The translations under genes and the position numbers were made by a program. The notes below the pieces were generated by a model. That model did not search any database. It had not been told where the DNA came from and worked only from the letters and a program-made list of their open reading frames with translations. Positions 1 through 64,000 of a stretch of 64,000 nucleotides of DNA are shown here, one piece after another. Position 1 is the first letter of the stretch. Each line of letters starts with the position of its first letter. The stretch comes from Moheibacter lacus (lineage in GTDB: Bacteria; Bacteroidota; Bacteroidia; Flavobacteriales; Weeksellaceae), in contig NZ_JACDZE010000001.1 of the NCBI RefSeq assembly GCF_014042165.1, forward strand, positions 642,595-706,594, read 5' to 3'.

Positions 1-1027
1 ACAAAGTAGAATTGAGCTTAAAAACCGGGATTTGAAGGTAATTCGCCATGAAATCGATCTGTTGATTTCCATTGGCTTTTAGGAATTCATAAATCAATTT
101 TTCTTCGGGTTCCAATTCGACAAACAACTGAGTTTGAATCGGTTTGGGTTTCGCTTTCACATTAAAATACCGCAAAACATCTTCAGCTCCTCTGACCATC
201 ACAGCTTGATTGCTCTGAATCAACTCATTACAACCCAAACTGAATTTATCCTGCACCCTTCCCGGAACAGCAAAAACTTCACGGTTATAGGAATTAGCAA
301 ATTGCGCAGTCGCCAAAGCACCGCCTCTTACATCTGATTCTACAACGATTACAGCATCACATAGACCGGCGATGATCCGGTTTCTCAAAATAAAATTAAT
401 GGGTTCGGCATTGTGAAATGAAGAATATTCAGAAAGCAAAGCGCCGTTTTTAACGATTTCTTTTGCTTCTTTTTTATGCGCCGATGGCGAAATCCGATTT
501 AAACCATGTGCCAATACCCCTAAATTGGGGATTTGATGTTTGATACAATTCCGATGTGCTTCTATGTCGCAACCAAATGCCAAACCGCTGACAATTGCGA
601 TGTTTTGACCTGCTATATTTTCAATGAATTCTTCGATGAATTTTTTACCATAAACCGTCATTTTACGCGTTCCAACAATACCGATCATCAATTTTTCTTT
701 CCAACCATAATTTCCTTTTTTAAATAAAATCAAAGGCGATTCTGTGCAGTTTTTTAATTTTTCGGGATAATTTTCAGTATCAAAACCCAATATTTCGATT
801 TCATGTTTGGAACAAAAATCCATTTCTTTCTGTACCAAATCCAATAATTCTTGAGATTGGAAATAAGAGATGAACTCTTTACGTCCTCTGAAAATTTCTT
901 TTAATTCTTTTTCAGAAAGATCCCACAGCGTTTTTGGATCAATCGTCTTCATGATTTTACGCTGATTGACAGGGCCTAAACCAGGAATATAAGTCAAGGC
1001 CATTTGGTATAGTAGGTCAGAGTTCAT
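1..1027 (-). CDS. dprA: DNA processing protein DprA (3' end cut by window edge)
   Basis: Reading the minus strand from the ATG at 1027 gives an open frame to the window edge (about 342 codons). The start reads MNSDLLYQMALTYIPGLGPV, a helix-hairpin-helix-like N-terminus. A Rossmann-fold DprA core follows, with GIVGTRKMTVYG, then SGLAFGCDIEAHR, then LSEYSSF and NFILRNRIIAGL, and VPGRV near the end of the core. DprA loads RecA onto incoming single-stranded DNA during natural transformation. The C-terminal winged-helix part continues beyond the window. It is divergent from the SPOR gene to its right. Identity is clear from the motif order; natural competence itself is not shown. Confidence 0.93.
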   Translation of the reverse strand, partial: MNSDLLYQMALTYIPGLGPVNQRKIMKTIDPKTLWDLSEKELKEIFRGRKEFISYFQSQELLDLVQKEMDFCSKHEIEILGFDTENYPEKLKNCTESPLILFKKGNYGWKEKLMIGIVGTRKMTVYGKKFIEEFIENIAGQNIAIVSGLAFGCDIEAHRNCIKHQIPNLGVLAHGLNRISPSAHKKEAKEIVKNGALLSEYSSFHNAEPINFILRNRIIAGLCDAVIVVESDVRGGALATAQFANSYNREVFAVPGRVQDKFSLGCNELIQSNQAVMVRGAEDVLRYFNVKAKPKPIQTQLFVELEPEEKLIYEFLKANGNQQIDFMANYLQIPVFKLNSTL

Positions 1028-1080
1028 GACTTAAATGTAGGGAAAGTTTATTAACAATTTATTTACCACAGGTGATTTTC

Positions 1081-1088
1081 TATATTTG
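1081..1088 (+). promoter_or_regulatory. Bacteroidota-type -7 box TATATTTG
   Basis: The octamer TATATTTG matches the TAnnTTTG -7 consensus of Bacteroidota promoters and lies 18 bases before the ATG at 1107. It would drive the HU/SPOR protein gene with a very short leader. I do not see a clear -33 TTG partner. Confidence 0.5.
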
Positions 1089-1106
1089 TTTTTGTAATTT
1101 TGGATT

Positions 1107-1994
1107 ATGAATTTGGAAAAACACATCTCATTTTTATTGTACCGCCATGATTGTGTGGTCGTTCCGGAATTTGGGGCATTTATCACCCAAAAATCCAATT
1201 CGGCATATACACCGGAAACCGCTGTTTTCTCGCCTCCCTCTAAAAAAATCGCTTTCAATCCATCTTTGATTTTAAATGATGGGTTATTGGTTCAAGAATT
1301 GGCGCAATCTACAGGAATTTCTTTTGAAAAAGCAAAAGAAGAAATCGAAACAACGGTTCGGTTTTGGAAGAATCATTTGAACACCAATTCCAGCTTGGTT
1401 TTGGCTGAATTGGGAAATTTCACAAAAGATGAGACCGGACGATTAGAATTCGAGCCCAATGCTGAAAATTATCTATTGGAAGCATTTGGACTAGAAAGTA
1501 TCAGAGCCAAATACATATTACCGACAGAAAACAATCAAAGTTCATCGACCATTTGGTGGAAAGCCGCAGCTATGGTTCCTATTTTAATCGGTGGATTCCT
1601 TTATTTCGGGAAACCTCAGCCTGTCACTGATTACGTCAACCAACAATGGAGCGGTTTTGTTTCTCCTGTTTTCAACCCAAATACTGAAGCTGCAAAAGCC
1701 GTTGCTTCACCTATCAAAATAGTTGAATCGGAAGCGACAACTTATAAAGAAGAAGTTTTGACCGTTTACGATCACCAAGTCATTTCGGGTTCATTCCGAA
1801 AACTTGAAGAAGCAAATGCTCAAGTAGAAAAATTGCATGAACAGGGATTTACAGCCGCAAAAATGACACAGAAAAAAGGAAGTTATTATTATGTGGCTTT
1901 TAAAACATTTCCAACCAAAGATGAAGCGCAACAATACCGAAGAGAAATTGGGGAAGAATTCCCTGAAACTTGGGTTTTATCTCTGAAAGATTAA
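1107..1994 (+). CDS. HU-CCDC81/SPOR domain membrane protein
   Basis: This 295-residue protein starts with MNLEKHISFLLYRHDCVVVP, typical of the HU-CCDC81 domain that precedes SPOR domains in Bacteroidota. The N-terminal part (about 1-130) has two HU-like segments, including VLAELGNFTKDETGRLEF. One membrane segment lies near residues 150-168 (AAAMVPILIGGFLYFG). A SPOR domain fills the C-terminus (about 215-290, VISGSFRKLEEANAQVEKL). SPOR domains bind denuded septal peptidoglycan, so a role in cell-envelope or division is likely; DNA binding by the HU part is unproven. A strong hairpin terminator follows at 2022-2053. Confidence 0.85.
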   Translation: MNLEKHISFLLYRHDCVVVPEFGAFITQKSNSAYTPETAVFSPPSKKIAFNPSLILNDGLLVQELAQSTGISFEKAKEEIETTVRFWKNHLNTNSSLVLAELGNFTKDETGRLEFEPNAENYLLEAFGLESIRAKYILPTENNQSSSTIWWKAAAMVPILIGGFLYFGKPQPVTDYVNQQWSGFVSPVFNPNTEAAKAVASPIKIVESEATTYKEEVLTVYDHQVISGSFRKLEEANAQVEKLHEQGFTAAKMTQKKGSYYYVAFKTFPTKDEAQQYRREIGEEFPETWVLSLKD

Positions 1995-2021
1995 GAAAGA
2001 ATTTGAAAATCTATAATTATT

Positions 2022-2053
2022 AAAGACCTTTGCACCGCAATAGGTCTTTTTTT
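2022..2053 (+). terminator. Intrinsic terminator abutting the next start codon
   Basis: AAAGACCT (2022-2029) pairs with AGGTCTTT (2042-2049), and inside it TTGC (2030-2033) pairs with GCAA (2037-2040) around an ACC loop. A run of seven T (2047-2053) follows. The T run ends one base before the ATG of the thioesterase at 2054. The loop strand also contains CCTTTGCACC, close to a Bacteroidota -7 box, so the element may serve as terminator and promoter at once. Confidence 0.7.
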
Positions 2054-2575
2054 ATGAACACAAAAATCAAAACTCCAGCTGATTCTGCTGCCGTACTAAC
2101 CAATCTGGTACTTCCGGGTGAAACCAATATGTTGAACAACTTATTTGGTGGAGAACTGTTGGCAAGGATGGACAGGATTTCCTCTATCGCGGCTCGCCGT
2201 CATGCTGAAAGCTTTCAAGTTGTAACAGCAAGTGTGAACCACGTATCGTTTAACACGCCGATTCCGCTGGGAAGCATCGTGAAACTTGAAGCCAAAGTAA
2301 CGCGTGCTTTCTCAAGTTCTATGGAAATTTATGTGGACGTTTGGATCGATGATCCCATGACCCAAGAATTGATCAAGACCAATAATGGAATTTATACGTT
2401 TGTAGCGGTAGATGAAAACAATAAACCAACTCAAGTTCCACAAATACAACCGGAAACGGAAGAAGAAAAAGAACGTTTTGATGCGGCACTGCGTAGAAAG
2501 CAATTGAGTCTAATTCTCGCCGGAAAAATGAATCCGAAAGATGCCCATGAGCTGAAAGCGTTGTTTATAGGTTAA
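2054..2575 (+). CDS. Acyl-CoA thioesterase, hotdog fold (YciA/BACH type)
   Basis: A 173-residue single hotdog protein that would hydrolyse acyl-CoA thioesters. The segment NMLNNLFGGELLARMDRISS, followed by RRHAESF, is the family signature (FGG-x-LL-x-MD with a downstream RHA). The frame is open from a TTG at 2030, but that start lies inside the terminator hairpin, so the ATG at 2054 (MNTKIKTPADS) is preferred. It ends convergently against the TlpA-like gene, overlapping it by about four bases (2572-2575). Substrate is unknown; a general housekeeping thioesterase is the simplest reading. Confidence 0.85.
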   Translation: MNTKIKTPADSAAVLTNLVLPGETNMLNNLFGGELLARMDRISSIAARRHAESFQVVTASVNHVSFNTPIPLGSIVKLEAKVTRAFSSSMEIYVDVWIDDPMTQELIKTNNGIYTFVAVDENNKPTQVPQIQPETEEEKERFDAALRRKQLSLILAGKMNPKDAHELKALFIG

Positions 2576-3141
2576 TTTTCCGAAATCAATTTATCAAGCA
2601 TGGCATGAACTTCGGGCGCATTCCAGTCTGCCATTCCTTTTTCTACAAAAACAATTTCCCCATTTTTATTGATGACATAAGTGGTAGGCAAAGTATTTGG
2701 AATGAAATCTTTTGAAGGTTTATTGGCGATTTCATAGACCGGAAAATTGTAATTTGTCTTTTCCAAAAAAGATTTTATTTTTTCCGGTTTATCTCCTCTG
2801 GAAATAAAGAGAAAATTCACTTCTTTTTTTTTGGCATCGTATAAATTTTGCATGCTTGGCATTTCGGCCACACAAGGCCCACACCAAGTTCCCCAAAAAT
2901 TAATCAGTATAACTTTTCCTTTCATTGCTTCTAAATTGGTGTCGGAAAAACCATTGTATCCCAACAAATTGATTTGCCAATCTTTGGGTTCCAAATTTTT
3001 ATGGGTCATTTCTAATTTTGGATCTGAAGCCGTAAAAGCCAAAATTTTTGCATGAATCGTCTTCCCCAAAGGTGTTAAAAACAATACCAAAAGCCCCACA
3101 ACCAACAAAACACTCGTGATTTGATCTCTATTCAACTTCAT
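2572..3141 (-). CDS. TlpA-like membrane-anchored thiol:disulfide oxidoreductase
   Basis: The 189-residue protein has an N-terminal membrane anchor (about 8-24, ITSVLLVVGLLVLFL) and an extracytoplasmic thioredoxin fold. The active site WCGPC is at residues 86-90 in NFWGTWCGPCVAEMPSMQ, and the cis-proline loop reads TLPTTYVIN. It is a TlpA/ResA-type reductant of periplasmic disulfides, possibly for cytochrome maturation or general thiol repair. Its start overlaps the end of the upstream membrane-protein gene by 14 bases, so the two are translationally coupled. Confidence 0.88.
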   Translation of the reverse strand: MKLNRDQITSVLLVVGLLVLFLTPLGKTIHAKILAFTASDPKLEMTHKNLEPKDWQINLLGYNGFSDTNLEAMKGKVILINFWGTWCGPCVAEMPSMQNLYDAKKKEVNFLFISRGDKPEKIKSFLEKTNYNFPVYEIANKPSKDFIPNTLPTTYVINKNGEIVFVEKGMADWNAPEVHAMLDKLISEN

Positions 3142-3829
3142 GATTTTCTTCCAATTTTATAATTTTTCTTTTTGTTCCAATGAATTTTCCCAGAAAATTG
3201 GAAACCATAATGGATCCCAAAATAGCCATAAACATGATCGCAACTTCTAAATCCCAATCTTTTTGATACATGAACAAACTAAAAATCAGCAGAATGAATA
3301 AAGGAATTGAAAAGCTGATGAAGTTTTGATAAAAATTCTTTCGAGTTGAAAAATAACCATTTAAAAATCCGAAAATGAGAAATAATGCAATCATCAAATA
3401 TTTGGGGTCAATTTTCTCAAAAACAAAACGGGGAATTAAAATAAATACCAACAAACATCCCAATCCCAATTGGATTCCCAGATTTAATTTGAGTTTTAAA
3501 CCGTCGGTCAAAACAAAACCAACAATCGCGGGAACTGCCCAAAAACTAAAATAATAAACTGAAATTCTCATCAAAATCCGACTATCCAATAATTCCAACC
3601 TCCCATTTATTAAAAAAATCAGAACATTTGCAAAAAGACAAACCAACAATCCGAATATAAAATACCATTTTCTAACTTGGGTTTCTTTCAGATAAAAAAC
3701 ACTAAAAACGGTCGTAAAAACCAAGATAAAAGTTCCGGAATCTCCTAACCTGACTAATAAAGGAAACAATGCGGAAAATATGATTAAAAGAAAGGATATG
3801 CTGAGGCGAAGTTTTGGAGAGAACGTCAT
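3128..3829 (-). CDS. Multi-pass membrane protein of unknown function
   Basis: This 233-residue protein is almost entirely hydrophobic, with about seven predicted membrane helices and a short charged C-terminus (KFIGTKRKIIKLEENHEVE). I recognise no catalytic motif or named family. It is the first gene of a two-gene unit with the TlpA-like protein, overlapping it by 14 bases. A role linked to the thioredoxin partner is possible but only inferred from the coupling. Confidence 0.75.
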   Translation of the reverse strand: MTFSPKLRLSISFLLIIFSALFPLLVRLGDSGTFILVFTTVFSVFYLKETQVRKWYFIFGLLVCLFANVLIFLINGRLELLDSRILMRISVYYFSFWAVPAIVGFVLTDGLKLKLNLGIQLGLGCLLVFILIPRFVFEKIDPKYLMIALFLIFGFLNGYFSTRKNFYQNFISFSIPLFILLIFSLFMYQKDWDLEVAIMFMAILGSIMVSNFLGKFIGTKRKIIKLEENHEVE

Positions 3830-3867
3830 GGAATCAAAGTTAAACTTTCTAAATATACAAAATTTGA

Positions 3868-4308
3868 TTAGCGTTTTGCATTAAAAAATCCTTTCACCAC
3901 TTCCGAACATTCATTTTCCAAAACCCCAAAAACCATTTCCGTTTTGGGATGGAGTTGAACGCCGGCGGTTTGAAACCCACGTTTTTCATCTCGTGCACCG
4001 ATTACTATTTTGCTGATTTGGCTCCAATAAACCGCTCCGGCACACATCACACAAGGCTCAAGTGTGACGTAAAGTGTACAATCTTTTAAGTATTTCCCTC
4101 CCAAATAATTGGCCGCTGAAGTAATGGCCTGCATTTCTGCATGCGCCGTCACATCGGTCAATGTTTCGGTCAGGTTATGTCCCTTTGCGATGATTTTATT
4201 TTTAGAAACAATGATGGCGCCAACGGGAACTTCATCTTTTTCCAAAGCGGCAAAAGCTTCGTCCAAAGCTTTTCTCATGAAATATTCGTCTGAAAAGAGT
4301 TCTTCCAT
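3868..4308 (-). CDS. tadA: tRNA-specific adenosine deaminase
   Basis: A 146-residue cytidine/deoxycytidylate deaminase-fold enzyme that converts A34 to inosine in the anticodon of tRNA-Arg(ACG). The zinc site is complete: HAE at residues 56-58 (proton shuttle Glu58) and PCVMC at 85-89 (Cys86, Cys89). Length and the N-terminal helix MEELFSDEYFMRKALDEAF match bacterial TadA. It stands alone, separated from rplY by the terminator at 4325-4363. Confidence 0.93.
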   Translation of the reverse strand: MEELFSDEYFMRKALDEAFAALEKDEVPVGAIIVSKNKIIAKGHNLTETLTDVTAHAEMQAITSAANYLGGKYLKDCTLYVTLEPCVMCAGAVYWSQISKIVIGARDEKRGFQTAGVQLHPKTEMVFGVLENECSEVVKGFFNAKR

Positions 4309-4324
4309 TCTGTAAATTTAGTTC

Positions 4325-4363
4325 AAAAAAAATGCGAAACACGCTGAGCGCATTTCGCATTTT
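4325..4363 (-). terminator. Intrinsic terminator of rplY
   Basis: AAAATGCGAAA (4329-4339) and TTTCGCATTTT (4353-4363) form an 11-bp perfect stem around a 13-base loop. Read on the minus strand it is followed by a run of T, so it terminates the prs-rplY transcript just before tadA. Confidence 0.85.
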
Positions 4364-4381
4364 GTAAAAAATTTTTCAATT

Positions 4382-5020
4382 TTATTCAGCTGCGTTTCCT
4401 TCTTCAGCTGCTCCTTCAGCAGATGCTTCTGCACCTTCTGTAGCCTCATCATCATCGTCAGTATCAGCAACAGCTGTTCTAGACGTTCTGATCGCTACGA
4501 TAACTGCATTGTCTGGGTGAAGGATAGTAAAATCGTTGCTACGGATAGATTCCACATATTTTTTGTGTCCGATACGCATAGGCGTTACATCGATTACGAT
4601 TTCATCCGGTAAGTTAGCTGGAACCGCTCTTACTTTCAATTTACGCATGTTGAAACGCATCACACCTCCATTTACCACACCACGAGCACGACCTGTCAAA
4701 CGTACAGGTACTTCGATCGCAACTGGTTTGTCATCATGCAATTGATAAAAATCAGCATGGATGATTTTGTCCGTTACCGGGTGGAATTGGATGTCCTGCA
4801 AAATTGCAGCTACTTTCGTTCCGTCAACCAACTCTAAGTTCACTGTGTGTGCGTCCGGTGTATAAACCAAATGCTTGAATTCTTTCTCGTCTGCCGAGAA
4901 ATGCAAAGGTTCATTTCCACCATAAACAACACAAGGTACTTGGTCAGCATTACGTAAGGTACGCGTCGAAGCTTTACCCACGCTTTCTCTTTTTACACCT
5001 TGAATTGTAATAGATTTCAT
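4382..5020 (-). CDS. rplY: 50S ribosomal protein L25 (long Ctc-type)
   Basis: A 212-residue L25/TL5/Ctc protein that binds 5S rRNA. The start MKSITIQGVKRESVGKAST and the L25 core FYQLHDDKPVAIEVPVRLTG are characteristic. The C-terminal tail is acidic and Ala/Glu-rich (EATEGAEASAEGAAEEGNAAE region), as in Bacteroidota homologues. An upstream in-frame extension is open, but the ATG at 5020 matches the family start. It lies ten bases after prs and is probably co-transcribed with it. Confidence 0.95.
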   Translation of the reverse strand: MKSITIQGVKRESVGKASTRTLRNADQVPCVVYGGNEPLHFSADEKEFKHLVYTPDAHTVNLELVDGTKVAAILQDIQFHPVTDKIIHADFYQLHDDKPVAIEVPVRLTGRARGVVNGGVMRFNMRKLKVRAVPANLPDEIVIDVTPMRIGHKKYVESIRSNDFTILHPDNAVIVAIRTSRTAVADTDDDDEATEGAEASAEGAAEEGNAAE

Positions 5021-5030
5021 ATAAAAATAA

Positions 5031-5966
5031 TTAAATAATAAATTTCGAACTAATTGATTTTCTGCTGTGTACCATATGCATAACATCAGCGAAAAGTGGG
5101 GCGCAAGATAACACTTTTATTTTAGATACCGAATTATTTTTCAACGGAATACTATCAGTTACAGCTACTTCCACCAAAGGAGAATTTTCTATCCGTTCAT
5201 AAGCACTTCCAGAAAGAACCGGATGTGTCGCTACTGCTCTTACGCTTTTGGCTCCTTTTTCCATAATCAACTCTGCCGCTTTGGTCAGCGTTCCAGCCGT
5301 ATCGATCATATCATCCAGCAAAATCACATTTTTTCCTTTCACATCACCGATCAACATCATATTTTCCACCTGATTGGCGCGTTTACGCTCTTTGTGACAA
5401 ATTACGATGTCTGCATTTAGATGTTTCGAATAATTATTGGCACGTTTGGCTCCTCCCATGTCTGGCGAAGCAATCGTTACATTCTCCAAATTCAAACTCT
5501 GAATATAATCCACAAACACCGTTGAAGCATAAAGATGATCTACCGGAATTTCAAAAAATCCTTGAATCTGATCCGCATGTAAATCCATCGTCATCACACG
5601 TGTTGCTCCAGCTTCTGTCAGCATTTTGGCTACCAATTTTGCGCCGATCGGAACACGAGGCGCATCCTTTCTATCCTGTCTTGCAAAACCATAATAAGGA
5701 ATGACCGCCGTAATTTTGTCGGCCGAAGCTCTTTTTGCAGCATCACACATCAACAAAAGCTCCATCAAATTATCACTTGGCTGAAAGGTAGATCCGATTA
5801 AAAAAACACGACTTCCACGCACAGATTGTTCAAATGCAGGCTGAAATTCACCATCACTGAAACTAACGATTTTCAGTTTTCCTAATTTTTCACCATAGTG
5901 ATCAGCAATTTTCTCTGCTAATTCTTGGCTTCCACGGGTTGAAAATAAAAGTGCTTGTTGTTCCAT
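5031..5966 (-). CDS. prs: Ribose-phosphate pyrophosphokinase
   Basis: The 311-residue enzyme makes PRPP from ribose-5-phosphate and ATP for purine, pyrimidine, His and Trp synthesis. Visible signatures are the N-terminal FSDGEF loop, YYGFARQDRKD of the ATP site, the MTMDLHADQIQGFFEIPVDH motif and the PRPP loop DDMIDTAGTL. Length is as expected for class I enzymes. A -7 box (TAATTTTG on the minus strand) lies at 6009-6002. prs-rplY is a conserved pairing. Confidence 0.96.
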   Translation of the reverse strand: MEQQALLFSTRGSQELAEKIADHYGEKLGKLKIVSFSDGEFQPAFEQSVRGSRVFLIGSTFQPSDNLMELLLMCDAAKRASADKITAVIPYYGFARQDRKDAPRVPIGAKLVAKMLTEAGATRVMTMDLHADQIQGFFEIPVDHLYASTVFVDYIQSLNLENVTIASPDMGGAKRANNYSKHLNADIVICHKERKRANQVENMMLIGDVKGKNVILLDDMIDTAGTLTKAAELIMEKGAKSVRAVATHPVLSGSAYERIENSPLVEVAVTDSIPLKNNSVSKIKVLSCAPLFADVMHMVHSRKSISSKFII

Positions 5967-6001
5967 TTTAATGTCATTGTGAATTCTGCGTTAACGGTGT
6001 G

Positions 6002-6009
6002 CAAAATTA
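6002..6009 (-). promoter_or_regulatory. -7 box TAATTTTG for prs-rplY
   Basis: On the minus strand 6009-6002 reads TAATTTTG, a TAnnTTTG match 36 bases before the prs ATG. Confidence 0.45.
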
Positions 6010-6103
6010 TAAAATTCTGGGCTTTTTCTAAATTTATTATCCAATTATATTTGAAAAAATAATTGGACCTTCATTAATCCTCATCACACGGTAAATCAAC
6101 CAA

Positions 6104-7408
6104 TTAATTTCTTCTATCCAAAAATGTAATGGCTTTTCTAGAACTATCAGGAAATTTCAACTTCATAATTTCCGCTTCACTTACGAAATGAATCCGAGGA
6201 CTGACGCGCACTTTCGCACGAAATCGGTCTTTGATTTTATCTAACATCTCATCAGAATCGTCCGTTGAAAAAACGACAACTTGAATTTCATCTTCGTTAA
6301 TTTCGCTTGAAAAAACTTCGATGACGTGATGCTTCACCTCATCAAAATCATTCAACAAATCCAATAATGATGGCGGATACAAAGAAGTGCCTTTGTATTT
6401 GATCATCTGTTGTTTTCGCCCCACCAACGGCCCCAAACGCATAGAAGTTCTACCACAACTGCATGGCTCAAAATGAGGCTGAACGATATCTCCGGTTTTG
6501 TATCGAAGCAAAGGCATTCCTTCCACACCCAAAGTCGTGATCACCAATTCTCCAGGCATTCCTTGTTGAACAGGTTGATTTTCATCATCTAGAAATTCGC
6601 AAATGATCAATTCCGGATGCAGATGTCCGCCCTTTCCAGCTTCACATTCCGTAAAAGCCGTTCCCATTTCTGTTGAAGCATAGGTCGAATACAATTCTAT
6701 CGGCCATTTGGATTTGATTTTGGTTGCCAAAATATTGTCCGAAAAATCTTGGTTCCGCAAAGGCTCGCCTATACAAATCGCTTTTTGGATACTCGAATTT
6801 TGATAATCAATTGCGTTAGATTCGGCAAATTCGATCATTTTCAATAAAAACGACGGCACACAAATCAAAGTATCAGGCTGCACTCTCTTGATCGTATCCC
6901 ATTGCAATTCCGGAACGCCTGAACCTACGCGTATCATTCCGACTCCGGCTTTTCGCGCACCGAGAAAATACGCCAAACCGGCCATAAATCTACGGTCGAT
7001 GGTCGTCGTCAATTGGATAATGCTATCCGAATTTAGTCCGGCACACTGAAAAGAAAGTTCTTCGTTATACGCCAAACGATCCAAATCTCCATCGGTCAAT
7101 GCCACCAAAACCGGATCTCCGGAAGTCCCGGAAGACGTCACATAATCGGCGATTTTCGACTTTTCTACGCATAAAAATTGATCATTGTATTTTTGCAAAT
7201 CGTCTTTGGTTGTCACCGGAATTTGAACCAAATCTTCCAGCGATTTTATCTCCGCAATATCAATTCCTTCCCTTTGAAATAATTCGGAATAATAAGTCGA
7301 ATTCATCTTTAGATACATCAAATGTTCTTTCAATTTCACTTCTTGAAAGGCTTTGATTTCAGTTGAATTTTTGGTTTCTATATCGGGAATTGGGATCATT
7401 TTATTCAA
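6104..7408 (-). CDS. Adenylate-forming acyl/aryl-CoA (or -ACP) ligase, PaaK-like
   Basis: A 434-residue phenylacetate-CoA-ligase-like enzyme of the ANL superfamily. The ATP loop VTSSGTSGDPV, the YASTEMGTAF adenine-binding motif and the LLRYKTGDI hinge region are all present, followed by a small C-terminal domain. In this pigment cluster the natural substrate is 4-coumarate released by the tyrosine ammonia lyase, which would be activated as the polyene starter. Either ATG at 7408 or 7399 could be used. It is the last gene of the left arm. CoA versus ACP as acceptor cannot be told from sequence. Confidence 0.85.
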   Translation of the reverse strand: MNKMIPIPDIETKNSTEIKAFQEVKLKEHLMYLKMNSTYYSELFQREGIDIAEIKSLEDLVQIPVTTKDDLQKYNDQFLCVEKSKIADYVTSSGTSGDPVLVALTDGDLDRLAYNEELSFQCAGLNSDSIIQLTTTIDRRFMAGLAYFLGARKAGVGMIRVGSGVPELQWDTIKRVQPDTLICVPSFLLKMIEFAESNAIDYQNSSIQKAICIGEPLRNQDFSDNILATKIKSKWPIELYSTYASTEMGTAFTECEAGKGGHLHPELIICEFLDDENQPVQQGMPGELVITTLGVEGMPLLRYKTGDIVQPHFEPCSCGRTSMRLGPLVGRKQQMIKYKGTSLYPPSLLDLLNDFDEVKHHVIEVFSSEINEDEIQVVVFSTDDSDEMLDKIKDRFRAKVRVSPRIHFVSEAEIMKLKFPDSSRKAITFLDRRN

Positions 7409-7448
7409 TTTTAAATTTTGAATGATGAATTTTAAATGAAATTCATTT

Positions 7449-9110
7449 TCAATTTATTTTTCTTTTTGCCATTTTTATTCGTTTCAAAATCAATTCTTTA
7501 TCGGGCAAAGTCGTAATTTCTTTTTGGAGCGAAATTTGGTAATTTTTCAACGCATTTTGGTAATCATTTTGGTAGAAATAATATTCGCCAACGGTAAAAT
7601 AACTCAACCAATATTCAGGATTCAATTCGATAAAAGCATCCAATTCTTCATCGGGAATCGATTCATTTTCTTCGGTTTTCAATTGGATTGCTTCCAATTT
7701 TGATTTGAATTCGAAGTAATTTTTTAATTCTTTTGAATGCAGAAATTCATCTTCCGAAATCGTCAATTCTTCTTCAAAAAAGATTTCATTTTGAGTCGAA
7801 TTTTCCATCGCTGAAAAAACCTCATCCAAATCATAAGCGACAAAAGCGCCGAGTTGGAAAGGATTGGTCGAAACCAACATCAGTAGGTCTTCCGGCTGGA
7901 AAATCACGGCATGATGCGCCAAAAGTTGGTTGATGGCTTTTTCATTTCCAAAACCAATTTCCAGATCATTTAAACCATTTTTATTTCGTAAGAAATCAGC
8001 AGCAATTTGAGGTGTGATTTTCAGATTTTCAGCGATCAATTCATTCATTCGTTCAAATCGATAGAGGGAATGCGATTCTTCAATCGTTTTCAAATTCTTT
8101 TTGTCAGTTTGATAGGTTTCGCTTTGAAAATGGTTGGAACAAACCAATAATTCCGCTGAGCTTTCTACTTGATAAACACCTAACTTTTTTGGTGAAACTT
8201 CGATTAAAACCGCCGTTTTATCCACTGCACTTCCCACCATAATCGCCTCCGAAACAAAAACTTCTCTTTTTTTTGCGATTGCGATGGCTTCATCGATGTT
8301 GGTCGCATATTGAAGAATTTCTCTGGTGACCAATGAAATCGGCGTTTTGGCGGTAAATGGTATGGAAGATTTTCCTGCATTTATCGTGACGGTCAAACCT
8401 TTTTCATTCATCCCGGAAACCGCTCCTATAAATCCCGGCCAAGTGACTAAAGCATGTTTGTATCCTTTTTCAGGATTGACGAAAGCAATAATTTTATTTT
8501 CAGCAAATTCATCATTGATATAAAAGTCAAAATTCCGACCGAGAATCATTTTCCCATCAGCGGTATGATTTCCCCAAGCTGCAAACGAAGTACAACCGAC
8601 CATCGCCAAATCTTGCAAAGCATGGCCTATGTCATGAGCGGCATGGAAATAAAGTGTGCGCCAATAAGTGGGTGCGACAAAATCAAATTCTTCTGAAGTG
8701 AATTGGGAGATGCCGTAAATTTCAGCTTGGTATTCTTCCGTTACATGTTCATCCAGATTTCGATTGAAGTATTTTAAAAAACCGCGAACGAGTTTTTGTT
8801 GAGATTTTTTTGGAACCAATTCTTCTATTTTGGAAACAAAAGTCTTTTCCTGTTTATAGATCAATTCTTCTGTCAATTCTCCTATGGAAAACCCGCGTTC
8901 TAACGGATTTCCTTCCACATACATTTCCCAAATTCCCAATTCATTTTTTTCCAATTTGGAAGCACCAACTTCATAAGTATTATTAGAAATTTCTGTACGA
9001 GTTGGAATTGAAATGTTGGAAGTATCAAAATTTGGAACTTCTTTGTATCCCGCACAAGAAATGAGAAAAGCGCAACCTAAAAAAATGATATTTCGAAGCG
9101 AAAAAATCAT
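7449..9110 (-). CDS. C45-family (acyl-CoA:6-APA acyltransferase-like) lipoprotein with TPR tail
   Basis: A 553-residue protein when started at the ATG at 9110, which overlaps the stop of the upstream flavoprotein gene by one base (TGATG). A lipobox LISC places a lipidated Cys at residue 19. The central domain is an Ntn-hydrolase of the C45/AAT family; the probable autoprocessing nucleophile is Cys173 in VGCTSFAAWGN, followed by GKMILGRNFDF. The C-terminus has TPR-like helices (YWLSYFTVGEYYFYQNDYQ). Members hydrolyse or transfer acyl groups on amides or esters. A role in acyl transfer or release of the pigment in the envelope is inferred from context only. Confidence 0.8.
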   Translation of the reverse strand: MIFSLRNIIFLGCAFLISCAGYKEVPNFDTSNISIPTRTEISNNTYEVGASKLEKNELGIWEMYVEGNPLERGFSIGELTEELIYKQEKTFVSKIEELVPKKSQQKLVRGFLKYFNRNLDEHVTEEYQAEIYGISQFTSEEFDFVAPTYWRTLYFHAAHDIGHALQDLAMVGCTSFAAWGNHTADGKMILGRNFDFYINDEFAENKIIAFVNPEKGYKHALVTWPGFIGAVSGMNEKGLTVTINAGKSSIPFTAKTPISLVTREILQYATNIDEAIAIAKKREVFVSEAIMVGSAVDKTAVLIEVSPKKLGVYQVESSAELLVCSNHFQSETYQTDKKNLKTIEESHSLYRFERMNELIAENLKITPQIAADFLRNKNGLNDLEIGFGNEKAINQLLAHHAVIFQPEDLLMLVSTNPFQLGAFVAYDLDEVFSAMENSTQNEIFFEEELTISEDEFLHSKELKNYFEFKSKLEAIQLKTEENESIPDEELDAFIELNPEYWLSYFTVGEYYFYQNDYQNALKNYQISLQKEITTLPDKELILKRIKMAKRKIN

Positions 9111-10330
9111 CAAGGTAAAATATGGGCTACGGCCTGAACCGCCCGATCGTGTTTGGCCACAAAAGGATTTTCTTTGTCCCAAACATATCCGGCAAGAACA
9201 GCACAGATTTTTCTTCTTATATCTTCATTGACCTCCGGATGGAAAAATAATTTTTGCAACTCACCTGTGTACCAAGTCTTTACATAAGACCTGAACACAT
9301 TCACTCCATACATGATATAATCCTCATATTCCGTTTTCCAATCGATAATTTCACCTTGAATTTGTCTTGCAGCCAGTTTTGCAGATAAAACGCCGGACTC
9401 AGTGGCAAAACATACACCCGACGAAAAAACGGGATCTAAAAATTCGGCGCTATTTCCGGTCAAAGCATATCCCGGGCCATATAATTTATTTACAGCAGCC
9501 GAATAAGAAACAATTTTTCGGGGCTCAAATAAAAATTCCAATCCGTCAAATCTTTCTTTGTAATAATCAGATTGTCGGATGATATTTTGAAAAGTTTTGG
9601 TGTTATCTCCTGTGTCGATAGATTCCAAATATTCTTTTGGAGCGACCAATCCTAAGGAGGAAATATCGTTTGAAAAAGGAATCACCCAAAACCAATTTTT
9701 CTGTGTCAACACATCAAAAGTAATCAATGTTCCTTCCACTCCTTCCGGTCTTCTTTGGTCTTTCAGATGTACAAAAATGGCGGCCATCGGTTCCAGAGAA
9801 CTCGGCGCATCCAGGTTCAATAATTTGGGAAGAACACGTCCGTAACCGCTGGAATCGATGATAAATTTTGCATGGATTTCTTTGGTTCCTTCTGCGTTGG
9901 AAACCGTGGTAATGGAATCGGTTCCGTTAAAAACGACGTTTTCGACTCCGGTTTCAAATTCGATGTCGACACCGCGACTTTCCAGTATATCGGTCAGGGT
10001 TTTGTCAAATTCCGCTCGGGGCAATTGCCAGGTCCAATCCCAACCTTTGGAAAATTTTTGGCTAAAATCGAAATTACAAACCTCATCACCTCGTAAAAAT
10101 CTCGCTCCAAATTTTTTTTCAAAATTTTTCTCGAGAATACCTTCGATAAATCCTGCCTCCTCGAAATTATCCATCACACGAGGAATCAAACTTTCACCGA
10201 TGACAAATCTTGGGAATTTCTGTTTTTCCACCACTTTGACATTTATTCCTTTTTGGTGGAGAATGGAGGCAGACACAGCGCCAGAAGGCCCTGCGCCTAT
10301 TACAAGAACGTCAACAAATTCAGTTTTCAT
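9110..10330 (-). CDS. FAD-dependent halogenase-type flavoprotein
   Basis: The 406-residue protein has GAGPSG at 12-17 (FAD), GESLIP at 45-50, Lys72/Lys73 in EKKFGARF where phenolic halogenases place the catalytic Lys, PRAEFD at 104-109, and WFWVIP at 213-218, a match to the WxWxIP halogenase motif. The DPVFSSGV segment of FAD binding follows. This fits a phenol-chlorinating enzyme acting on the tyrosine-derived ring, as in chlorinated flexirubins. A monooxygenase or reductase of the same fold remains possible. It is the first gene of the left arm, one base-overlapped with the C45 gene. Confidence 0.8.
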   Translation of the reverse strand: MKTEFVDVLVIGAGPSGAVSASILHQKGINVKVVEKQKFPRFVIGESLIPRVMDNFEEAGFIEGILEKNFEKKFGARFLRGDEVCNFDFSQKFSKGWDWTWQLPRAEFDKTLTDILESRGVDIEFETGVENVVFNGTDSITTVSNAEGTKEIHAKFIIDSSGYGRVLPKLLNLDAPSSLEPMAAIFVHLKDQRRPEGVEGTLITFDVLTQKNWFWVIPFSNDISSLGLVAPKEYLESIDTGDNTKTFQNIIRQSDYYKERFDGLEFLFEPRKIVSYSAAVNKLYGPGYALTGNSAEFLDPVFSSGVCFATESGVLSAKLAARQIQGEIIDWKTEYEDYIMYGVNVFRSYVKTWYTGELQKLFFHPEVNEDIRRKICAVLAGYVWDKENPFVAKHDRAVQAVAHILP

Positions 10331-10353
10331 TTAGTTTTAGTCTTAATTTCAGT

Positions 10354-10380
10354 CAAATTTAACAGATATTCTTAAATTTG
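10354..10380. promoter_or_regulatory. Palindromic divergent promoter of the pigment cluster
   Basis: CAAATTTAA (10354-10362) and TTAAATTTG (10372-10380) are perfect 9-base inverted repeats with a 9-base spacer. Each arm contains a TAAATTTG -7 box pointing outward: plus strand 10373-10380 toward the ammonia lyase (ATG 10415), minus strand 10361-10354 toward the flavoprotein (ATG 10330). The two promoters thus overlap in their upstream regions and could share one regulator. Confidence 0.65.
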
Positions 10381-10414
10381 CCTCCTCTCTTTTAAAAATA
10401 TAGAGTTAATTGTT

Positions 10415-11932
10415 ATGATTCAAATTAAAGGTTCGGTTACATTAGATGATTTTAAGAAGGTAGTAATTGATAATGAAGAAATTGAGTTATCTGAAAATTT
10501 AATAAAAAAGGTCCATGAAAGCTTCGATTTTTTGACTCATTTTGCAGAAAACAAAATCATTTATGGGGTCAATACCGGCTTTGGACCTATGGCGCAATAC
10601 CGCATCGAGGACCAAGACCGCATCCAACTTCAATACAATTTGATCAGAAGTCATGCTAGCGGTCTGGGTGAAATCTTGCCCGAAGCCTATGTAAAGTCCT
10701 CTATGTTAGCGAGGTTAAATACGCTTTCTTTGGGACATTCCGGCATCCACATTTCCGCCATTGAATTGATGAAAGAACTCATCAACCGCAACATCATTCC
10801 TGTGATTTATCAGCATGGTGGAGTTGGTGCGAGTGGTGATTTGGTTCAGTTGGCGCATTTGGCTTTGATTTTAATCGGTGAGGGCGAAGTATTTTATAAA
10901 GGAGAAAGAAAATCGACTAGTGAAGTTTTTGAGTTGGAGAATTTGAAACCGCTTCAAATTCATTTGAGAGAAGGATTGGCGTTGATGAATGGCACTTCTG
11001 TGATGTCTGGAATTGGAATTATCAATATCATTAAGGCTGAAAAATTATTGGATTGGGCGATTTCTTGTTCGTCGTTGATCAATGAAATAATGGGTGCTTA
11101 CGATGATCATTTGTCAGAGAAATTGAATTCGACTAAAAAACATTCGGGCCAACAAAAAATCGCAGCCAAAATGCGCGATTTTATGTTTGGAAGTCAAATG
11201 ATCAGAAAAAGGTCAGAACATTTGTACAATGGAAAAGTTCAAGAAGAAATTTTTAAGGACAAATTGCAAGAGTACTATTCCATCCGTTGTGTTCCACAAA
11301 TTTTAGGGCCAATTTATGAATGTTTGGAAAATGCCAAAAAGATTTTGGTTGAAGAGGTCAATTCCGCAAACGATAACCCAATCGTGGATGTGGAAACCCA
11401 AAATGTTTACCATGGAGGAAATTTCCATGGAGATTATGTTTCATTTGAAATGGATAAATTACGCATTGCCGTCACCAAACTGAGCATGTTGCAGGAACGT
11501 CAATTGAATTATTTATTGAATCCTGATTTAAACGAAATGCTTCCGGCATTTGTGAATTTAGGGAAATTAGGTTTGAATTTTGGGATGCAAGGCGCACAAT
11601 TTACAGCGACCTCTACAACTGCAGAGAACCAAACTTTGGCAACTTCCATGTACATCCACAGCATTCCAAATAACAAAGACAATCAGGATGTAGTAAGTAT
11701 GGGCACCAATGCTGCTTTGTTGACAAAAAAAGTAACCGAAAATGCCTTTGAAGTCATTTCGATTCAATTGTTGACTTTGGTTCAAGCAATTGATTATTTG
11801 GATTGTTTTGAAAAATTATCTCCTAAAGGAAAGGAAATTTATACCGATATCCGAAAAATAGTTCCTACTTTTAAGGAAGATATCGTTTTATCTCCTGAAA
11901 TTCAAAAGATTAAACTATTTATAATGCAATAA
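10415..11932 (+). CDS. Tyrosine ammonia lyase (HAL/PAL/TAL family)
   Basis: A 505-residue aromatic amino acid lyase that eliminates ammonia from L-tyrosine to give 4-coumarate, the starter for flexirubin-type aryl polyenes. The MIO cofactor forms from Ala139-Ser140-Gly141 in HGGVGASGDLVQL. The catalytic Tyr50 lies in IIYGVNTGFGPMAQYRI, and NSANDNPIVD and FHGDYVSFEMDKL are conserved. The selectivity position reads SHASG (His80), as in the characterised Flavobacterium johnsoniae TAL, which the sequence resembles throughout. Histidine lyase is the alternative, but pigment context and resemblance argue for tyrosine. First gene of the right arm. Confidence 0.9.
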   Translation: MIQIKGSVTLDDFKKVVIDNEEIELSENLIKKVHESFDFLTHFAENKIIYGVNTGFGPMAQYRIEDQDRIQLQYNLIRSHASGLGEILPEAYVKSSMLARLNTLSLGHSGIHISAIELMKELINRNIIPVIYQHGGVGASGDLVQLAHLALILIGEGEVFYKGERKSTSEVFELENLKPLQIHLREGLALMNGTSVMSGIGIINIIKAEKLLDWAISCSSLINEIMGAYDDHLSEKLNSTKKHSGQQKIAAKMRDFMFGSQMIRKRSEHLYNGKVQEEIFKDKLQEYYSIRCVPQILGPIYECLENAKKILVEEVNSANDNPIVDVETQNVYHGGNFHGDYVSFEMDKLRIAVTKLSMLQERQLNYLLNPDLNEMLPAFVNLGKLGLNFGMQGAQFTATSTTAENQTLATSMYIHSIPNNKDNQDVVSMGTNAALLTKKVTENAFEVISIQLLTLVQAIDYLDCFEKLSPKGKEIYTDIRKIVPTFKEDIVLSPEIQKIKLFIMQ

Positions 11933-11959
11933 AATCAATCATCTACTAAAACGCTAATT

Positions 11960-13087
11960 ATGAAAACAACCTTAATTTTTATCCTTTCACTATTGATGGG
12001 AATTGCATCTGCTCAAGAATTGGCAGTGGTCGGAAAAGACAAAAAATTTGGATTTATAGATAAATCGGGAAAAATCATCATCCCGATTGAATACAAACAA
12101 GCCGGAAATTTCTCTGATGGGATGGCAGCTGTAAATGTAGACGGGAAATGGGGATATATCAATTCTTCAGGAAAGATGGTCATTGATCCGAAATTTGACC
12201 GTGTGAAAGCATTTAACAGCGGCATTGCTTTGGTGGAATCCAACAAAAACTGGATGTACATCGACAAAACCGGAAATGAAATAACCCATTTCCCTGCGTC
12301 TGACAAAAAATATGATTTTGAAGATGGAATTGCTTTTATCCGCCAAACGGAAAAAGTTGGATTTATGGATACAAAAGGCAATGTTATCCTCGAACCAACT
12401 TACAAAGACATCAAATCTTTTTATCAAGGTTGGGCGAAATTCAGCGAAAATGAAAAATGGGGATTGCTTTCAAAAGACGGAAAAGTATTTATTCCGGCGG
12501 AATATGATGAAATCAATGTGTCTGATAACAAAATCATCATCGCCAGAAAAGGAACGGAATGGGGATTGATCGGTACTGACAAAACATTTAAAAAAGTAGA
12601 AGGCGCTACCAAAATTTGGCAATTCTATGGAAACAATTCCACCATAACTTATGCTAAAAAAGATGAAAAATTAGGATTCATCGACACAAAAGGAAATTGG
12701 GTTATAGAGCCGAAATTTGACAAAGCACGTGCCTTTAACCAAGGTCTTGCTCCGGTTTATGTAGACAAAAAATGGGGGTTTGTTGATGGCGCAGGAAATA
12801 TGGTCATCCAACCTCAATTTAAAGATGCCGAAACCTTTAGTGATGATGGTTTGGCCCCGGTTAAAAAAGACAAACTATGGGGCTTTATCGATAAAACCGG
12901 TAATATGGTCATTTCGGATCAATATGATATTTCTGTTGCGATGTTTGGTATGTTTCAAGGTGGTGACGAAAAAGGATTTATCAATGGTTTGGCTCGTGTG
13001 AAATACAAAAAACAATGGGGTTTTATAGATAAATCAGGACAAGTTGTAGGCGAATGGTTTGATAATGCTGAGAATTTTTCAAAATAA
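11960..13087 (+). CDS. Secreted WG-repeat protein
   Basis: A 375-residue protein with a signal peptide (MKTTLIFILSLLMGIASAQ) followed by about eight WG repeats, each a variant of KWGFIDKTGNMVIxPxFD. WG repeats are thought to mediate protein or ligand binding; the family has no single enzymatic role. It sits 27 bases after the ammonia lyase and 3 bases before the ketoreductase, so it is part of the operon. Its job in pigment formation is unknown; a periplasmic scaffold is one possibility. Confidence 0.85.
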   Translation: MKTTLIFILSLLMGIASAQELAVVGKDKKFGFIDKSGKIIIPIEYKQAGNFSDGMAAVNVDGKWGYINSSGKMVIDPKFDRVKAFNSGIALVESNKNWMYIDKTGNEITHFPASDKKYDFEDGIAFIRQTEKVGFMDTKGNVILEPTYKDIKSFYQGWAKFSENEKWGLLSKDGKVFIPAEYDEINVSDNKIIIARKGTEWGLIGTDKTFKKVEGATKIWQFYGNNSTITYAKKDEKLGFIDTKGNWVIEPKFDKARAFNQGLAPVYVDKKWGFVDGAGNMVIQPQFKDAETFSDDGLAPVKKDKLWGFIDKTGNMVISDQYDISVAMFGMFQGGDEKGFINGLARVKYKKQWGFIDKSGQVVGEWFDNAENFSK

Positions 13088-13090
13088 ATA

Positions 13091-13831
13091 ATGAGCAAAG
13101 AAAAGTACGCATTAATTACAGGTGGTTCGCGCGGAATTGGGCGTGAAACGGCGGTTAAGATATCAAAAGAATTGGGATATGCAGTTTTGATCAACTACCA
13201 ATCCAATCAAACAGCAGCGGAAGAAACTTTAAAAATCATTCTAGAAAATGGTGGCAAAGCTGAATTGATCCAATTCGATGTAAACAATAAAGAGGATGTT
13301 AATACTCAATTGAACCATTGGAAAGAAACTCATCCGGATGCCATCATAGAAATCATTGTCAACAATGCCGGAATAACAAGAGATGGACTTTTGATGTTCA
13401 TGGAAGATGAAGATTGGGACAAAGTACTCAATACCACATTGAGCGGATTTTATAACGTTACCCGAAATCTGATTCAGGATTTGCTGAAAAACCGATACGG
13501 CAGAATTATAAACGTAGCCTCTGTTTCCGGGATGAAAGGAACACCGGGGCAAGTGAATTATTCGGCTGCCAAAGCAGGATTAATTGGTGCTACAAAAGCT
13601 TTGGCACAAGAAATAGCCAAACGCAATATTACGGTAAATGCAGTCGCTCCGGGATTCATCGAAACCGACATGACCAGTGATTTAGACCAATCCCAATTAA
13701 AAAATTTAGTACCTTTAAATCGTTTCGGCAAAGCAGAAGAAGTGGCAGATTTGATTTGTTTTCTGGCTTCTTCAAAAGCTTCCTATATCACAGGAGAAAC
13801 CATTAACATCAATGGCGGCATTTACGCTTAA
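13091..13831 (+). CDS. 3-oxoacyl-ACP reductase (FabG-like ketoreductase)
   Basis: A 246-residue classical SDR. TGGSRGIGRE binds NADPH, NNAGITRDG is conserved, and the catalytic Ser-Tyr-Lys lies in VASVSGMKGTPGQVNYSAAK. The C-terminus ends GETININGGIYA, as in FabG. In the aryl-polyene pathway it reduces the 3-keto group after each condensation (the ApeQ role). It follows the WG gene by 3 bases and precedes a ketosynthase by 14. Confidence 0.92.
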   Translation: MSKEKYALITGGSRGIGRETAVKISKELGYAVLINYQSNQTAAEETLKIILENGGKAELIQFDVNNKEDVNTQLNHWKETHPDAIIEIIVNNAGITRDGLLMFMEDEDWDKVLNTTLSGFYNVTRNLIQDLLKNRYGRIINVASVSGMKGTPGQVNYSAAKAGLIGATKALAQEIAKRNITVNAVAPGFIETDMTSDLDQSQLKNLVPLNRFGKAEEVADLICFLASSKASYITGETININGGIYA

Positions 13832-13845
13832 ATGAAAGATTGAAA

Positions 13846-15066
13846 ATGAGGCGCGTAGTTATCACAGGCATGGGAATCTATTCTTCTTTGGGTAAAAACC
13901 TGGAAGAAGTCAACCAATCTTTGTACCAAGGAAAATCAGGAATCGTCTTTTCACAAGAACGTAAGGATTTCGGGTTTCGATCTGCTTTAACCGGATTTGT
14001 AGAACCCGTAGATTTAAAAGGATCGCTTTCTCGACGTCAAAGAATTTCCATGGCGGAAGAAAGTGAATATGCTTTCGTTGCAACAGAAGAAGCTTTAAAA
14101 AACGCCAATATTTCACCCGAATTCTTTGACGAAAACATCGTCGGACTTTTATATGGAAACGATAGTGTTTCAAAGTCCGTTTGGGAATCGATAGAATTGA
14201 TTCGTGAAAAAAAGGACACGACTTTAGTAGGTTCAGGTGCGATTTTCAAATCGATGAACTCAACCGTAACGATGAATTTATCCACGATTTATAAAATCAA
14301 AGGCATCAATATGACCATCAGCGCAGCTTGCGCAAGTGGTTCACATTCTATAGGCATGGGATTTCTCTTGATCCAACAAGGCTTGCAGGACATCGTGATT
14401 TGTGGTGGTGCACAGGAAACCAATAAATATTCTATGGGAAGCTTTGACGGTTTGGGTGTTTTTTCGGTACGAGAAGATGAACCGACAAAAGCCTCACGTC
14501 CTTTTGATACCCAACGCGATGGCCTGATTCCTGGAGGAGGGGCTGCCACCATTATTTTGGAAGATTATGAATCGGCAGTTAAAAGAGGTGCAAACATTTT
14601 AGCAGAAGTGGTGGGATATGGATTTTCTTCTAACGGTGAACATATTTCCACGCCCAATATCGACGGTCCAAAACGCGCGATGGAAATGGCTTTACAACAA
14701 TCGGGAATGAAACCGGATGAAATTCAGTATATCAATGCCCATGCGACTTCCACACCCATCGGAGATGCCAATGAAGCCAGAGCCATCGATCAAGTTTTTG
14801 GTGGAAACCCTTTTGTGAGTTCGACCAAATCCATGACCGGACATGAATGTTGGATGGCGGGGACGAGCGAAGTGATTTATTCGATGTTGATGATGCAAAA
14901 CGGATTTATCGCTCCCAACATCAATTTGGAAGAAGTAGATGAAGCCGCAAAAAATTTGAATTTAGTTAAAAATACGTTAAACCAAAATTTTGATGTATTT
15001 TTGTCGAATTCTTTTGGATTTGGCGGAACCAATTCTGCCTTAATTCTAAAGAAACTGAAAAACTAA
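13846..15066 (+). CDS. Beta-ketoacyl-ACP synthase (FabF-like), intact triad
   Basis: A 406-residue KAS I/II-type ketosynthase. The nucleophile Cys162 is in SAACASGSHSIGMG; the two histidines are in INAHATSTPIGD and SMTGHECWMAG. Start is taken at the ATG at 13846 (MRRVVITGMGIYSSLG); an in-frame TTG six bases upstream is less likely. It would elongate a carrier-bound chain. It is followed after 2 bases by an acyl carrier protein. Whether it acts on the polyene or the resorcinol acyl chain cannot be told. Confidence 0.92.
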   Translation: MRRVVITGMGIYSSLGKNLEEVNQSLYQGKSGIVFSQERKDFGFRSALTGFVEPVDLKGSLSRRQRISMAEESEYAFVATEEALKNANISPEFFDENIVGLLYGNDSVSKSVWESIELIREKKDTTLVGSGAIFKSMNSTVTMNLSTIYKIKGINMTISAACASGSHSIGMGFLLIQQGLQDIVICGGAQETNKYSMGSFDGLGVFSVREDEPTKASRPFDTQRDGLIPGGGAATIILEDYESAVKRGANILAEVVGYGFSSNGEHISTPNIDGPKRAMEMALQQSGMKPDEIQYINAHATSTPIGDANEARAIDQVFGGNPFVSSTKSMTGHECWMAGTSEVIYSMLMMQNGFIAPNINLEEVDEAAKNLNLVKNTLNQNFDVFLSNSFGFGGTNSALILKKLKN

Positions 15067-15068
15067 GA

Positions 15069-15332
15069 ATGAACAAAACTATGAATAGAGCAACGATTAT
15101 TCAAACGATTAATGACTTTCTGGTAGAGGAATTTGAAGTGGACGCCAGTACCATTTCGCCAACAGCCAATATGAAAGAAACATTGGATTTGGACAGTTTG
15201 GATTATGTAGATTTGGTCGTAATTATTGAGTCTAATTTCGGAGTGAAATTAGAAGGAAAGGACTTCCAAAACATTCACACTTTTGATGATTTGTACGAAA
15301 TTGTAGATCAAAAATTTCACACTATCGCCTAA
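15069..15332 (+). CDS. Acyl carrier protein (first of two)
   Basis: An 87-residue carrier with the phosphopantetheine serine in LDLDSLDYVDLVV. The rest of the four-helix pattern is regular (FGVKLEGKDF, FDDLYEIVDQ). It carries chains for the adjacent ketosynthase. Needs a 4'-phosphopantetheinyl transferase, which is not encoded in this window. A second ATG at 15081 (MNRATIIQ) is also possible as the start. Confidence 0.92.
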   Translation: MNKTMNRATIIQTINDFLVEEFEVDASTISPTANMKETLDLDSLDYVDLVVIIESNFGVKLEGKDFQNIHTFDDLYEIVDQKFHTIA

Positions 15333-15347
15333 ATCTCCACTTTTAAA

Positions 15348-16220
15348 ATGGCTGAATGGGAAGGTAAATCGAAGGGAACCACTTCTGGTTATAAGATTTT
15401 CATCTTTCTTATAAAAAATATAGGAATCAATGCCGGCTATTTTTTGTTGGTCTTTGTTTCCTTTTATTATTTTTTATTTAACCAGAAACAAACCCGAATC
15501 ATGTATAGGTATTTTCGAAACCGACAAAAAAATTCGGTTTTCAATTCTATCCTAAATACTTATCGGAACAATTATATTTTTGGGCAAACCATCATAGACA
15601 AAGTCGCCATTGCAGCGGGTTTGGAACATAAATTTACCTACGAATTTGATGGCATAGAGAACATCCATCAATTGGCCAAAGACCAGTCCGCCGGAATTAT
15701 GATCAGCGCTCATGTCGGAAATTTTGAAGTAGCCCAGCATTTTATGGGCGAATTCGATAAAAAAATCCATTTGGTCACAACAGATGAAGAAAGAGAAACG
15801 ATAAAATCCTTACTCGAATCTATCATGGCAAAACCCAAAGTGGAATTCGTCATCGTAAAAGACGATATGTCGCATATTTTTGACATCCACAAAGTACTGG
15901 AAAACCAGCAGATGCTTTGTTTCACCGGTGACCGATTTTTCCCCAACACCAAAACACTGGAAGGAACTTTATTGGGTGCAAAAGCAGCATTTCCTTCGGG
16001 CCCATTTTTATTGAGTTCCCGTTTAAATACACCGGTTTTATTTGTCTATGTGATGCGGGAAAAAAATCGCCATTATCATTTGTACGCAAGAATAGCTGAT
16101 TTCAAAAACCGAGATGCCCATTCTCTTCTGGATTCCTACACCAAAAGCATCGAAAACATCCTAGAAAAATACCCATTGCAATGGTTCAATTACTACGAAT
16201 TCTGGGGTAAAAACGAATGA
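15348..16220 (+). CDS. LpxL/HtrB-like lysophospholipid acyltransferase
   Basis: A 290-residue LPLAT-family protein. The catalytic H-x4-E motif is in ISAHVGNFEVAQHF, and FTGDRFFPNTKTLEGTLLG follows, as in lipid A late acyltransferases. One N-terminal hydrophobic segment (NAGYFLLVFVSFYYFLF) anchors it. Within this cluster it may esterify the aryl-polyene acid to the dialkylresorcinol or to a lipid, rather than modify lipid A. It lies 15 bases after the ACP. A 218-base gap with a new promoter follows. Confidence 0.85.
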   Translation: MAEWEGKSKGTTSGYKIFIFLIKNIGINAGYFLLVFVSFYYFLFNQKQTRIMYRYFRNRQKNSVFNSILNTYRNNYIFGQTIIDKVAIAAGLEHKFTYEFDGIENIHQLAKDQSAGIMISAHVGNFEVAQHFMGEFDKKIHLVTTDEERETIKSLLESIMAKPKVEFVIVKDDMSHIFDIHKVLENQQMLCFTGDRFFPNTKTLEGTLLGAKAAFPSGPFLLSSRLNTPVLFVYVMREKNRHYHLYARIADFKNRDAHSLLDSYTKSIENILEKYPLQWFNYYEFWGKNE

Positions 16221-16382
16221 ACATTCTCATGCTCATTTAACTTAAAAACCTGAGCGTTCGATTATTATTTATCAATTCAAATGTTCAAAAAAGGTGATAG
16301 ACAAGACGTGCAATTGAAGCTTTATCGGGATAAAGCAAAACAAGAATCAACAGAAACAAATTCTTGCTGATTAATTTTATCT

Positions 16383-16390
16383 TATCTTTG
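16383..16390 (+). promoter_or_regulatory. Internal -7 box TATCTTTG
   Basis: TATCTTTG is a full TAnnTTTG match, with TTG at 16364-16366 in the -33 zone. It lies in the 218-base gap before the first KASIII gene (ATG 16439) and would give that part of the cluster its own transcript. The rest of the gap holds only a 29-codon open frame (16281-16370) of doubtful meaning. Confidence 0.55.
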
Positions 16391-16438
16391 CCCCTCCTTT
16401 TTAATAGGAAACCACCTATCAACTCGAAAAAACTAAAG

Positions 16439-17578
16439 ATGCAAAATGTTTACATCAAAGCGGTATCCAAATTCTTGCCCAACGAAGCGGTAACTAATGA
16501 CCGTATGGAAAGTATTTTGGGAATGGTAAATGGAAAACCTTCCAGAGCCCGATCGATCGTTTTAAGAAACAACCGCATTATCCAGCGTTACTATGCCTTG
16601 GACGAAATGGGAAATGTCACGCATAACAATGCTCAGCTGACCCACCAAGCAATTAAAAATTTACTTGAAATTGCCCAAGTTCCGGAGGGAGAAATTGACA
16701 TCCTCTCCTGTGGAACTTCTACACCAGATCAAATGCTGCCATCTCATGCTAGTATGGTACATGGCGTTTGGGGAAAAAAATCTTTGGAAATCAATTCTGC
16801 TACCGGAATTTGTACTTCCGGAATCAATGCTTTGAAATATGGATTCATGGCGATTTCATCCGGATCAGCCCAAACAGCAGTTTGTACAGGGTCAGAGCGT
16901 GTTTCTTCCTGGTTAAGAGCCGATAAGTTCAATAAAGAAGCTGAAAAATTGATCGAATTGGAACAAAATCCGGTCATCGCTTTTGATAAGGATTTTCTAC
17001 GTTGGATGCTTTCTGATGGAGCAGGTGCGATGCTTCTGAGCGACCAACCCAATGAAGAGGGAATTTCACTTAAAATCAATTGGATCAAAGGAATCTCATA
17101 CGCCAATGAACTGGAAACCTGCATGTACGCGGGTGCGACAAAGGACAAAGATGGAAATTTAATTTCTTGGAGTGATACAGATCCCGAAAATTGGCTGAGT
17201 GAATCCGTTTTTGCCATCAAACAAGATATCAAATTACTCGACGAACACATCATCCAAAAAGGAACGGAAAGCACCCGAGAAATTCTCAATGAAAATCGGG
17301 TTTCACCGGAAGAAATTGATCATTTTTTGCCTCATATTTCATCTTATTATTTCCATGACCGTTTAAATGAGGCTTTTATAAAAGCCGGAATAAACATTCC
17401 ATTGGAAAAATGGTTCGTCAATTTAGAAACATTTGGAAACATCGGATCAGCCTCCATATACCTTCAATTGGAAGCACTTTTATATTCCGGAAAATTAATA
17501 AAAGGAGAAAAAATCTTAATTTCCGTACCTGAAAGCGGCAGATTTTCTTATGTTTACGGCTTATTAGAAGTCGTATGA
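16439..17578 (+). CDS. DarB-like KASIII ketosynthase (paralogue 1)
   Basis: A 379-residue thiolase-fold enzyme of the KASIII type. The Cys-His-Asn triad is visible: Cys125 in ATGICTSGINAL, His in DHFLPHISSYYF, Asn in FGNIGSASIYLQ. It is clearly similar along its whole length to the protein at 19070 (for example VNGKPSRARSIVLRNN against VNGKPSKAKALILRNN). DarB couples a beta-keto acyl chain with an enoyl-type acyl partner on the way to dialkylresorcinols. The ATG at 16439 is chosen because upstream codons have no family match and lie over the promoter. It overlaps the next gene by 4 bases. Confidence 0.85.
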   Translation: MQNVYIKAVSKFLPNEAVTNDRMESILGMVNGKPSRARSIVLRNNRIIQRYYALDEMGNVTHNNAQLTHQAIKNLLEIAQVPEGEIDILSCGTSTPDQMLPSHASMVHGVWGKKSLEINSATGICTSGINALKYGFMAISSGSAQTAVCTGSERVSSWLRADKFNKEAEKLIELEQNPVIAFDKDFLRWMLSDGAGAMLLSDQPNEEGISLKINWIKGISYANELETCMYAGATKDKDGNLISWSDTDPENWLSESVFAIKQDIKLLDEHIIQKGTESTREILNENRVSPEEIDHFLPHISSYYFHDRLNEAFIKAGINIPLEKWFVNLETFGNIGSASIYLQLEALLYSGKLIKGEKILISVPESGRFSYVYGLLEVV

Positions 17579-18015
17579 TCAAAGCCATTTTATCTTCTGC
17601 AGAAAAAATCCTAAAACTCATTCCGCAACGACCACCATTTGTATTGGTCGACAAAATTTATTTGCATTCGGAAAAAGAAATTTTGTCCGGATTTACCGTT
17701 CCGGAAAAACATGTTTTGGTAAATGAAAATGGTGAACTTTCCGAATCAGGAATCATTGAGCATTTCGCGCAGACCATAGCCCTACATCAAGGCTATAATT
17801 TCTTTAAAAAAAACGAAGCAGCTCCTGTTGGATATATAGGTTCCATCAGAAACATCGACATTTTTGCGTTGCCAAAAATAGGTCAGGAAATCCGAACCAA
17901 AATCACCATTTTAAATCAAATCCTAGGTGTAACCATGGTTTCGGGTGAAGTTTTATTAAATGATAAGACCATTGCTACTGGTGAAATGCGAACGATCGTT
18001 GCCAAAGAAAACTAA
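17575..18015 (+). CDS. FabZ-like hotdog dehydratase with His-to-Gln change
   Basis: A 146-residue hotdog protein of the 3-hydroxyacyl-ACP dehydratase type. The segment IPQRPPFVLVDKI aligns with the FabZ motif PHRYPFLLVD, but the catalytic His is replaced by Gln18. The matching acidic residue is retained in SGIIEHFAQT. It may act with the dehydratase at 20225, supplying one half of a composite active site, or be non-catalytic. Start and stop overlap (ATGA) with the upstream KASIII. Confidence 0.82.
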   Translation: MIKAILSSAEKILKLIPQRPPFVLVDKIYLHSEKEILSGFTVPEKHVLVNENGELSESGIIEHFAQTIALHQGYNFFKKNEAAPVGYIGSIRNIDIFALPKIGQEIRTKITILNQILGVTMVSGEVLLNDKTIATGEMRTIVAKEN

Positions 18016-18120
18016 TCCCTCAACTTTCCTAAATCTCTACATTCTAAATCATTAAACTAGGCATCAACATTCAAATTCATCCTATTTTTAATGAAGAATG
18101 ATTCTTGAAAATTATTTGAT

Positions 18121-18128
18121 TATTTTTG
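18121..18128 (+). promoter_or_regulatory. -7 box TATTTTTG before darA
   Basis: TATTTTTG matches TAnnTTTG and is 18 bases before the darA ATG at 18147, within a 131-base intergenic gap. Confidence 0.5.
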
Positions 18129-18146
18129 TGAAAAACAGGTCTACAA

Positions 18147-19052
18147 ATGGCTAAAAACATTCTGATCACCTATTATTCCCAAACTGGACAGTTAGAAGAA
18201 ATTCTAAAAAATTTGACAAAACCTTTCCAAAATCTGGAGGAAGAATTCAAAATTACTTATTACGAAATCAAGCCCAAAAAGGCATTTCCATTTCCATGGC
18301 CAAAAGATGTTTTTTTTGATACTTTTCCCGAATCCTATTTACAAATTCCGGTAGAGATTGAAAAACCTTCAGACGAAATTTTAAATACAGATTTTGATTT
18401 GGTGATTTTTGGGTATCAGGTTTGGTTTTTGACACCTTCGATTCCCATTATTTCATTTTTAAAAAGTGAATTTGCTCCGAAATTATTGGCTGATAAACCG
18501 ATCATCACGGTTTCTGGAACGCGAAATATGTGGATGCTTTCACAAGAAAAGTTGAAAGTTCATTTTAAAAATTTACAGGCAAAATTGGTTGGAAATATTG
18601 CATTGGTCGACCGCCATGACAATTATACCAGTGTGATCACCATTTTAAATTGGTTGCAAACGGGCAATAAAACCTCGCCCAAACCTTGGCCAAAAGCCGG
18701 CGTTTCTGATGAAGAAATACAAGGCGCCGGAAAATTTGGAGAAATCATCCTACCCTATTTAAAAAGTGGAAATTTCGAAGGAATGCAAGAAAAATTGGTA
18801 GAAAATGGCGCAGTTGAAATTCGGCCATTTTTAGTCAAAGTAGAAAAAGTCGGGAATCGATTGTTTACCATTTTTTCAGGCATTATTCAGAGAAATCCGC
18901 ATAAAAGAAAGTTTTGGCTTAAAGTTTACAAATTTTATTTGATGGCGGCAATTTGGGTAATTTCTCCAATTGTTTTATTATTGTTCAATCTAACTACACC
19001 CATTTTTTGGTGGAAAAGAAAAAAACAAATCAAATATTATCAAGGAGTATAG
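18147..19052 (+). CDS. darA: Dialkylresorcinol condensing enzyme DarA
   Basis: A 301-residue protein with a flavodoxin-like N-terminus (NILITYYSQTGQLEEILKNL), the central FGYQVWFLTPSIPIISFL and a hydrophobic C-terminal helix (LMAAIWVISPIVLLLF). This matches DarA of flexirubin clusters, the enzyme that with DarB forms the cyclohexanedione/resorcinol ring by condensing two acyl units. It precedes a DarB gene by 17 bases, the canonical darAB pair. Identification rests on N-terminal pattern and neighbour. Confidence 0.85.
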   Translation: MAKNILITYYSQTGQLEEILKNLTKPFQNLEEEFKITYYEIKPKKAFPFPWPKDVFFDTFPESYLQIPVEIEKPSDEILNTDFDLVIFGYQVWFLTPSIPIISFLKSEFAPKLLADKPIITVSGTRNMWMLSQEKLKVHFKNLQAKLVGNIALVDRHDNYTSVITILNWLQTGNKTSPKPWPKAGVSDEEIQGAGKFGEIILPYLKSGNFEGMQEKLVENGAVEIRPFLVKVEKVGNRLFTIFSGIIQRNPHKRKFWLKVYKFYLMAAIWVISPIVLLLFNLTTPIFWWKRKKQIKYYQGV

Positions 19053-19069
19053 AAATTAATAGAAAATAA

Positions 19070-20212
19070 ATGATGAAGGAAGTATATATCACCAAATCAT
19101 CCACTTACCTACCAAACAACCCTATTCCAAATGAAGAAATGGAAGAATATTTGGGTTTGGTAAATGGAAAACCATCCAAAGCAAAGGCCTTAATCCTTCG
19201 CAACAACGGCATCAAAACCCGCTATTATGCTTTGGACAAAAATGGAAAACCCACCCATACCAACGCTGAAATTTCAGCCAAAGCTGTTGAAGGTCTTTTT
19301 GATGAAAACTTCACCAAAGACGATGTCCAATTGCTTTCCTGTGGAACGACTTCAGCAGATCAAATCCAACCTTCTCATGCTTCCATGGTGCATGGCGAAT
19401 TGAAAACCAAATCCTCCATCGGACTCAATACGTCGATGGGCTTATGCAATGCCGGAATGAATGCGTTTAACTACGCCTATTTATCAGTAAAAGCAGGAGC
19501 TACAGAAAATGCGGTTGCGGTGGGATCTGAAAGATTTTCCATCTGGATGACCGCAGATAAGTTTAATCATGAAGTCGAAAATCTAAAATTGCTGGAAGAA
19601 AAACCCATAGTAGCTTTTAAAAGAGAATTTTTACGCTGGATGCTTTCAGATGGTGCCGGAGCTTTTTTATTGGAAAACAAACCGAGAGAAAATCAATTGA
19701 ATTTGAGAGTAGAGTTCATCGATTTTTATAGCTATGCCCATGAAATAGAAGCTTGTATGTATTCAGGAAGTGAAAAACAAGAAGACGGAAGTTTAAAATC
19801 CTGGGCGGAATATCCATCGGACGAATGGTTGAATCAATCCATTTTTGCGCTTAAACAAGACACGCGACTTTTGGACGAATTCATTTTGAAAAAAGGAGCG
19901 CAGTCTTTAAGAGCGTCTTTTGATAAACATAATTTAGATCCAAACGATATGGATCATGTCCTCGCGCATATTTCCTCCAATTATTTCAAAGACGGACTCA
20001 GAGAAGAATTCGCCGCTGTTGGGCTCGATTTCCCGGTTGAAAAATGGTATTATAATTTATCTGAAGTCGGCAACATCGGCGCAGCTTCGATTTTTATCGC
20101 AACCGAAGAATTGATGAATTCAGGCAAATTGAAGAAAGGAGAAAAAGTATTGCTTTGTATTCCGGAAAGTGGAAGATTTGCGTATTCCTGTGCGGTTTTG
20201 ACGGTTTGTTAG
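19070..20212 (+). CDS. darB: DarB, KASIII-type ketosynthase (paralogue 2)
   Basis: A 380-residue KASIII-like enzyme. The triad is Cys126 in MGLCNAGMNAF, His in DHVLAHISSNYF and Asn in VGNIGAASIFI. It directly follows darA, so this copy is the likelier true DarB, forming the dialkylresorcinol part of flexirubin. The start is ATG 19070 or the adjacent ATG 19073. It is followed after 12 bases by a second hotdog dehydratase, repeating the KASIII-dehydratase order seen at 16439-18015. Confidence 0.87.
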   Translation: MMKEVYITKSSTYLPNNPIPNEEMEEYLGLVNGKPSKAKALILRNNGIKTRYYALDKNGKPTHTNAEISAKAVEGLFDENFTKDDVQLLSCGTTSADQIQPSHASMVHGELKTKSSIGLNTSMGLCNAGMNAFNYAYLSVKAGATENAVAVGSERFSIWMTADKFNHEVENLKLLEEKPIVAFKREFLRWMLSDGAGAFLLENKPRENQLNLRVEFIDFYSYAHEIEACMYSGSEKQEDGSLKSWAEYPSDEWLNQSIFALKQDTRLLDEFILKKGAQSLRASFDKHNLDPNDMDHVLAHISSNYFKDGLREEFAAVGLDFPVEKWYYNLSEVGNIGAASIFIATEELMNSGKLKKGEKVLLCIPESGRFAYSCAVLTVC

Positions 20213-20224
20213 AATAAAATTTCA

Positions 20225-20674
20225 ATGAAAAATTATCCTGAAATTGAAGAACTTATCCCGCATAGAAATCCTATTTTGTGTATTGATGAAGTCGTTTCAG
20301 TAGATGATTTAATAGTTAAAACCCTCTATAAAATTGAAGAAAACAGTCTGTTTTATTCAGACGGTGCTTTCTCCGAATTGGGATTGATTGAAAATGCAGC
20401 ACAGAGCAGTTTTGTGTTTCTCAATTTCTTTTTTGACCAATCAAAATCTGGAAAACTGGATTTGAAACAAAACGCCGTAGGTTTCATCAGCCAAATCACC
20501 AAAATGGAAATCATTTTATTACCTAAATTGGCAGATGAATTATACACTTCTACGACAACAGAACTTGTATTTGATGCAGAAAATTTGAAAATTTGCAATG
20601 TGAAAGCAGAAACTTTTATAAAGGACCAAAGCATTTTTTCTGCAGAAATGAAACTGATTTTACAAAACCAGTAA
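20225..20674 (+). CDS. FabZ-like hotdog dehydratase with conserved His and Glu
   Basis: A 149-residue hotdog protein. IPHRNPILCIDEV carries the FabZ-type catalytic His13, and GLIENAAQSS carries the acidic partner. It should dehydrate 3-hydroxyacyl-ACP intermediates to the conjugated enoyl form that builds the polyene. It follows darB by 12 bases and precedes the small HTH-like gene by 4. It and the Gln-variant at 17575 each follow a DarB-like gene. Confidence 0.85.
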   Translation: MKNYPEIEELIPHRNPILCIDEVVSVDDLIVKTLYKIEENSLFYSDGAFSELGLIENAAQSSFVFLNFFFDQSKSGKLDLKQNAVGFISQITKMEIILLPKLADELYTSTTTELVFDAENLKICNVKAETFIKDQSIFSAEMKLILQNQ

Positions 20675-20678
20675 TCCA

Positions 20679-21083
20679 ATGAAAAAAGATCAAGTACCAC
20701 AAGATGATGGAAGTCTTTCTAAAAAAGACATTCACGAGCTTTGTTATGCGGTGGATGAGAATGGGAATTATACGACGGTTCAAAGTTCAGGATGGAATGT
20801 AAAATCGGCTGCGCTAGACGAATCCATGGAATTGATTCAAGAAAGAATCGATCAAACCAAAAAAGAAATTGCCGAAGGAAAAATCAGTTCACTCGCCTAT
20901 TTTATGGAAGTTCACCGCATGGACATTTCCGTACTAGCAAGTTATGCGGGCATTCATCGTTGGTTTGTGAAACGACATTTTAATCCCAAACGATTCAAAA
21001 AATTGTCCAATAAAACCCTAAAAAAATACGCTGACGTATTTGAAATTTCTCTAGAAGAATTAAAAAATTATAAACCCGATTGA
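20679..21083 (+). CDS. Small protein with XRE-like C-terminus, flexirubin-associated
   Basis: The 134-residue protein has a charged N-terminal half (DESMELIQERIDQTKKEIAE, helical) and a C-terminal segment (about 85-131, DISVLASYAGIHRWFVKRHF then LKKYADVFEISLEELKNY) that resembles a Cro/XRE helix-turn-helix. I do not recognise a named family. It is sandwiched between a dehydratase and a BtrH-like gene whose start overlaps its stop (TGATG), so it is made with the enzymes. It may be a DNA-binding regulator or a structural pathway partner. Confidence 0.7.
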   Translation: MKKDQVPQDDGSLSKKDIHELCYAVDENGNYTTVQSSGWNVKSAALDESMELIQERIDQTKKEIAEGKISSLAYFMEVHRMDISVLASYAGIHRWFVKRHFNPKRFKKLSNKTLKKYADVFEISLEELKNYKPD

Positions 21084-22078
21084 TGCAAATTGATTTTCAA
21101 CACCAACAATCTGCCCATTGTGAAAATGGCGTGATTTCAAATTTAATGAACCACAAAGGCATAAAAGTTTCTGAACCTTTGGTTTTCGGAATTGGCGCAG
21201 GCTTATTTTTTGTGTATTTGCCTTTTCTAAAGGTAAATTTCGCACCGGGATTTAGTTATCGGCCAATGCCCGGATTCATTTTCAGAAGATTTGCCAAGCA
21301 ATTGGGTATCAAAGTGATCCATAAAAAATTCAATTCAGAAAAGGAAGCCCAAAAAGTACTCGATGAAAAACTCAACCAAGGCATTCCGGTCGGTTTGCAA
21401 GTTGGGGTTTACCATTTGACTTATTTCCCGGACGAATACCGTTTTCATTTTAATGCGCATAATTTGGTCGTATATGGAAAAGAAGAAAACCGTTACCTGA
21501 TCAGCGATCCGGTGATGGACACTACAACTTCACTTTCTGACAAAGAATTGGGAAAAGTACGATTCGCAAAAGGTGCTTTGCCACCAAAAGGACATTTGTA
21601 TTATCTGGAAAGCGTACCTACACAATACGATTGGGAAAAGGCCATCAAAAAAGGTATCAACAAAACTTGTCGTGATATGCTCGCTCCAGTACCGATTGTG
21701 GGTGTAAATGCGATGAAATGGGTAGCCAAAAACATCAAAAAATGGCCGAAGAAAATTGGTGCGAAAAAAACGAATCATTATTTGGGTCAATTGGTGAGAA
21801 TGCAAGAGGAAATCGGCACAGGAGGTGGCGGATTTCGCTTTATTTATGCTGCTTTCCTTGAAGAAGCTTCGCAAATTCTCAACAACCCGAAACTCAAAGA
21901 GCTCTCCAAAGAAATGACCGAAATCGGTGACGAATGGCGAGATTTCGCACTGAATATTTCCCGTGTTTACAAAAACCGAAGCAAAGAAACCGATATTTAC
22001 GATAAACTTTCTGACCAACTTTTGGGATTGGCTGAACGGGAGAGAATGTTTTTTCAGGAGTTGAGGAAGGCGGTTTAA
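21083..22078 (+). CDS. BtrH-like cysteine-peptidase-fold acyltransferase
   Basis: A 331-residue protein starting MQIDFQHQQSAHCENGVISN; the Cys14 in AHCEN and a later His-containing segment (FHFNAHNLVVYGKEENRY) with Asp in ISDPVMD fit a papain-like/BtrH N-terminal domain. The C-terminal part (GGGFRFIYAAFLEEASQIL) resembles DUF4872. BtrH moves an acyl group from an ACP to an amine in butirosin synthesis. Here an acyl or aryl-polyene transfer step is inferred. The start ATG at 21083 overlaps the upstream stop by one base. Confidence 0.8.
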   Translation: MQIDFQHQQSAHCENGVISNLMNHKGIKVSEPLVFGIGAGLFFVYLPFLKVNFAPGFSYRPMPGFIFRRFAKQLGIKVIHKKFNSEKEAQKVLDEKLNQGIPVGLQVGVYHLTYFPDEYRFHFNAHNLVVYGKEENRYLISDPVMDTTTSLSDKELGKVRFAKGALPPKGHLYYLESVPTQYDWEKAIKKGINKTCRDMLAPVPIVGVNAMKWVAKNIKKWPKKIGAKKTNHYLGQLVRMQEEIGTGGGGFRFIYAAFLEEASQILNNPKLKELSKEMTEIGDEWRDFALNISRVYKNRSKETDIYDKLSDQLLGLAERERMFFQELRKAV

Positions 22079-22089
22079 ATCTTCAAAAT

Positions 22090-23436
22090 TTAATCAATTT
22101 TAACTCCGCTTATCTTAAATTTTCCCTGCTCCAATGTGATCTTATCTGTTTCGTTTTTCTTATCAAACGAAAATTCAAGTTTTGCATTTGCCCTTCTGGA
22201 ATAGAAAGTGTTTTCGTCCATTCGTTCCAATAAAACCCATTCGCTTTCTTTTCCATCGTGTACCTCGGTCATAAAAAGGAAATTATTTTTGGCTTTTTTA
22301 ATTCGCATAATACCGACTGAAATAATGCCTGCCAACTTTATTTTATAGTCTCCTTCAAATACAGAAAAATCAGGTTCGGTTATTTCCGAATGATAGAATT
22401 CCGGGTAATTGTATTTCTTTCCATAGAACTTTGATAAAACCGGTAATGCAATATCGTTAATTCCAACTCTTCCGGCATCCATCGTAATGACCAAAGTCAA
22501 ATCTTCTTCAGGGAAATAAAAAGCTGCAGTTTTAAATTCGTCAATTCTTCCGGTATGTCCCCAAGCAGTTTTTTCATAGAAAGGAGCATTAAATAGCCCG
22601 TGTCCTATCGTTTTACTTTTCAAAGTTTTCATTTGATCCAAAGAAGTTTGCGAAATCAATTGTCCCTCAAACAAAGCTTTTAAAAATTGGATGAGATCTT
22701 CATTATTGGAAACAATTGATCCAGCGGCAAAGGGTAAACTCGGATCTGAACTCACATCTTTTACCCAATCCTCTCCATCAAAAATATATGAATCCAAAGT
22801 GGGTTGATTGCCTCCACTAACCGCTACATAGGTGTTTTTCAATCCAATTTGATCCGATATCTTTTCTTTTACCAACTCTGCATAGGGTTTCTCTGTAACA
22901 TCTTCCAAAATAAATCCCAACAACAAATAATTGGAATTGCTGTATGAACAGTCTTTATTTGGTTTAAATTCCGGTTTGCCATTTAAAATCAACTTCAAAA
23001 GTTGTTCTTTTGAGAACGATTGGTTTCGGGTCAGATAATATTCATCCCATCCCAAAATCTCATATAGCCCACTCGTATGTGACAGTAAATTCCCAATCGT
23101 AATTTCATCCGCATTTTTGATTTCCGGATAGAAATCGCTTAAAGGAGTTTCTAATTTTAGTTTCTCTTCTTCTATCAATTGAAAGACTAAAACTGCCGTA
23201 AACATTTTGGTAACTGAACCAACTTTATAGTTTCCCTTTCCTTTCCCAAATAGATTATAATCGCCATCATACAACACTTCGTTATTCTTTTCTATGGTCA
23301 CTCTTCCGGAAAATGCATGATTTTCCTGAAAATAATGTAAGACACTATCAATGGTTTCTTTGTAATGGTTTTGTTGGGCAAAAACAAGATTTGCTGCAAG
23401 AAATAAAAAAGCTGAAATAGAAGATTTTAAGTTCAT
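22090..23436 (-). CDS. Serine hydrolase, class C beta-lactamase-like, secreted
   Basis: A 448-residue protein with a signal peptide (MNLKSSISAFLFLAANLVFAQ), the SxxK motif in KVGSVTKMFTA and a YSNSNY motif matching Tyr-x-Asn. A C-terminal beta domain follows (about 350-448). Such enzymes act as esterases, D,D-peptidases or beta-lactamases; no specific substrate can be named. It is on the opposite strand inside the pigment cluster, tail-to-tail with the BtrH-like gene (11-base gap) and divergent from the ABC transporter. It may be an unrelated insertion. Confidence 0.85.
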   Translation of the reverse strand: MNLKSSISAFLFLAANLVFAQQNHYKETIDSVLHYFQENHAFSGRVTIEKNNEVLYDGDYNLFGKGKGNYKVGSVTKMFTAVLVFQLIEEEKLKLETPLSDFYPEIKNADEITIGNLLSHTSGLYEILGWDEYYLTRNQSFSKEQLLKLILNGKPEFKPNKDCSYSNSNYLLLGFILEDVTEKPYAELVKEKISDQIGLKNTYVAVSGGNQPTLDSYIFDGEDWVKDVSSDPSLPFAAGSIVSNNEDLIQFLKALFEGQLISQTSLDQMKTLKSKTIGHGLFNAPFYEKTAWGHTGRIDEFKTAAFYFPEEDLTLVITMDAGRVGINDIALPVLSKFYGKKYNYPEFYHSEITEPDFSVFEGDYKIKLAGIISVGIMRIKKAKNNFLFMTEVHDGKESEWVLLERMDENTFYSRRANAKLEFSFDKKNETDKITLEQGKFKISGVKID

Positions 23437-23558
23437 AATCCTAATTGTACATTATTATTTGGTTCAAAATAATAAAAAATTGTGTTAAATAATTATTTTC
23501 TGAAAATATTCAAATTTTTACCTCTTACTATTTCATTGTACTTTCTCCAAACTTTTTT

Positions 23559-23566
23559 ACTTTCGC
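23559..23566 (+). promoter_or_regulatory. Near-consensus -7 box TACTTTCG
   Basis: TACTTTCG differs from TAnnTTTG at one base and sits 6 bases before the ABC ATPase ATG at 23572, so the leader would be extremely short. An upstream ATG at 23482 is open in frame but has no family match. Confidence 0.3.
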
Positions 23567-23571
23567 AACAG

Positions 23572-24321
23572 ATGGAAGCATTAAAATGTCAAAACCTGAA
23601 CAAATCCTATGACGGCAAGAAAACCTACGTCATAAAAGATTTAAATTTGACCATAGAAAAAGGTGAAATATTTGGACTTCTCGGCCCAAATGGCGCTGGA
23701 AAAACTACTTTAATTTCTATGATGTGCGGACTGATGAAACCAACTTCCGGTAAAATATCCTTGAACAATTTGAACTTCCAATCCAATCCAACTGAAATCC
23801 AAAAAAAAATGGGTGTGGTTCCACAGGAATATGCACTGTATCCGACATTGACGGCTTTTGAGAACTTGGAATTTTTTGGAAGTTTATACAATTTGAAAGG
23901 AAAGGATTTAAAAAATAGAATCGAATCCGGATTGAAAAAAGTCAATTTGATGGACTACCGAAACCGTCCGATCAAAGATTTTTCTGGCGGAATGAAGCGC
24001 AGGATTAACCTTTTGACCGGAATCCTCCACAACCCGGAAATTTTATTTCTCGACGAACCAACTGTAGGTGTGGATATCCAATCCAGAGAAGTAATCCTAT
24101 CGATTTTAGAAGAATTGAACACCGGAGGGACAACCATTATTTACACTTCCCATCATCTCAGCGAAGCCCAAAATTTCTGTACCCAAATTTCCATTATCGA
24201 CAAAGGACGAATTTTAGCGCAAGGAACTGCTGAAGAATTGATCAACTCAGTTCAGCCTGCTACAAATCTGGAAGAAGTCTTTTTAGAATTAACCGGTAAC
24301 CAAATCCGTAACGATGCATAA
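23572..24321 (+). CDS. ABC transporter ATP-binding protein
   Basis: A 249-residue ATPase. Walker A GLLGPNGAGKTTL, Q-loop VVPQEYALYP, signature FSGGMKRR and Walker B ILFLDEPTVG are intact; H-loop is YTSHHLSEA. Start taken at MEALKCQNL (23572) because the 30 preceding codons encode a hydrophobic stretch not expected in a soluble ATPase. It overlaps the permease gene by 8 bases. With the permease it forms an ABC-2 exporter that may carry pigment or a precursor. Confidence 0.92.
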   Translation: MEALKCQNLNKSYDGKKTYVIKDLNLTIEKGEIFGLLGPNGAGKTTLISMMCGLMKPTSGKISLNNLNFQSNPTEIQKKMGVVPQEYALYPTLTAFENLEFFGSLYNLKGKDLKNRIESGLKKVNLMDYRNRPIKDFSGGMKRRINLLTGILHNPEILFLDEPTVGVDIQSREVILSILEELNTGGTTIIYTSHHLSEAQNFCTQISIIDKGRILAQGTAEELINSVQPATNLEEVFLELTGNQIRNDA

Positions 24322-25609
24322 ATTACTGGCTTCCATAAAAAAAGAAATGTTGCTGCTGATCAGAGATTGGGGTGGACTTGGTATTTTATTCATCATGCCG
24401 TCCATTTTATTGATTACCATCACTTTGATCCAACAAAGCACTTTCAAAGAAGCTGAAAATTTGGTGATGCCGATCATTTTGGTCAATCAAGACGAAGGCG
24501 AATTGGGAAAAACCATCGAAGAAAACATCCAAAACGAAGCTTCCCTAGAACTCGTTCAAAATTGGAAAAACCAGAAAATCGATGAACCAACAGCAAGACA
24601 ATTGGTCAGCGACGGAAAGTACCAAATCGCACTGGTCATTCCGGAACGACTTTCTGCCAATTTAGAAGAAAAAATCAATGAAAATGTGGAGAAGATTTTG
24701 GCGGAATTTTCCATGGAAGAAACCGATTCTACCAATTCGAATTCAACTGAAAATATCGAGCCTGAAAATTTAGCCAAAATTAAACTCTATTTTGATCCGG
24801 CGGTAGGTGAAACCTTTCGGAATTCGGTTAAAAATGACATCGAAAAAATGATTTCAAAATTGGAATCCAAAAAAATCTATACCGTTTTTGAAGACCAAAT
24901 GGGCATCGAAACCGAAGGAAGCATGATGAGCGAAAGTGCCATTCAATTTGACGAAATCATCGCCCAAAAAGGAAATGACGGTATCGTCCCAAACACGGTT
25001 CAGCACAACGTTCCCGCTTGGATTCTCTTTGGGATTTTCTTTATCATCGTTCCGTTGGGTATCAACATCGTCAAAGAAAAAAACCTGGGCACCATCATCC
25101 GCATCAGGACCAGTCCCGTTTCCTATGCGACCATCGTTTCAGGCAAAATCATCACTTATTTGATCATTTGTTTGATCCAATTTTTCGTAATGTTGTTGAT
25201 CGCAAGATTTTTATTTCCAAAACTCGGATTATTGGCCTTTTCACCTGGAACACAATTGCTTCCGATGATTGCAATCGTTATATTTTCCTCGTTAGCAGCG
25301 ATTGGATTGGGGATTTTAATCGGTACTGTGATGAAAACCCAAGAACAAAGTGCACCGTTTGGTGCGATTTTCACGATCATTTTATCGGCAATCGGCGGGA
25401 TTTGGGTGCCGGTTTACCTGATGCCCGAAATCATGCAAAAAGTAGCGGTTTATTCGCCTATGAACTGGGGAATTACAGCATTTTATGACATCATTTTACG
25501 GAATGGAAGTTTGGTTGACATTGCAAAAGAATTGGGCTTATTGTTTTTGTTTTTTGTAGGAACTTTTGCAGTTTCAGTTTGGATCAACAAACGAAACAAT
25601 GTGATTTGA
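24314..25609 (+). CDS. ABC-2 type transporter permease
   Basis: A 431-residue permease: one N-terminal membrane helix (GILFIMPSILLITITLI), a large extracytoplasmic domain (about 40-235) and five further helices at the C-terminus. The LGTIIRIRTSPVSYATIVSGK segment after the second helix is typical of ABC-2 (DrrB/YhhJ-like) permeases. It partners the overlapping ATPase. No MMPL-type exporter is present in this window, so this ABC pair is the only visible candidate for flipping pigment lipids. Confidence 0.88.
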   Translation: MHKLLASIKKEMLLLIRDWGGLGILFIMPSILLITITLIQQSTFKEAENLVMPIILVNQDEGELGKTIEENIQNEASLELVQNWKNQKIDEPTARQLVSDGKYQIALVIPERLSANLEEKINENVEKILAEFSMEETDSTNSNSTENIEPENLAKIKLYFDPAVGETFRNSVKNDIEKMISKLESKKIYTVFEDQMGIETEGSMMSESAIQFDEIIAQKGNDGIVPNTVQHNVPAWILFGIFFIIVPLGINIVKEKNLGTIIRIRTSPVSYATIVSGKIITYLIICLIQFFVMLLIARFLFPKLGLLAFSPGTQLLPMIAIVIFSSLAAIGLGILIGTVMKTQEQSAPFGAIFTIILSAIGGIWVPVYLMPEIMQKVAVYSPMNWGITAFYDIILRNGSLVDIAKELGLLFLFFVGTFAVSVWINKRNNVI

Positions 25610-25684
25610 CGTTCGAAGTATGATTTACGAAATTCTCAAAATTGAAACAATCAAGATATACTAATTTTACGAATCAATTAAAAA

Positions 25685-26098
25685 ATGCTCACACACACTT
25701 CAAAATTCAGAGTCCGATTTAACGAAACCGACCCGCTTGGCATCGTATGGCACGGGCATTATGTAACCTATCTGGAAGATGGTCGGGAAGCATTTGGGGA
25801 GGAATTTGGGATTTCTTACAAAGACATTCAAAACGCCGGACTTTTTGCGCCGATTGTAAAATGCACGGTCGATTATAAATTGCCGTTGCGGCATGGAGAT
25901 TGGGCGAGCATTGAAACCACTCATCACAACCAACTCGCTGCAAAACTTCATTTCACCTACAAAATCTTCAATGAAAAAGAAGAATTGGTCGCTACCGGCG
26001 AAACAATTCAGGTGTTTACCGATCAAGAAAAAAGCGAATTGTTTTTATCCAATCCTCCGTTTTTTGAGGACTGGAAACGGAAAAATAATTTAATTTAA
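25685..26098 (+). CDS. YbgC/4HBT-type acyl-CoA/ACP thioesterase
   Basis: A 137-residue hotdog protein with the 4HBT signature FNETDPLGIVWHGHYVTYLE (catalytic Asp in ETDPLG, then the H-x-Y segment). It would release or proofread thioester-bound intermediates. Aryl-polyene clusters commonly carry such a thioesterase. It is 75 bases after the ABC permease and 86 before the next ketosynthase. Confidence 0.88.
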   Translation: MLTHTSKFRVRFNETDPLGIVWHGHYVTYLEDGREAFGEEFGISYKDIQNAGLFAPIVKCTVDYKLPLRHGDWASIETTHHNQLAAKLHFTYKIFNEKEELVATGETIQVFTDQEKSELFLSNPPFFEDWKRKNNLI

Positions 26099-26125
26099 TT
26101 CTGCTTTTTCTACAATTGTTTTTGT

Positions 26126-26149
26126 AAACTTCGTGAAAAAACTTCGTGA
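26126..26149 (+). repeat. Short tandem repeat AAACTTCGTGA x2
   Basis: AAACTTCGTGA occurs at 26126-26136 and again at 26139-26149 (13-base period) and is followed by a decayed third-like unit (CCTTGTGGTAAA). It lies in the 86-base gap before the ketosynthase at 26185. It looks like a fragment of a degenerate intergenic repeat. Confidence 0.5.
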
Positions 26150-26167
26150 TCCTTGTGGTAAAACAAT

Positions 26168-26175
26168 TAGTTTTG
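26168..26175 (+). promoter_or_regulatory. -7 box TAGTTTTG
   Basis: TAGTTTTG matches TAnnTTTG and lies 9 bases before the ATG at 26185 of a ketosynthase, implying a very short leader. Confidence 0.4.
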
Positions 26176-26184
26176 TAATCCTAT

Positions 26185-27306
26185 ATGAAAGACATTTTCA
26201 TCTCAGCAAATTCATTGATTACACCTTTCGGGATCGGAAGCAAATTAGCCTTTGAAAAAATCAAATCAGGCGAAACCGCCGTCAAAAACCATAAAAATTC
26301 GGAATTATCGGACATCGAATTTTTTGCTTCGCTAATTGAGGAGCAAGACGAATGGTTTTCTAATCTAAATTTGGATGAATCCTATACCCGACTGGAAAAA
26401 CTGATTGTTCTCTGTCTGCAAAATCTGATGGAACAGAATTCGGTTCGGGTTTCAGATAAAACGCTTTTTGTCCTTTCTTCGACCAAAGGAAATATTTCGG
26501 TTTTGGAAAATCCGAATTCCAATTTCTCAAAGGATCGCGCATTATTAACTTCATTGACCCAAAAAATTGAATCCTATTTCGGATTAAAAAACAAGATTCA
26601 AATCGTTTCCAATGCTTGTATTTCAGGCTCATTGGCAATAGAATTCGCCAGAAGAAATTTACAAAATGATCAATTTGAAAACGCAGTTGTCATCGGTGCC
26701 GATGAAGTTTCGAAATTCATTTTGTCAGGATTTGAGTCTTTTCAAGCTGTAAGTAACGCCATTTGCAGACCATTTGACCGCGACCGTGTTGGCATCAATT
26801 TGGGAGAAGCCATCGCCGCGGTTTATTTGACAAAAAAAACAACCGAAAATTCGATTCAAATTTTGGGTTGCGGTACTTTTAACGATGCCAATCATATTTC
26901 GGGCCCGTCAAGAACGGGCGAAGGATTATTTCGAAGCATACAAAAAGCAATGGAATATGCAAACATCGAAATCAACTATATTTCTGCGCATGGAACCGCC
27001 ACACCTTACAACGACGAAATGGAATCCATCGCCTTTCACAGAGCCGGTTTACTGAATATTCCAACGAATAGTTTAAAAGGTTATTTCGGACATACATTGG
27101 GAGCAAGCGGACTTCTCGAAACGATTATTGGCATCCAATCCTTGAAAAACAACAGATTGATTAAATCCCATGGATTTGAAAATCAAGGAACGACCTATCC
27201 CGTCAACATCATTCAAAAAACGGAAGAAAAAGAATTGAAAGCCTTTCTGAAAACGGCTTCAGGTTTTGGCGGAAGTAATATTGCTACGGTTTTCAAAAAA
27301 GTTTAA
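26185..27306 (+). CDS. Beta-ketoacyl synthase, FabF/FabB-like
   Basis: A 373-residue KS with Cys145 in VSNACISGSLAIEF, His in YISAHGTATPYND and His in YFGHTLGASGLL, so the triad is complete. It is shorter than FabF and its N-terminus (MKDIFISANSLITPFGIG) is diverged, resembling the initiating or single-step KS of aryl-polyene clusters (ApeR-like role, inferred). Its stop codon touches the stop of the convergent gene at 27307 with no gap. Confidence 0.87.
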   Translation: MKDIFISANSLITPFGIGSKLAFEKIKSGETAVKNHKNSELSDIEFFASLIEEQDEWFSNLNLDESYTRLEKLIVLCLQNLMEQNSVRVSDKTLFVLSSTKGNISVLENPNSNFSKDRALLTSLTQKIESYFGLKNKIQIVSNACISGSLAIEFARRNLQNDQFENAVVIGADEVSKFILSGFESFQAVSNAICRPFDRDRVGINLGEAIAAVYLTKKTTENSIQILGCGTFNDANHISGPSRTGEGLFRSIQKAMEYANIEINYISAHGTATPYNDEMESIAFHRAGLLNIPTNSLKGYFGHTLGASGLLETIIGIQSLKNNRLIKSHGFENQGTTYPVNIIQKTEEKELKAFLKTASGFGGSNIATVFKKV

Positions 27307-27621
27307 TCAAATCAGAAAACCAATCGTTTTCCATAAAATTTCTACAACCGCATTCCAAACTTTTTCGAGAATCACAGCCGTAATTCCTTTGAGTGTATTG
27401 ACAAAATTGGTCACCATATTTTTCAAACTTTCCTCAAAAAATGTTTGTAATTCACCGGAAATCTCACCAGAATCCACACCTTCTTTGATCAACAAAGTTT
27501 GGACGCCGATGGCTTTCAATTGTCGCTTGCTGAATCCCCGAACTTTTGAAAGATCTTTGTCCAAAATGTCGGAAGTTGCGGTTTTAATTTCCGCCAAAAG
27601 ATTACTTAATTCTAAGGTCAT
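27307..27621 (-). CDS. Small helical protein of unknown function
   Basis: A 104-residue protein with a charged N-terminal half and an amphipathic, increasingly hydrophobic C-terminus (TAVILEKVWNAVVEILWKTIGFLI). No family recognised. It lies two bases downstream of the lipoprotein gene at 27624, and the two form a minus-strand unit inside the plus-strand cluster. A plus-strand frame (27266-27688) covers it, but the two-gene arrangement favours the minus reading. Confidence 0.55.
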   Translation of the reverse strand: MTLELSNLLAEIKTATSDILDKDLSKVRGFSKRQLKAIGVQTLLIKEGVDSGEISGELQTFFEESLKNMVTNFVNTLKGITAVILEKVWNAVVEILWKTIGFLI

Positions 27622-27623
27622 AA

Positions 27624-28124
27624 TTATCGGTTCAAAAAGTTTTCATACGTCAGCGCTTGGTCCAAATAAATCAAAACTTGGTTTTTAAACACCTGAATGG
27701 TTTTGATTTTCAACCCTTCTTGCGCATCGGTTTTTTTCATCATTTTTAGGGTTTTGGCGATTTCACCCATTGCAAAAGCGCTTGGATAATCGCCGGTAAT
27801 TTCGGTTCCATTTCTTAATTCCAATGAATGGTTTACCTTTTCCAACACTGATTTGGCAGGAATGGGTCTCGCTCGGGTTTTCAATTCCAAAGCTTCAAAT
27901 TTCCCGATCAATTGATTGTAATTTGCTTCCCGATTTTCAAAAGAATTGACTTTTGTCCCATTTTCAATCATAGAAAAAAACGACAAAACTTCTTCTGAAG
28001 AAGTACTGAGTTCCTGAAAAATCATTTCATCAAAACGAGGCGCAAATGAAGTCGTACATTGAAAAAAACTGAATAAAACCAATGCAAAAAAAGGAAATCG
28101 AATCTTTTTGAAAAGCAGAATCAT
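27624..28124 (-). CDS. Putative lipoprotein of unknown function
   Basis: A 166-residue protein with a hydrophobic leader ending FFQC (lipobox-like, Cys23), followed by a helical domain (ENREANYNQLIGKFEALEL). No known family. It diverges from the ketosynthase-like gene at 28240 across a region with an inverted repeat (28171-28203). With the 104-residue protein it may form an envelope accessory unit tied to the cluster. Confidence 0.65.
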   Translation of the reverse strand: MILLFKKIRFPFFALVLFSFFQCTTSFAPRFDEMIFQELSTSSEEVLSFFSMIENGTKVNSFENREANYNQLIGKFEALELKTRARPIPAKSVLEKVNHSLELRNGTEITGDYPSAFAMGEIAKTLKMMKKTDAQEGLKIKTIQVFKNQVLIYLDQALTYENFLNR

Positions 28125-28170
28125 GAAACAAAATTTTCATTGAAATTTAGGACTATTTTTTAATTCATTC

Positions 28171-28203
28171 AAATTTTGACCCATTGAAAAATCGTCAAAA
28201 TTT
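28171..28203. repeat. Inverted repeat in divergent intergenic region
   Basis: AAATTTTGAC (28171-28180) and GTCAAAATTT (28194-28203) are perfect 10-base inverted copies with a 13-base spacer. They lie just upstream of the -7 box at 28214 and between two divergent genes, so they could be an operator. Confidence 0.5.
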
Positions 28204-28213
28204 AGAATTCAAT

Positions 28214-28221
28214 TATATTTG
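28214..28221 (+). promoter_or_regulatory. -7 box TATATTTG
   Basis: TATATTTG is a full TAnnTTTG match 19 bases before the ATG at 28240 and starts the transcript for the KS-like, ACP, KS and CLF genes. Confidence 0.55.
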
Positions 28222-28239
28222 ACCACGAATTATTTTCCG

Positions 28240-28842
28240 ATGAATTATATCAAATCTTGGTGCCGCATCACTAACGAAAAACTGATTTCTGATGATCAGA
28301 CCATCCTTCTTCGAAATTCCGACGAATCGGTTGGTGATTTTTTGAAACGAATGTATCGGGAATCGGAAGCCAATTATCCCAAATTTTTCAAAATGGATTT
28401 GCTTTGCAAAGCGGCTTTTCTGGCAACCGAATTTATTTCGAAAAAAGAAAAATTATCCGAATCCGATACCGCTTTGATTTTTTCCAATCAAACTTCCAGT
28501 TGGGCCTCTGACGAAAAACATGCCCAATCCATATACGATAAAGAATCAACGGCCAGTCCGGCGGTTTTCGTCTATACCTTGCCCAATATCGCTTTGGGTG
28601 AAATCAGCATCCACCATCAACTTTTTAGTGAGAATCTTTTCCTTATATTTGACAAATTTTCAGCGGAAAAATTGGCCAGTTATACCGATTCAACATTGGA
28701 TGAAAAACATGCCGAAAAAGTATTGGCTGGTTGGATAGAAGCCGATGAAAATAATTTGGACATCCTTATCTATTTAATTGAAAAAGAAGGAGATACTAAA
28801 CACACCATAGAAAATATTACGAATTTATACCAAACAAAATGA
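28240..28842 (+). CDS. Ketosynthase N-terminal-like protein (Ketoacyl-synt_2 type)
   Basis: A 200-residue protein starting MNYIKSWCRITNEKL. The segment SPAVFVYTLPNIALGEISIH matches the pattern of KS N-terminal halves just before the nucleophile region, but no full KS follows. This is the stand-alone family seen in aryl-polyene and flexirubin clusters. It probably helps assemble the KS complex rather than catalysing. The ATG at 28240 is preferred over the in-frame TTG at 28219, which lies in the promoter. It overlaps the ACP gene by 4 bases. Confidence 0.75.
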   Translation: MNYIKSWCRITNEKLISDDQTILLRNSDESVGDFLKRMYRESEANYPKFFKMDLLCKAAFLATEFISKKEKLSESDTALIFSNQTSSWASDEKHAQSIYDKESTASPAVFVYTLPNIALGEISIHHQLFSENLFLIFDKFSAEKLASYTDSTLDEKHAEKVLAGWIEADENNLDILIYLIEKEGDTKHTIENITNLYQTK

Positions 28843-29096
28843 GTGACTTAAAACAAGAATTAAAAGAAAAAATCATAACCCAGTTGAACCTTGAAGACAT
28901 CACAATCGATGATTTACAAGACGATACACCACTTTTCGGTGACGGATTGGGATTGGATTCCATCGATGCATTGGAATTGATCGTTTTATTGGACAAATCT
29001 TATGGCATCAAACTCGCTGACCCAAAAGAAGGCCGAAAAGTGTTTGAAACCGTTCAAACCATGGCCGATTACATCGAAGCAAACCGAACGAAATAA
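28839..29096 (+). CDS. Acyl carrier protein (second of two)
   Basis: An 85-residue carrier with the attachment serine in GLGLDSIDALELIV. The start overlaps the upstream stop (ATGA) and its own stop overlaps the next KS start by one base. It is the likely carrier for the KS/CLF pair that makes the polyene. It is clearly different in sequence from the ACP at 15069, suggesting separate carriers for the two halves of the pigment. Confidence 0.93.
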   Translation: MSDLKQELKEKIITQLNLEDITIDDLQDDTPLFGDGLGLDSIDALELIVLLDKSYGIKLADPKEGRKVFETVQTMADYIEANRTK

Positions 29097-30286
29097 TGAA
29101 ACAAAAACCGATTGCCATTACCGGAATGGGTATAATTTCGGCCATCGGAAACAATGTGGCTGAGAACGAAAATTCTCTGCTACGAAATCAGCACGGAATT
29201 AAGAAATACTCGGTTCCCGATCCTTTGATTCATCAAGAAAAATTGGTTGGCGAAATCTTAAAATCCAATGAAGAATTCTATTCCGAATTGAATTTAAATT
29301 CTGATGAAGCCTTTACCAGAAGCACTTTACTCGGGTTAACTGCTGCAAAAGAAGCCATCATTTCTGCCAAATTGAATTTGAATAACGGATTAAAAACCGG
29401 TTTCATTTCTGCAACAACAGTGGGCGGAATGGACGCAACGGAAAAATTCTATTTCGATTTTCTTAAATCGGACGAAAACAAAAAATTCATCCCGGCCCAA
29501 AACTGTGGTATTCACGCCGAACAAATTGCTAAAACCCTCGGAATCAAAGATTATATCACAACGATCAGCACCGCTTGTTCGTCGGCTGCCAATGCAATTA
29601 TGCTCGGCGCCCGAATGATCAAAGCCGGAATACTTGACCGCGCAGTGGTTGGAGGAACAGACTCATTATCAGCATTTACCATCAATGGATTTTCATCTTT
29701 GATGATTTATTCGGACGAACATTGCCTACCCTTTGACGACAATCGAAAAGGATTGAATCTCGGTGAGGCAGCAGCTTATATCGTGTTGGAATCAGAGGAA
29801 TCTGCCAAAGGGAAAGAAATTCTAGGATTTCTTTCAGGATATGGAAATGCCAACGATGCTTTTCACCAAACTGCTTCGTCCGATGATGGTGAAGGTGCGT
29901 TTTTGGCCATGAAAACCGCATTGGAAATCGCCGGTTTGAAAGCGGAAGAAATCGATTATGTAAATGCACACGGAACCGCAACGCCCAACAATGATTTGTC
30001 AGAAGGAAAATCCTTGGAACGAATTTTTAAAAATGTTCCTGATTTCAGTTCGACCAAAGCTTTTACCGGACATACTTTAGCCGCAGCTGGAGCGGTAGAA
30101 GCCGTTTTTTCCCTTTTAGCTATAAAAAACCAATGTGTTTTTGCAAATTTGAATTGGAAAAATCCGATGAAAGAATTTGGCTTAAAACCAGAAACCGAAA
30201 TCAAGAAAAAAGAAATCAAAACTGTTTTATCGAATTCTTTGGGATTTGGCGGAAATTGTAGCAGTTTAATTTTTGAAAAGAATTAA
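29096..30286 (+). CDS. Beta-ketoacyl synthase, catalytic subunit of KS/CLF pair
   Basis: A 396-residue KS with Cys161 in ISTACSSAANAIMLG, His in VNAHGTATPNND and His in AFTGHTLAAAG. It begins MKQKPIAITGMGIISAIG. The next gene, one base away, is a KS homologue without the Cys, so the pair resembles the ApeO:ApeC KS/chain-length-factor heterodimer of aryl-polyene type II PKS. It would perform the repeated malonyl condensations. Confidence 0.92.
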   Translation: MKQKPIAITGMGIISAIGNNVAENENSLLRNQHGIKKYSVPDPLIHQEKLVGEILKSNEEFYSELNLNSDEAFTRSTLLGLTAAKEAIISAKLNLNNGLKTGFISATTVGGMDATEKFYFDFLKSDENKKFIPAQNCGIHAEQIAKTLGIKDYITTISTACSSAANAIMLGARMIKAGILDRAVVGGTDSLSAFTINGFSSLMIYSDEHCLPFDDNRKGLNLGEAAAYIVLESEESAKGKEILGFLSGYGNANDAFHQTASSDDGEGAFLAMKTALEIAGLKAEEIDYVNAHGTATPNNDLSEGKSLERIFKNVPDFSSTKAFTGHTLAAAGAVEAVFSLLAIKNQCVFANLNWKNPMKEFGLKPETEIKKKEIKTVLSNSLGFGGNCSSLIFEKN

Positions 30287-30287
30287 A

Positions 30288-31343
30288 ATGAAACCCATTT
30301 ATATTTACAGTTCTTGTTCCATCTCCATTCAACCGACATTTCAGGACGATTATTTCTTTGAAGAAATTTCCAACTATTCCGAAAATGGAATCAAAGCCAT
30401 TGACCCTGATTACAAAGAATTCGTTCCGGCTTTGCAATTGCGGCGAATGGGAAAAAGCATGCGCATGGCGGTTTATTCTGCTCAAAAAGCGATTCAAAAT
30501 GCCGGAAATCCGAAAATAGAAGCCGTCATAACCGGAACCGGAGAAGGTTGTTTGAAAGATTCAGAAAAGTTTGTGGAAGCGCTTTGGGAAAATGAGGGTG
30601 GAATGCTGAATCCGACTCCTTTTATTCAATCTACGCATAATATGGCTGCAGCAACTGTTGCGCTGGCTTTAGGTTGTAAAGGCTATAATATGACCTACAC
30701 CAACAATTCCAATTCCTTTGAGTCAGCCTTATTGGATGCGCAATTGTATGTAAATGAACATCCGGACGAAATAATTTTAATCGGTGGACTGGACGAAATC
30801 AGCGAACAAACAACTGAATTCTGGGCAAGTTTAGGTTGGTTAAATAGTAAAAGTCCTCAAATTCCGATCGATTTAAATCAAAAATCAGATGGTGAAATCG
30901 TCAGCGAAGGAGCTGCTTTTTTTGTGGCTTCCGGAGTGAAAAATGAAAATGCTTTGGGGAAAATCCTCGGTCTGAAAACTGTTTTTGAAGTTGAAAATCC
31001 AAGTGATTTCATTCTCAATTTTTTGAAAGAAAATGATCTGGAAGTTTCAGATTTGGATGCGGTGATTTTGGGAAGAAATGGAGATGATCAATATGATGGA
31101 ATCTATGAAGAATTGTCCGATTCTATCTTCAAACACACGCCGGAATTGGTTTATAAGAATATTTATGGCGAATTTGACACAGTCAGTTCTTTGGCTGTTG
31201 AAACGGCTTTTAAGCTAATGGAGCAACAAGAAGTTCCAGAAATTCTTCATCAGAATGAATTAAAAAAAGATGCTTACAAAAGAATTTTAATCTACAACCA
31301 GCGAAAAGGGAAAAACCATGGTTTGATTTTGGTTGAAGCTTAA
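30288..31343 (+). CDS. Chain length factor-like KS homologue (no catalytic Cys)
   Basis: A 351-residue KS-fold protein starting MKPIYIYSSCSISIQ. The nucleophile elbow reads TYTNNSNSFESALLDA, with Asn140 where the partner has Cys161, and the normal active-site histidines are not recognisable. It is therefore a non-condensing subunit (ApeC-like) that sets or stabilises chain length in a heterodimer with the KS just upstream. Start at 30288 is one base after that gene's stop; an in-frame ATG at 30273 overlaps it. Confidence 0.85.
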   Translation: MKPIYIYSSCSISIQPTFQDDYFFEEISNYSENGIKAIDPDYKEFVPALQLRRMGKSMRMAVYSAQKAIQNAGNPKIEAVITGTGEGCLKDSEKFVEALWENEGGMLNPTPFIQSTHNMAAATVALALGCKGYNMTYTNNSNSFESALLDAQLYVNEHPDEIILIGGLDEISEQTTEFWASLGWLNSKSPQIPIDLNQKSDGEIVSEGAAFFVASGVKNENALGKILGLKTVFEVENPSDFILNFLKENDLEVSDLDAVILGRNGDDQYDGIYEELSDSIFKHTPELVYKNIYGEFDTVSSLAVETAFKLMEQQEVPEILHQNELKKDAYKRILIYNQRKGKNHGLILVEA

Positions 31344-31382
31344 TTGAAGAATTCAACTTAATTTGAATAAAACTAATTTCGC

Positions 31383-32159
31383 ATGAAAATTCAAAAGGAA
31401 ATGCAGAAAAAATTGATTTTTTATATGCTGATTTTTGATGCGTTTTTCATCGCCGGGATCTTTCTATTTCTTGATTTTCCATGGTATTTTATTTTGATTG
31501 GAATTTTACCGCCCTTGGTTTTTTTAGCCATTGCTTGTTCCAAAATCCAATGGAATTTTTTCATTCAAGCTGTTCACTCAATCAACACAAATGAACTGAA
31601 AATAGCCTTGACTTTTGATGATGGGCCTCATCCGATTTATACACCACAAGTTTTAGACTTATTGAAAAATCATAAAGCAAAAGCCAGTTTTTTTCTCATT
31701 GGCATAAACGTAAAAGACAATCCTTTTATAGTCGAAAGAATTAAGGATGAAGGACATACAATAGGAAATCATAGTTTTTCCCATTCCAAAACCATCGATT
31801 TCAAATCCAAAAAAGGATGGATCAAAGAAATTGAAGCAACAGATTTTGAAATTCAGAAAATTACTGGAGAAAAACCAAAATTTTTCCGTCCGCCTTATGG
31901 GGTAACCACGCCACATTTGGCAGCAGCAATTAGAGAAACTGGGCATTTGGTCATCGGCTGGAATGTCCGTTCATTTGACACATCCACAAAAAATCCGCAA
32001 AAAGTTGTGCAGAAAATTTTACGAGAAACCAAAGCAGGATCGATCCTATTATTGCATGACCGACATGAAAACATCCTTCCGATTTTGGAGCAATTATTGC
32101 CTGAGTTAGAGCGTAAAAACTATACTTTTGTAACGGTAAATGAAAGAAACGATGAATAA
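31383..32159 (+). CDS. Polysaccharide deacetylase (NodB-homology) membrane protein
   Basis: A 258-residue protein with two N-terminal membrane helices (about 10-52) and a NodB domain. TFDDGPHP gives the metal-binding Asp, GNHSFSHSK the two metal-binding histidines, and RPPYGVTTP and LLLHDRHEN the remaining motifs. Such enzymes deacylate or deacetylate sugars or lipids at the membrane face. The target here is unknown, though position in the operon suggests pigment or glycolipid processing. It overlaps the LolA gene by 8 bases. Confidence 0.87.
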   Translation: MKIQKEMQKKLIFYMLIFDAFFIAGIFLFLDFPWYFILIGILPPLVFLAIACSKIQWNFFIQAVHSINTNELKIALTFDDGPHPIYTPQVLDLLKNHKAKASFFLIGINVKDNPFIVERIKDEGHTIGNHSFSHSKTIDFKSKKGWIKEIEATDFEIQKITGEKPKFFRPPYGVTTPHLAAAIRETGHLVIGWNVRSFDTSTKNPQKVVQKILRETKAGSILLLHDRHENILPILEQLLPELERKNYTFVTVNERNDE

Positions 32160-32772
32160 ACTATTTTTCTTTTTCATGCTAATTGGTGTTTTCGCCCAAG
32201 CGCAATTGAGTTCGTCTGAAATCAAAACGCTTAAATCCAATATCAATGCGGCAACTGCTGATTTGAAATCTTTGCAGAGCGATTTCGTCCAAACCAAACA
32301 TTTGGATTTTATGGAAAACGACGTGAAGTCCAACGGAAAATTGTTTTACAAAGCCAATTCTAAAATCCGCTGGGAATACACCACTCCATTTCATTATTAT
32401 GTGATTTTCAACAACGAAAAAATGTTTGTCAATGACAACGGCAAGAAAAAAGAAACCGAATTGTCCAAAAGCAAATTGCTCAAAGATTTAAATAAAATCA
32501 TGCTCGGAACAGTTCAAGGCGCAAATGTTCTAGATGAAACGAAATTTAAAATTTCATACGCAAAGTCAGGCTCCAACTTCTTAGCGAAAATGCTTCCGAT
32601 CGACAAAACCATCAAAAAATACATCCAACAAATCGATTTGACATTTGACGGAAAAACCTATTTGTTGAAAAAGATCAAAACGATCGAACCGAGTTTGGAT
32701 TATACTTTAATCGAATTCTCCAATCAAAAGAAAAATGCGACAGTTCCTGAGGATAAATTTGCTTTTAAGTAG
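32152..32772 (+). CDS. LolA-like periplasmic lipid/lipoprotein carrier
   Basis: A 206-residue protein with signal peptide (MNKLFFFFMLIGVFAQAQ) and a LolA fold: LQSDFVQTKHLDFM, then SNGKLFYKANSKIRWEYTTP, typical of LolA-family carriers. It would ferry a hydrophobic pigment intermediate across the periplasm. ATG 32152 is preferred to the in-frame ATG at 32140 because it starts the signal peptide. Its end overlaps the next gene by 38 bases. Confidence 0.87.
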   Translation: MNKLFFFFMLIGVFAQAQLSSSEIKTLKSNINAATADLKSLQSDFVQTKHLDFMENDVKSNGKLFYKANSKIRWEYTTPFHYYVIFNNEKMFVNDNGKKKETELSKSKLLKDLNKIMLGTVQGANVLDETKFKISYAKSGSNFLAKMLPIDKTIKKYIQQIDLTFDGKTYLLKKIKTIEPSLDYTLIEFSNQKKNATVPEDKFAFK

Positions 32773-33358
32773 TATTCTTTTGTTTTTTTCTTGTGCTTCC
32801 TATTCGGATGGATTTGTAGAAAAAGAAAATGCGATTCAAAGTTTCACACCTGGTTATTTAACTGATTTTCAAGAGCATTCCTTTAAAATTTCAATTGAAG
32901 CTTATGGAAAGCATTTTGGAGGAATTTTGGTAGCGAAGAAGTTGGATGTGAATCATTTCCGTTTTGCATTTCTGAATGAATTTGGGGGAAAAATGATGGA
33001 TTTTGAATTGATCAATCGGAAAATGAAATTGAATGATGCGATCGATGAATTGAAACGAAAAATCATTTTGAAGATGCTGGAAACTGATTTTTCTTTGTTG
33101 TTTTCAGAAGAAAATGAAATTGAAAAAAGTTTTTCATATTCTGATTGGACGATTCTAAAAGCAAAACAAGAAATCCAGAACAAATCGGTTTATTTTCATT
33201 TGAATGCTGATGAGAATTTGGAAAAAATAATACTGGCTTATTCGAAAGAAAAAGCCCAAATCAATTTGAAAGAAACGGAGAATTTAATTCCTGAAATTGA
33301 AATTTCTCACGGGAAACTCCCAATAAAAATTTACTTACATTTGCTTTCAAATAATTGA
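32735..33358 (+). CDS. Lipoprotein of unknown function, possible LolB-like partner
   Basis: A 207-residue protein whose leader ends FFSCAS (lipobox Cys about residue 20). The body is a beta-rich pattern (FKISIEAYGKHFGGILVAKK, then FRFAFLNEFGGKMMDFEL) reminiscent of LolB or DUF3261 lipoproteins. Its start lies 38 bases inside the LolA-like gene, an unusually long overlap that suggests tight translational coupling. An outer-membrane acceptor role opposite LolA is inferred. Confidence 0.72.
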   Translation: MRQFLRINLLLSSILLFFSCASYSDGFVEKENAIQSFTPGYLTDFQEHSFKISIEAYGKHFGGILVAKKLDVNHFRFAFLNEFGGKMMDFELINRKMKLNDAIDELKRKIILKMLETDFSLLFSEENEIEKSFSYSDWTILKAKQEIQNKSVYFHLNADENLEKIILAYSKEKAQINLKETENLIPEIEISHGKLPIKIYLHLLSNN

Positions 33359-33367
33359 ATCCAATTC

Positions 33368-33979
33368 ATGAAAAACCTATTTTTTCTCGGCCTTTTTTTA
33401 TCGGTCTTTACTTTTTCTCATGCACAAACTGAACTTTGGTTGGGACCAAAAGCAGGAATTAACATGGCCAATGTGAGCAATCTCGATGGTAATTCCTATA
33501 TGGGTGCTTATGGTGGCGTTGCGTTTGGGATTCATTTTTCGGAGCGGTATGCTTTGCAACCAGAAATGGGATTTTCCATGCAAGGTTCCACAGAAATTTA
33601 TAATTCAAACGAGGATTTGCAATTGACGTATTTTACGTTGGGCGTCATCAATAAATTGTATTTGGTTGATGGATTACATCTTCTGGCCGGTCCGGAATTT
33701 AATTTTAAAGTGAACGATACTTTTTCAGATTGGGCAGACAGCGAAATTTATGATGAAGATGGAAATTACATCGGTGATACAGATGCGCAACCATTTGACA
33801 TGGCAATAGTCGGCGGTTTGGGGTATGATTTACCTTTTGGGTTGACATTGGAAGCCCGATACAAACAAGGAATTCAAGATGTGATGAATTTCATCAATTG
33901 GGATTCTGATCAAGACTCAAGATTGAATCAAGTATTCCAATTTGGGATTGCTTATAAATTTCATATGAACAAAAAATAA
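33368..33979 (+). CDS. Outer-membrane beta-barrel protein (PorT/OMP_b-brl family)
   Basis: A 203-residue protein with signal peptide (MKNLFFLGLFLSVFTFSHAQ) and the family start TELWLGPKAGINMANVSN, with alternating beta strands ending in an aromatic-rich C-terminus (VFQFGIAYKFHMNKK). An eight-stranded barrel is expected. It follows the lipoprotein gene by 9 bases, fitting a final outer-membrane step for pigment insertion; that role is inferred. Confidence 0.85.
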   Translation: MKNLFFLGLFLSVFTFSHAQTELWLGPKAGINMANVSNLDGNSYMGAYGGVAFGIHFSERYALQPEMGFSMQGSTEIYNSNEDLQLTYFTLGVINKLYLVDGLHLLAGPEFNFKVNDTFSDWADSEIYDEDGNYIGDTDAQPFDMAIVGGLGYDLPFGLTLEARYKQGIQDVMNFINWDSDQDSRLNQVFQFGIAYKFHMNKK

Positions 33980-33983
33980 AAAC

Positions 33984-34355
33984 ATGATGCTTTTAAACGA
34001 TTTTTATACAATTCAGCATTCAGAAACCCTAGAAAATGGTATTTCAGTCATGGTAAAAATCAACAAAGCGCATGAAATATTCAAAGGGCATTTTCCCAAT
34101 CATCCGGTTACACCTGGTGTTTGCACTATGCAAATCATCAAAGAACTGAGTGAAAAACATTTGGGTAAAAATTTGATGCTGAAAACGGCACGAAATGTGA
34201 AGTTTATGGCCATCATCAATCCCGAAGAAAACGAAGATGTTCGGTTTGATTTGTCTTTTGAAACCAATGAATCGGATGAAATTTCCATAAAAGCGACGGT
34301 TTCAATTGAAGGAAATTCGGCACTGAAATTTGGAGGGAATTTTAAAAAAATTTAA
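33984..34355 (+). CDS. FabZ-like hotdog protein lacking catalytic residues
   Basis: A 123-residue hotdog protein with the central-helix motif FKGHFPNHPVTPGVCTMQII. The FabZ HRYPF histidine is absent, and the usual Glu of the GVLxxE segment is Gln (GVCTMQ). It is thus either an accessory non-catalytic dehydratase subunit or a thioester-binding protein. It is the third FabZ-like protein in the cluster. Start is ATG 33984 or 33987. Confidence 0.8.
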   Translation: MMLLNDFYTIQHSETLENGISVMVKINKAHEIFKGHFPNHPVTPGVCTMQIIKELSEKHLGKNLMLKTARNVKFMAIINPEENEDVRFDLSFETNESDEISIKATVSIEGNSALKFGGNFKKI

Positions 34356-34356
34356 C

Positions 34357-34821
34357 ATGAAAGCCATTCTATTTATTTTCACAACTTTATTTTTTTCATT
34401 CCAAATCTTTGGTCAAACTGCCGAATTACGCAAATCTTACAAAGAAGCCACCAAGTCAGAAGCCTCTGCCAAGGCTTTTTATGAAAAGGTAAAAAATGTT
34501 TCTGACTCAGATTCAAACGCAGCTTTGCTCGCCTATAAAGGTGCAGGAAAAACGCTTTTGGCGCGCTATGAGCCTTTGCTGGACAGAAAAGACAAAGTGA
34601 AAGCCGGAATCAATTTGGTGGAAAAAGCAATTCAAAATGAACCGGATAACGTGGAAGCCAGATTGGTGCGATTGTCCATTCAGGAAAACTTACCCAAAAT
34701 GTTCAAATACAACGGAGAAATTGAGTCGGACAAAAAATTTATTCAATCCAAATTAAATTCGATTAAAGATGAAGATTTGGTAAAAATGATCAATGGTTAT
34801 TTTGCCGAATTCTCGAAATAA
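34357..34821 (+). CDS. Secreted helical protein of unknown function
   Basis: A 154-residue protein with signal peptide (MKAILFIFTTLFFSFQIFGQ) and a helical body resembling TPR-type repeats (NLVEKAIQNEPDNVEARLVR). No named family. It starts one base after the hotdog gene and precedes the glycosyltransferase by 11 bases, so it is a cluster member. The in-frame ATG at 34330 would lie inside the upstream gene, so 34357 is preferred. Confidence 0.75.
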   Translation: MKAILFIFTTLFFSFQIFGQTAELRKSYKEATKSEASAKAFYEKVKNVSDSDSNAALLAYKGAGKTLLARYEPLLDRKDKVKAGINLVEKAIQNEPDNVEARLVRLSIQENLPKMFKYNGEIESDKKFIQSKLNSIKDEDLVKMINGYFAEFSK

Positions 34822-34832
34822 GTCCATGACCA

Positions 34833-36023
34833 ATGCAACCAAATACCCTCTCAACTATCCATTATTGTGTCATCATTCCCACTTACAACAATGAAAAAAC
34901 GCTCAAAAGAGTGTTGGATAAAACCCTTGAATTCACTTCAAAAATTATCGTAGTAAACGATGGTTCAACGGATTCTACAACAGAAATTTTAAGGAATTAT
35001 CCAAATATTTCGGTAATTCATCAACCCCAAAATCGTGGAAAAGGAATGGCTTTGCGTATCGGATTTAAAGAAGCGCTGAAACAGGGTTTTGATTATGCCA
35101 TTACCATCGACTCGGACGGACAACATTTTCCGGAAGATATTCCGCTTTTTTTAGACGAAATTGAAAAAAATGGGGAAGCACTGTTAATCGGTGATCGAAA
35201 TATGAGTCAGGAAGGAATTCCGGAAAAAAGCAGTTTTGGGAATCGTATTTCGACTTTTTGGTATTGGTTTGAAACAGGAATTCGCCTAAAAGATACGCAA
35301 TCGGGATTTCGATTGTATCCAATCAAACGGATGCAAAACTTCAAATATTTCACCCGAAAATTTGAATTTGAAATCGAAGTCATCGTCAAAGCGGCTTGGG
35401 CCGGGATTCCGGTAAAAAATGTACCCATTCAGGTTTTGTACGACGAATCGGAAAGGGTTTCGCATTTCCGTCCATTTAAGGATTTTACGAGAATTAGTTT
35501 GTTGAATACCTGGTTGGTTTTTATTGCGCTTCTTTATATCAAACCCCGCGATTATTTCCGAACCTTTAAAGAAAAAGGATTTAAACGATTTTTCCTGGAA
35601 GATCTTTTGCATAGTGAAGATTCAAAGGAAAAAAAAGCACTTTCTGTGGCTTTGGGCGTTTTCATCGGATTGTCGCCATTTTGGGGATTTCAAACTTTGA
35701 TTGTTCTATTTTTAGCTTTTGCATTACGACTCAATAAGTTGATTGCTTTTGCATTTTCAAATGTGAGCATTCCGCCATTGATTCCATTTATCATTTATGC
35801 TTCGCTTAAAATCGGGAGTTTTTTATTGGGAAAACCTGCACTTCCACCATTTCAGTGGGATGCGTTTGATTCTTATAAAGAATTCGTCAGCCAACATTTG
35901 AGTGAATATGTCGTTGGCAGTTTCTCTTTGGCCATCATTTCTGCTGTTCTTTTTGGGCTAATGAGTTATTTGCTTTTGGGCATCAGAACGAGAAAATCAA
36001 TGAAGATGAATTCGCAATCATAA
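34833..36023 (+). CDS. Family 2 glycosyltransferase fused to DUF2062
   Basis: A 396-residue protein. Residues about 10-230 form a GT2 domain (VIIPTYNNEKTL, IVVNDGSTDST, ITIDSDGQHFPED with the metal-binding Asp pair, QSGFRLYP). Residues about 250-390 form a DUF2062 membrane domain (SVALGVFIGLSPFWGFQTL). This fusion is a recurring member of flexirubin clusters. It resembles dolichyl-phosphate sugar transferases and may glycosylate a lipid carrier or the pigment. Last plus-strand gene of the cluster. Confidence 0.9.
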   Translation: MQPNTLSTIHYCVIIPTYNNEKTLKRVLDKTLEFTSKIIVVNDGSTDSTTEILRNYPNISVIHQPQNRGKGMALRIGFKEALKQGFDYAITIDSDGQHFPEDIPLFLDEIEKNGEALLIGDRNMSQEGIPEKSSFGNRISTFWYWFETGIRLKDTQSGFRLYPIKRMQNFKYFTRKFEFEIEVIVKAAWAGIPVKNVPIQVLYDESERVSHFRPFKDFTRISLLNTWLVFIALLYIKPRDYFRTFKEKGFKRFFLEDLLHSEDSKEKKALSVALGVFIGLSPFWGFQTLIVLFLAFALRLNKLIAFAFSNVSIPPLIPFIIYASLKIGSFLLGKPALPPFQWDAFDSYKEFVSQHLSEYVVGSFSLAIISAVLFGLMSYLLLGIRTRKSMKMNSQS

Positions 36024-36045
36024 AAAACCCGACCATTTGGCCGGG
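36022..36045 (-). terminator. Intrinsic terminator shared by convergent genes
   Basis: CCCGACC (36028-36034) pairs with GGCCGGG (36039-36045) around ATTT, with one A-C mismatch. On the minus strand the stem is followed by TTTTTT, which terminates the DUF6515-like gene; it could also act weakly on the pigment operon. It lies directly after the glycosyltransferase stop. Confidence 0.8.
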
Positions 36046-36071
36046 CTCAATTTATGAATGAAAATTATGGT

Positions 36072-36932
36072 CTAATTGATGTAACCTACGACTTGATAAG
36101 CACGTTGTCCATAATAATTGATCTTTTGATAAAGTACTCCGAAATATTCGTAGTAACGATTTCCGTTGATGTAAACTTTCTCATAATCAGCCGGTAAAGC
36201 GTAAACAATCGCCCCAACCGGAGGTTCTACCACATAATAGTTGTTGTTGTAATAATTGTAATAGGTACCGTTGTAATAATAATATGGATTTCCGCTCAAA
36301 TAAATGGTGGTATAACCCATCGGCAAAGTGTTCATATAGTAGCCAATCGGCGCCATCACTCTGAAATAACGGTTGTTGTCGTATTGGTAGAAATAACCGT
36401 TATCGATATAATAATTAGAGTGGTTATAGGTCACGTGGTTAAAATTCGAATGGTTGTTATTGTGGTAAATCACGCGACGCGTAGATCCATTTTCATATCG
36501 AACATTTCCTCTGTCGAAACGCTGAGTACGCGGTGTATTTTCAACTTTAATAGTGTTGGTCGTATTGCGTACGGATTGACTTCCGTTGTTTCTTGTGTTT
36601 CTTACTGATTCAGAGGAAGAATTGTTTCGAACTGAAGTTGAATTCGAAGTACGGACTTTTTCATTTCGGGTAGATATGGAAGAATTGGATCTTACATTTT
36701 GATTTTGATCTGAATTGGAACGTATAGATGAATTCGAACTGCTATTTTGACGAACTCCAGTATTTTGACGGACTGTTGCGTCTTCGTTTGAACGAGCAGA
36801 AGTTGTGGTTCTGGTTCCATTTTCAGACCCACTTCTCACGGAATTACCGGAGGTTGATCGAACTTGTGCATCTAGGATCACGGAACTTGCCATGATCATT
36901 ATTGCGCCTAAAAAGAATTTAACTGTGTTCAT
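36072..36932 (-). CDS. DUF6515-like secreted protein with disordered VR/S/N-rich region
   Basis: A 286-residue protein with a signal peptide (MNTVKFFLGAIMIMASSVILDAQ) followed by about 110 residues of Arg/Ser/Asn/Thr-rich low complexity with recurring VR(N/S) units. The C-terminal half is Tyr/Asn-rich (YFYQYDNNRYFRVMAPIGYY; YYYYNGTYYNYY) and matches the DUF6515 pattern. Function unknown; an envelope-surface role is likely. It has its own terminator at 36022-36045. Confidence 0.8.
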   Translation of the reverse strand: MNTVKFFLGAIMIMASSVILDAQVRSTSGNSVRSGSENGTRTTTSARSNEDATVRQNTGVRQNSSSNSSIRSNSDQNQNVRSNSSISTRNEKVRTSNSTSVRNNSSSESVRNTRNNGSQSVRNTTNTIKVENTPRTQRFDRGNVRYENGSTRRVIYHNNNHSNFNHVTYNHSNYYIDNGYFYQYDNNRYFRVMAPIGYYMNTLPMGYTTIYLSGNPYYYYNGTYYNYYNNNYYVVEPPVGAIVYALPADYEKVYINGNRYYEYFGVLYQKINYYGQRAYQVVGYIN

Positions 36933-37050
36933 AATTTAAAGATTTGATTACATATAGTACAAATCCGTGCCAAATTCTCCCGTTTACAAATCATTAACAA
37001 AGCCAAATCAATATTTTTTTGCTACAACCCAACATTCAAAAGCTTTTCGC

Positions 37051-37083
37051 AAAAAAATCCCATCAATAGCTCGATGGGATTTT
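37051..37083 (-). terminator. Intrinsic terminator of the AcnA-type aconitase gene
   Basis: AAAATCCCATC (37054-37064) pairs perfectly with GATGGGATTTT (37073-37083) around an 8-base loop. The minus strand continues with T residues, terminating the transcript entering from 37105. Confidence 0.85.
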
Positions 37084-37104
37084 AAATTCTATAGAATCAG
37101 ATTT

Positions 37105-39369
37105 TTAAGCTTGTTGTTTTTTAATCAAATTCAATGCAGAACCCGCTTTGAACCATTCGATCTGAGCTTCGTTGTAGGTATGATTGACTGTAATTTGCTC
37201 GGCTGATCCATCTTTGTGCACCAATTCGATAGTCAAAGGTTTGTTTGGAGCAAAATCCACCAAATCGATAAAGTTAAACGTATCGTCTTCCTGGATTTTA
37301 TCATAATCCGCTTTATTGGTAAAAGTCAAGGCGAGCATACCTTGTTTTTTCAAATTGGTTTCGTGAATTCGTGCAAATGAACGCACCAAAACCGCTACCG
37401 CACCCAAATGTCTGGGTTGCATTGCTGCATGTTCACGAGAGGAACCTTCGCCATAATTCTCATCACCCACGACAACTGAAGGAACTCCGGCCGCTTTGTA
37501 AGCACGTGCTACGTCCGGCACAGCACCGTATTCGCCGGTCAATTGATTTTTAACTTTATTGGTTTCTTGGTTAAATGCATTTACGGCTCCGGTCAGAGTA
37601 TTATTAGAAATATTATCCAAATGCCCACGGAAACGCAACCAAGGACCTGCCATCGAAATATGATCGGTCGTACATTTTCCATAAGCTTTGATGAGCAATT
37701 TCGCTCCGGCTATGTTTTCTCCGCTCCATGGTTGGAAACCTTCTAACAATTGCAATCGTTCAGAATCGGGTTTTATGATGACTTCTACTTTTGATCCATC
37801 TTCAACCGGTTTTTCATAACCTCGGTCTTCCACGTCAAAACCTAAATCAGGCAATTCCTCACCCACCGGCGGTTCCAATTTAAAGGTTTCACCTTTGTCA
37901 TTTGTGAGATAATCGGTCATCGGATTAAAGTCCAAACGACCTGCAATTGCAATCGCTGCCACCATTTCTGGTGAAGTTACAAATGCATATGTATTTGGAT
38001 TTCCATCTGCCCGTTTTTTAAAGTTTCGGTTAAACGAATGAACGATTGTATTTTTTTCTTCTTTGTCGGCTCCTTCTCTGTCCCATTGACCGATGCATGG
38101 ACCGCAAGCATTGGTAAAAATCACGGCATCCAAATCCTGGAAAGGTTTTAAAATTCCATCGCGATCGGCTGTAAACCGAACTTGTTCTGAACCCGGATTG
38201 ATCCCAAAACTCGCTTTGGTTGTCAATCCTTTGTCTACTGCTTGTTGGGCAATAGAAGCAGCTCGTGACAAATCTTCATAGGAAGAATTGGTACAAGAAC
38301 CGATTAAGCCCCATTCGACCGTGGTTGGCCATTCGTTTTTCGTTGCGATTTCTTTCATTTTGGAAACCGGCGTCATCAAATCGGGCGTAAAAGGTCCGTT
38401 TAATCTCGGTTCTAATTGATCCAAATCGATGGTGATCAATTCGTCATAATATTTTTCCGGATTTTCATAAACTTCGTTATCAGAACGCAAATAATCACGC
38501 AACTCATTTGCCATATCTGCAATTTCACTACGATCGGTTGCTCTCAAATAACGCTCCGAAGCATCGTCATAAGCAAAAATGGAAGTTGTGGCACCGATTT
38601 CTGCTCCCATATTACAAATCGTTCCTTTTCCGGTTGCAGAAAGGTTTTCCGCTCCTTCACCGAAATATTCGACAATCGCTCCGGTTCCACCTTTCACGGT
38701 CAGAATTCCGGCGACTTCAAGAATCACATCTTTTGGAGAAGCCCAACCGCTTAATTTTCCAGTCAATTTGACTCCGATCAATTTTGGCATTTTCAATTCC
38801 CAAGGCATTCCCGCCATCACATCTACCGCATCAGCACCACCTACTCCGATAGCGACCATTCCGAGTCCTCCTGCATTTGGTGTATGAGAGTCGGTTCCGA
38901 TCATCATTCCACCTGGAAATGCATAATTTTCCAAAACCACTTGGTGAATGATTCCGGCTCCCGGTTTCCAGAAACCGATTCCATATTTGTTGGAAACAGA
39001 TTCGAGAAAATTAAAGACTTCAGAAGATTTATTGATCGCGTCTTGTAAATCGATTTTTGCACCGACTTTGGCTTGAATCAAATGATCACAATGGACGGTT
39101 GAAGGAACGGCCGTTTTGGGTTTTCCGGCTTGCATGAATTGTAACAAAGCCATCTGAGCCGTTGCATCTTGCATCGCAACGCGATCCGGTGCAAAATCCA
39201 CATAAGATTCTCCTCGTTTGTAAGCTTCAGATGCTGTTCCATCAAAAAGGTGAGCATATAAAATCTTTTCCGAATAAGTCAGCGGACGACCTACAACAGA
39301 TTTTGCTGCATCTACTCTTTCTTTCATTTGGGCGTAAACGCCTTTTATCATTTCTATATCAAAAGCCAT
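37105..39369 (-). CDS. Aconitate hydratase, AcnA/mitochondrial type
   Basis: A 754-residue aconitase interconverting citrate and isocitrate in the TCA cycle. The 4Fe-4S ligands lie in [14 protein letters not shown] and [12 protein letters not shown]. The swivel domain motif [20 protein letters not shown] is near residues 640-660. Length near 750 fits the mitochondrial-like clade common in Bacteroidota. It has its own terminator and lies beside a second, unrelated-class aconitase. The start [19 protein letters not shown] is clear. Confidence 0.95.
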
Positions 39370-39515
39370 AAATTAATTTATTAAAATTTGTGTTTAAAAA
39401 TTTGCGATCTACAATTTAGCCATTTTTCATGGAAAAAAATGCTTAAGAATTGTTAAGGATTCTTATTTAAAACTGTTCTATTTAATTCGAAATAAAACCT
39501 ATTCATTTAGGAAAA

Positions 39516-39550
39516 TAAAAAAAGACCTTCCTTTTGGGAAAGCCTTTTTA
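39516..39550 (-). terminator. Probable terminator of acnB
   Basis: AAAAAAAGACCTTCC and GGAAAGCCTTTTT form an imperfect stem (39516-39550). On the minus strand the stem ends in a T run. It lies 30 bases beyond the acnB stop, isolating the two aconitase genes. Confidence 0.7.
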
Positions 39551-39581
39551 TGATTTATAATTTGAATAAATTATTTCAATT

Positions 39582-42344
39582 TTAATTCAAAGAAATCGGT
39601 TTGAATTTCGTTAATTTAATTCCTTCAACTGCTGTTTTGTATTCTTCAATGTTTGGAATTCTACCTAAAATGGAGGAAAGTACTACCACCGGTGTTGATG
39701 CCAATAAAGATTCTCCTTTTTTACCATCACGGTCTTCCACTACTCGTCCTTGGAAAAGTCGGGTAGAAGTCGCCATCACCGTATCTCCTTTTTCAGCTTT
39801 TTCTTGATTCCCCATACAAAGGTTACAGCCTGGGCGTTCCAAATACATGATGTTTTCATACTCTGTTCGGGCATTGCTTTTTGGCAATAAATCGCTGAAT
39901 TCAAATCCGGAATACTTTTGTAACAATTCCCAATCGCCTTCTGCTTTCAATTCTTCAATGATGTTATAAGTAGGAGCAGCAACAACAAGTGGCGCTTTGA
40001 ATTTCACTTCTCCTTGTTGTTTCTCTAGATTTTTAAGCATTTGTGAAACGATTTTCAAATCGTCTTTGTGCACCATACAAGATCCAACAAATCCCAAATC
40101 TACTTTTTTCTCACCTCCATAATAAGTCAAATCTCGGATCGTATCATGGGTATATCTTTTCGAAACATCTTCATTGTTCACATCTGGATCGGCGATCATC
40201 GGTTCATCGATGATGTCCAAATCGATGACTACTTCTGCATAATAATTTGCATTGGCATCCGGCATCAGAATTGGTTTCTCTCCTGATTTGATTTCTTCAA
40301 TTCTTTTATTGGCCTTATCGATCAATCCTTGAAGCACTTGGTTGTGGTTGTCCATGCCTTTTTCAATCATGATTTGAATTCGGCTTTTGGCAATTTCAAG
40401 GGATTGAATTAAAGTATCTTCTTGTGAAATACAAATCGATGCTTTTGCTTTCATTTCAGCGGTCCAGTCGGTAAAAGTAAAGGCTTGGTCAGCCAATAAA
40501 GTTCCGATGTGCACTTCGATGATTCTTCCTTGGAACACATTTTCTCCACCAAATTGTTTCAACATTTGGGCTTGCGTAGCATGAACGACATCACGGAAAT
40601 CCATGTGTTCTTTCATTTCGCCTTTAAATGTCACTTTTACAGATTCCGGAATCGGCATGGAAGCCTCTCCTGTAGCCAAAGCCAATGCAACTGTTCCCGA
40701 ATCCGCACCAAATGCAACTCCTTTTGACATACGTGTATGGGAATCACCACCAATGATGATTGCCCATTCGTCAATGGTAATGTCATTTAGAACTTTATGG
40801 ATCACGTCGGTCATGGAATGGTATTCGCCTTTCGGATCACGTGCTGTAATCAGCCCGAAATCATTCATGAATTTCATCAATTTCGGGATATTGGCTTGTG
40901 CTTTTTTATCCCAAACTGAGGCGGTGTGACAACCCGATTGATAAGCTCCATCTACGATTGGTGAGATAACAGTCGCTGCCATCGCTTCCAATTCCTGTGC
41001 AGTCATCAAACCAGTTGTATCTTGAGAACCTACGATATTTACTTCAACGCGAACATCTGAACCAGCATGTAAAACTTTCCCTGGTGTTACACCAACTGCA
41101 TTTTTATTGAAAATCTTTTCAACTGCGGTTAATCCTTGACCTTCGACTGAAACTTCTTTTGCAGGTGCAAAAACTACCGGTGCTTCAATTCCTAAAGTTT
41201 TGGCGGCAAAAGTTTGGATTTTTTTTCCAAAAACGATGGCATAAGAACCTCCAGCTCTGATGAATTCCATTTTCTGTGGTGTCAAAGCTTTGGAAATATC
41301 GATCAATTCTTGATCGCCTTTGTATAATTTCTTTTCTTTTGTATTGATCGTCAAAACGGTCCCGGTAGCTACAGAATAAACCTCTTCTAGAACCGGTTCA
41401 TCTTTTTCATTTCGGACTACATTTCCGTTTTCATCTAATTTTTTTGTCCAGTTTTTCAGGTCAATCCCGATTCCTCCGGTCACGTCAACTGTCGTTAAGA
41501 AAATCGGAGAAATCCCATTGGTTCCACCTACAATCGGTGCAATGTTCACAAAAGGCACGTAAGGACTAGCTTGTTTACCGGTCCAAAGCGCGACGTTATT
41601 TACACCTGACATACGAGAAGAACCTACTCCCATCGTTCCCTTTTCTGCGATTAGCATCACACTTTTATCGGGATGCTGCGCTTGAAGCGCTCTGATTTCT
41701 TCTTGTGCCTCAGGAGTGATCATACATTTACCATGCAATTCGCGGTCTGAACGAGAATGCGCTTGATTTCCCGGGGACAATAAATCCGTGGAAATATCTC
41801 CTTCTCCAGCGATATAAGTGACGATTTTGATTTCTTCCGGAACTTCCGGTAATTCAGTGAAAAATTCTGCTTTTGCATAACTTTCCAAAATATCTTTGGC
41901 AATTGGGTTTCCATTTTCAAAAGCATCTTTCAATCGCTCTGTATCGGCTTCATAAAGAAAAACTTGGGTTTTCAATACTTCGGCAGCTTTTTTTGCATTT
42001 TCTTCATCATCTCCCAAAGCCAAGTCCAATAAGACTTTCATGGAAGGACCTCCCTTCATGTGCGACAACAATTCAAATGCAAAATCTACTGAGATTTCTG
42101 CTACTTCTGATTCTCCTGAAATGATTTCTTTTAAGAATTCTGCTTTCACACCAGCCGCAGACGTTGTCCCGGGTAATGTGTTGTAAATAAATAATTTAAG
42201 CGAATCTTCTCTATGTTTATGATCTACATCTTTTATTTGTGCTATGATTTCTGTAAGCAATTCTGCTCCATCGATGGGTTTAGGATGAAGACCTTGTTCT
42301 TTTCTTTCTTCAATTTCGTTTAGATAATCCGTATAAAGATTCAT
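39582..42344 (-). CDS. acnB: Aconitate hydratase B
   Basis: A 920-residue AcnB-type enzyme, close to the E. coli-type length. It has a HEAT-like N-terminal domain, then GEGDISTDLLSPGNQAHSRSD and KGTMGVGSSRMSG (swivel domain placed before the core, as in AcnB), and the cluster ligands LGFVGSCMVHKDDL and ERPGCNLCMGNQEKA. AcnB is the main TCA enzyme in many bacteria. A -7 box is at 42396-42389 on the minus strand. Confidence 0.95.
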   Translation of the reverse strand: MNLYTDYLNEIEERKEQGLHPKPIDGAELLTEIIAQIKDVDHKHREDSLKLFIYNTLPGTTSAAGVKAEFLKEIISGESEVAEISVDFAFELLSHMKGGPSMKVLLDLALGDDEENAKKAAEVLKTQVFLYEADTERLKDAFENGNPIAKDILESYAKAEFFTELPEVPEEIKIVTYIAGEGDISTDLLSPGNQAHSRSDRELHGKCMITPEAQEEIRALQAQHPDKSVMLIAEKGTMGVGSSRMSGVNNVALWTGKQASPYVPFVNIAPIVGGTNGISPIFLTTVDVTGGIGIDLKNWTKKLDENGNVVRNEKDEPVLEEVYSVATGTVLTINTKEKKLYKGDQELIDISKALTPQKMEFIRAGGSYAIVFGKKIQTFAAKTLGIEAPVVFAPAKEVSVEGQGLTAVEKIFNKNAVGVTPGKVLHAGSDVRVEVNIVGSQDTTGLMTAQELEAMAATVISPIVDGAYQSGCHTASVWDKKAQANIPKLMKFMNDFGLITARDPKGEYHSMTDVIHKVLNDITIDEWAIIIGGDSHTRMSKGVAFGADSGTVALALATGEASMPIPESVKVTFKGEMKEHMDFRDVVHATQAQMLKQFGGENVFQGRIIEVHIGTLLADQAFTFTDWTAEMKAKASICISQEDTLIQSLEIAKSRIQIMIEKGMDNHNQVLQGLIDKANKRIEEIKSGEKPILMPDANANYYAEVVIDLDIIDEPMIADPDVNNEDVSKRYTHDTIRDLTYYGGEKKVDLGFVGSCMVHKDDLKIVSQMLKNLEKQQGEVKFKAPLVVAAPTYNIIEELKAEGDWELLQKYSGFEFSDLLPKSNARTEYENIMYLERPGCNLCMGNQEKAEKGDTVMATSTRLFQGRVVEDRDGKKGESLLASTPVVVLSSILGRIPNIEEYKTAVEGIKLTKFKPISLN

Positions 42345-42388
42345 ATTATTTTCTTTTTAAATTCTAAAAAAAGCTAAGCCGTAAACAG

Positions 42389-42396
42389 CAAAATTA
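42389..42396 (-). promoter_or_regulatory. -7 box TAATTTTG for acnB
   Basis: On the minus strand 42396-42389 reads TAATTTTG, a TAnnTTTG match 45 bases before the acnB ATG at 42344. Confidence 0.45.
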
Positions 42397-42623
42397 CAGA
42401 AGTATGACGCTTTTTTTAAGGTGCACAAATTTAATTTTTATATGGAAATTTCTCAGTTTATTAGCGATTCAATTTAATTATTGTTTAATAATTTAGAATG
42501 ATTATAAAATTTTAATTCAAATATTTAGAATTCCCTAATAAAAATGCGATTCCATTTTTATTTTCGCACTTCACACAACCTTTTTAAAATTATTTGCATC
42601 TTTATAAACAGAAGAAAAAAGCC

Positions 42624-43166
42624 GTGAAAGAAGTGGAATTCATAGAAGGCTGTAAACGCCGTGACCGAAAGGTTCAGAAACTGCTGTACGAAAAGTATAG
42701 CGCAGATTTCTTTGGTGTTTGTAAACGGTATTTGAAAAATGTAGAATTGGCGGAAGATGTGTTGGTGAAAGGGTTCTTGAAAGTATTTGAGCATATCGAT
42801 TCCTTTGAAGGAAAAGGAAATTTTGAAGGTTGGATGCGGCGGATTTTTATCAACGAATGTTTGATGGAGCTCCGTAAAAAACAGGATTTCACGATTTATT
42901 TGGAATCGAGTAACATTCAACCCAGTAGAGAAGCTTCGGCGCTCGAAAATTTATACGAACAGGATGTGTTGAAATTATTGGAATTTTTACCCACCGGTTG
43001 TCGGACGGTGTTTAACCTTTATGTTATCGAAGGCTTTAAACACAGTGAAATTGCCGAACAATTGAATATTTCGGAAGGAACTTCGAAATCGCAGTTGAAT
43101 TTGGCAAAGGAAAAATTGAAAGTATTGTTAAACGAATATGGAATCGAAAAATACAAATCATCATGA
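42624..43166 (+). CDS. ECF-type RNA polymerase sigma factor
   Basis: About 180 residues. Region 2 is visible (LLYEKYSADFFGVCKRYL, AEDVLVKGFLKVFEHID, FEGWMRRIFINE) and region 4 (LLEFLPTGCRTVFNLYVIEG, HSEIAEQLNISEGTSKSQL). Start is placed at GTG 42624 after a purine-rich GAAGAAAAAA; a TTG at 42594 is also in frame. It overlaps the partner gene by 4 bases. It belongs to the Bacteroidota ECF type whose partner is a membrane protein. Confidence 0.9.
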   Translation: MKEVEFIEGCKRRDRKVQKLLYEKYSADFFGVCKRYLKNVELAEDVLVKGFLKVFEHIDSFEGKGNFEGWMRRIFINECLMELRKKQDFTIYLESSNIQPSREASALENLYEQDVLKLLEFLPTGCRTVFNLYVIEGFKHSEIAEQLNISEGTSKSQLNLAKEKLKVLLNEYGIEKYKSS

Positions 43167-44089
43167 GTGAGAAAGATCCCATAGAAGAATTGTTTCGGGA
43201 AAACCAACATGGGCTGGACGAAAAACCACGCGATTTGATTTGGGATAGAATCGAAGAGCGACTGGATGAAAAATCCGTGGTCAAAAAGAAACCTAATTTT
43301 TGGAAATACGGTGCTGCGGCTTCGGTTGTAGTTGGATTGACCATCGGTATTTGGGCGATTTTAAATAATCAAAACCAAGTAAAATCGGAAATGGCTGTTC
43401 CCCAAATGGTTTTGGAAGAATCGGTAGAAATCAATGAAGAAAATGCTTCGGAAATCCTCGATAGATTAGAAGAAAACCAAGATGCAATCGTTTTGCACGA
43501 GACAAAAGAGGCTTTACCTGAAGCTGAAATGGAAGCGCCAAAAATTCGACAAACCAAGCCAGAACCTACAGTCGAGAAGGAATCAAATTTGGAAGATCGA
43601 TTGGAAACGTATGCAGAAAAAACTGCGCCGGCAATTGTTTCCGCTGCTCCTGCGATGGAAAGTCCAAAAAAAGCCAAAGAAAGCGAAGCGATTGTTTTTC
43701 GTGGAGAAACGCCTGAACAAAAAGAAGGAAATTATGTGTTGCGGAATAAATCAGAAATCTCTGATTATGAGTTAGATGAAAGTAGAAGGCTGGGGAATTC
43801 CGCTTTTGGTACTACAGACTCACCTCATCAAATGCTCACACATCAAATTTCTATTCCGGTTAAAAATGTTTGGATTAAGTATGATGTAATTTCCCTAAAC
43901 GACAGCCTGATTGTATTTGAAAATCAAAATGTTGCGTACCCAACGCAAATTAAGTTTCAATCCAAAAAAGATTCGGTTCAAGTGATTTATTCGGGAAAGA
44001 ATTCAAAAAAGAATTCAACTGAAAGTAAAATCATTCAAAAATTTGTCAACCAAAATAAACTGAATTTGAGAAGCCAGATTATAGAATAA
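43163..44089 (+). CDS. Membrane protein, putative anti-sigma partner
   Basis: A 308-residue protein: cytosolic N-terminus (IEELFRENQHGLDEKPRDLIWDRIEERLD), one membrane helix (about 49-66, AAASVVVGLTIGIWAIL) and a Glu/Lys-rich extracytoplasmic region ending in a beta-rich segment (SIPVKNVWIKYDVISLNDSL). The coupling to the sigma gene (ATGA) supports an anti-sigma role, but no zinc ZAS motif (His-x3-Cys-x2-Cys) is present, so it would be a different type. Confidence in the role is modest. Confidence 0.75.
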   Translation: MSEKDPIEELFRENQHGLDEKPRDLIWDRIEERLDEKSVVKKKPNFWKYGAAASVVVGLTIGIWAILNNQNQVKSEMAVPQMVLEESVEINEENASEILDRLEENQDAIVLHETKEALPEAEMEAPKIRQTKPEPTVEKESNLEDRLETYAEKTAPAIVSAAPAMESPKKAKESEAIVFRGETPEQKEGNYVLRNKSEISDYELDESRRLGNSAFGTTDSPHQMLTHQISIPVKNVWIKYDVISLNDSLIVFENQNVAYPTQIKFQSKKDSVQVIYSGKNSKKNSTESKIIQKFVNQNKLNLRSQIIE

Positions 44090-44090
44090 G

Positions 44091-44136
44091 AAAAAACCTC
44101 CAAAATTATCAACTTATGAAAACTATTTTGGAGGTT
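44091..44136 (-). terminator. Intrinsic terminator of argH (convergent)
   Basis: AACCTCCAAAAT (44095-44106) and ATTTTGGAGGTT (44125-44136) form a 12-bp perfect stem with an 18-base loop. The minus strand continues TTTTTT, so it terminates argH; it also sits just after the sigma-partner stop and could act in both directions. Confidence 0.85.
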
Positions 44137-44160
44137 GTTAAATTTATAATTTTAATATAA

Positions 44161-45444
44161 TTAGGCTTTGTATCGTTTAATCTTCTCCCGAATTTCTTCC
44201 AATCCCAGATTATGAATACTTCCCAAATGCGAAGTTTTGAATTCTTTGTGCGGTACGTAAGTTCCATCATCCACTGAAATCCCAACAATCTTGTATGCAT
44301 CACGAAAAGAAGTTCCGGTTTGCAACAAATGGTTGATGTTTTCCACCGTATAAATCGAATCGTATTTTTCCTGATCCATAAATCCGGATTTGATTTCCAA
44401 TTGCGGCAAAGCAAAAATCAGGATGTCCAAAATATCGTTGAATTGAACCATCGGCTCAAATAATATTTCTTTTAAAATCTGAAAATCACGATGGTAACCA
44501 CTCGGTAAATTATTGATCGTCAAAATAATATCATTTGGTAAACCTTGCAATCGGTTGCAGTGCGCTCTTGTCAATTCAAAAACGTCAGGATTCTTTTTAT
44601 GCGGCATGATGGATGAACCGGTTGTCATTTCCTTTGGTAATTTTACAAATCCCATATCCTGGCTGTTGTACATCACCAAATCATAAGACAATTTGGACAA
44701 AGTTCCGCTCACCATCGAAATCGCGACGGCTGTCGATTTTTCCGATTTCCCACGCAACATTTGCGCACCAACTGAACTCACCGCCATTTCTGAAAATCCT
44801 AATTCTTCAGTCGTCATTTTTCGGTCAATTCCGAAACTTGTCCCAAATCCAGCGCCGGAACCCAATGGATTTTGGTCCGCAACTTTAAACGCAGCATCGA
44901 AGAAATACAAATCGGACAATAAATTTTCTGCATAAGCCGAAAACCACATCCCGAAACTGTTTGGCATCGCGGCTTGGAAATGCGTATAACCGGGCAACAA
45001 ATCGTTTTGATGTGTTTCTGCTTTCTCAACTAAAATGTCAATTAAGCTCAAAACTTTGGATTTCGTTTCGGACAAATATTCTTTTAAAAACAATTGGATG
45101 GCGACGAGAACTTGATCGTTTCTGGAACGTGCCGTATGGATCATTTTTCCTGCATCGCCTGTTTTGATGATGAGTTCGGCTTCGATTTTTGAGTGGATGT
45201 CTTCATAATTCTCATCGATTTCAAATTCTCCTGCTTCGATTTGAACCAAAATTTCATCTAGTGCGGTTTGTAATTTCTGGTTATCGTCAGAAGAAATGAT
45301 CCCGACTTTGGAGAGCATATTGGCTTGTGCTTTGGATGCAATTGCATCATATTTCGCCAAATAACCATCGAGAATTCGGTCTTTTCCTACGGTAAATTTT
45401 TCGATTTTGTCGTTGACAGAGAATCCTTTGTCCCAAATTTTCAT
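44161..45444 (-). CDS. argH: Argininosuccinate lyase
   Basis: A 427-residue fumarase/aspartase-family enzyme that splits argininosuccinate to arginine and fumarate. The signature GSSIMPHKKNPD is intact, with TARSRNDQV and the N-terminal KIWDKGFSVNDKIEKFT. Start at 45444 gives the normal N-terminus; an upstream ATG at 45480 adds an unlikely tail. A -7 box is at 45477-45470. Confidence 0.95.
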   Translation of the reverse strand: MKIWDKGFSVNDKIEKFTVGKDRILDGYLAKYDAIASKAQANMLSKVGIISSDDNQKLQTALDEILVQIEAGEFEIDENYEDIHSKIEAELIIKTGDAGKMIHTARSRNDQVLVAIQLFLKEYLSETKSKVLSLIDILVEKAETHQNDLLPGYTHFQAAMPNSFGMWFSAYAENLLSDLYFFDAAFKVADQNPLGSGAGFGTSFGIDRKMTTEELGFSEMAVSSVGAQMLRGKSEKSTAVAISMVSGTLSKLSYDLVMYNSQDMGFVKLPKEMTTGSSIMPHKKNPDVFELTRAHCNRLQGLPNDIILTINNLPSGYHRDFQILKEILFEPMVQFNDILDILIFALPQLEIKSGFMDQEKYDSIYTVENINHLLQTGTSFRDAYKIVGISVDDGTYVPHKEFKTSHLGSIHNLGLEEIREKIKRYKA

Positions 45445-45469
45445 CTTGAATTTCGTTTTTAAAGTTGGA

Positions 45470-45477
45470 CAAAAATA
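45470..45477 (-). promoter_or_regulatory. -7 box TATTTTTG for argH
   Basis: The minus strand 45477-45470 reads TATTTTTG, a TAnnTTTG match 25 bases before the argH ATG. Confidence 0.5.
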
Positions 45478-45504
45478 CAAGAATTAATATGAATTCATCA
45501 AAGA

Positions 45505-46098
45505 TCATTCGCCCAATTCCACTCCTTCAATTACCTTAAAATTGATATAAGTTTTCTTTTCAGGATCATAGAGCAATAAGTTGGAATAAAAAATATTGAT
45601 CCATTTGTTTTTAAATTGTTCTTTCATCAAAATCTCCGAGCCTTCAAAATCCCATAACCACAAAAACTTTAAGATAGATCCATCACCGATCTCGAGATTG
45701 ACTATGTTGAATTGTTTTTTCTCTATGGTTTTGATTTTTCCTAATTCAACAGCCAATGAAGGTGTTTCCGTCTGATACTCACTCAAATCTGCAACACCCA
45801 AAAGAACCATTGGGCATAAAGATGCCATCTTTATCCCTATGTCTTCCCCAAATTTCAACTGGTCTATTTCCGTAATGCTTTTCCCATTGAAATGAACATC
45901 AAAATCTTCACGGTTTTTGTCCACTCCCTCAAGAATACAAAGTCCCATCTGCATTTCTATTTCTTGTTGGCTAAGACCTTCAGTATTCTTTTTACCCATA
46001 CAGTCACAAGTGAAATTTGCCACCTTTTCCATAAAATCCTGTGCGCCGACTAATCCGGTGAATAAAAACACACAAAAGATAAAACCCTTAATTTTCAT
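45505..46098 (-). CDS. Secreted protein of unknown function
   Basis: A 197-residue protein with a signal peptide (MKIKGFIFCVFLFTGLVGAQ) and a Cys-containing N-terminal segment (NFTCDCMGKKNTEGLSQQ, MGLCILEGV). The C-terminal half has beta-like strands (DGSILKFLWLWDFEGSE). I recognise no family. It lies 60 bases before argH on the same strand and has no clear operon link. Confidence 0.75.
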   Translation of the reverse strand: MKIKGFIFCVFLFTGLVGAQDFMEKVANFTCDCMGKKNTEGLSQQEIEMQMGLCILEGVDKNREDFDVHFNGKSITEIDQLKFGEDIGIKMASLCPMVLLGVADLSEYQTETPSLAVELGKIKTIEKKQFNIVNLEIGDGSILKFLWLWDFEGSEILMKEQFKNKWINIFYSNLLLYDPEKKTYINFKVIEGVELGE

Positions 46099-46168
46099 CT
46101 GATGATTTTAAAATTTTTCTAAAAATAGAAATTCTGAACTAAAAAACTTTGAAAATTTTTGCTTCCGG

Positions 46169-48112
46169 CTAAAACTTCATTTTTTGAATGCGAATTGCGT
46201 TTAATATCGCAAGAAAAGCAACGCCTACATCTGCAAAAACCGCTTCCCACATCGTCGCCAATCCACCGGCTCCTAAAATCAAAACGATCAACTTCACACC
46301 AAAAGCCAATGCAATGTTCTGGATCACAATCTGTTTGGTTTTTCGTCCGATTTTGATGGCAGTAGAAATTTTGGAGGGTTGGTCGGTTTGGATAACGACA
46401 TCGGCCGTTTCGATGGCTACGTCGCTTCCCATTCCGCCCATCGCGATTCCGATATCTGCCAATGCCAATACGGGTGCATCATTGATTCCGTCGCCTACAA
46501 ATGCGATGGTATTTTCAGGATTATTTTTTAATTCTTTTAATTTATCCAATTTTCCTTCCGGTAACAATCCGCCAAATGCCGTCGAAATCCCGATTTCTTT
46601 TGCCACTTTTTGCACGATGCTGTCTTTGTCTCCACTCAACATCAAGGTTTTGGTCACGCCATGTTTCTTCATTTCAGAAATAGCGCGCAGAGAATCTTCT
46701 TTGATTTCATCGGCTATGATGATGTGTCCGGCATAATTGTTTTCGATGGCGACGATGACGATACTCTCTACGATTGAATCAATTTCAGGCGGATATTCAA
46801 TCCCAAATTTCTTTAATAATTTACCGTTACCAACCCAAATCGTTTTTCCGTTGATTTCACCTTTCAATCCATGACCGGAAATTTCTTCTATATTTTCCGC
46901 TTTTAAATTCGAAGCATGATGTGCAACAATAGCTTGAGCTATGGGATGCGTGGAATTGGCTTCCAGAGCCGAAACATAATTGAGAAATTCTAATTTGTCT
47001 AAATTATTGATTTCAATTTTTTGAACTTTAAACACACCTTCGGTCAGCGTTCCGGTTTTGTCCATCACTACCGTATTGACCTTTGCCATCAAATCGAGAA
47101 AATTGGAACCTTTGAACAAAATTCCGTTTCGAGAAGCCGCTCCGATGCCACCGAAATAGCCCAATGGAATCGAAATCACCAAAGCACAAGGGCAGGAAAT
47201 CACCAAAAAGATTAAGGCTCGATAAATCCATTCTTTTAAATCATAATTTTCTACAAAGAAATAAGGAAGAAAGGCGACAGCAACAGCTAGAAAAAATACA
47301 ATCGGCGTATAGACTTTAGCAAATTTTCGGATAAACAACTCAGTTTTGGCTTTTCGGGAACTTGCTTCTTGCACCATTTGTAGAATTTTCGCCAACGAAC
47401 TGTCCTCAAACTTTTTTGTGGTTTGAAGTTCGATTACTTTTTCCAAATTGAGCATTCCCGCCAAAACGGTTTCTCCTTTGCGGATCGTATCTGGTTTGCT
47501 TTCTCCGGTCAGTGCGGCGGTGTTGAAACTAGAAGATTCGGACAACATGATTCCGTCCAACGGTACTTTTTCTCCGACTTTGATTTGGATGGTTTCGCCG
47601 ATTTCAACGGTTTCAGGTTTTACAGTTTGAAATTGGTTGTTCCGAAAAACATTGGCTTCTTCAGGTCGAACGTCCAGCAAGGCTTTGATATTATTTTTGG
47701 CGCGGTTTACGGCTGCGTTTTGGAACAATTCGCCAACGGCATAAAAGAGCATTACGGCAACACCTTCGGGATATTCTCCCAAAATGAACGCACCGATTGT
47801 TGCAACTGTCATCAGCGTAAATTCGGTAAAGAATTCTCCCTTTAAAATTGTAGTAAATGCTTCTTTAAAAACCGGAAAGCCTACGGGAATATAGGCTACT
47901 AAATACCAAATGATCCGAACGATTTCGTTTTGGAAAAAAGCCGGACGGTCAAAATAATCCATCGCAATTCCCGCCAGTAACATCACCAAACTGAAAATCG
48001 CCGGAACATAGGTTTTAAAAGACGAAGCATCTCCGTGATCGTGGTCGTGATCGTGACCATCAGAATGTTTATGTTGTATATTCACTTCTGTTGAACAACA
48101 AACTTGTGACAT
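46169..48112 (-). CDS. Heavy-metal P1B-type ATPase (Zn/Cd/Pb exporter)
   Basis: A 647-residue P-type ATPase. The CPC transmembrane metal site is in VISCPCALVISIPLGYFGG, the phosphorylation motif is DKTGTLTEG, and GDGINDAPVLALADIG is the hinge; HP motif is in STHPIAQ. CPC with a nearby Lys pattern fits the ZntA/CadA group. The N-terminus lacks a full CxxC metal-binding domain and instead has a Cys-Cys plus a His/Asp-rich tail (HKHSDGHDHDHDHGD). Promoter with an operator-like element lies at 48131-48166. Confidence 0.93.
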   Translation of the reverse strand: MSQVCCSTEVNIQHKHSDGHDHDHDHGDASSFKTYVPAIFSLVMLLAGIAMDYFDRPAFFQNEIVRIIWYLVAYIPVGFPVFKEAFTTILKGEFFTEFTLMTVATIGAFILGEYPEGVAVMLFYAVGELFQNAAVNRAKNNIKALLDVRPEEANVFRNNQFQTVKPETVEIGETIQIKVGEKVPLDGIMLSESSSFNTAALTGESKPDTIRKGETVLAGMLNLEKVIELQTTKKFEDSSLAKILQMVQEASSRKAKTELFIRKFAKVYTPIVFFLAVAVAFLPYFFVENYDLKEWIYRALIFLVISCPCALVISIPLGYFGGIGAASRNGILFKGSNFLDLMAKVNTVVMDKTGTLTEGVFKVQKIEINNLDKLEFLNYVSALEANSTHPIAQAIVAHHASNLKAENIEEISGHGLKGEINGKTIWVGNGKLLKKFGIEYPPEIDSIVESIVIVAIENNYAGHIIIADEIKEDSLRAISEMKKHGVTKTLMLSGDKDSIVQKVAKEIGISTAFGGLLPEGKLDKLKELKNNPENTIAFVGDGINDAPVLALADIGIAMGGMGSDVAIETADVVIQTDQPSKISTAIKIGRKTKQIVIQNIALAFGVKLIVLILGAGGLATMWEAVFADVGVAFLAILNAIRIQKMKF

Positions 48113-48130
48113 AGTCTAAATGATTTGATA

Positions 48131-48166
48131 CAAATCTACCATACATTCGCTGCAACCAGATTGCAA
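48131..48166 (-). promoter_or_regulatory. Metal-response promoter with CTGCAA-N5-TTGCAA element
   Basis: The minus-strand -7 box TAGATTTG is at 48138-48131. Upstream in the -33 zone, 48150-48166 carries CTGCAA, five bases, then TTGCAA. The same arrangement with one base difference in spacing precedes the efflux operon (54671-54707), so it is probably a shared operator. The Fur-family protein at 48207 is the nearest candidate regulator. Confidence 0.6.
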
Positions 48167-48206
48167 AATAAAATCTTCTTTCTTTTTTCAAAAAGAAATC
48201 TTCTTC

Positions 48207-48617
48207 TTATGCATTACATTTATCACATAAGCCTTTTACAACCAAACTGCTTTCTTCGGCTTTGAATTTTTTAGGAAGTTGAATTTTGGGTAGACTGACT
48301 TCTTTCATGCAAAATGTATGACCGCAATTTGTACAATGAAAATGAATATGGGTTTCCTCTGGCAAACATTCACAGGTTTCATCACACAATGCGTATTTCA
48401 CTGAACCCGTTCCGTCTTCTATGCTGTGCACCAATTTATTTTTCTCAAATGTTTTCAGGGTTCGATACAAAGTCGTTTTATCGGCTTGTTCAAATAAATT
48501 TTCCAACTCATTTAAACTAACGGCGTGTTCAGAATTTTGCAATTCTTTCAAAACCAAAAGACGCATGGCGGTCGGATGTATTTTTCTGGCTTTTAATTTT
48601 TTTTCTAAATCTTGCAT
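48207..48617 (-). CDS. Fur-family metal-responsive regulator
   Basis: A 136-residue protein with the winged-helix half (HPTAMRLLVLKELQ, ADKTTLYRTLKTFEKNKLVH) and the metal half: ETHIHFHCTNCGHTFC followed by CDKC near the end, giving two structural CxxC zinc sites and a His cluster. It could be a Zur- or Fur-like repressor. It lies 47 bases after the RND adaptor gene and 94 bases before the metal ATPase gene, so it is likely the local regulator. The effector metal is not shown by sequence. Confidence 0.9.
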   Translation of the reverse strand: MQDLEKKLKARKIHPTAMRLLVLKELQNSEHAVSLNELENLFEQADKTTLYRTLKTFEKNKLVHSIEDGTGSVKYALCDETCECLPEETHIHFHCTNCGHTFCMKEVSLPKIQLPKKFKAEESSLVVKGLCDKCNA

Positions 48618-48664
48618 GACGTACCAAATTTAAAGATTATCTCGTTTGAATCCATTGATTTAGA

Positions 48665-49912
48665 TCAATGCGAATGACTGTGTTCTCCCGAATTGTTCAT
48701 TTTTGCCAAAATGAAAAATGCGCCTTTGCTCACAATTTTTGCATTATCCTCAATCTTCACTAAGGGTGTGATCTGCGTAAAGCCAACATCAGTAGTTCCT
48801 TTTACCACCGGAATTCGTTCAAACGTAAATTCGTGTTCGTGTTCCTCTTCTGTATGCACATGCGGAGTTGGTTTTTGGATAAAAATAAAATCCTCTGCCC
48901 CTACATTTACAATGGCTTCGGTTGGAACGGCCGGAACCAAATTTTTCCCAACACTTATTACCGCTACCACGTTCATTCCGTCTATCAATCCTGATTTTTC
49001 TCCTTTCACTCGTGCATGAACCGGAACGGCTTTGCTTTGGTCTTCAAAAGTGGAACCGATGGAAAAAATTTCGGCATCGTATTCCTTTTCAGGATTATTG
49101 GTCATGGTAAAATGAATCAATTGTCTTTTTTTGATTTTTGGCAAATCTTTCTCAAAAACACCCAAATCCAAATGAAGATTGGAATTGTCCACGATTTCCG
49201 CAATCGGAAACGAAACATCTACATAAGCTCCTATGTCCACCAAAACCGCTCCAATTACGCCTGAAATGGGCGCTTTTACCGCCATGGACGAATTTAGATT
49301 TTTGGCGGAAACCGAACCCGGTTTTATACCCATCATCTGCAATTGTTTGGCCAGCGATGCCCGTTGGGTTTGCAATGTTTTCAATTGGCTTTCCGCATAT
49401 TGCAAATTCTTCAAAGCACCGGCATTTCCTTCGTACAATTCTTTTTGGCGTTTAACCTCCGTTTGGGTCATTTGGATTTGTCCGACTACCGTTAAATAGT
49501 TTTCCTGAACCAAAACTTGACCCGGATTTTCGATAACGGCAATCGTTTGTCCTTTTCCGATATAGTCGCCCGGTTGGACGCGAATTGATTTGATTTGCCC
49601 CGAATACAAAGATGTCACTTGGGCTTTGTTTTGATTGGGAACCTTTAGAAAACCATTGGCTTTTATGGCATCATTTAATTCTTTCATTTCGATATTCCCA
49701 AATTCGATTTTTATGGCTTTTACTTGAGCTTCGGTCAATGTAACTTCCGTCTCGCTTTCCTCCTCTCCATGCTCGTGACCTTCTTCCGATCCATGATCGT
49801 GGCCATCACCTTCGGCGTGTTCTTCAGTTTCTGAAACCTTTTTATCATCCTTGCATGAAATGGACGTTGAGACAAAAAGGATGGGCAGTAGTATATAAAC
49901 TAATTTTTTCAT
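48665..49912 (-). CDS. RND efflux periplasmic adaptor (CzcB/CusB type)
   Basis: A 415-residue lipoprotein (leader ends STSISC, Cys20) with a His-rich extension (HAEGDGHDHGSEEGHEHGEE), a barrel-sandwich core (IKSIRVQPGDYIGKGQTIAV, APISGVIGAVLVDIGAYVDV) and a His-rich second stretch (HVHTEEEHEHEF) plus a terminal GEHSHSH. These match metal-efflux adaptors rather than drug ones. It follows CzcC by 5 bases and precedes the Fur-family gene. Confidence 0.92.
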   Translation of the reverse strand: MKKLVYILLPILFVSTSISCKDDKKVSETEEHAEGDGHDHGSEEGHEHGEEESETEVTLTEAQVKAIKIEFGNIEMKELNDAIKANGFLKVPNQNKAQVTSLYSGQIKSIRVQPGDYIGKGQTIAVIENPGQVLVQENYLTVVGQIQMTQTEVKRQKELYEGNAGALKNLQYAESQLKTLQTQRASLAKQLQMMGIKPGSVSAKNLNSSMAVKAPISGVIGAVLVDIGAYVDVSFPIAEIVDNSNLHLDLGVFEKDLPKIKKRQLIHFTMTNNPEKEYDAEIFSIGSTFEDQSKAVPVHARVKGEKSGLIDGMNVVAVISVGKNLVPAVPTEAIVNVGAEDFIFIQKPTPHVHTEEEHEHEFTFERIPVVKGTTDVGFTQITPLVKIEDNAKIVSKGAFFILAKMNNSGEHSHSH

Positions 49913-49917
49913 GTATT

Positions 49918-51111
49918 TTAATTTTGATTGGCTAAATATTGATAGTCGATCATCGACTGATTGTATAAATTCAAAGCATCTAAATAATTTTCTTTAATCG
50001 AAATGGCCTGCGCGATGAATTGACTCAATTCTGCAAAACTGATTTCTCCACTTCGGTAACTCAACGTCGAAGCCGAAATGATGAATTCCGCTTGTTTCAA
50101 ACCGGATTCTTCATAAAAGTCCAACATCAATTGTTCTTTTTCAACTTGTGTCAAAGTTTGTTCTTTGCGGTTATCCAACTTCAGTTCTTGCCATTTGAGT
50201 TCTGTTTGTTGCAGTTCTACATCGGCTTCCAACGCTTTGACTTTCGTTTTCATCGAGCGCAAACCAAACAAAGGAAATGCAACCGTAAACGAAAAACCGG
50301 TAAACGGATCTTCCATCCCCAAATAAGTTTGGGAAAAAACTCTTGCAGAAAAATCAGGTCGATTTGTGTTTTTTTGGACATCAATCATCGATTGGGAAAC
50401 TTCTATATTTTGTTGCTGTACCAACAAAGAAGGATGGATATTTTCAGATAGAGTTTCCGTTTCTTCCAATTTTGACAACGGAATATCCTCCGGCAAATAA
50501 GACAATTGAGAGTTGGTCAATAACATCAATTGTTGTTGCTGAGTTTGAATATCTTTTTCCGTTTGTTTCAGAAAAGCTTGAATTTCTCGGTATTTTACAT
50601 CAGCCGAAATTTTATCCAACCCGGCGACATCACCTACATTATACCGAATCGTAGCCGCATCAAACATCGTTTTGTAAATACTATCCAACTGTTCGTACAA
50701 CTCTTTTTTGTCCTGTAAATACCAAAGTTCGTAATAGGCTTTTTTCACATCGCGTTTTATGGAAAATTGGATGGCTTCACGATTCAGTTTATGCGTTACA
50801 AGCAATTGTTCCATATAATTCTTTCGGGCTTTGTTGAGTCCCGGCCATGGAATTTCTTGCGACAAACCTACTTTCCAAATTCCTTCCGGATTACTCGGTT
50901 GAAAATCTTCATTTTCTATAAAAACGCCTGTTTTCGGAATCTCCATCGCTCCATCACGTTCCAGTTCTGCTTTTCTGATTTGTACATCGTTCAACGAATT
51001 CTGAAAATTACTTTCAGTCGCTATTTGAATGATTTCGTCTAAGGAAACCCTTTGCTGAGCTTGCGTAAGACCGAAAATTAGTATAATTAGTATCGAATTA
51101 ATTTTTTTCAT
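49918..51111 (-). CDS. TolC-family outer-membrane factor (CzcC type)
   Basis: A 397-residue OEP protein with signal peptide (MKKINSILIILIFGLTQAQQ) and the repeated helical pattern (SLDEIIQIATESNFQNSLND; ISADVKYREIQAFLKQTEKD). It completes the CBA efflux complex. The ATG at 51111 overlaps the CzcA stop region by 14 bases; the upstream extension to 51165 is not in the family. It precedes the adaptor gene by 5 bases. Confidence 0.9.
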   Translation of the reverse strand: MKKINSILIILIFGLTQAQQRVSLDEIIQIATESNFQNSLNDVQIRKAELERDGAMEIPKTGVFIENEDFQPSNPEGIWKVGLSQEIPWPGLNKARKNYMEQLLVTHKLNREAIQFSIKRDVKKAYYELWYLQDKKELYEQLDSIYKTMFDAATIRYNVGDVAGLDKISADVKYREIQAFLKQTEKDIQTQQQQLMLLTNSQLSYLPEDIPLSKLEETETLSENIHPSLLVQQQNIEVSQSMIDVQKNTNRPDFSARVFSQTYLGMEDPFTGFSFTVAFPLFGLRSMKTKVKALEADVELQQTELKWQELKLDNRKEQTLTQVEKEQLMLDFYEESGLKQAEFIISASTLSYRSGEISFAELSQFIAQAISIKENYLDALNLYNQSMIDYQYLANQN

Positions 51112-54100
51112 CTTTTGTCGAATTTTTTGAAGAATACATCCACTCATACAAAGACGGAATGACAAACAGCGTAAGAAAAGTTGCCGTAATCAAACCCCCA
51201 ATCACTACCGTTGCCAAAGGTTTTTGGACTTCTGCTCCCGCTCCAGTACTGATCGCCATCGGTAAAAACCCAAGTGAAGCTACCGAAGCGGTCATCAAAA
51301 CCGGACGTAAACGCACATAAGTCGCTTCCAACACACGTTTGCGCACATCTTTCATCCCTTCTTTTTCCAATTGGTTGAATGTTCCCATCAACACAATTCC
51401 ATTTAAAACTGCCACACCAAACAAGGCGATGAACCCCACTCCGGCCGAAATACTAAAAGGCATATCGCGCAGATACAGTGAAAACACCCCACCGATCGCC
51501 GCCATCGGAATAGCGGTAAAAATCAAAAGTGCTTGTTTTACCGAACGAAATGTAAAAAATAACAACACAAAAATGATAGCCAACGACAAAGGAACTACGA
51601 TCATCAAACGGTTTGTAGCTTTTTCTAAATTTTCAAATTGGCCGCCGTAGGTAACATAATAACCGGTCGGTAGCAAGTTAGGAGATGCGTCAATTTTTTG
51701 TTGCACTTCTTCCACCACCGATTTTACATCGCGATCCGTAACGTTGAAACCGATGACTACTTTTCGCTTTCCATCCTCACGACTGATTTGAGCCGGTCCC
51801 TCTTTGAATTGAACATTGGCCAATTGCGAAAGAGGAACTTGAATACCGGATTGAGTGGGTACAAATAGATTTCGTACGTCATCGATAGAGGTTCTGTAAG
51901 CGGAATCCAAACGCACCACCATGTCAAACCGCCGTTCGTCTTCGTAAACTTGTGAGGTCACTTTTCCGGCAAATGCCGTGTTTACTACATCGTTTATTTG
52001 ACCGGCAGAAACATTATAATTTGCCATTCGGTCACGGTCGTAATCGATGACGATTTGCGGAAGTCCTGTGGTTCGTTCCACTTGCGGTTCCGAAATTCCA
52101 TCTACCGTTTTTAAAATCGCATCCAATTTCGGAGCGATTAAACTAAGCGAATCCAAATTTTCACCATAAATCTTTACGGCTACATCTTGCCTGACTCCCG
52201 TCATCAATTCGTTAAAACGCATCTGAATAGGTTGGGAAGCTTCAAAGAAAACGCCGGGAATTATTTCCAATTCTTCCATCATTTTATCGGCCAATTCATC
52301 ATAGGACAAACCGGATTCCCATTCTTTAATTGGTTTTAATTTTATAATCAAATCCGTTACTTCAACCGGCATGGGGTCGGTTGGAATTTCGGCAGAACCG
52401 GTTTTTCCGACGACGGATTCTACTTCAGGAAAAGATTTGATAATGCGCGAAGCCAACATGGAAGTTTCAATGCTTTGGGACAAAGACGAACCTTGTGGCA
52501 AAATACAATGAAAAGCAAAATCGCCTTCTTTCAATTGTGGGATGAATTCGCCACCCATGCGTGAGAACATAAAAATGGACAATGCAAAAATGGCTACAGT
52601 TGCCCCAATTACGGCTTTTTTGAATTTTAATGCGAATTTTAATGCGGGCTCATAAAGTGCATGAAGTTTCTCGATCATTCTTTCGGAGAAATTCCTTTTG
52701 TGGGAATATTTCTTCGAGAGAAATAACGCACTCATCATCGGAATATAGGTCATGGAAAGTATCAATGCGCCCAAAATCGCAAAAGAAACCGTTTGCGCCA
52801 TCGGCCGAAACATTTTTCCTTCTATTCCGGTCAGGGTTAAAATGGGAAGATAGACGATGAGAATGATGATTTCTCCAAATGCGGCACTGTTTCGGATTTT
52901 GGAAGATGCAATGAAAACCTCTTCGTCCATTTGGGATTGAGTGAGCGTTTTGCCTTTGTTGACCATAGCCAGTCGGAAAAGGGTCGCTTCCACTATGATA
53001 ACCGAACCGTCTACAATTAAGCCAAAATCAATGGCTCCGAGACTCATTAAATTGGCACTTACTCCAAATAAATCCATCATCCCAAGGGCAAAAAGCAAGG
53101 ACAAAGGAATGGCGGAGGCGACAATTAAGCCCGCTCGGAAATTTCCCAAAAACAACACCAATACCAAAACCACAATTAAAGCACCTTCTGCCAGGTTTTT
53201 TTCTACCGTAGAAATCGCTCTTCCTACTAAATCGGTTCGATCAGCATAGGCTTCAATTGTAATATCTTCCGGTAAGGATTTTTGGATGATTTTCATCCTT
53301 TCTTTGATGTTTTTCACCACTTCTGCGCTGTTTTCTCCTTTGAGCATCATCACGATTCCGCCCACAACTTCACCTTCGCCATTATAGGTAAGGGCTCCGT
53401 AACGCACTGCATTTCCGATTTTTACGTTGGCAACGTCTCGCACGAGAATTGGAATTCCGTTGGGATTATTTTTGACCGGAATCTTTCCGATTTCTTCTAT
53501 CGAATTCACCATTCCTACACCCCGAATGAAATAGGAATTGGAATTGTTTTCGATATAGGCACCTCCTGTATTTTCATTGTTGTTTTGGAGTGCGACAAAT
53601 AGTTCAGGCAAGGTTATGTCCATCGCTCTCAAACGGTTTGGGTCGACGGCAACTTCATATTGTTTCAGATTTCCTCCGAAATTATTTACCTCTGCAACTC
53701 CTTTTGTTCCATAGAGTTGCCTTGCGACAATCCAGTCTTGGATGGTTCTTAGTTCCGTAACCGAATATTTGTTTTCGGCTCCTTTTTTCGGACGTAAAAC
53801 GTATTGGTAGACTTCTCCCAATCCGGTGCTTACAGGTGCCAATTCCGGTTCTCCTTTTCCTTCGGGGATGATTTCTTCCGCTTCTTTTAGTCGTTCCAAA
53901 ACCAATTGGCGTGCAAAATAGATATCTATATCTTCCTCAAAAACTACGGTAACGACCGAAAGCCCAAACCGGGAAATGGAACGCATTTCTTCTACACCCG
54001 GAATGTTTGCAAGGGATTGCTCGATAGGCATCGTGATAAATTGTTCTACTTCCTGCGTGGCGAAGGAAGGAGAGTTCGTGATGACCTGAACTTGATTGTT

Positions 54101-54229
54101 GGTAATATCGGGAACGGCATCTATGGGAAGCCGCATCGCACTCCAGATTCCCCAAATTATCAGGGCGATGGTGAATATTCCTATGATAAACTTATTCTTA
54201 ATACTGAATAAGATGATTTTATTTAGCAT
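51098..54229 (-). CDS. Heavy-metal RND efflux pump (CzcA/CusA type)
   Basis: A 1043-residue RND pump. It begins MLNKIILFSIKNKFIIGI, has twelve membrane helices in the standard two-by-six layout and the typical metal-RND segments IDFGLIVDGSVIIVEA (helix 4 with the charged Asp) and KTGSAEIPTDPMPVEVTDLI. It drives proton-coupled export of divalent cations such as Zn, Co, Cd or Ni from the periplasm. Its stop overlaps the CzcC start by 14 bases, so they are coupled. Confidence 0.95.
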   Translation of the reverse strand: MLNKIILFSIKNKFIIGIFTIALIIWGIWSAMRLPIDAVPDITNNQVQVITNSPSFATQEVEQFITMPIEQSLANIPGVEEMRSISRFGLSVVTVVFEEDIDIYFARQLVLERLKEAEEIIPEGKGEPELAPVSTGLGEVYQYVLRPKKGAENKYSVTELRTIQDWIVARQLYGTKGVAEVNNFGGNLKQYEVAVDPNRLRAMDITLPELFVALQNNNENTGGAYIENNSNSYFIRGVGMVNSIEEIGKIPVKNNPNGIPILVRDVANVKIGNAVRYGALTYNGEGEVVGGIVMMLKGENSAEVVKNIKERMKIIQKSLPEDITIEAYADRTDLVGRAISTVEKNLAEGALIVVLVLVLFLGNFRAGLIVASAIPLSLLFALGMMDLFGVSANLMSLGAIDFGLIVDGSVIIVEATLFRLAMVNKGKTLTQSQMDEEVFIASSKIRNSAAFGEIIILIVYLPILTLTGIEGKMFRPMAQTVSFAILGALILSMTYIPMMSALFLSKKYSHKRNFSERMIEKLHALYEPALKFALKFKKAVIGATVAIFALSIFMFSRMGGEFIPQLKEGDFAFHCILPQGSSLSQSIETSMLASRIIKSFPEVESVVGKTGSAEIPTDPMPVEVTDLIIKLKPIKEWESGLSYDELADKMMEELEIIPGVFFEASQPIQMRFNELMTGVRQDVAVKIYGENLDSLSLIAPKLDAILKTVDGISEPQVERTTGLPQIVIDYDRDRMANYNVSAGQINDVVNTAFAGKVTSQVYEDERRFDMVVRLDSAYRTSIDDVRNLFVPTQSGIQVPLSQLANVQFKEGPAQISREDGKRKVVIGFNVTDRDVKSVVEEVQQKIDASPNLLPTGYYVTYGGQFENLEKATNRLMIVVPLSLAIIFVLLFFTFRSVKQALLIFTAIPMAAIGGVFSLYLRDMPFSISAGVGFIALFGVAVLNGIVLMGTFNQLEKEGMKDVRKRVLEATYVRLRPVLMTASVASLGFLPMAISTGAGAEVQKPLATVVIGGLITATFLTLFVIPSLYEWMYSSKNSTKDEKN

Positions 54230-54347
54230 TGAAAATTAATTTGATGAATAATTATTGAATACAAATTGCAGAAATTGAAAAGCTGTAATTGCTCTTTTTC
54301 AACAACTTGAAATTTCATTCAGAAAAAAATCTGAATTGATTACTTCA

Positions 54348-54665
54348 TCAAACCAACTGAGGGGGTTGCCAAATAGGAAAATAAATAGGTGTTAGGATAG
54401 GAAGTTTAAACTCCGGTTCTTTTATAGTCAGAAACTCCAACCAAACCGAATCTTCGATATGCAAAGGTTCATATTGCACTGTAACCGTATTGCAGCAACA
54501 ACAAACACACAAAGGAGAACAATGATTTGATTCTTGATTTTGTTCCTCGTGGTCGTGGTTTTCAACATGAGCCAAATTTACGGTCGCACAATCGCCTTTG
54601 TCCGCACAGGGAACAAAGTTTAGTCCTAAAAGGAGAATTGCAAATATGAACGACCAGTATTTCAC
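54348..54665 (-). CDS. DUF6660-like small Cys/His-rich secreted protein
   Basis: A 105-residue protein with signal peptide (MKYWSFIFAILLLGLNFVPC) and a metal-site-like stretch: NLAHVENHDHEEQNQ, then HCSPLCVCCCCNTV. It is first in the efflux operon, directly behind the shared operator promoter. It may buffer or hand over metal to the pump, or be a small periplasmic sensor. The family has no established function; the role is inferred from residues and position. Confidence 0.75.
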   Translation of the reverse strand: MKYWSFIFAILLLGLNFVPCADKGDCATVNLAHVENHDHEEQNQESNHCSPLCVCCCCNTVTVQYEPLHIEDSVWLEFLTIKEPEFKLPILTPIYFPIWQPPQLV

Positions 54666-54670
54666 GAGGG

Positions 54671-54707
54671 CAAATATAATTGGTTATTTCTTGCAATTGA
54701 CTTGCAA
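54671..54707 (-). promoter_or_regulatory. Metal-response promoter with TTGCAA-N5-TTGCAA element
   Basis: The minus-strand -7 box TATATTTG is at 54678-54671. TTGCAA occurs at 54691-54696 and 54702-54707 (5-base spacer). TTGCAA is self-complementary, so the element is both a direct and an inverted repeat. It overlaps the -33 zone of the DUF6660-czcACB-fur transcript. Confidence 0.65.
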
Positions 54708-54711
54708 AAGA

Positions 54712-55665
54712 TTAAGATTTGTTTCCAGCATTATTGTTTTTCTTCATTTCGTCGCCTATCTGACTTGCTGCAGCAAAGGACGCAATCATATTGTTCAACA
54801 TATCACCTGCGGCATGTGGAGAGTTAGGCAATAAAATCAAATTGGAATTGTTCATCGTTCCAACTGCTTGTAACGTATCATAATGCTGGGTCACCACAAT
54901 CAGCGCAGAGGCTTCTTGAGAATTGATCCCGACTTTATTCAAAACATTGACAGATTCCTCCAATCCTCTAGCGATTTCGCGGCGCTGGTCGGCGATACCT
55001 TGACCTTGAAGTCGTTTGCTTTCTGCTTCGGCTTTTGCTTTTTCTACAATTAGAATGCGTTGCGCATCACCTTCGTACTGAGCCGCTACTTTTTCACGTT
55101 CAGAAGCATTGATGCGGTTCATCGCATGTTTCACTTGTTCATCCGGATCAATGTCCGTTACCAAAGTTTTGATGATATCATATCCATAATCGTTCATCGC
55201 TTCCTGCAGTTCACCTTTTACAGCAATTGCGATATCATCTTTCTTTTCAAAAACATCATCCAAACGGAGTTTTGGAACTTCTGCTCGAACGACATCAAAT
55301 ACATAAGAAGTGATTTGGGTATAAGGGTTGTCCAATTTATAAAATGCGTCATAGACCTTGTTTGCAATTACGACATATTGAACGGAGACTTTAATTTTCA
55401 CAAAAACGTCGTCTTTGGTTTTGGTTTCTACGACGACATCCAATTGTTGAACTTTTAATGAAAGTCGTCCTGCAACTCTATCTACAATTGGAATTTTCAA
55501 TTGGAATCCGGCGCCACGGACGCTTTGGAATTTACCAAATCGCTCAATTACGACTGAGGTTTGTTGTTTCACAATGAAAAATAAGCCCAATGCACTTAAT
55601 AGAAAAAGCCCGACTACGATATAAATTAAAGTCGAGAAAGTATTGAATAAATCTGCGGGATCCAT
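54712..55665 (-). CDS. SPFH/Band 7 (stomatin-like) membrane protein
   Basis: A 317-residue protein with one N-terminal helix (about 12-32, LIYIVVGLFLLSALGLFFIV), an SPFH domain (SVVIERFGKFQSVRGAGFQL; TDIDPDEQVKHAMNRINASE) and a coiled-coil tail rich in Ala/Glu (EKVAAQYEGDAQRILIVEKA). Such proteins scaffold membrane microdomains and regulate proteases. It lies 31 bases after the SufT-like gene on the same strand and ends 46 bases before the DUF6660 gene. Confidence 0.92.
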   Translation of the reverse strand: MDPADLFNTFSTLIYIVVGLFLLSALGLFFIVKQQTSVVIERFGKFQSVRGAGFQLKIPIVDRVAGRLSLKVQQLDVVVETKTKDDVFVKIKVSVQYVVIANKVYDAFYKLDNPYTQITSYVFDVVRAEVPKLRLDDVFEKKDDIAIAVKGELQEAMNDYGYDIIKTLVTDIDPDEQVKHAMNRINASEREKVAAQYEGDAQRILIVEKAKAEAESKRLQGQGIADQRREIARGLEESVNVLNKVGINSQEASALIVVTQHYDTLQAVGTMNNSNLILLPNSPHAAGDMLNNMIASFAAASQIGDEMKKNNNAGNKS

Positions 55666-55696
55666 AGTTTAAATTTTTTAGAAAAATAAGGAATTT

Positions 55697-56023
55697 TTAC
55701 AACATCCCCAATTCGAATTTCGCTTCTTCGCTCATCATCTCTCGGTCCCAAGGCGGATCAAAAGTGATTTCGACCTCTGCTTCTGTTACGCCTTCTATTT
55801 CTTCCACTTTATTTTTCACTTCGTTAGGCAAACTCTCCGCTACCGGACAATTGGGAGAAGTCAAAGTCATCAAAACTTTTACGTTTCCGCTTTCATTTGC
55901 AAATGCATCATAAATCAATCCCAATTCGTAAATGTCCACCGGAATTTCAGGGTCGTAAATGGATTTGAATTTCTCGACCAATCGCTCGCCGATTTCATTC
56001 AATTGTTGTTCTGTAAGTGCCAT
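55697..56023 (-). CDS. SufT-like DUF59 Fe-S assembly protein
   Basis: A 108-residue MIP18/DUF59 protein (MALTEQQLNEIGERLVEKFK then YDPEIPVDIYELGLIYD, and MTLTSPNCPVAESLP, with a DPPWDREMMS end). It helps mature iron-sulfur proteins. Start at 56023 follows the family; the 18-base extension to 56041 is not conserved. A -7 box (TAACTTTG) is at 56046-56039. It may share a transcript with the SPFH gene 31 bases on. Confidence 0.92.
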   Translation of the reverse strand: MALTEQQLNEIGERLVEKFKSIYDPEIPVDIYELGLIYDAFANESGNVKVLMTLTSPNCPVAESLPNEVKNKVEEIEGVTEAEVEITFDPPWDREMMSEEAKFELGML

Positions 56024-56038
56024 TTTTTTGATTTTATG

Positions 56039-56046
56039 CAAAGTTA
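56039..56046 (-). promoter_or_regulatory. -7 box TAACTTTG for the SufT-like gene
   Basis: The minus strand 56046-56039 reads TAACTTTG (TAnnTTTG), 15 bases before the ATG at 56023. Confidence 0.45.
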
Positions 56047-56084
56047 CAAGAATTCTGTTTCAAGTTCAAAGTTTGAGTTTGAAC

Positions 56085-57080
56085 TTATCGAGCAAGTGAT
56101 TTCTTTAGTTTTCTGTAATTTTTGGAACGAATGACTTTACCCGCGTCCGTGATCATCAAACTTGCATAATCAGGGAAATTTTGAATGAACCTCAAACCAT
56201 TCTTTTTACCCAAGACCATCATGGTAGTACTTAATCCATTGGCAAATTCGGCATCCGGGCCTAGAACCGTAACGCTTGTTAAACCCTCTGCAGGAATGCC
56301 GGTTTTAGGATTGATAATGTGTGAATACCGCTTTCCACCTATCATCAGAAATTTCTCATAATTTCCTGAAGTAGTCACAGCTGCGTTTTTTAATTTTAGA
56401 ATATCGATAGGATTTTTAGGACGAAATGGGTTGTGGATTCCTATTTTCCAATTTGAATTTGAACTCCAAGTGGAAATATCGCCTGAAGCGTCTATGATTC
56501 CGGACTGAACCCCAATTGCCTGAGCAAAAGATCGGGCTTTTTGTGCGGCATAGCCTTTTCCGGTAGATCCAAAGCCAATTTTCATTCCTTTAAATTTCAA
56601 GAAAACAGTTTGATTCTTTTCATCTAAAATAATGTTTTGATAACCTACTTTTGAAATAGATTTTTGAATTATTTTCTCATCCGGAAACTCATCCATCCAT
56701 CCTTCTTTGTAATCGTAAACTTTTTCCAAAGCGGCAACACTGATGTCAAAAGCACCATTTGAAATTTCAGAAAAGTAAACCGCTCTTTTGGTCAAATCAA
56801 AAACTTCTTTGTCCACTTTCACAGGCTTAATTCCGGCATTTTCATTGATTCGAGACACCTGAGAATTAGGAATCCAATCCGAAATCAAATTTTCGATCCG
56901 AACAATTTCACTGATAATCCGGTCGATTTTCAGATTGGCTGATGCTGTATTTTCCTCCTCAATTGTAATTTTAAAACGGCTGCCCATCAGGATCGTATCT
57001 CTGACTTCAACAACTTGTGATAAAGCAAAATTGGAAAAAAGAAAAATTAGGAAAAATAATTTTTTGAATGGTTTGGACAT
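56085..57080 (-). CDS. apbE: FAD:protein FMN transferase ApbE (Asp-to-Asn variant)
   Basis: A 331-residue enzyme with a signal-peptide-like leader (MSKPFKKLFFLIFLFSNFALS). ApbE moves FMN from FAD to Thr/Ser of extracytoplasmic proteins. MGSRFKITIE (32-41), DASGDISTWS (197-206) and SHIINPKTGIPAEG (253-266) are family blocks. The C-terminal Mg-binding block normally reads ADxLAT; here it is ANGLST, so Asn281 replaces the Asp ligand. It follows the PepSY reductase gene by 2 bases and is last in the operon. Activity needs testing because of the Asn. Confidence 0.9.
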   Translation of the reverse strand: MSKPFKKLFFLIFLFSNFALSQVVEVRDTILMGSRFKITIEEENTASANLKIDRIISEIVRIENLISDWIPNSQVSRINENAGIKPVKVDKEVFDLTKRAVYFSEISNGAFDISVAALEKVYDYKEGWMDEFPDEKIIQKSISKVGYQNIILDEKNQTVFLKFKGMKIGFGSTGKGYAAQKARSFAQAIGVQSGIIDASGDISTWSSNSNWKIGIHNPFRPKNPIDILKLKNAAVTTSGNYEKFLMIGGKRYSHIINPKTGIPAEGLTSVTVLGPDAEFANGLSTTMMVLGKKNGLRFIQNFPDYASLMITDAGKVIRSKNYRKLKKSLAR

Positions 57081-57082
57081 GA

Positions 57083-59278
57083 CTAATAACAATCTGTTTT
57101 TAACTGACCTTTGCGCTTGAAAATCTCAAAGGATCTGTTGAGTTTTTCCTGACAAATTTCTTCTAGAACGCTTTCCACATCTCTTTGCATCGCCAAAGAA
57201 CCGCAAATCATAATCACACCTTTCTTTTCAAGTAATTCAGCAAAAAAATCTGCATCTCTACGCACCAAATCCATTACATAAGCAGGATTTTCTTCACGAG
57301 AAAAAGCCAAATTTAGCGAAGTCAATTTATGGTTTTCAATTTGCTTTTGCATCGATTTCTCATAAGACCTTACCAAATCATTATGAAACCTGAACCCAGC
57401 ATACAGATGTGTTTCTTTCTTTTTTGAATTTTCATCGATCATTCCCAAAAATGGTGCAATCCCGGTTCCATTGGCTATTAGGGCGATTTTTTTTGCTTTT
57501 TTGGGAAAATGGAAATGGGTATTTTTGATGATTCTGGCTTGGATGGATTCATTGTTTTTCAAATCATGTAAATAATTGGAACCCAATCCTAACTCATGCA
57601 ATTTCACAATCAATTTCAAATCTTTTCCAAATTTCCCGATCGAATAAAACCTTTCTCTATGGTCATTATCCGGATAAACCGCTAGCAAATCACCGGACTT
57701 GAACTTTTCTTTGGTTTTGAATAAAAGGCTAAATGAATCACCGGATTTCACATTTTCTTGCTCAGAAATGACTTTGAGTTTTTTGAGTTTCGGCAATTTG
57801 GACGCGTATAATGAAGGCGCATTTGCGAGTGCAATTTGGTTTTTTGCACTCCAGATTTTGATCCATTCCACAAACTCATTTGGTGATTTGTCATTTACCG
57901 TCATCAGATCCAAATGACGAATGGACCAACTATGGCCTTCAAACCAATTGTCCACTTTTTCAGCATAACCACAAAAATGTTTGTAAGATTTAGACCCAAA
58001 TCCGATAACTGAAAACTTAATTTGTTGTTTCTGTGGGTATTTGTTTAATAATTTTCTGAATTTACTCGCATTGGACGGTGCATCTCCTTGACCATAAGTT
58101 GAAGTAAAAACCATGATTTGTTTGGCTTTTGGGTATGATTTATACTGGTTCAACTCTGTCAGAAAAGACGAATGTCCATTTTCCAATAATTGTTTGTGCA
58201 CTTGATTGGCAAAATTGAGGGTTGTTCCGCCTTCAGAGCCAAATAGTAAAATAAATTCCGCATTTTTAGCATTGAATTTATTTTTGATTTTAATTGATTT
58301 TCTTTTCAATGCTATGACAAATCCTGAGTAAATAAAAAATAAAATATTGAGCGAGGCTATCCCCAAAACTACTGCCCAAATGCTGTTTGTCCGCCCCGTA
58401 TGAAGATCCAAACTGAGCGTTTCCCAAACTTTAGTTTTAGGATAATGGGTTTCATGGAGAATTTCTCCGGTAAATTGATCCAGAATTAATTCTCTGTCTT
58501 TTAATTTGATTTTGAAAAATTCCTCCGGATCTTCCATGAATGGAAATTCGATTTTCTCGACCTCTGAAAGTTTTGTGAGTTGAAAAATTTCAAATTCATT
58601 TTTAGGGATTTTTTGGTCAGTACGATCCATGATTTCACCCATTTCGGCAGCCGGTATTTCCGGATTGGGAATCCATTCAAACCGGATCATAAACAAATAA
58701 GTTCCCGTAATGGCAACGATAAAAATAGGCAGCAACAAAAGTCTACCTGCGATCACATGGAAATATTGGGCGAAATATTCTTTATTGATTTTGTCAAAAA
58801 ATTTGAGGATTCCATGTTGTCTTTTGATGATCAAAATCGTTCCTGAGATGACAATGAGCATCAAAAGAAATGAAACGATGCCGACGAGAAACCGTCCGGT
58901 TTCTTTGAGGAAAAGTGACCTGTGTAGAGCGGTCGTCCATTGGATGATTTCACTTTTGACAATTGGTTTTCCTAAAATTTCGCCTGAAATAGGATGAATA
59001 TAATGTTCAAAATCATTTCCATCTTCATCAAAACCTTTTAAAGTAACGAATTGATTCTTGTCAACGCTCAATTCTATGATTTCGGAATACTGTTTTTGAA
59101 GTTCAGGAATAGATGCTGCAATTGTGATTTCATCAAAACCATCGACTTTATAAGGTTGTGACTTTTCTTGGATCGGATCCCATGCAAGAATGACTCCCGT
59201 AGCGGAAGCCATCATTAAAAACAAACATGAAACCAGTGCCAACGCCAGATGGGAAAGCCTCCAAATGGATAAAGTCAT
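57083..59278 (-). CDS. PepSY-flavodoxin-reductase fusion (transmembrane NADPH oxidoreductase)
   Basis: A 731-residue fusion: PepSY-type membrane part with about four helices (about 1-330), a flavodoxin domain (LLFGSEGGTTLNFANQVH, TSTYGQGDAPSNASKF; about 340-480) and a CPR-like FAD/NADPH domain (RFYSIGKFGKDL; IANGTGIAPFLGMI; GSLAMQRDVESVL; about 500-731). It should bring electrons from cytosolic NADPH to the periplasm. Neighbours (TonB receptor, DUF2271, ApbE) point to reduction of an imported ferric chelate or to a flavoprotein carrier. Confidence 0.9.
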   Translation of the reverse strand: MTLSIWRLSHLALALVSCLFLMMASATGVILAWDPIQEKSQPYKVDGFDEITIAASIPELQKQYSEIIELSVDKNQFVTLKGFDEDGNDFEHYIHPISGEILGKPIVKSEIIQWTTALHRSLFLKETGRFLVGIVSFLLMLIVISGTILIIKRQHGILKFFDKINKEYFAQYFHVIAGRLLLLPIFIVAITGTYLFMIRFEWIPNPEIPAAEMGEIMDRTDQKIPKNEFEIFQLTKLSEVEKIEFPFMEDPEEFFKIKLKDRELILDQFTGEILHETHYPKTKVWETLSLDLHTGRTNSIWAVVLGIASLNILFFIYSGFVIALKRKSIKIKNKFNAKNAEFILLFGSEGGTTLNFANQVHKQLLENGHSSFLTELNQYKSYPKAKQIMVFTSTYGQGDAPSNASKFRKLLNKYPQKQQIKFSVIGFGSKSYKHFCGYAEKVDNWFEGHSWSIRHLDLMTVNDKSPNEFVEWIKIWSAKNQIALANAPSLYASKLPKLKKLKVISEQENVKSGDSFSLLFKTKEKFKSGDLLAVYPDNDHRERFYSIGKFGKDLKLIVKLHELGLGSNYLHDLKNNESIQARIIKNTHFHFPKKAKKIALIANGTGIAPFLGMIDENSKKKETHLYAGFRFHNDLVRSYEKSMQKQIENHKLTSLNLAFSREENPAYVMDLVRRDADFFAELLEKKGVIMICGSLAMQRDVESVLEEICQEKLNRSFEIFKRKGQLKTDCY

Positions 59279-59294
59279 AAAAAAATATTGAAAG

Positions 59295-59777
59295 CTATGA
59301 TTTGTTTAATTTCACATAGCGGATATAGCCAGTTCCTTCTTTTTTCTGGGTTATTCCTGCAGTGGTCAAAGGAATTTCAACATCCGTTACATAATACTTC
59401 TGATCTTCTACTGCCGATTCAAAACGAAGCTTATATCCTTTGTTCATTTTGGACTCATCGATCGTAAAAGTGGTGATGCTACGGTCTCCTGCTGCTACAG
59501 AAGCTCCGGTAATTCCGTCCAATTTTTCTTTCTTTTTTCCAATTTTTTTGTCCCACTCCTTGAATCCATTGTACCATTGTTTATCAGGCCCCATCATATA
59601 CAACGTCTTTTCATAATTTCCTTTTGAATCAACCAAAGAAACGACAATGTAAGCTTCCAAACCTTTGTAATTGGTCATTTGCAACATGCATTTGTATTTG
59701 GCATTTTGCGCTAAAGCCATTGATGCCAAACCCAATAAAAGGAAAGAAGTGATGATAATTTTGAAAGAAGATTTCAT
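59295..59777 (-). CDS. DUF2271 periplasmic protein with ApbE-type flavinylation motif
   Basis: A 160-residue protein with signal peptide (MKSSFKIIITSFLLLGLASMALAQ). Family DUF2271: TLYMMGPDKQWYNGFKEWDK and a C-terminal GYIRYVKLN. Residues 87-93 read DGITGAS, matching the D-x-x-[ST]-G-A-[ST] sites where ApbE attaches FMN; Ser93 would be the acceptor. It lies between the ankyrin gene (16 bases) and the PepSY reductase gene (16 bases). It is therefore proposed to be an FMN-bearing electron carrier. The family role itself is not established to me. Confidence 0.82.
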   Translation of the reverse strand: MKSSFKIIITSFLLLGLASMALAQNAKYKCMLQMTNYKGLEAYIVVSLVDSKGNYEKTLYMMGPDKQWYNGFKEWDKKIGKKKEKLDGITGASVAAGDRSITTFTIDESKMNKGYKLRFESAVEDQKYYVTDVEIPLTTAGITQKKEGTGYIRYVKLNKS

Positions 59778-59793
59778 AATCAATAAGTATAAT

Positions 59794-61269
59794 TTATTTC
59801 AAAAATTCGATGTTGGTAATATTTTCTTGTAAGAATTCATTTTCCAATGCCAAATCATAAGCGGTTTCTTCAAATTCAGTTTGGATGTCTTTTTTAGCAC
59901 CTAAAGAAACCAAATATTTCAAAATCGAATCGTCTTTTGCCATCAAAGCCGCTTTGTGCAAAGCCGTCATTCCATCTTTGTCCTGAACATTTAAATCGAT
60001 ATTTAATTTCTCTAAACTTCTGAATAAGTTCAAATCGTTTTTAGACGCGGCAACATGGTACAAACTACTCCCATTTTCTTGGAGCTCACGAAAATCCACT
60101 CCATTATCAACCAAAATGTTCAATTTATCTGCAAATTCATCAGCATTTTCATTGGGCCTAGCCGGACGATAAGATTGAAACAGATAAAAAGCTAAGTTTC
60201 CATCTTTTGCTCTGAAATTGGTTTTGGCGCCGTTTTCAATTAAATAGGAAACCATTTCCGGTGAGCTACTTTGAACTGCAAAAAACAAAGCCGATTCTCC
60301 TTTTGCATTTACGGCATTGAGGTCTTTCACTTTCGGCAAAATGGACTTTACTAAATCTATATTTTTTGTTGCAGTCGCTTCCATAAAAGCATTGTTTCCT
60401 TCTTTATCGGTCGAATTAAAATCCACGCCTTTTTCTAGGAAATATTGGATGATTTCTTCCTGATCTTTATTTCGAACCAAATTGAACAACACATTGGCTC
60501 CATTTTCATCTTTGGTTTTTGGGTCTAATTTGACTTCTTCCACCAAATATTTGTAAACGTCTAAACCATTGGAATTCCATCGAGAACCTTGTGAAGCGAT
60601 GATCAACGCACTTCCCGTTGCTTTCACTCCTTTTTTCTGAAGATTTTTCAGCAAATCAATGTTTCCATTTCTAGCAGCATAATCAAATACCGTCCGACCT
60701 AAATCATCTGCATCTTTTAGTGACAAACCTTTGGTTGTCAAATAGTCAGAAAGTTTCAAATCCGCATCATGACTGATGGAAAGCAATAGTAAATTAGCTC
60801 CGTTTTTATATTTTTGTTTGGGATCAATTCCGGCTTTAAAAAACAACTCATAGATTGCGGGATTGGTTTGTCCGTTTCCAGCAGCAAAAGAGATGGGCGT
60901 TGCGCCTTTATCATCTGTCCGGTTGATTTCCGACCCTTGATCTATCAAATATTTCACCAGTTCTACATTCCCTCTATTGGCTGCCCAATGCAAATAAAGC
61001 CTTCCGTCATGCGTGGTTTTATCAATGCTATTTCCGGGTTGATCAATCAGGTACAAAATGGTCGCAAGAGGCGCCTCATTGTTAATCGCAAAACTCACCA
61101 CATCATGATTTCCTCTGTTGGCTTGGGCTGGGTTGTTACCTTTGGTAATTTCAGCTTTTACAGTCTCTACATCAGGTTTTTGTTTCCAAAAGTCACCTGC
61201 CAACATCGAGTTATCCTGGGCTTTTGCGATTGTTGTGGTCAGTAAAATAGCGATCAATATTTTTTTCAT
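59794..61269 (-). CDS. Secreted ankyrin-repeat protein
   Basis: A 491-residue protein with signal peptide (MKKILIAILLTTTIAKAQ) and about eleven ankyrin repeats, for example DGRLYLHWAANRGNVELVKY and DKDGMTALHKAALMAKDD. It is the first gene of the DUF2271-PepSY-ApbE operon and so probably a periplasmic scaffold or interaction partner for the flavin system. A -7 box is at 61315-61308 on the minus strand. Confidence 0.9.
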   Translation of the reverse strand: MKKILIAILLTTTIAKAQDNSMLAGDFWKQKPDVETVKAEITKGNNPAQANRGNHDVVSFAINNEAPLATILYLIDQPGNSIDKTTHDGRLYLHWAANRGNVELVKYLIDQGSEINRTDDKGATPISFAAGNGQTNPAIYELFFKAGIDPKQKYKNGANLLLLSISHDADLKLSDYLTTKGLSLKDADDLGRTVFDYAARNGNIDLLKNLQKKGVKATGSALIIASQGSRWNSNGLDVYKYLVEEVKLDPKTKDENGANVLFNLVRNKDQEEIIQYFLEKGVDFNSTDKEGNNAFMEATATKNIDLVKSILPKVKDLNAVNAKGESALFFAVQSSSPEMVSYLIENGAKTNFRAKDGNLAFYLFQSYRPARPNENADEFADKLNILVDNGVDFRELQENGSSLYHVAASKNDLNLFRSLEKLNIDLNVQDKDGMTALHKAALMAKDDSILKYLVSLGAKKDIQTEFEETAYDLALENEFLQENITNIEFLK

Positions 61270-61272
61270 GGA

Positions 61273-61300
61273 TTCTAATTTAATAAATCAACTTTAGAAT
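61273..61300. repeat. Inverted repeat ATTCTAA / TTAGAAT between divergent genes
   Basis: ATTCTAA near 61273-61279 and TTAGAAT near 61294-61300 are inverted 7-base copies. They lie just upstream of the ankyrin start and could be a regulatory site for iron control, but the sequence is AT-rich and the match is short. Confidence 0.3.
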
Positions 61301-61307
61301 AATTTGG

Positions 61308-61315
61308 CAAAATTA
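61308..61315 (-). promoter_or_regulatory. -7 box TAATTTTG for the ankyrin-DUF2271-PepSY-apbE operon
   Basis: The minus strand 61315-61308 reads TAATTTTG (TAnnTTTG), 39 bases before the ankyrin ATG at 61269. Confidence 0.45.
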
Positions 61316-61395
61316 AGACTGTCTATCAAATATTTATTAAAAATATACATGACAAATATCGGTTATTTTTATTTGGACTCAATATAAGTAAGGTA

Positions 61396-61403
61396 TATTT
61401 TCG
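61396..61403 (+). promoter_or_regulatory. Near-consensus -7 box TATTTTCG for the TonB receptor
   Basis: TATTTTCG differs from TAnnTTTG at one base and lies 15 bases before the ATG at 61418. It diverges from the ankyrin operon promoter. Confidence 0.35.
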
Positions 61404-61417
61404 CAAAAAATTAATAA

Positions 61418-63823
61418 ATGCTTAAGCTTTACTTTTTAAGTTGTTTCATGCTTCTCGCTTTAAGTTTAAATGCGCAGCATAAAATCACCGGGACTGTGTA
61501 TGATGAATTTGGAAATACGGTTTCTGAAGTTGAAGTTAAGTTAAAAAATTCTACTACGCATAAAGTTACTCAATCTGACCAATCGGGCAAGTACAGCATA
61601 GAAAATGTCAAGTCAGGCGCTTACAAATTAATCATCAAAAAAGACCAAATCGAATCCTTTTTTGATGTTAAAATCCATCAAAATGATATTGAGTTAGATC
61701 CAGCATTTAAATCACTTCACGGCATAGAATTGGCTACAACCGAAATCGTTAAAGTCAAATCCATAAAAAGTGAAATAGAGAAACAAGGTTTTGCGGTGAG
61801 TGTCATCGAGACCAAAGAAGCTGCTTTGCGAAATATCCAAACCAATGAATTATTGGACAGAACAGCCGGAGTAAGGCTAAGACAAAATGGAGGTTTGGGC
61901 GCATCTGTAGATTATAACCTCAACGGTATGTCTGGAAATTCCGTGAAAATTTTCATCGATGGAATTCCGATTTCGACTTATGGTTCATCGTTTAATTTGA
62001 ACAGCATCCCACCAGCAATCATTGAAAGAATAGAAGTTTACAAAGGTGTGGTCCCTGGATATTTGGCAGATGATGCACTCGGCGGTGCTATCAACGTTAT
62101 TTTGAAAAAAGGTGCTAAAAACAGATTGAATGCTTCTATTTCTTATGGTTCTTTTAACACCACTCAGAGCAATGTCAATGGATTGTACCGAGATGAAAAA
62201 TCGGGTCTGACATTTAAAGCTTCAGCTTTTATGAATTATTCCGACAATGATTATGAAGTTTGGGGTGATAAAATTTACAATATTTTACCAAATGGTCAAT
62301 ACGAATACATCACAGCCAAAAGATTTAACGATGCTTTTCGTTCCAACGGAAGTGTAGTTGAATTAGGTTTTACAGAGATGAGTTGGGCCGATAATTTTTT
62401 TATCGGTTATACAAGGTCAGAATTATACAATGAAATCCAACACGGACAATTCATGACCATCCCTTACAAAGGACGATTTAACAGAGCCAACAACGATGCT
62501 TTCAGTTTGACTTATAATAAAAAAGACTTATTTACCAAAGGTTTAAACTTCAATGTTCATACGGTATATGGTGAAAGAAACACTGAAACAGTAGACACGG
62601 TAAAATGGAATTATAATTGGAATGGTGAAATCACATTGGATTTGAACGGGAATCCTATATTAAGGCCAAACGGTGCGCAGCAAGGAGCCCCTACGATGGC
62701 CAACATCAACCGGAAAAACACTTCTATCCGAGCAGGAATTAATTATGAAATCAATAAAAATCATCGGGTTTTTCTAGACCATTCCTTTAACAATGTCGAT
62801 CGCGTGGACGATGATTTGATCAGAACGGTTCTGGAAAGAAATTACATGGCAACCAGAGAAATGCAAAAAAACATTTCCTCATTGACTTATGAATTCAGGG
62901 CATTTCAAGACAAATTAAAACTCACTGCATTTGGTAAATATTATGACCAAACTTTGTCCAGGATGAATCCCACAAATCAACTCATAGACGGTGTACCGAC
63001 CAGAGTAGAAGACGTAAAAAGTCGGAATATCAATACAACGGGTTATGGTGGTGCAATTTCCTATTTGGTAGCACCAGCGGTAAGTATTTTGACTTCAGCA
63101 GAAAGAGCAGTTCGATTGCCTTCTGAGAACGAAGTCTTTGGAGATCCATCTGAAAACATAGAAGAGAACGTAAACCTAAAACCGGAAATCAGCAACAATT
63201 TCAATTTAGGATTTAAAATAGGTCCTTATAAATTATCCAATCATAAAATCGCCTTATCAGCCAATGGTTTCATACGAGATACAAGAGACAGAATTGCACC
63301 ACAAGTTCAGTCCAGTTTAAATTCTAACTTACAAACACTTCCTTTTGAAAACCAAGGAAAGACAAAGTCCATAGGATTTGATGCTGAACTAAATTACACG
63401 TTTAAAAGAAACCTGAATATCATCCTAAATGCAACCAAATTCGACCTGACTTATAACAGTTCTGTTGACAAAAGAAAGGTCCCAAATGAACCGACTTTTG
63501 TGCTCAATGGTAACGCCCAATATTCATTCAAAAACCTGATCGGAAAAGGATCTCAGTTAAATCTATATTATCATGTGATGTGGGTTGACAGTTTTCTTTA
63601 TTTACAAAAACCTTATGAAAATGTAAGCGGATATGACCGGTTTTATATTCCGGAACAATTCATCAATGACGCAGGTTTGAGCTATGTATTTCCAAACAAG
63701 AAATTCATACTAAGTTTTGATGCTAAAAACATCTTCAACCAACAAGCTTTTGACAACATGGCTGTTCAAAAACCCAATAGAGCATTTTATCTGAAACTAA
63801 ACTATCAATTAAATAATTTATAA
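61418..63823 (+). CDS. TonB-dependent receptor with carboxypeptidase-like N-domain
   Basis: An 801-residue outer-membrane receptor: signal peptide (MLKLYFLSCFMLLALSLNAQ), a carboxypeptidase-regulatory-like domain (about 21-100, HKITGTVYDEFGNTVSEVEV), a plug domain (about 120-235, with LLDRTAGVRLRQNGGLGA and YLADDALGGAINVILKKG) and a 22-strand barrel ending in KLNYQLNNL. It imports a TonB-dependent ligand; next to a ferric-reductase-like operon a ferric siderophore is the best guess, but substrate is not proven. Followed after 16 bases by a lipoprotein gene. Confidence 0.92.
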   Translation: MLKLYFLSCFMLLALSLNAQHKITGTVYDEFGNTVSEVEVKLKNSTTHKVTQSDQSGKYSIENVKSGAYKLIIKKDQIESFFDVKIHQNDIELDPAFKSLHGIELATTEIVKVKSIKSEIEKQGFAVSVIETKEAALRNIQTNELLDRTAGVRLRQNGGLGASVDYNLNGMSGNSVKIFIDGIPISTYGSSFNLNSIPPAIIERIEVYKGVVPGYLADDALGGAINVILKKGAKNRLNASISYGSFNTTQSNVNGLYRDEKSGLTFKASAFMNYSDNDYEVWGDKIYNILPNGQYEYITAKRFNDAFRSNGSVVELGFTEMSWADNFFIGYTRSELYNEIQHGQFMTIPYKGRFNRANNDAFSLTYNKKDLFTKGLNFNVHTVYGERNTETVDTVKWNYNWNGEITLDLNGNPILRPNGAQQGAPTMANINRKNTSIRAGINYEINKNHRVFLDHSFNNVDRVDDDLIRTVLERNYMATREMQKNISSLTYEFRAFQDKLKLTAFGKYYDQTLSRMNPTNQLIDGVPTRVEDVKSRNINTTGYGGAISYLVAPAVSILTSAERAVRLPSENEVFGDPSENIEENVNLKPEISNNFNLGFKIGPYKLSNHKIALSANGFIRDTRDRIAPQVQSSLNSNLQTLPFENQGKTKSIGFDAELNYTFKRNLNIILNATKFDLTYNSSVDKRKVPNEPTFVLNGNAQYSFKNLIGKGSQLNLYYHVMWVDSFLYLQKPYENVSGYDRFYIPEQFINDAGLSYVFPNKKFILSFDAKNIFNQQAFDNMAVQKPNRAFYLKLNYQLNNL

Positions 63824-63839
63824 AATCAAAAGGCACATC

Positions 63840-64000
63840 ATGAAAAAAAATCTTTTTAGAATTCTAAATTGCACTTTTGTTGCAGGGTTTATAGCATTGG
63901 CCGTAAGTTGTAGTGATGACGACAATGGAAATGCAACCATAGAACCACCTATCACGGAAGGAAGATGGATCACCATAGCCGGAGCAGTTCACGATGAAAC
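63840..64000 (+). CDS. DUF4374-like lipoprotein (5' part only)
   Basis: The first 53 codons are in the window. The leader MKKNLFRILNCTFVAGFIAL ends at a lipobox-like AVSC (Cys24), then SDDDNGNATIEPP and GRWITIAGAVHDET. This N-terminal pattern resembles DUF4374 lipoproteins that accompany TonB receptors with PepSY neighbours in Bacteroidota. It follows the receptor by 16 bases and is probably its cell-surface partner. The rest of the gene lies beyond the right edge. Confidence 0.7.
   Translation, partial: MKKNLFRILNCTFVAGFIALAVSCSDDDNGNATIEPPITEGRWITIAGAVHDE

Follow-up and report, generated by a model that had tools for sequence, protein, structure and literature searches.

Covalent flavinylation has been connected to iron through 3220 PepSY-like gene clusters found in 3040 genomes, the PepSY-like protein of a flavinylation cluster being of PF03929 or PF16357 (PMC8238504). 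That study (Meheust et al. 2021) identifies DUF2271 as an ApbE substrate, reports [ST]GA[ST] in ApbE-associated DUF2271 proteins, and describes a DUF2271 protein of A. ursilacus that was flavinylated by its cognate ApbE and lost the modification on a Thr to Ala replacement. DUF4198 proteins are a frequent, not defining, companion (1500 of the 3220 clusters; PMC8238504), and a PepSY-like protein with two heme sites has been described elsewhere (PMC11334425). Related clusters are reported to respond to iron in Caulobacter (PMC3751524, PMC11870441) and in Alteromonas (PMC7190382), and a related Caulobacter cluster is reported to affect fitness with EDTA.

The DUF2271 operon and its predicted flavin site

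The locus described here belongs to Moheibacter lacus, a relative of Flavobacterium, and lies in a window of 64,000 nucleotides (the whole stretch of DNA that was analysed). On the minus strand the gene order is ankyrin, DUF2271, PepSY-flavodoxin-FNR and ApbE, with a TonB receptor gene running divergently. The features are as follows.

61418..63823, plus strand: TonB-dependent receptor of siderophore type, divergent (Pfam Plug and OMP_b-brl_3)
63840..64000, plus strand: lipoprotein gene, 450 aa, running off the window (whole gene L296:2435-3787), remotely DUF4374/XusB-like
59794..61269, minus strand: secreted ankyrin-repeat protein, 491 aa, the operon's first gene
59295..59777, minus strand: DUF2271 protein, 160 aa from ATG, predicted flavin carrier (Pfam DUF2271, E 4.4e-38)
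59499..59519, minus strand: DGITGAS, predicted FMN attachment motif with acceptor Ser93 (from translation and conservation)
57083..59278, minus strand: PepSY_TM - flavodoxin - FNR-type NAD(P)H reductase, 731 aa (Pfam PepSY_TM, Flavodoxin_1 and NAD_binding_1)
56085..57092, minus strand: ApbE, predicted secreted FAD:protein FMN transferase (Pfam ApbE, E 7.5e-76)
56238..56240, minus strand: codon of ApbE Asn285, equivalent to FmnB Asp301 (position calculated from the ORF start)

The Pfam matches bear out the operon partners named in the original prediction (ApbE, a PepSY-flavodoxin reductase and the divergent TonB receptor); the PepSY protein, adjoining ApbE and DUF2271, matches PF03929 at E 1e-29. 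The ankyrin gene ahead of DUF2271 was absent from that prediction.

In our reading, the operon encodes a Bacteroidota-specific form of the published PepSY/DUF2271/ApbE systems, transmembrane reductases that depend on flavinylation; we place the probability of this reading at about two in three (0.68). In the secreted DUF2271 protein, Ser93 would receive FMN from ApbE. Electrons would then pass from cytosolic NAD(P)H, probably NADPH, to the FAD and FMN domains of the PepSY protein, on to two membrane hemes held by four invariant His, and from these to the covalent FMN on Ser93, with a ferric chelate brought in by the TonB receptor and the XusB-like lipoprotein as the likeliest final acceptor. 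The ankyrin protein would dock DUF2271 to its partners in the periplasm. Several results discussed below count against this reading, namely the Asn that replaces Asp in ApbE, the Ser acceptor, the Fur-box scan, the incomplete distribution of the receptor and lipoprotein families (79 and 32 of 181 loci) and seven loci with a GET motif.

Translation of the DUF2271 gene gave DGITGAS at residues 87-93, as predicted; the program-made ORF begins two codons earlier at a TTG, giving 162 aa and a motif numbered 89-95. Inspected by eye, the protein sequence opens with a Sec-type signal peptide that ends ..MALAQ. In 20,000 shuffles of the mature DUF2271 protein, [ST]GA[ST] arose by chance in 1.0% and D..[ST]GA[ST] in 0.07%. 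The predicted structure is of moderate confidence (mean pLDDT 77.4), and residues 85-98 in the 162-aa numbering, which hold the motif, fall below 50. Burial of DGITGAS in the fold would have told against a flavin site; the model places the motif in a low-confidence loop outside the predicted strands and helices, which suggests that the loop is exposed. Searches by sequence found no credible PDB relative of DUF2271 (best E 0.14) and no NCBIfam match to the window protein. C2- and Ig-like beta-sandwich proteins were set aside as fold relatives, since their best Z of 7.5 is at the level that common arrangements give.

The window genome encodes exactly one ApbE and one DUF2271, and no FMN_bind, NqrB/RnfD or DUF3570 protein was found in it at E 0.001. 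Across a family sample of 148 genomes, ApbE is present in all 46 with DUF2271 and in 39 of the 102 without it (Fisher p 9e-15, uncorrected for kinship). The five sampled genus-mates have neither DUF2271 nor ApbE (5/5; completeness is 76% and 81% for two of these genomes). Among the 46 DUF2271 genomes one has FMN_bind, as do 6 of the 102 others; the single genome with both (G433) has a DUF2271 protein with SGET and no cassette ApbE. It is conceivable that this ApbE mainly serves another, unrecognised substrate and modifies DUF2271 only by the way. The 39 genomes with ApbE and without DUF2271, the scarcity of FMN_bind among DUF2271-less genomes, and the orphan apbE genomes that remain after known substrates are counted (PMC8238504) would fit that explanation, but the 46/46 co-occurrence and the joint absence in the genus-mates argue against it, and we regard it as very improbable. 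The proposal that DUF2271 is the substrate is supported: DUF2271 is a demonstrated substrate in another organism (PMC8238504), and the genome yielded no further family of known substrates. The full motif rule that came with the proposal is not supported, and the idea is not new.

Downstream of apbE, the window encodes SPFH/Band 7 and FeS_assembly_P (SufT-like) proteins (54712-56041), and at 46169-54229 a heavy-metal P-type ATPase and CzcABC-like efflux genes (named from sequence). Conserved links between these genes and the cassette were rejected. Homologues of the SufT-like and SPFH genes occur in no other cassette locus (E 1e-20), and the metal-efflux neighbourhood is not conserved either, because at the same threshold CzcA occurs in only two other loci (L081, L170) and the P-type ATPase in three (L123, L172, L174).

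The acceptor motif and the neighbouring ApbE

We collected 187 loci (the window, 98 stretches from sampled genomes, 8 plasmid stretches and 80 genome-contig loci), of which 181 have a separate DUF2271 gene as found with a purpose-built profile. Left out of the 181-row counts are four ApbE-DUF2271 fusions (L079, L081, L088, L091) and two divergent DUF2271 loci (L092, L137). The counts that relate the motif to a neighbouring ApbE use 174 complete loci, omitting seven more in which a contig end or an insertion sequence truncates the locus (L104, L109, L170, L219, L220, L233, L239); the 174 loci, all from Bacteroidota, behind the ankyrin figure below are another set, the 181 minus seven proteobacterial plasmid loci. 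Since the sample sources overlap and some loci enter twice (e.g., L100 and L177), all counts are of loci and not of species.

[ST]GA[ST] is present in 173 of the 181 loci, with Ser as the acceptor in 158 and Thr in 15. ApbE lies within the fetched flanks of 150 complete loci, and 149 of these keep [ST]GA[ST], all ending in Ser (GAS), the exception being L222 with HAITRAS. The 24 complete loci without a neighbouring ApbE comprise 15 GAT, 7 GET and 2 GAS (L085, L169). The leading Asp, present in the window, is kept in 16/150 loci with a neighbouring ApbE vs. 24/24 without. With proteobacterial loci removed, the loci with ApbE are 144 Ser plus L222 (Asp in 13/145), and those without are 15 GAT, 7 GET and 1 GAS (Asp in 23/23). 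Aligning homologues had been put forward as a check on the expectation that D-x-x-[ST]-G-A-[ST] is conserved only near apbE. The [ST]GA[ST] core came through this check almost intact, but the full motif failed it: with Asp in so few ApbE-linked loci, D-x-x-[ST]-G-A-[ST] is not the conserved unit. According to a review (PMC12052999), replacing the motif Asp has minor effects only, and Ser is modified less well than Thr.

ApbE is encoded somewhere in 32/32 genomes searched, including every sampled genome whose locus lacks it (the host of the L169 plasmid lies outside this search). In a 60-row PepSY tree, ApbE-bearing and ApbE-less Bacteroidota cassettes are separated by one deep split; the neighbouring ApbE changes twice on this tree and the acceptor class six times. 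An independent-pairs test of motif against neighbouring ApbE found just two pairs, with which significance is impossible. The association between motif and ApbE neighbourhood is therefore nearly complete but unreplicated, running through one phylogenetic split.

The D-x-x-x-G-E-T form occurs in seven loci (L068, L084, L134, L260, L263, L264, L268), none with a cassette ApbE, and arises at three places inside the ApbE-less clade. Leading Asp and final Thr are kept in 7/7, and five of the seven retain the ankyrin and PepSY genes. Because these loci keep DUF2271 with GET in place of GA[ST], part of the family may work without flavinylation.

An Asp to Asn exchange in the cassette ApbEs

The window ApbE scores 255.6 bits against PF02424 (cut-off 25.6), and its Ser242 and His258 align to Ser257 and His273 of FmnB, so that family and both of these residues are held in common. 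The two proteins differ at FmnB Arg262, which is Lys in the window protein (residues counted in the alignment), and at the triad/Mg2+ Asp: Asn285 stands at the site of FmnB Asp301 and Vc_ApbE Asp285, as placed by alignment and matched by counting residues from the His. In FmnB, Asp301 forms a triad with Ser257 and His273 and binds both Mg2+ ions, and changing Mg2+-linked residues to Ala left activity much lower or abolished (PMC8906456).

This exchange is not peculiar to the window. Among 155 cassette or fused ApbEs, the site is Asn in 145, Asp in 6 and Gly in 4. The Asn type makes up all 145 Bacteroidota cassette ApbEs with a separate DUF2271, the Asp type consists of five proteobacterial proteins and one at L137, and all four Gly proteins are ApbE-DUF2271 fusions. 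Triad Ser and His are kept in 155/155, and position 205 is acidic in 155/155. We also fetched and examined 50 of 58 ApbE matches from genome searches. All 41 non-cassette proteins have Asp at the site; among these, L160 carries Ala in place of the triad Ser. The remaining nine are the ApbE of L137 (L161, Asp), three cassette genes already counted (Asn), three fusions (Gly) and two further Asn-type proteins from genomes in which a contig end interrupts the cassette, the gene in each case lying on a different contig. In a 65-row ApbE tree, the 15 Asn-type representatives group together as a single clade (SH-aLRT 100) that falls within the Bacteroidota ApbEs, away from the sampled proteobacterial cassette ApbEs; given this placement, the Bacteroidota cassettes probably recruited their own ApbE.

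It could be argued that the exchange impairs ApbE, leaving DUF2271 poorly flavinylated or unflavinylated and acting without covalent FMN. Asn in every Bacteroidota cassette ApbE, the damage done in FmnB by loss of the Asp side chain (PMC8906456), and the GET variants as proof that the family can persist without GA[ST] all speak for such an impairment. Against it, the triad Ser and His are universally retained, all but one of the complete loci with ApbE nearby keep the acceptor motif, and no second ApbE is encoded in the genome. Asn is itself able to ligate Mg2+, which also counts against impairment, and we judge this explanation improbable.

More tentatively, and at clearly less than even odds, we propose that the Bacteroidota cassette ApbEs are a functionally distinct flavin transferase subfamily. 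Marked by the change from Asp to Asn, it would be specialised for Ser-acceptor, relaxed and often Asp-less DUF2271 proteins and would work with a constant periplasmic ankyrin docking protein, while ApbE-less cassettes would use an Asp-type ApbE encoded elsewhere and keep a strict D-x-x-[ST]-G-A-T or change to D-x-x-x-G-E-T. The determinants of ApbE substrate specificity are poorly understood, and these cassettes offer natural matched pairs: the changed-site ApbE clade with a relaxed Ser motif vs. the ApbE-less cassette clade with a strict Thr motif.

Two variants were seen alongside. The fusions L079, L081, L088 and L091 have Gly at the ApbE triad Asp and are followed by a short PepSY protein, and their DUF2271 part reads TSAT, AGAT, TSAT or SSAT; as this departs from [ST]GA[ST], the fusions may be inactive for flavinylation. 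At L137:7558-9600, a DUF2271-like protein (E 2e-5, below cut-off) carries DAVTGAT and a C-terminal type IX secretion sorting domain, and its gene adjoins that of an Asp-type ApbE on the opposite strand. Judging from these domains, it is possible that this is a flavinylated protein exported to the cell surface.

Ankyrin partner, proposed electron path and likely final acceptor

The ankyrin gene precedes DUF2271 in 171 of 174 Bacteroidota loci, and among all 181 loci it lies within 700 bases of DUF2271 in 171 and within 150 bases in 168. The ten loci without a nearby ankyrin gene are the seven proteobacterial plasmid loci, two orphan DUF2271 loci without PepSY (L084, L263) and L085, which is cut at the contig start. 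The protein aligns over its whole length, with 35-59% identity to the window protein across 25 diverse rows, and is predicted with high confidence to form a helical repeat structure (mean pLDDT 92.6). Its role, we suggest, is probably that of a scaffold in the periplasm on which DUF2271 and its partners dock; for Flavobacteriia and relatives it is a candidate for a component still missing from iron reduction. The main text of PMC8238504 makes no mention of ankyrin. In the open-access literature searched, no paper joins ankyrin with ApbE and PepSY or with DUF2271, and among the matches listed for ankyrin with flavinylation none was on topic by title. Further upstream, Plug was found in 10 and DUF6607 in 5 of the genes that precede the ankyrin gene, the rest being mixed (69 of 87 collected proteins, 44 loci). 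The proteobacterial plasmids (L169-L175) carry DUF2271 and PepSY, with ApbE in 5/7, beside two-component systems and metal transporters; a small PepSY protein stands just before DUF2271 in four of six annotated plasmid stretches and a hypothetical gene in a fifth (L173 is unannotated).

With regard to the electron path, matches to NADPH-cytochrome P450 reductases and to CysJ fall in the C-terminal half of the PepSY protein. A PepSY cytochrome of the FoxB type has two hemes, each held by a pair of conserved His; in an alignment of 26 PepSY proteins, five of them proteobacterial, His 10, 119, 174 and 293 never vary and are candidate ligands of two hemes. PDB searches with this protein showed no PepSY structure among the best 60 of 66 and the best 60 of 225 matches.

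The original prediction of an imported ferric chelate gains from the siderophore-type receptor and the XusB/DUF4374-like lipoprotein encoded alongside the operon. Against the model of MxcH, a myxochelin receptor, the TonB receptor scores 361.8 bits, below the cut-off of 925, and the lipoprotein gene follows the receptor gene. Neither the Pfam DUF4374 model nor the PDB gave a direct match to the lipoprotein, but hhalign joined it remotely (99%, E 6.9e-18, 18% identity) to a DUF4374-bearing group, one member of which matches DUF4374 at E 3e-47. DUF4374 is the XusB family, whose genes adjoin those of TonB receptors and PepSY proteins (PMC13142918). An MxcH-like receptor and a remotely XusB-like lipoprotein together support a ferric siderophore as the acceptor at the window locus, within the limits of a remote link and of a receptor family that occurs in the flanks of 79 of 181 loci. 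In a purpose-built iterated profile search, the lipoprotein family was always accompanied by the receptor family in the same locus. A scan for Fur-like boxes upstream of the ankyrin gene in 170 loci gave scores that resemble shuffles and no clear signal, with a modest excess at 11/14 matches (25 observed vs. 13.6 expected); the best candidate in the window, at 9/14, is no box.

The same electron path could also end at something other than a ferric siderophore, such as another metal or the repair of oxidised periplasmic or surface proteins, with the receptor a chance neighbour. The receptor family is present in the fetched flanks of fewer than half of the loci, and homologues on proteobacterial plasmids lie near two-component systems, several records also having P-type ATPases, a CCC1/VIT1 transporter or an RND efflux pump. 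In the window, the CzcABC-like pump and metal P-type ATPase begin ~1.9 kb beyond apbE. These observations are countered by the rarity of the pump and ATPase homologues at other loci and by the iron response of the related Caulobacter and Alteromonas genes, and we consider a non-siderophore acceptor unlikely. A flavinylation-dependent reductase acting on a ferric chelate remains our preferred reading, and the mechanism first proposed is the best available but known in outline: PMC8238504 had already published its core idea by showing DUF2271 flavinylation and iron-linked PepSY clusters.

Compared with known systems, the locus resembles XusABC of Bacteroides in its TonB receptor, an adjacent surface-type lipoprotein that is only remotely related to DUF4374/XusB, and a PepSY inner-membrane protein as the presumed reductase; the flavodoxin/FNR domains, DUF2271, ApbE and ankyrin protein belong to the window operon and do not figure in the XusABC account (PMC13142918). 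The Caulobacter genes CC_3059-CC_3063, which are iron- and Fur-regulated, likewise form an iron-responsive cluster that holds DUF2271, ApbE and a sulfite-reductase-type flavoprotein, with DUF4198 and no ankyrin protein in the genes listed (PMC3751524); no DUF4198 (PF10670) was detected in the eight window proteins scanned. The nearest likeness is to the PepSY-like flavinylation clusters (PF03929, DUF2271 and ApbE; PMC8238504), which have in common with the window PepSY_TM with an NAD-binding domain, a DUF2271 [ST]GA[ST], ApbE and a nearby TonB receptor. The window differs from these in its ankyrin first gene and in Asn for the ApbE triad Asp, and the Bacteroidota cassettes as a group mostly lack the leading motif Asp and have ApbEs that are not sister to the sampled proteobacterial cassette ApbEs. 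What appears to be new, within the literature searched, is the constant ankyrin partner and an ApbE clade that combines the Asp to Asn change with a relaxed Ser motif.
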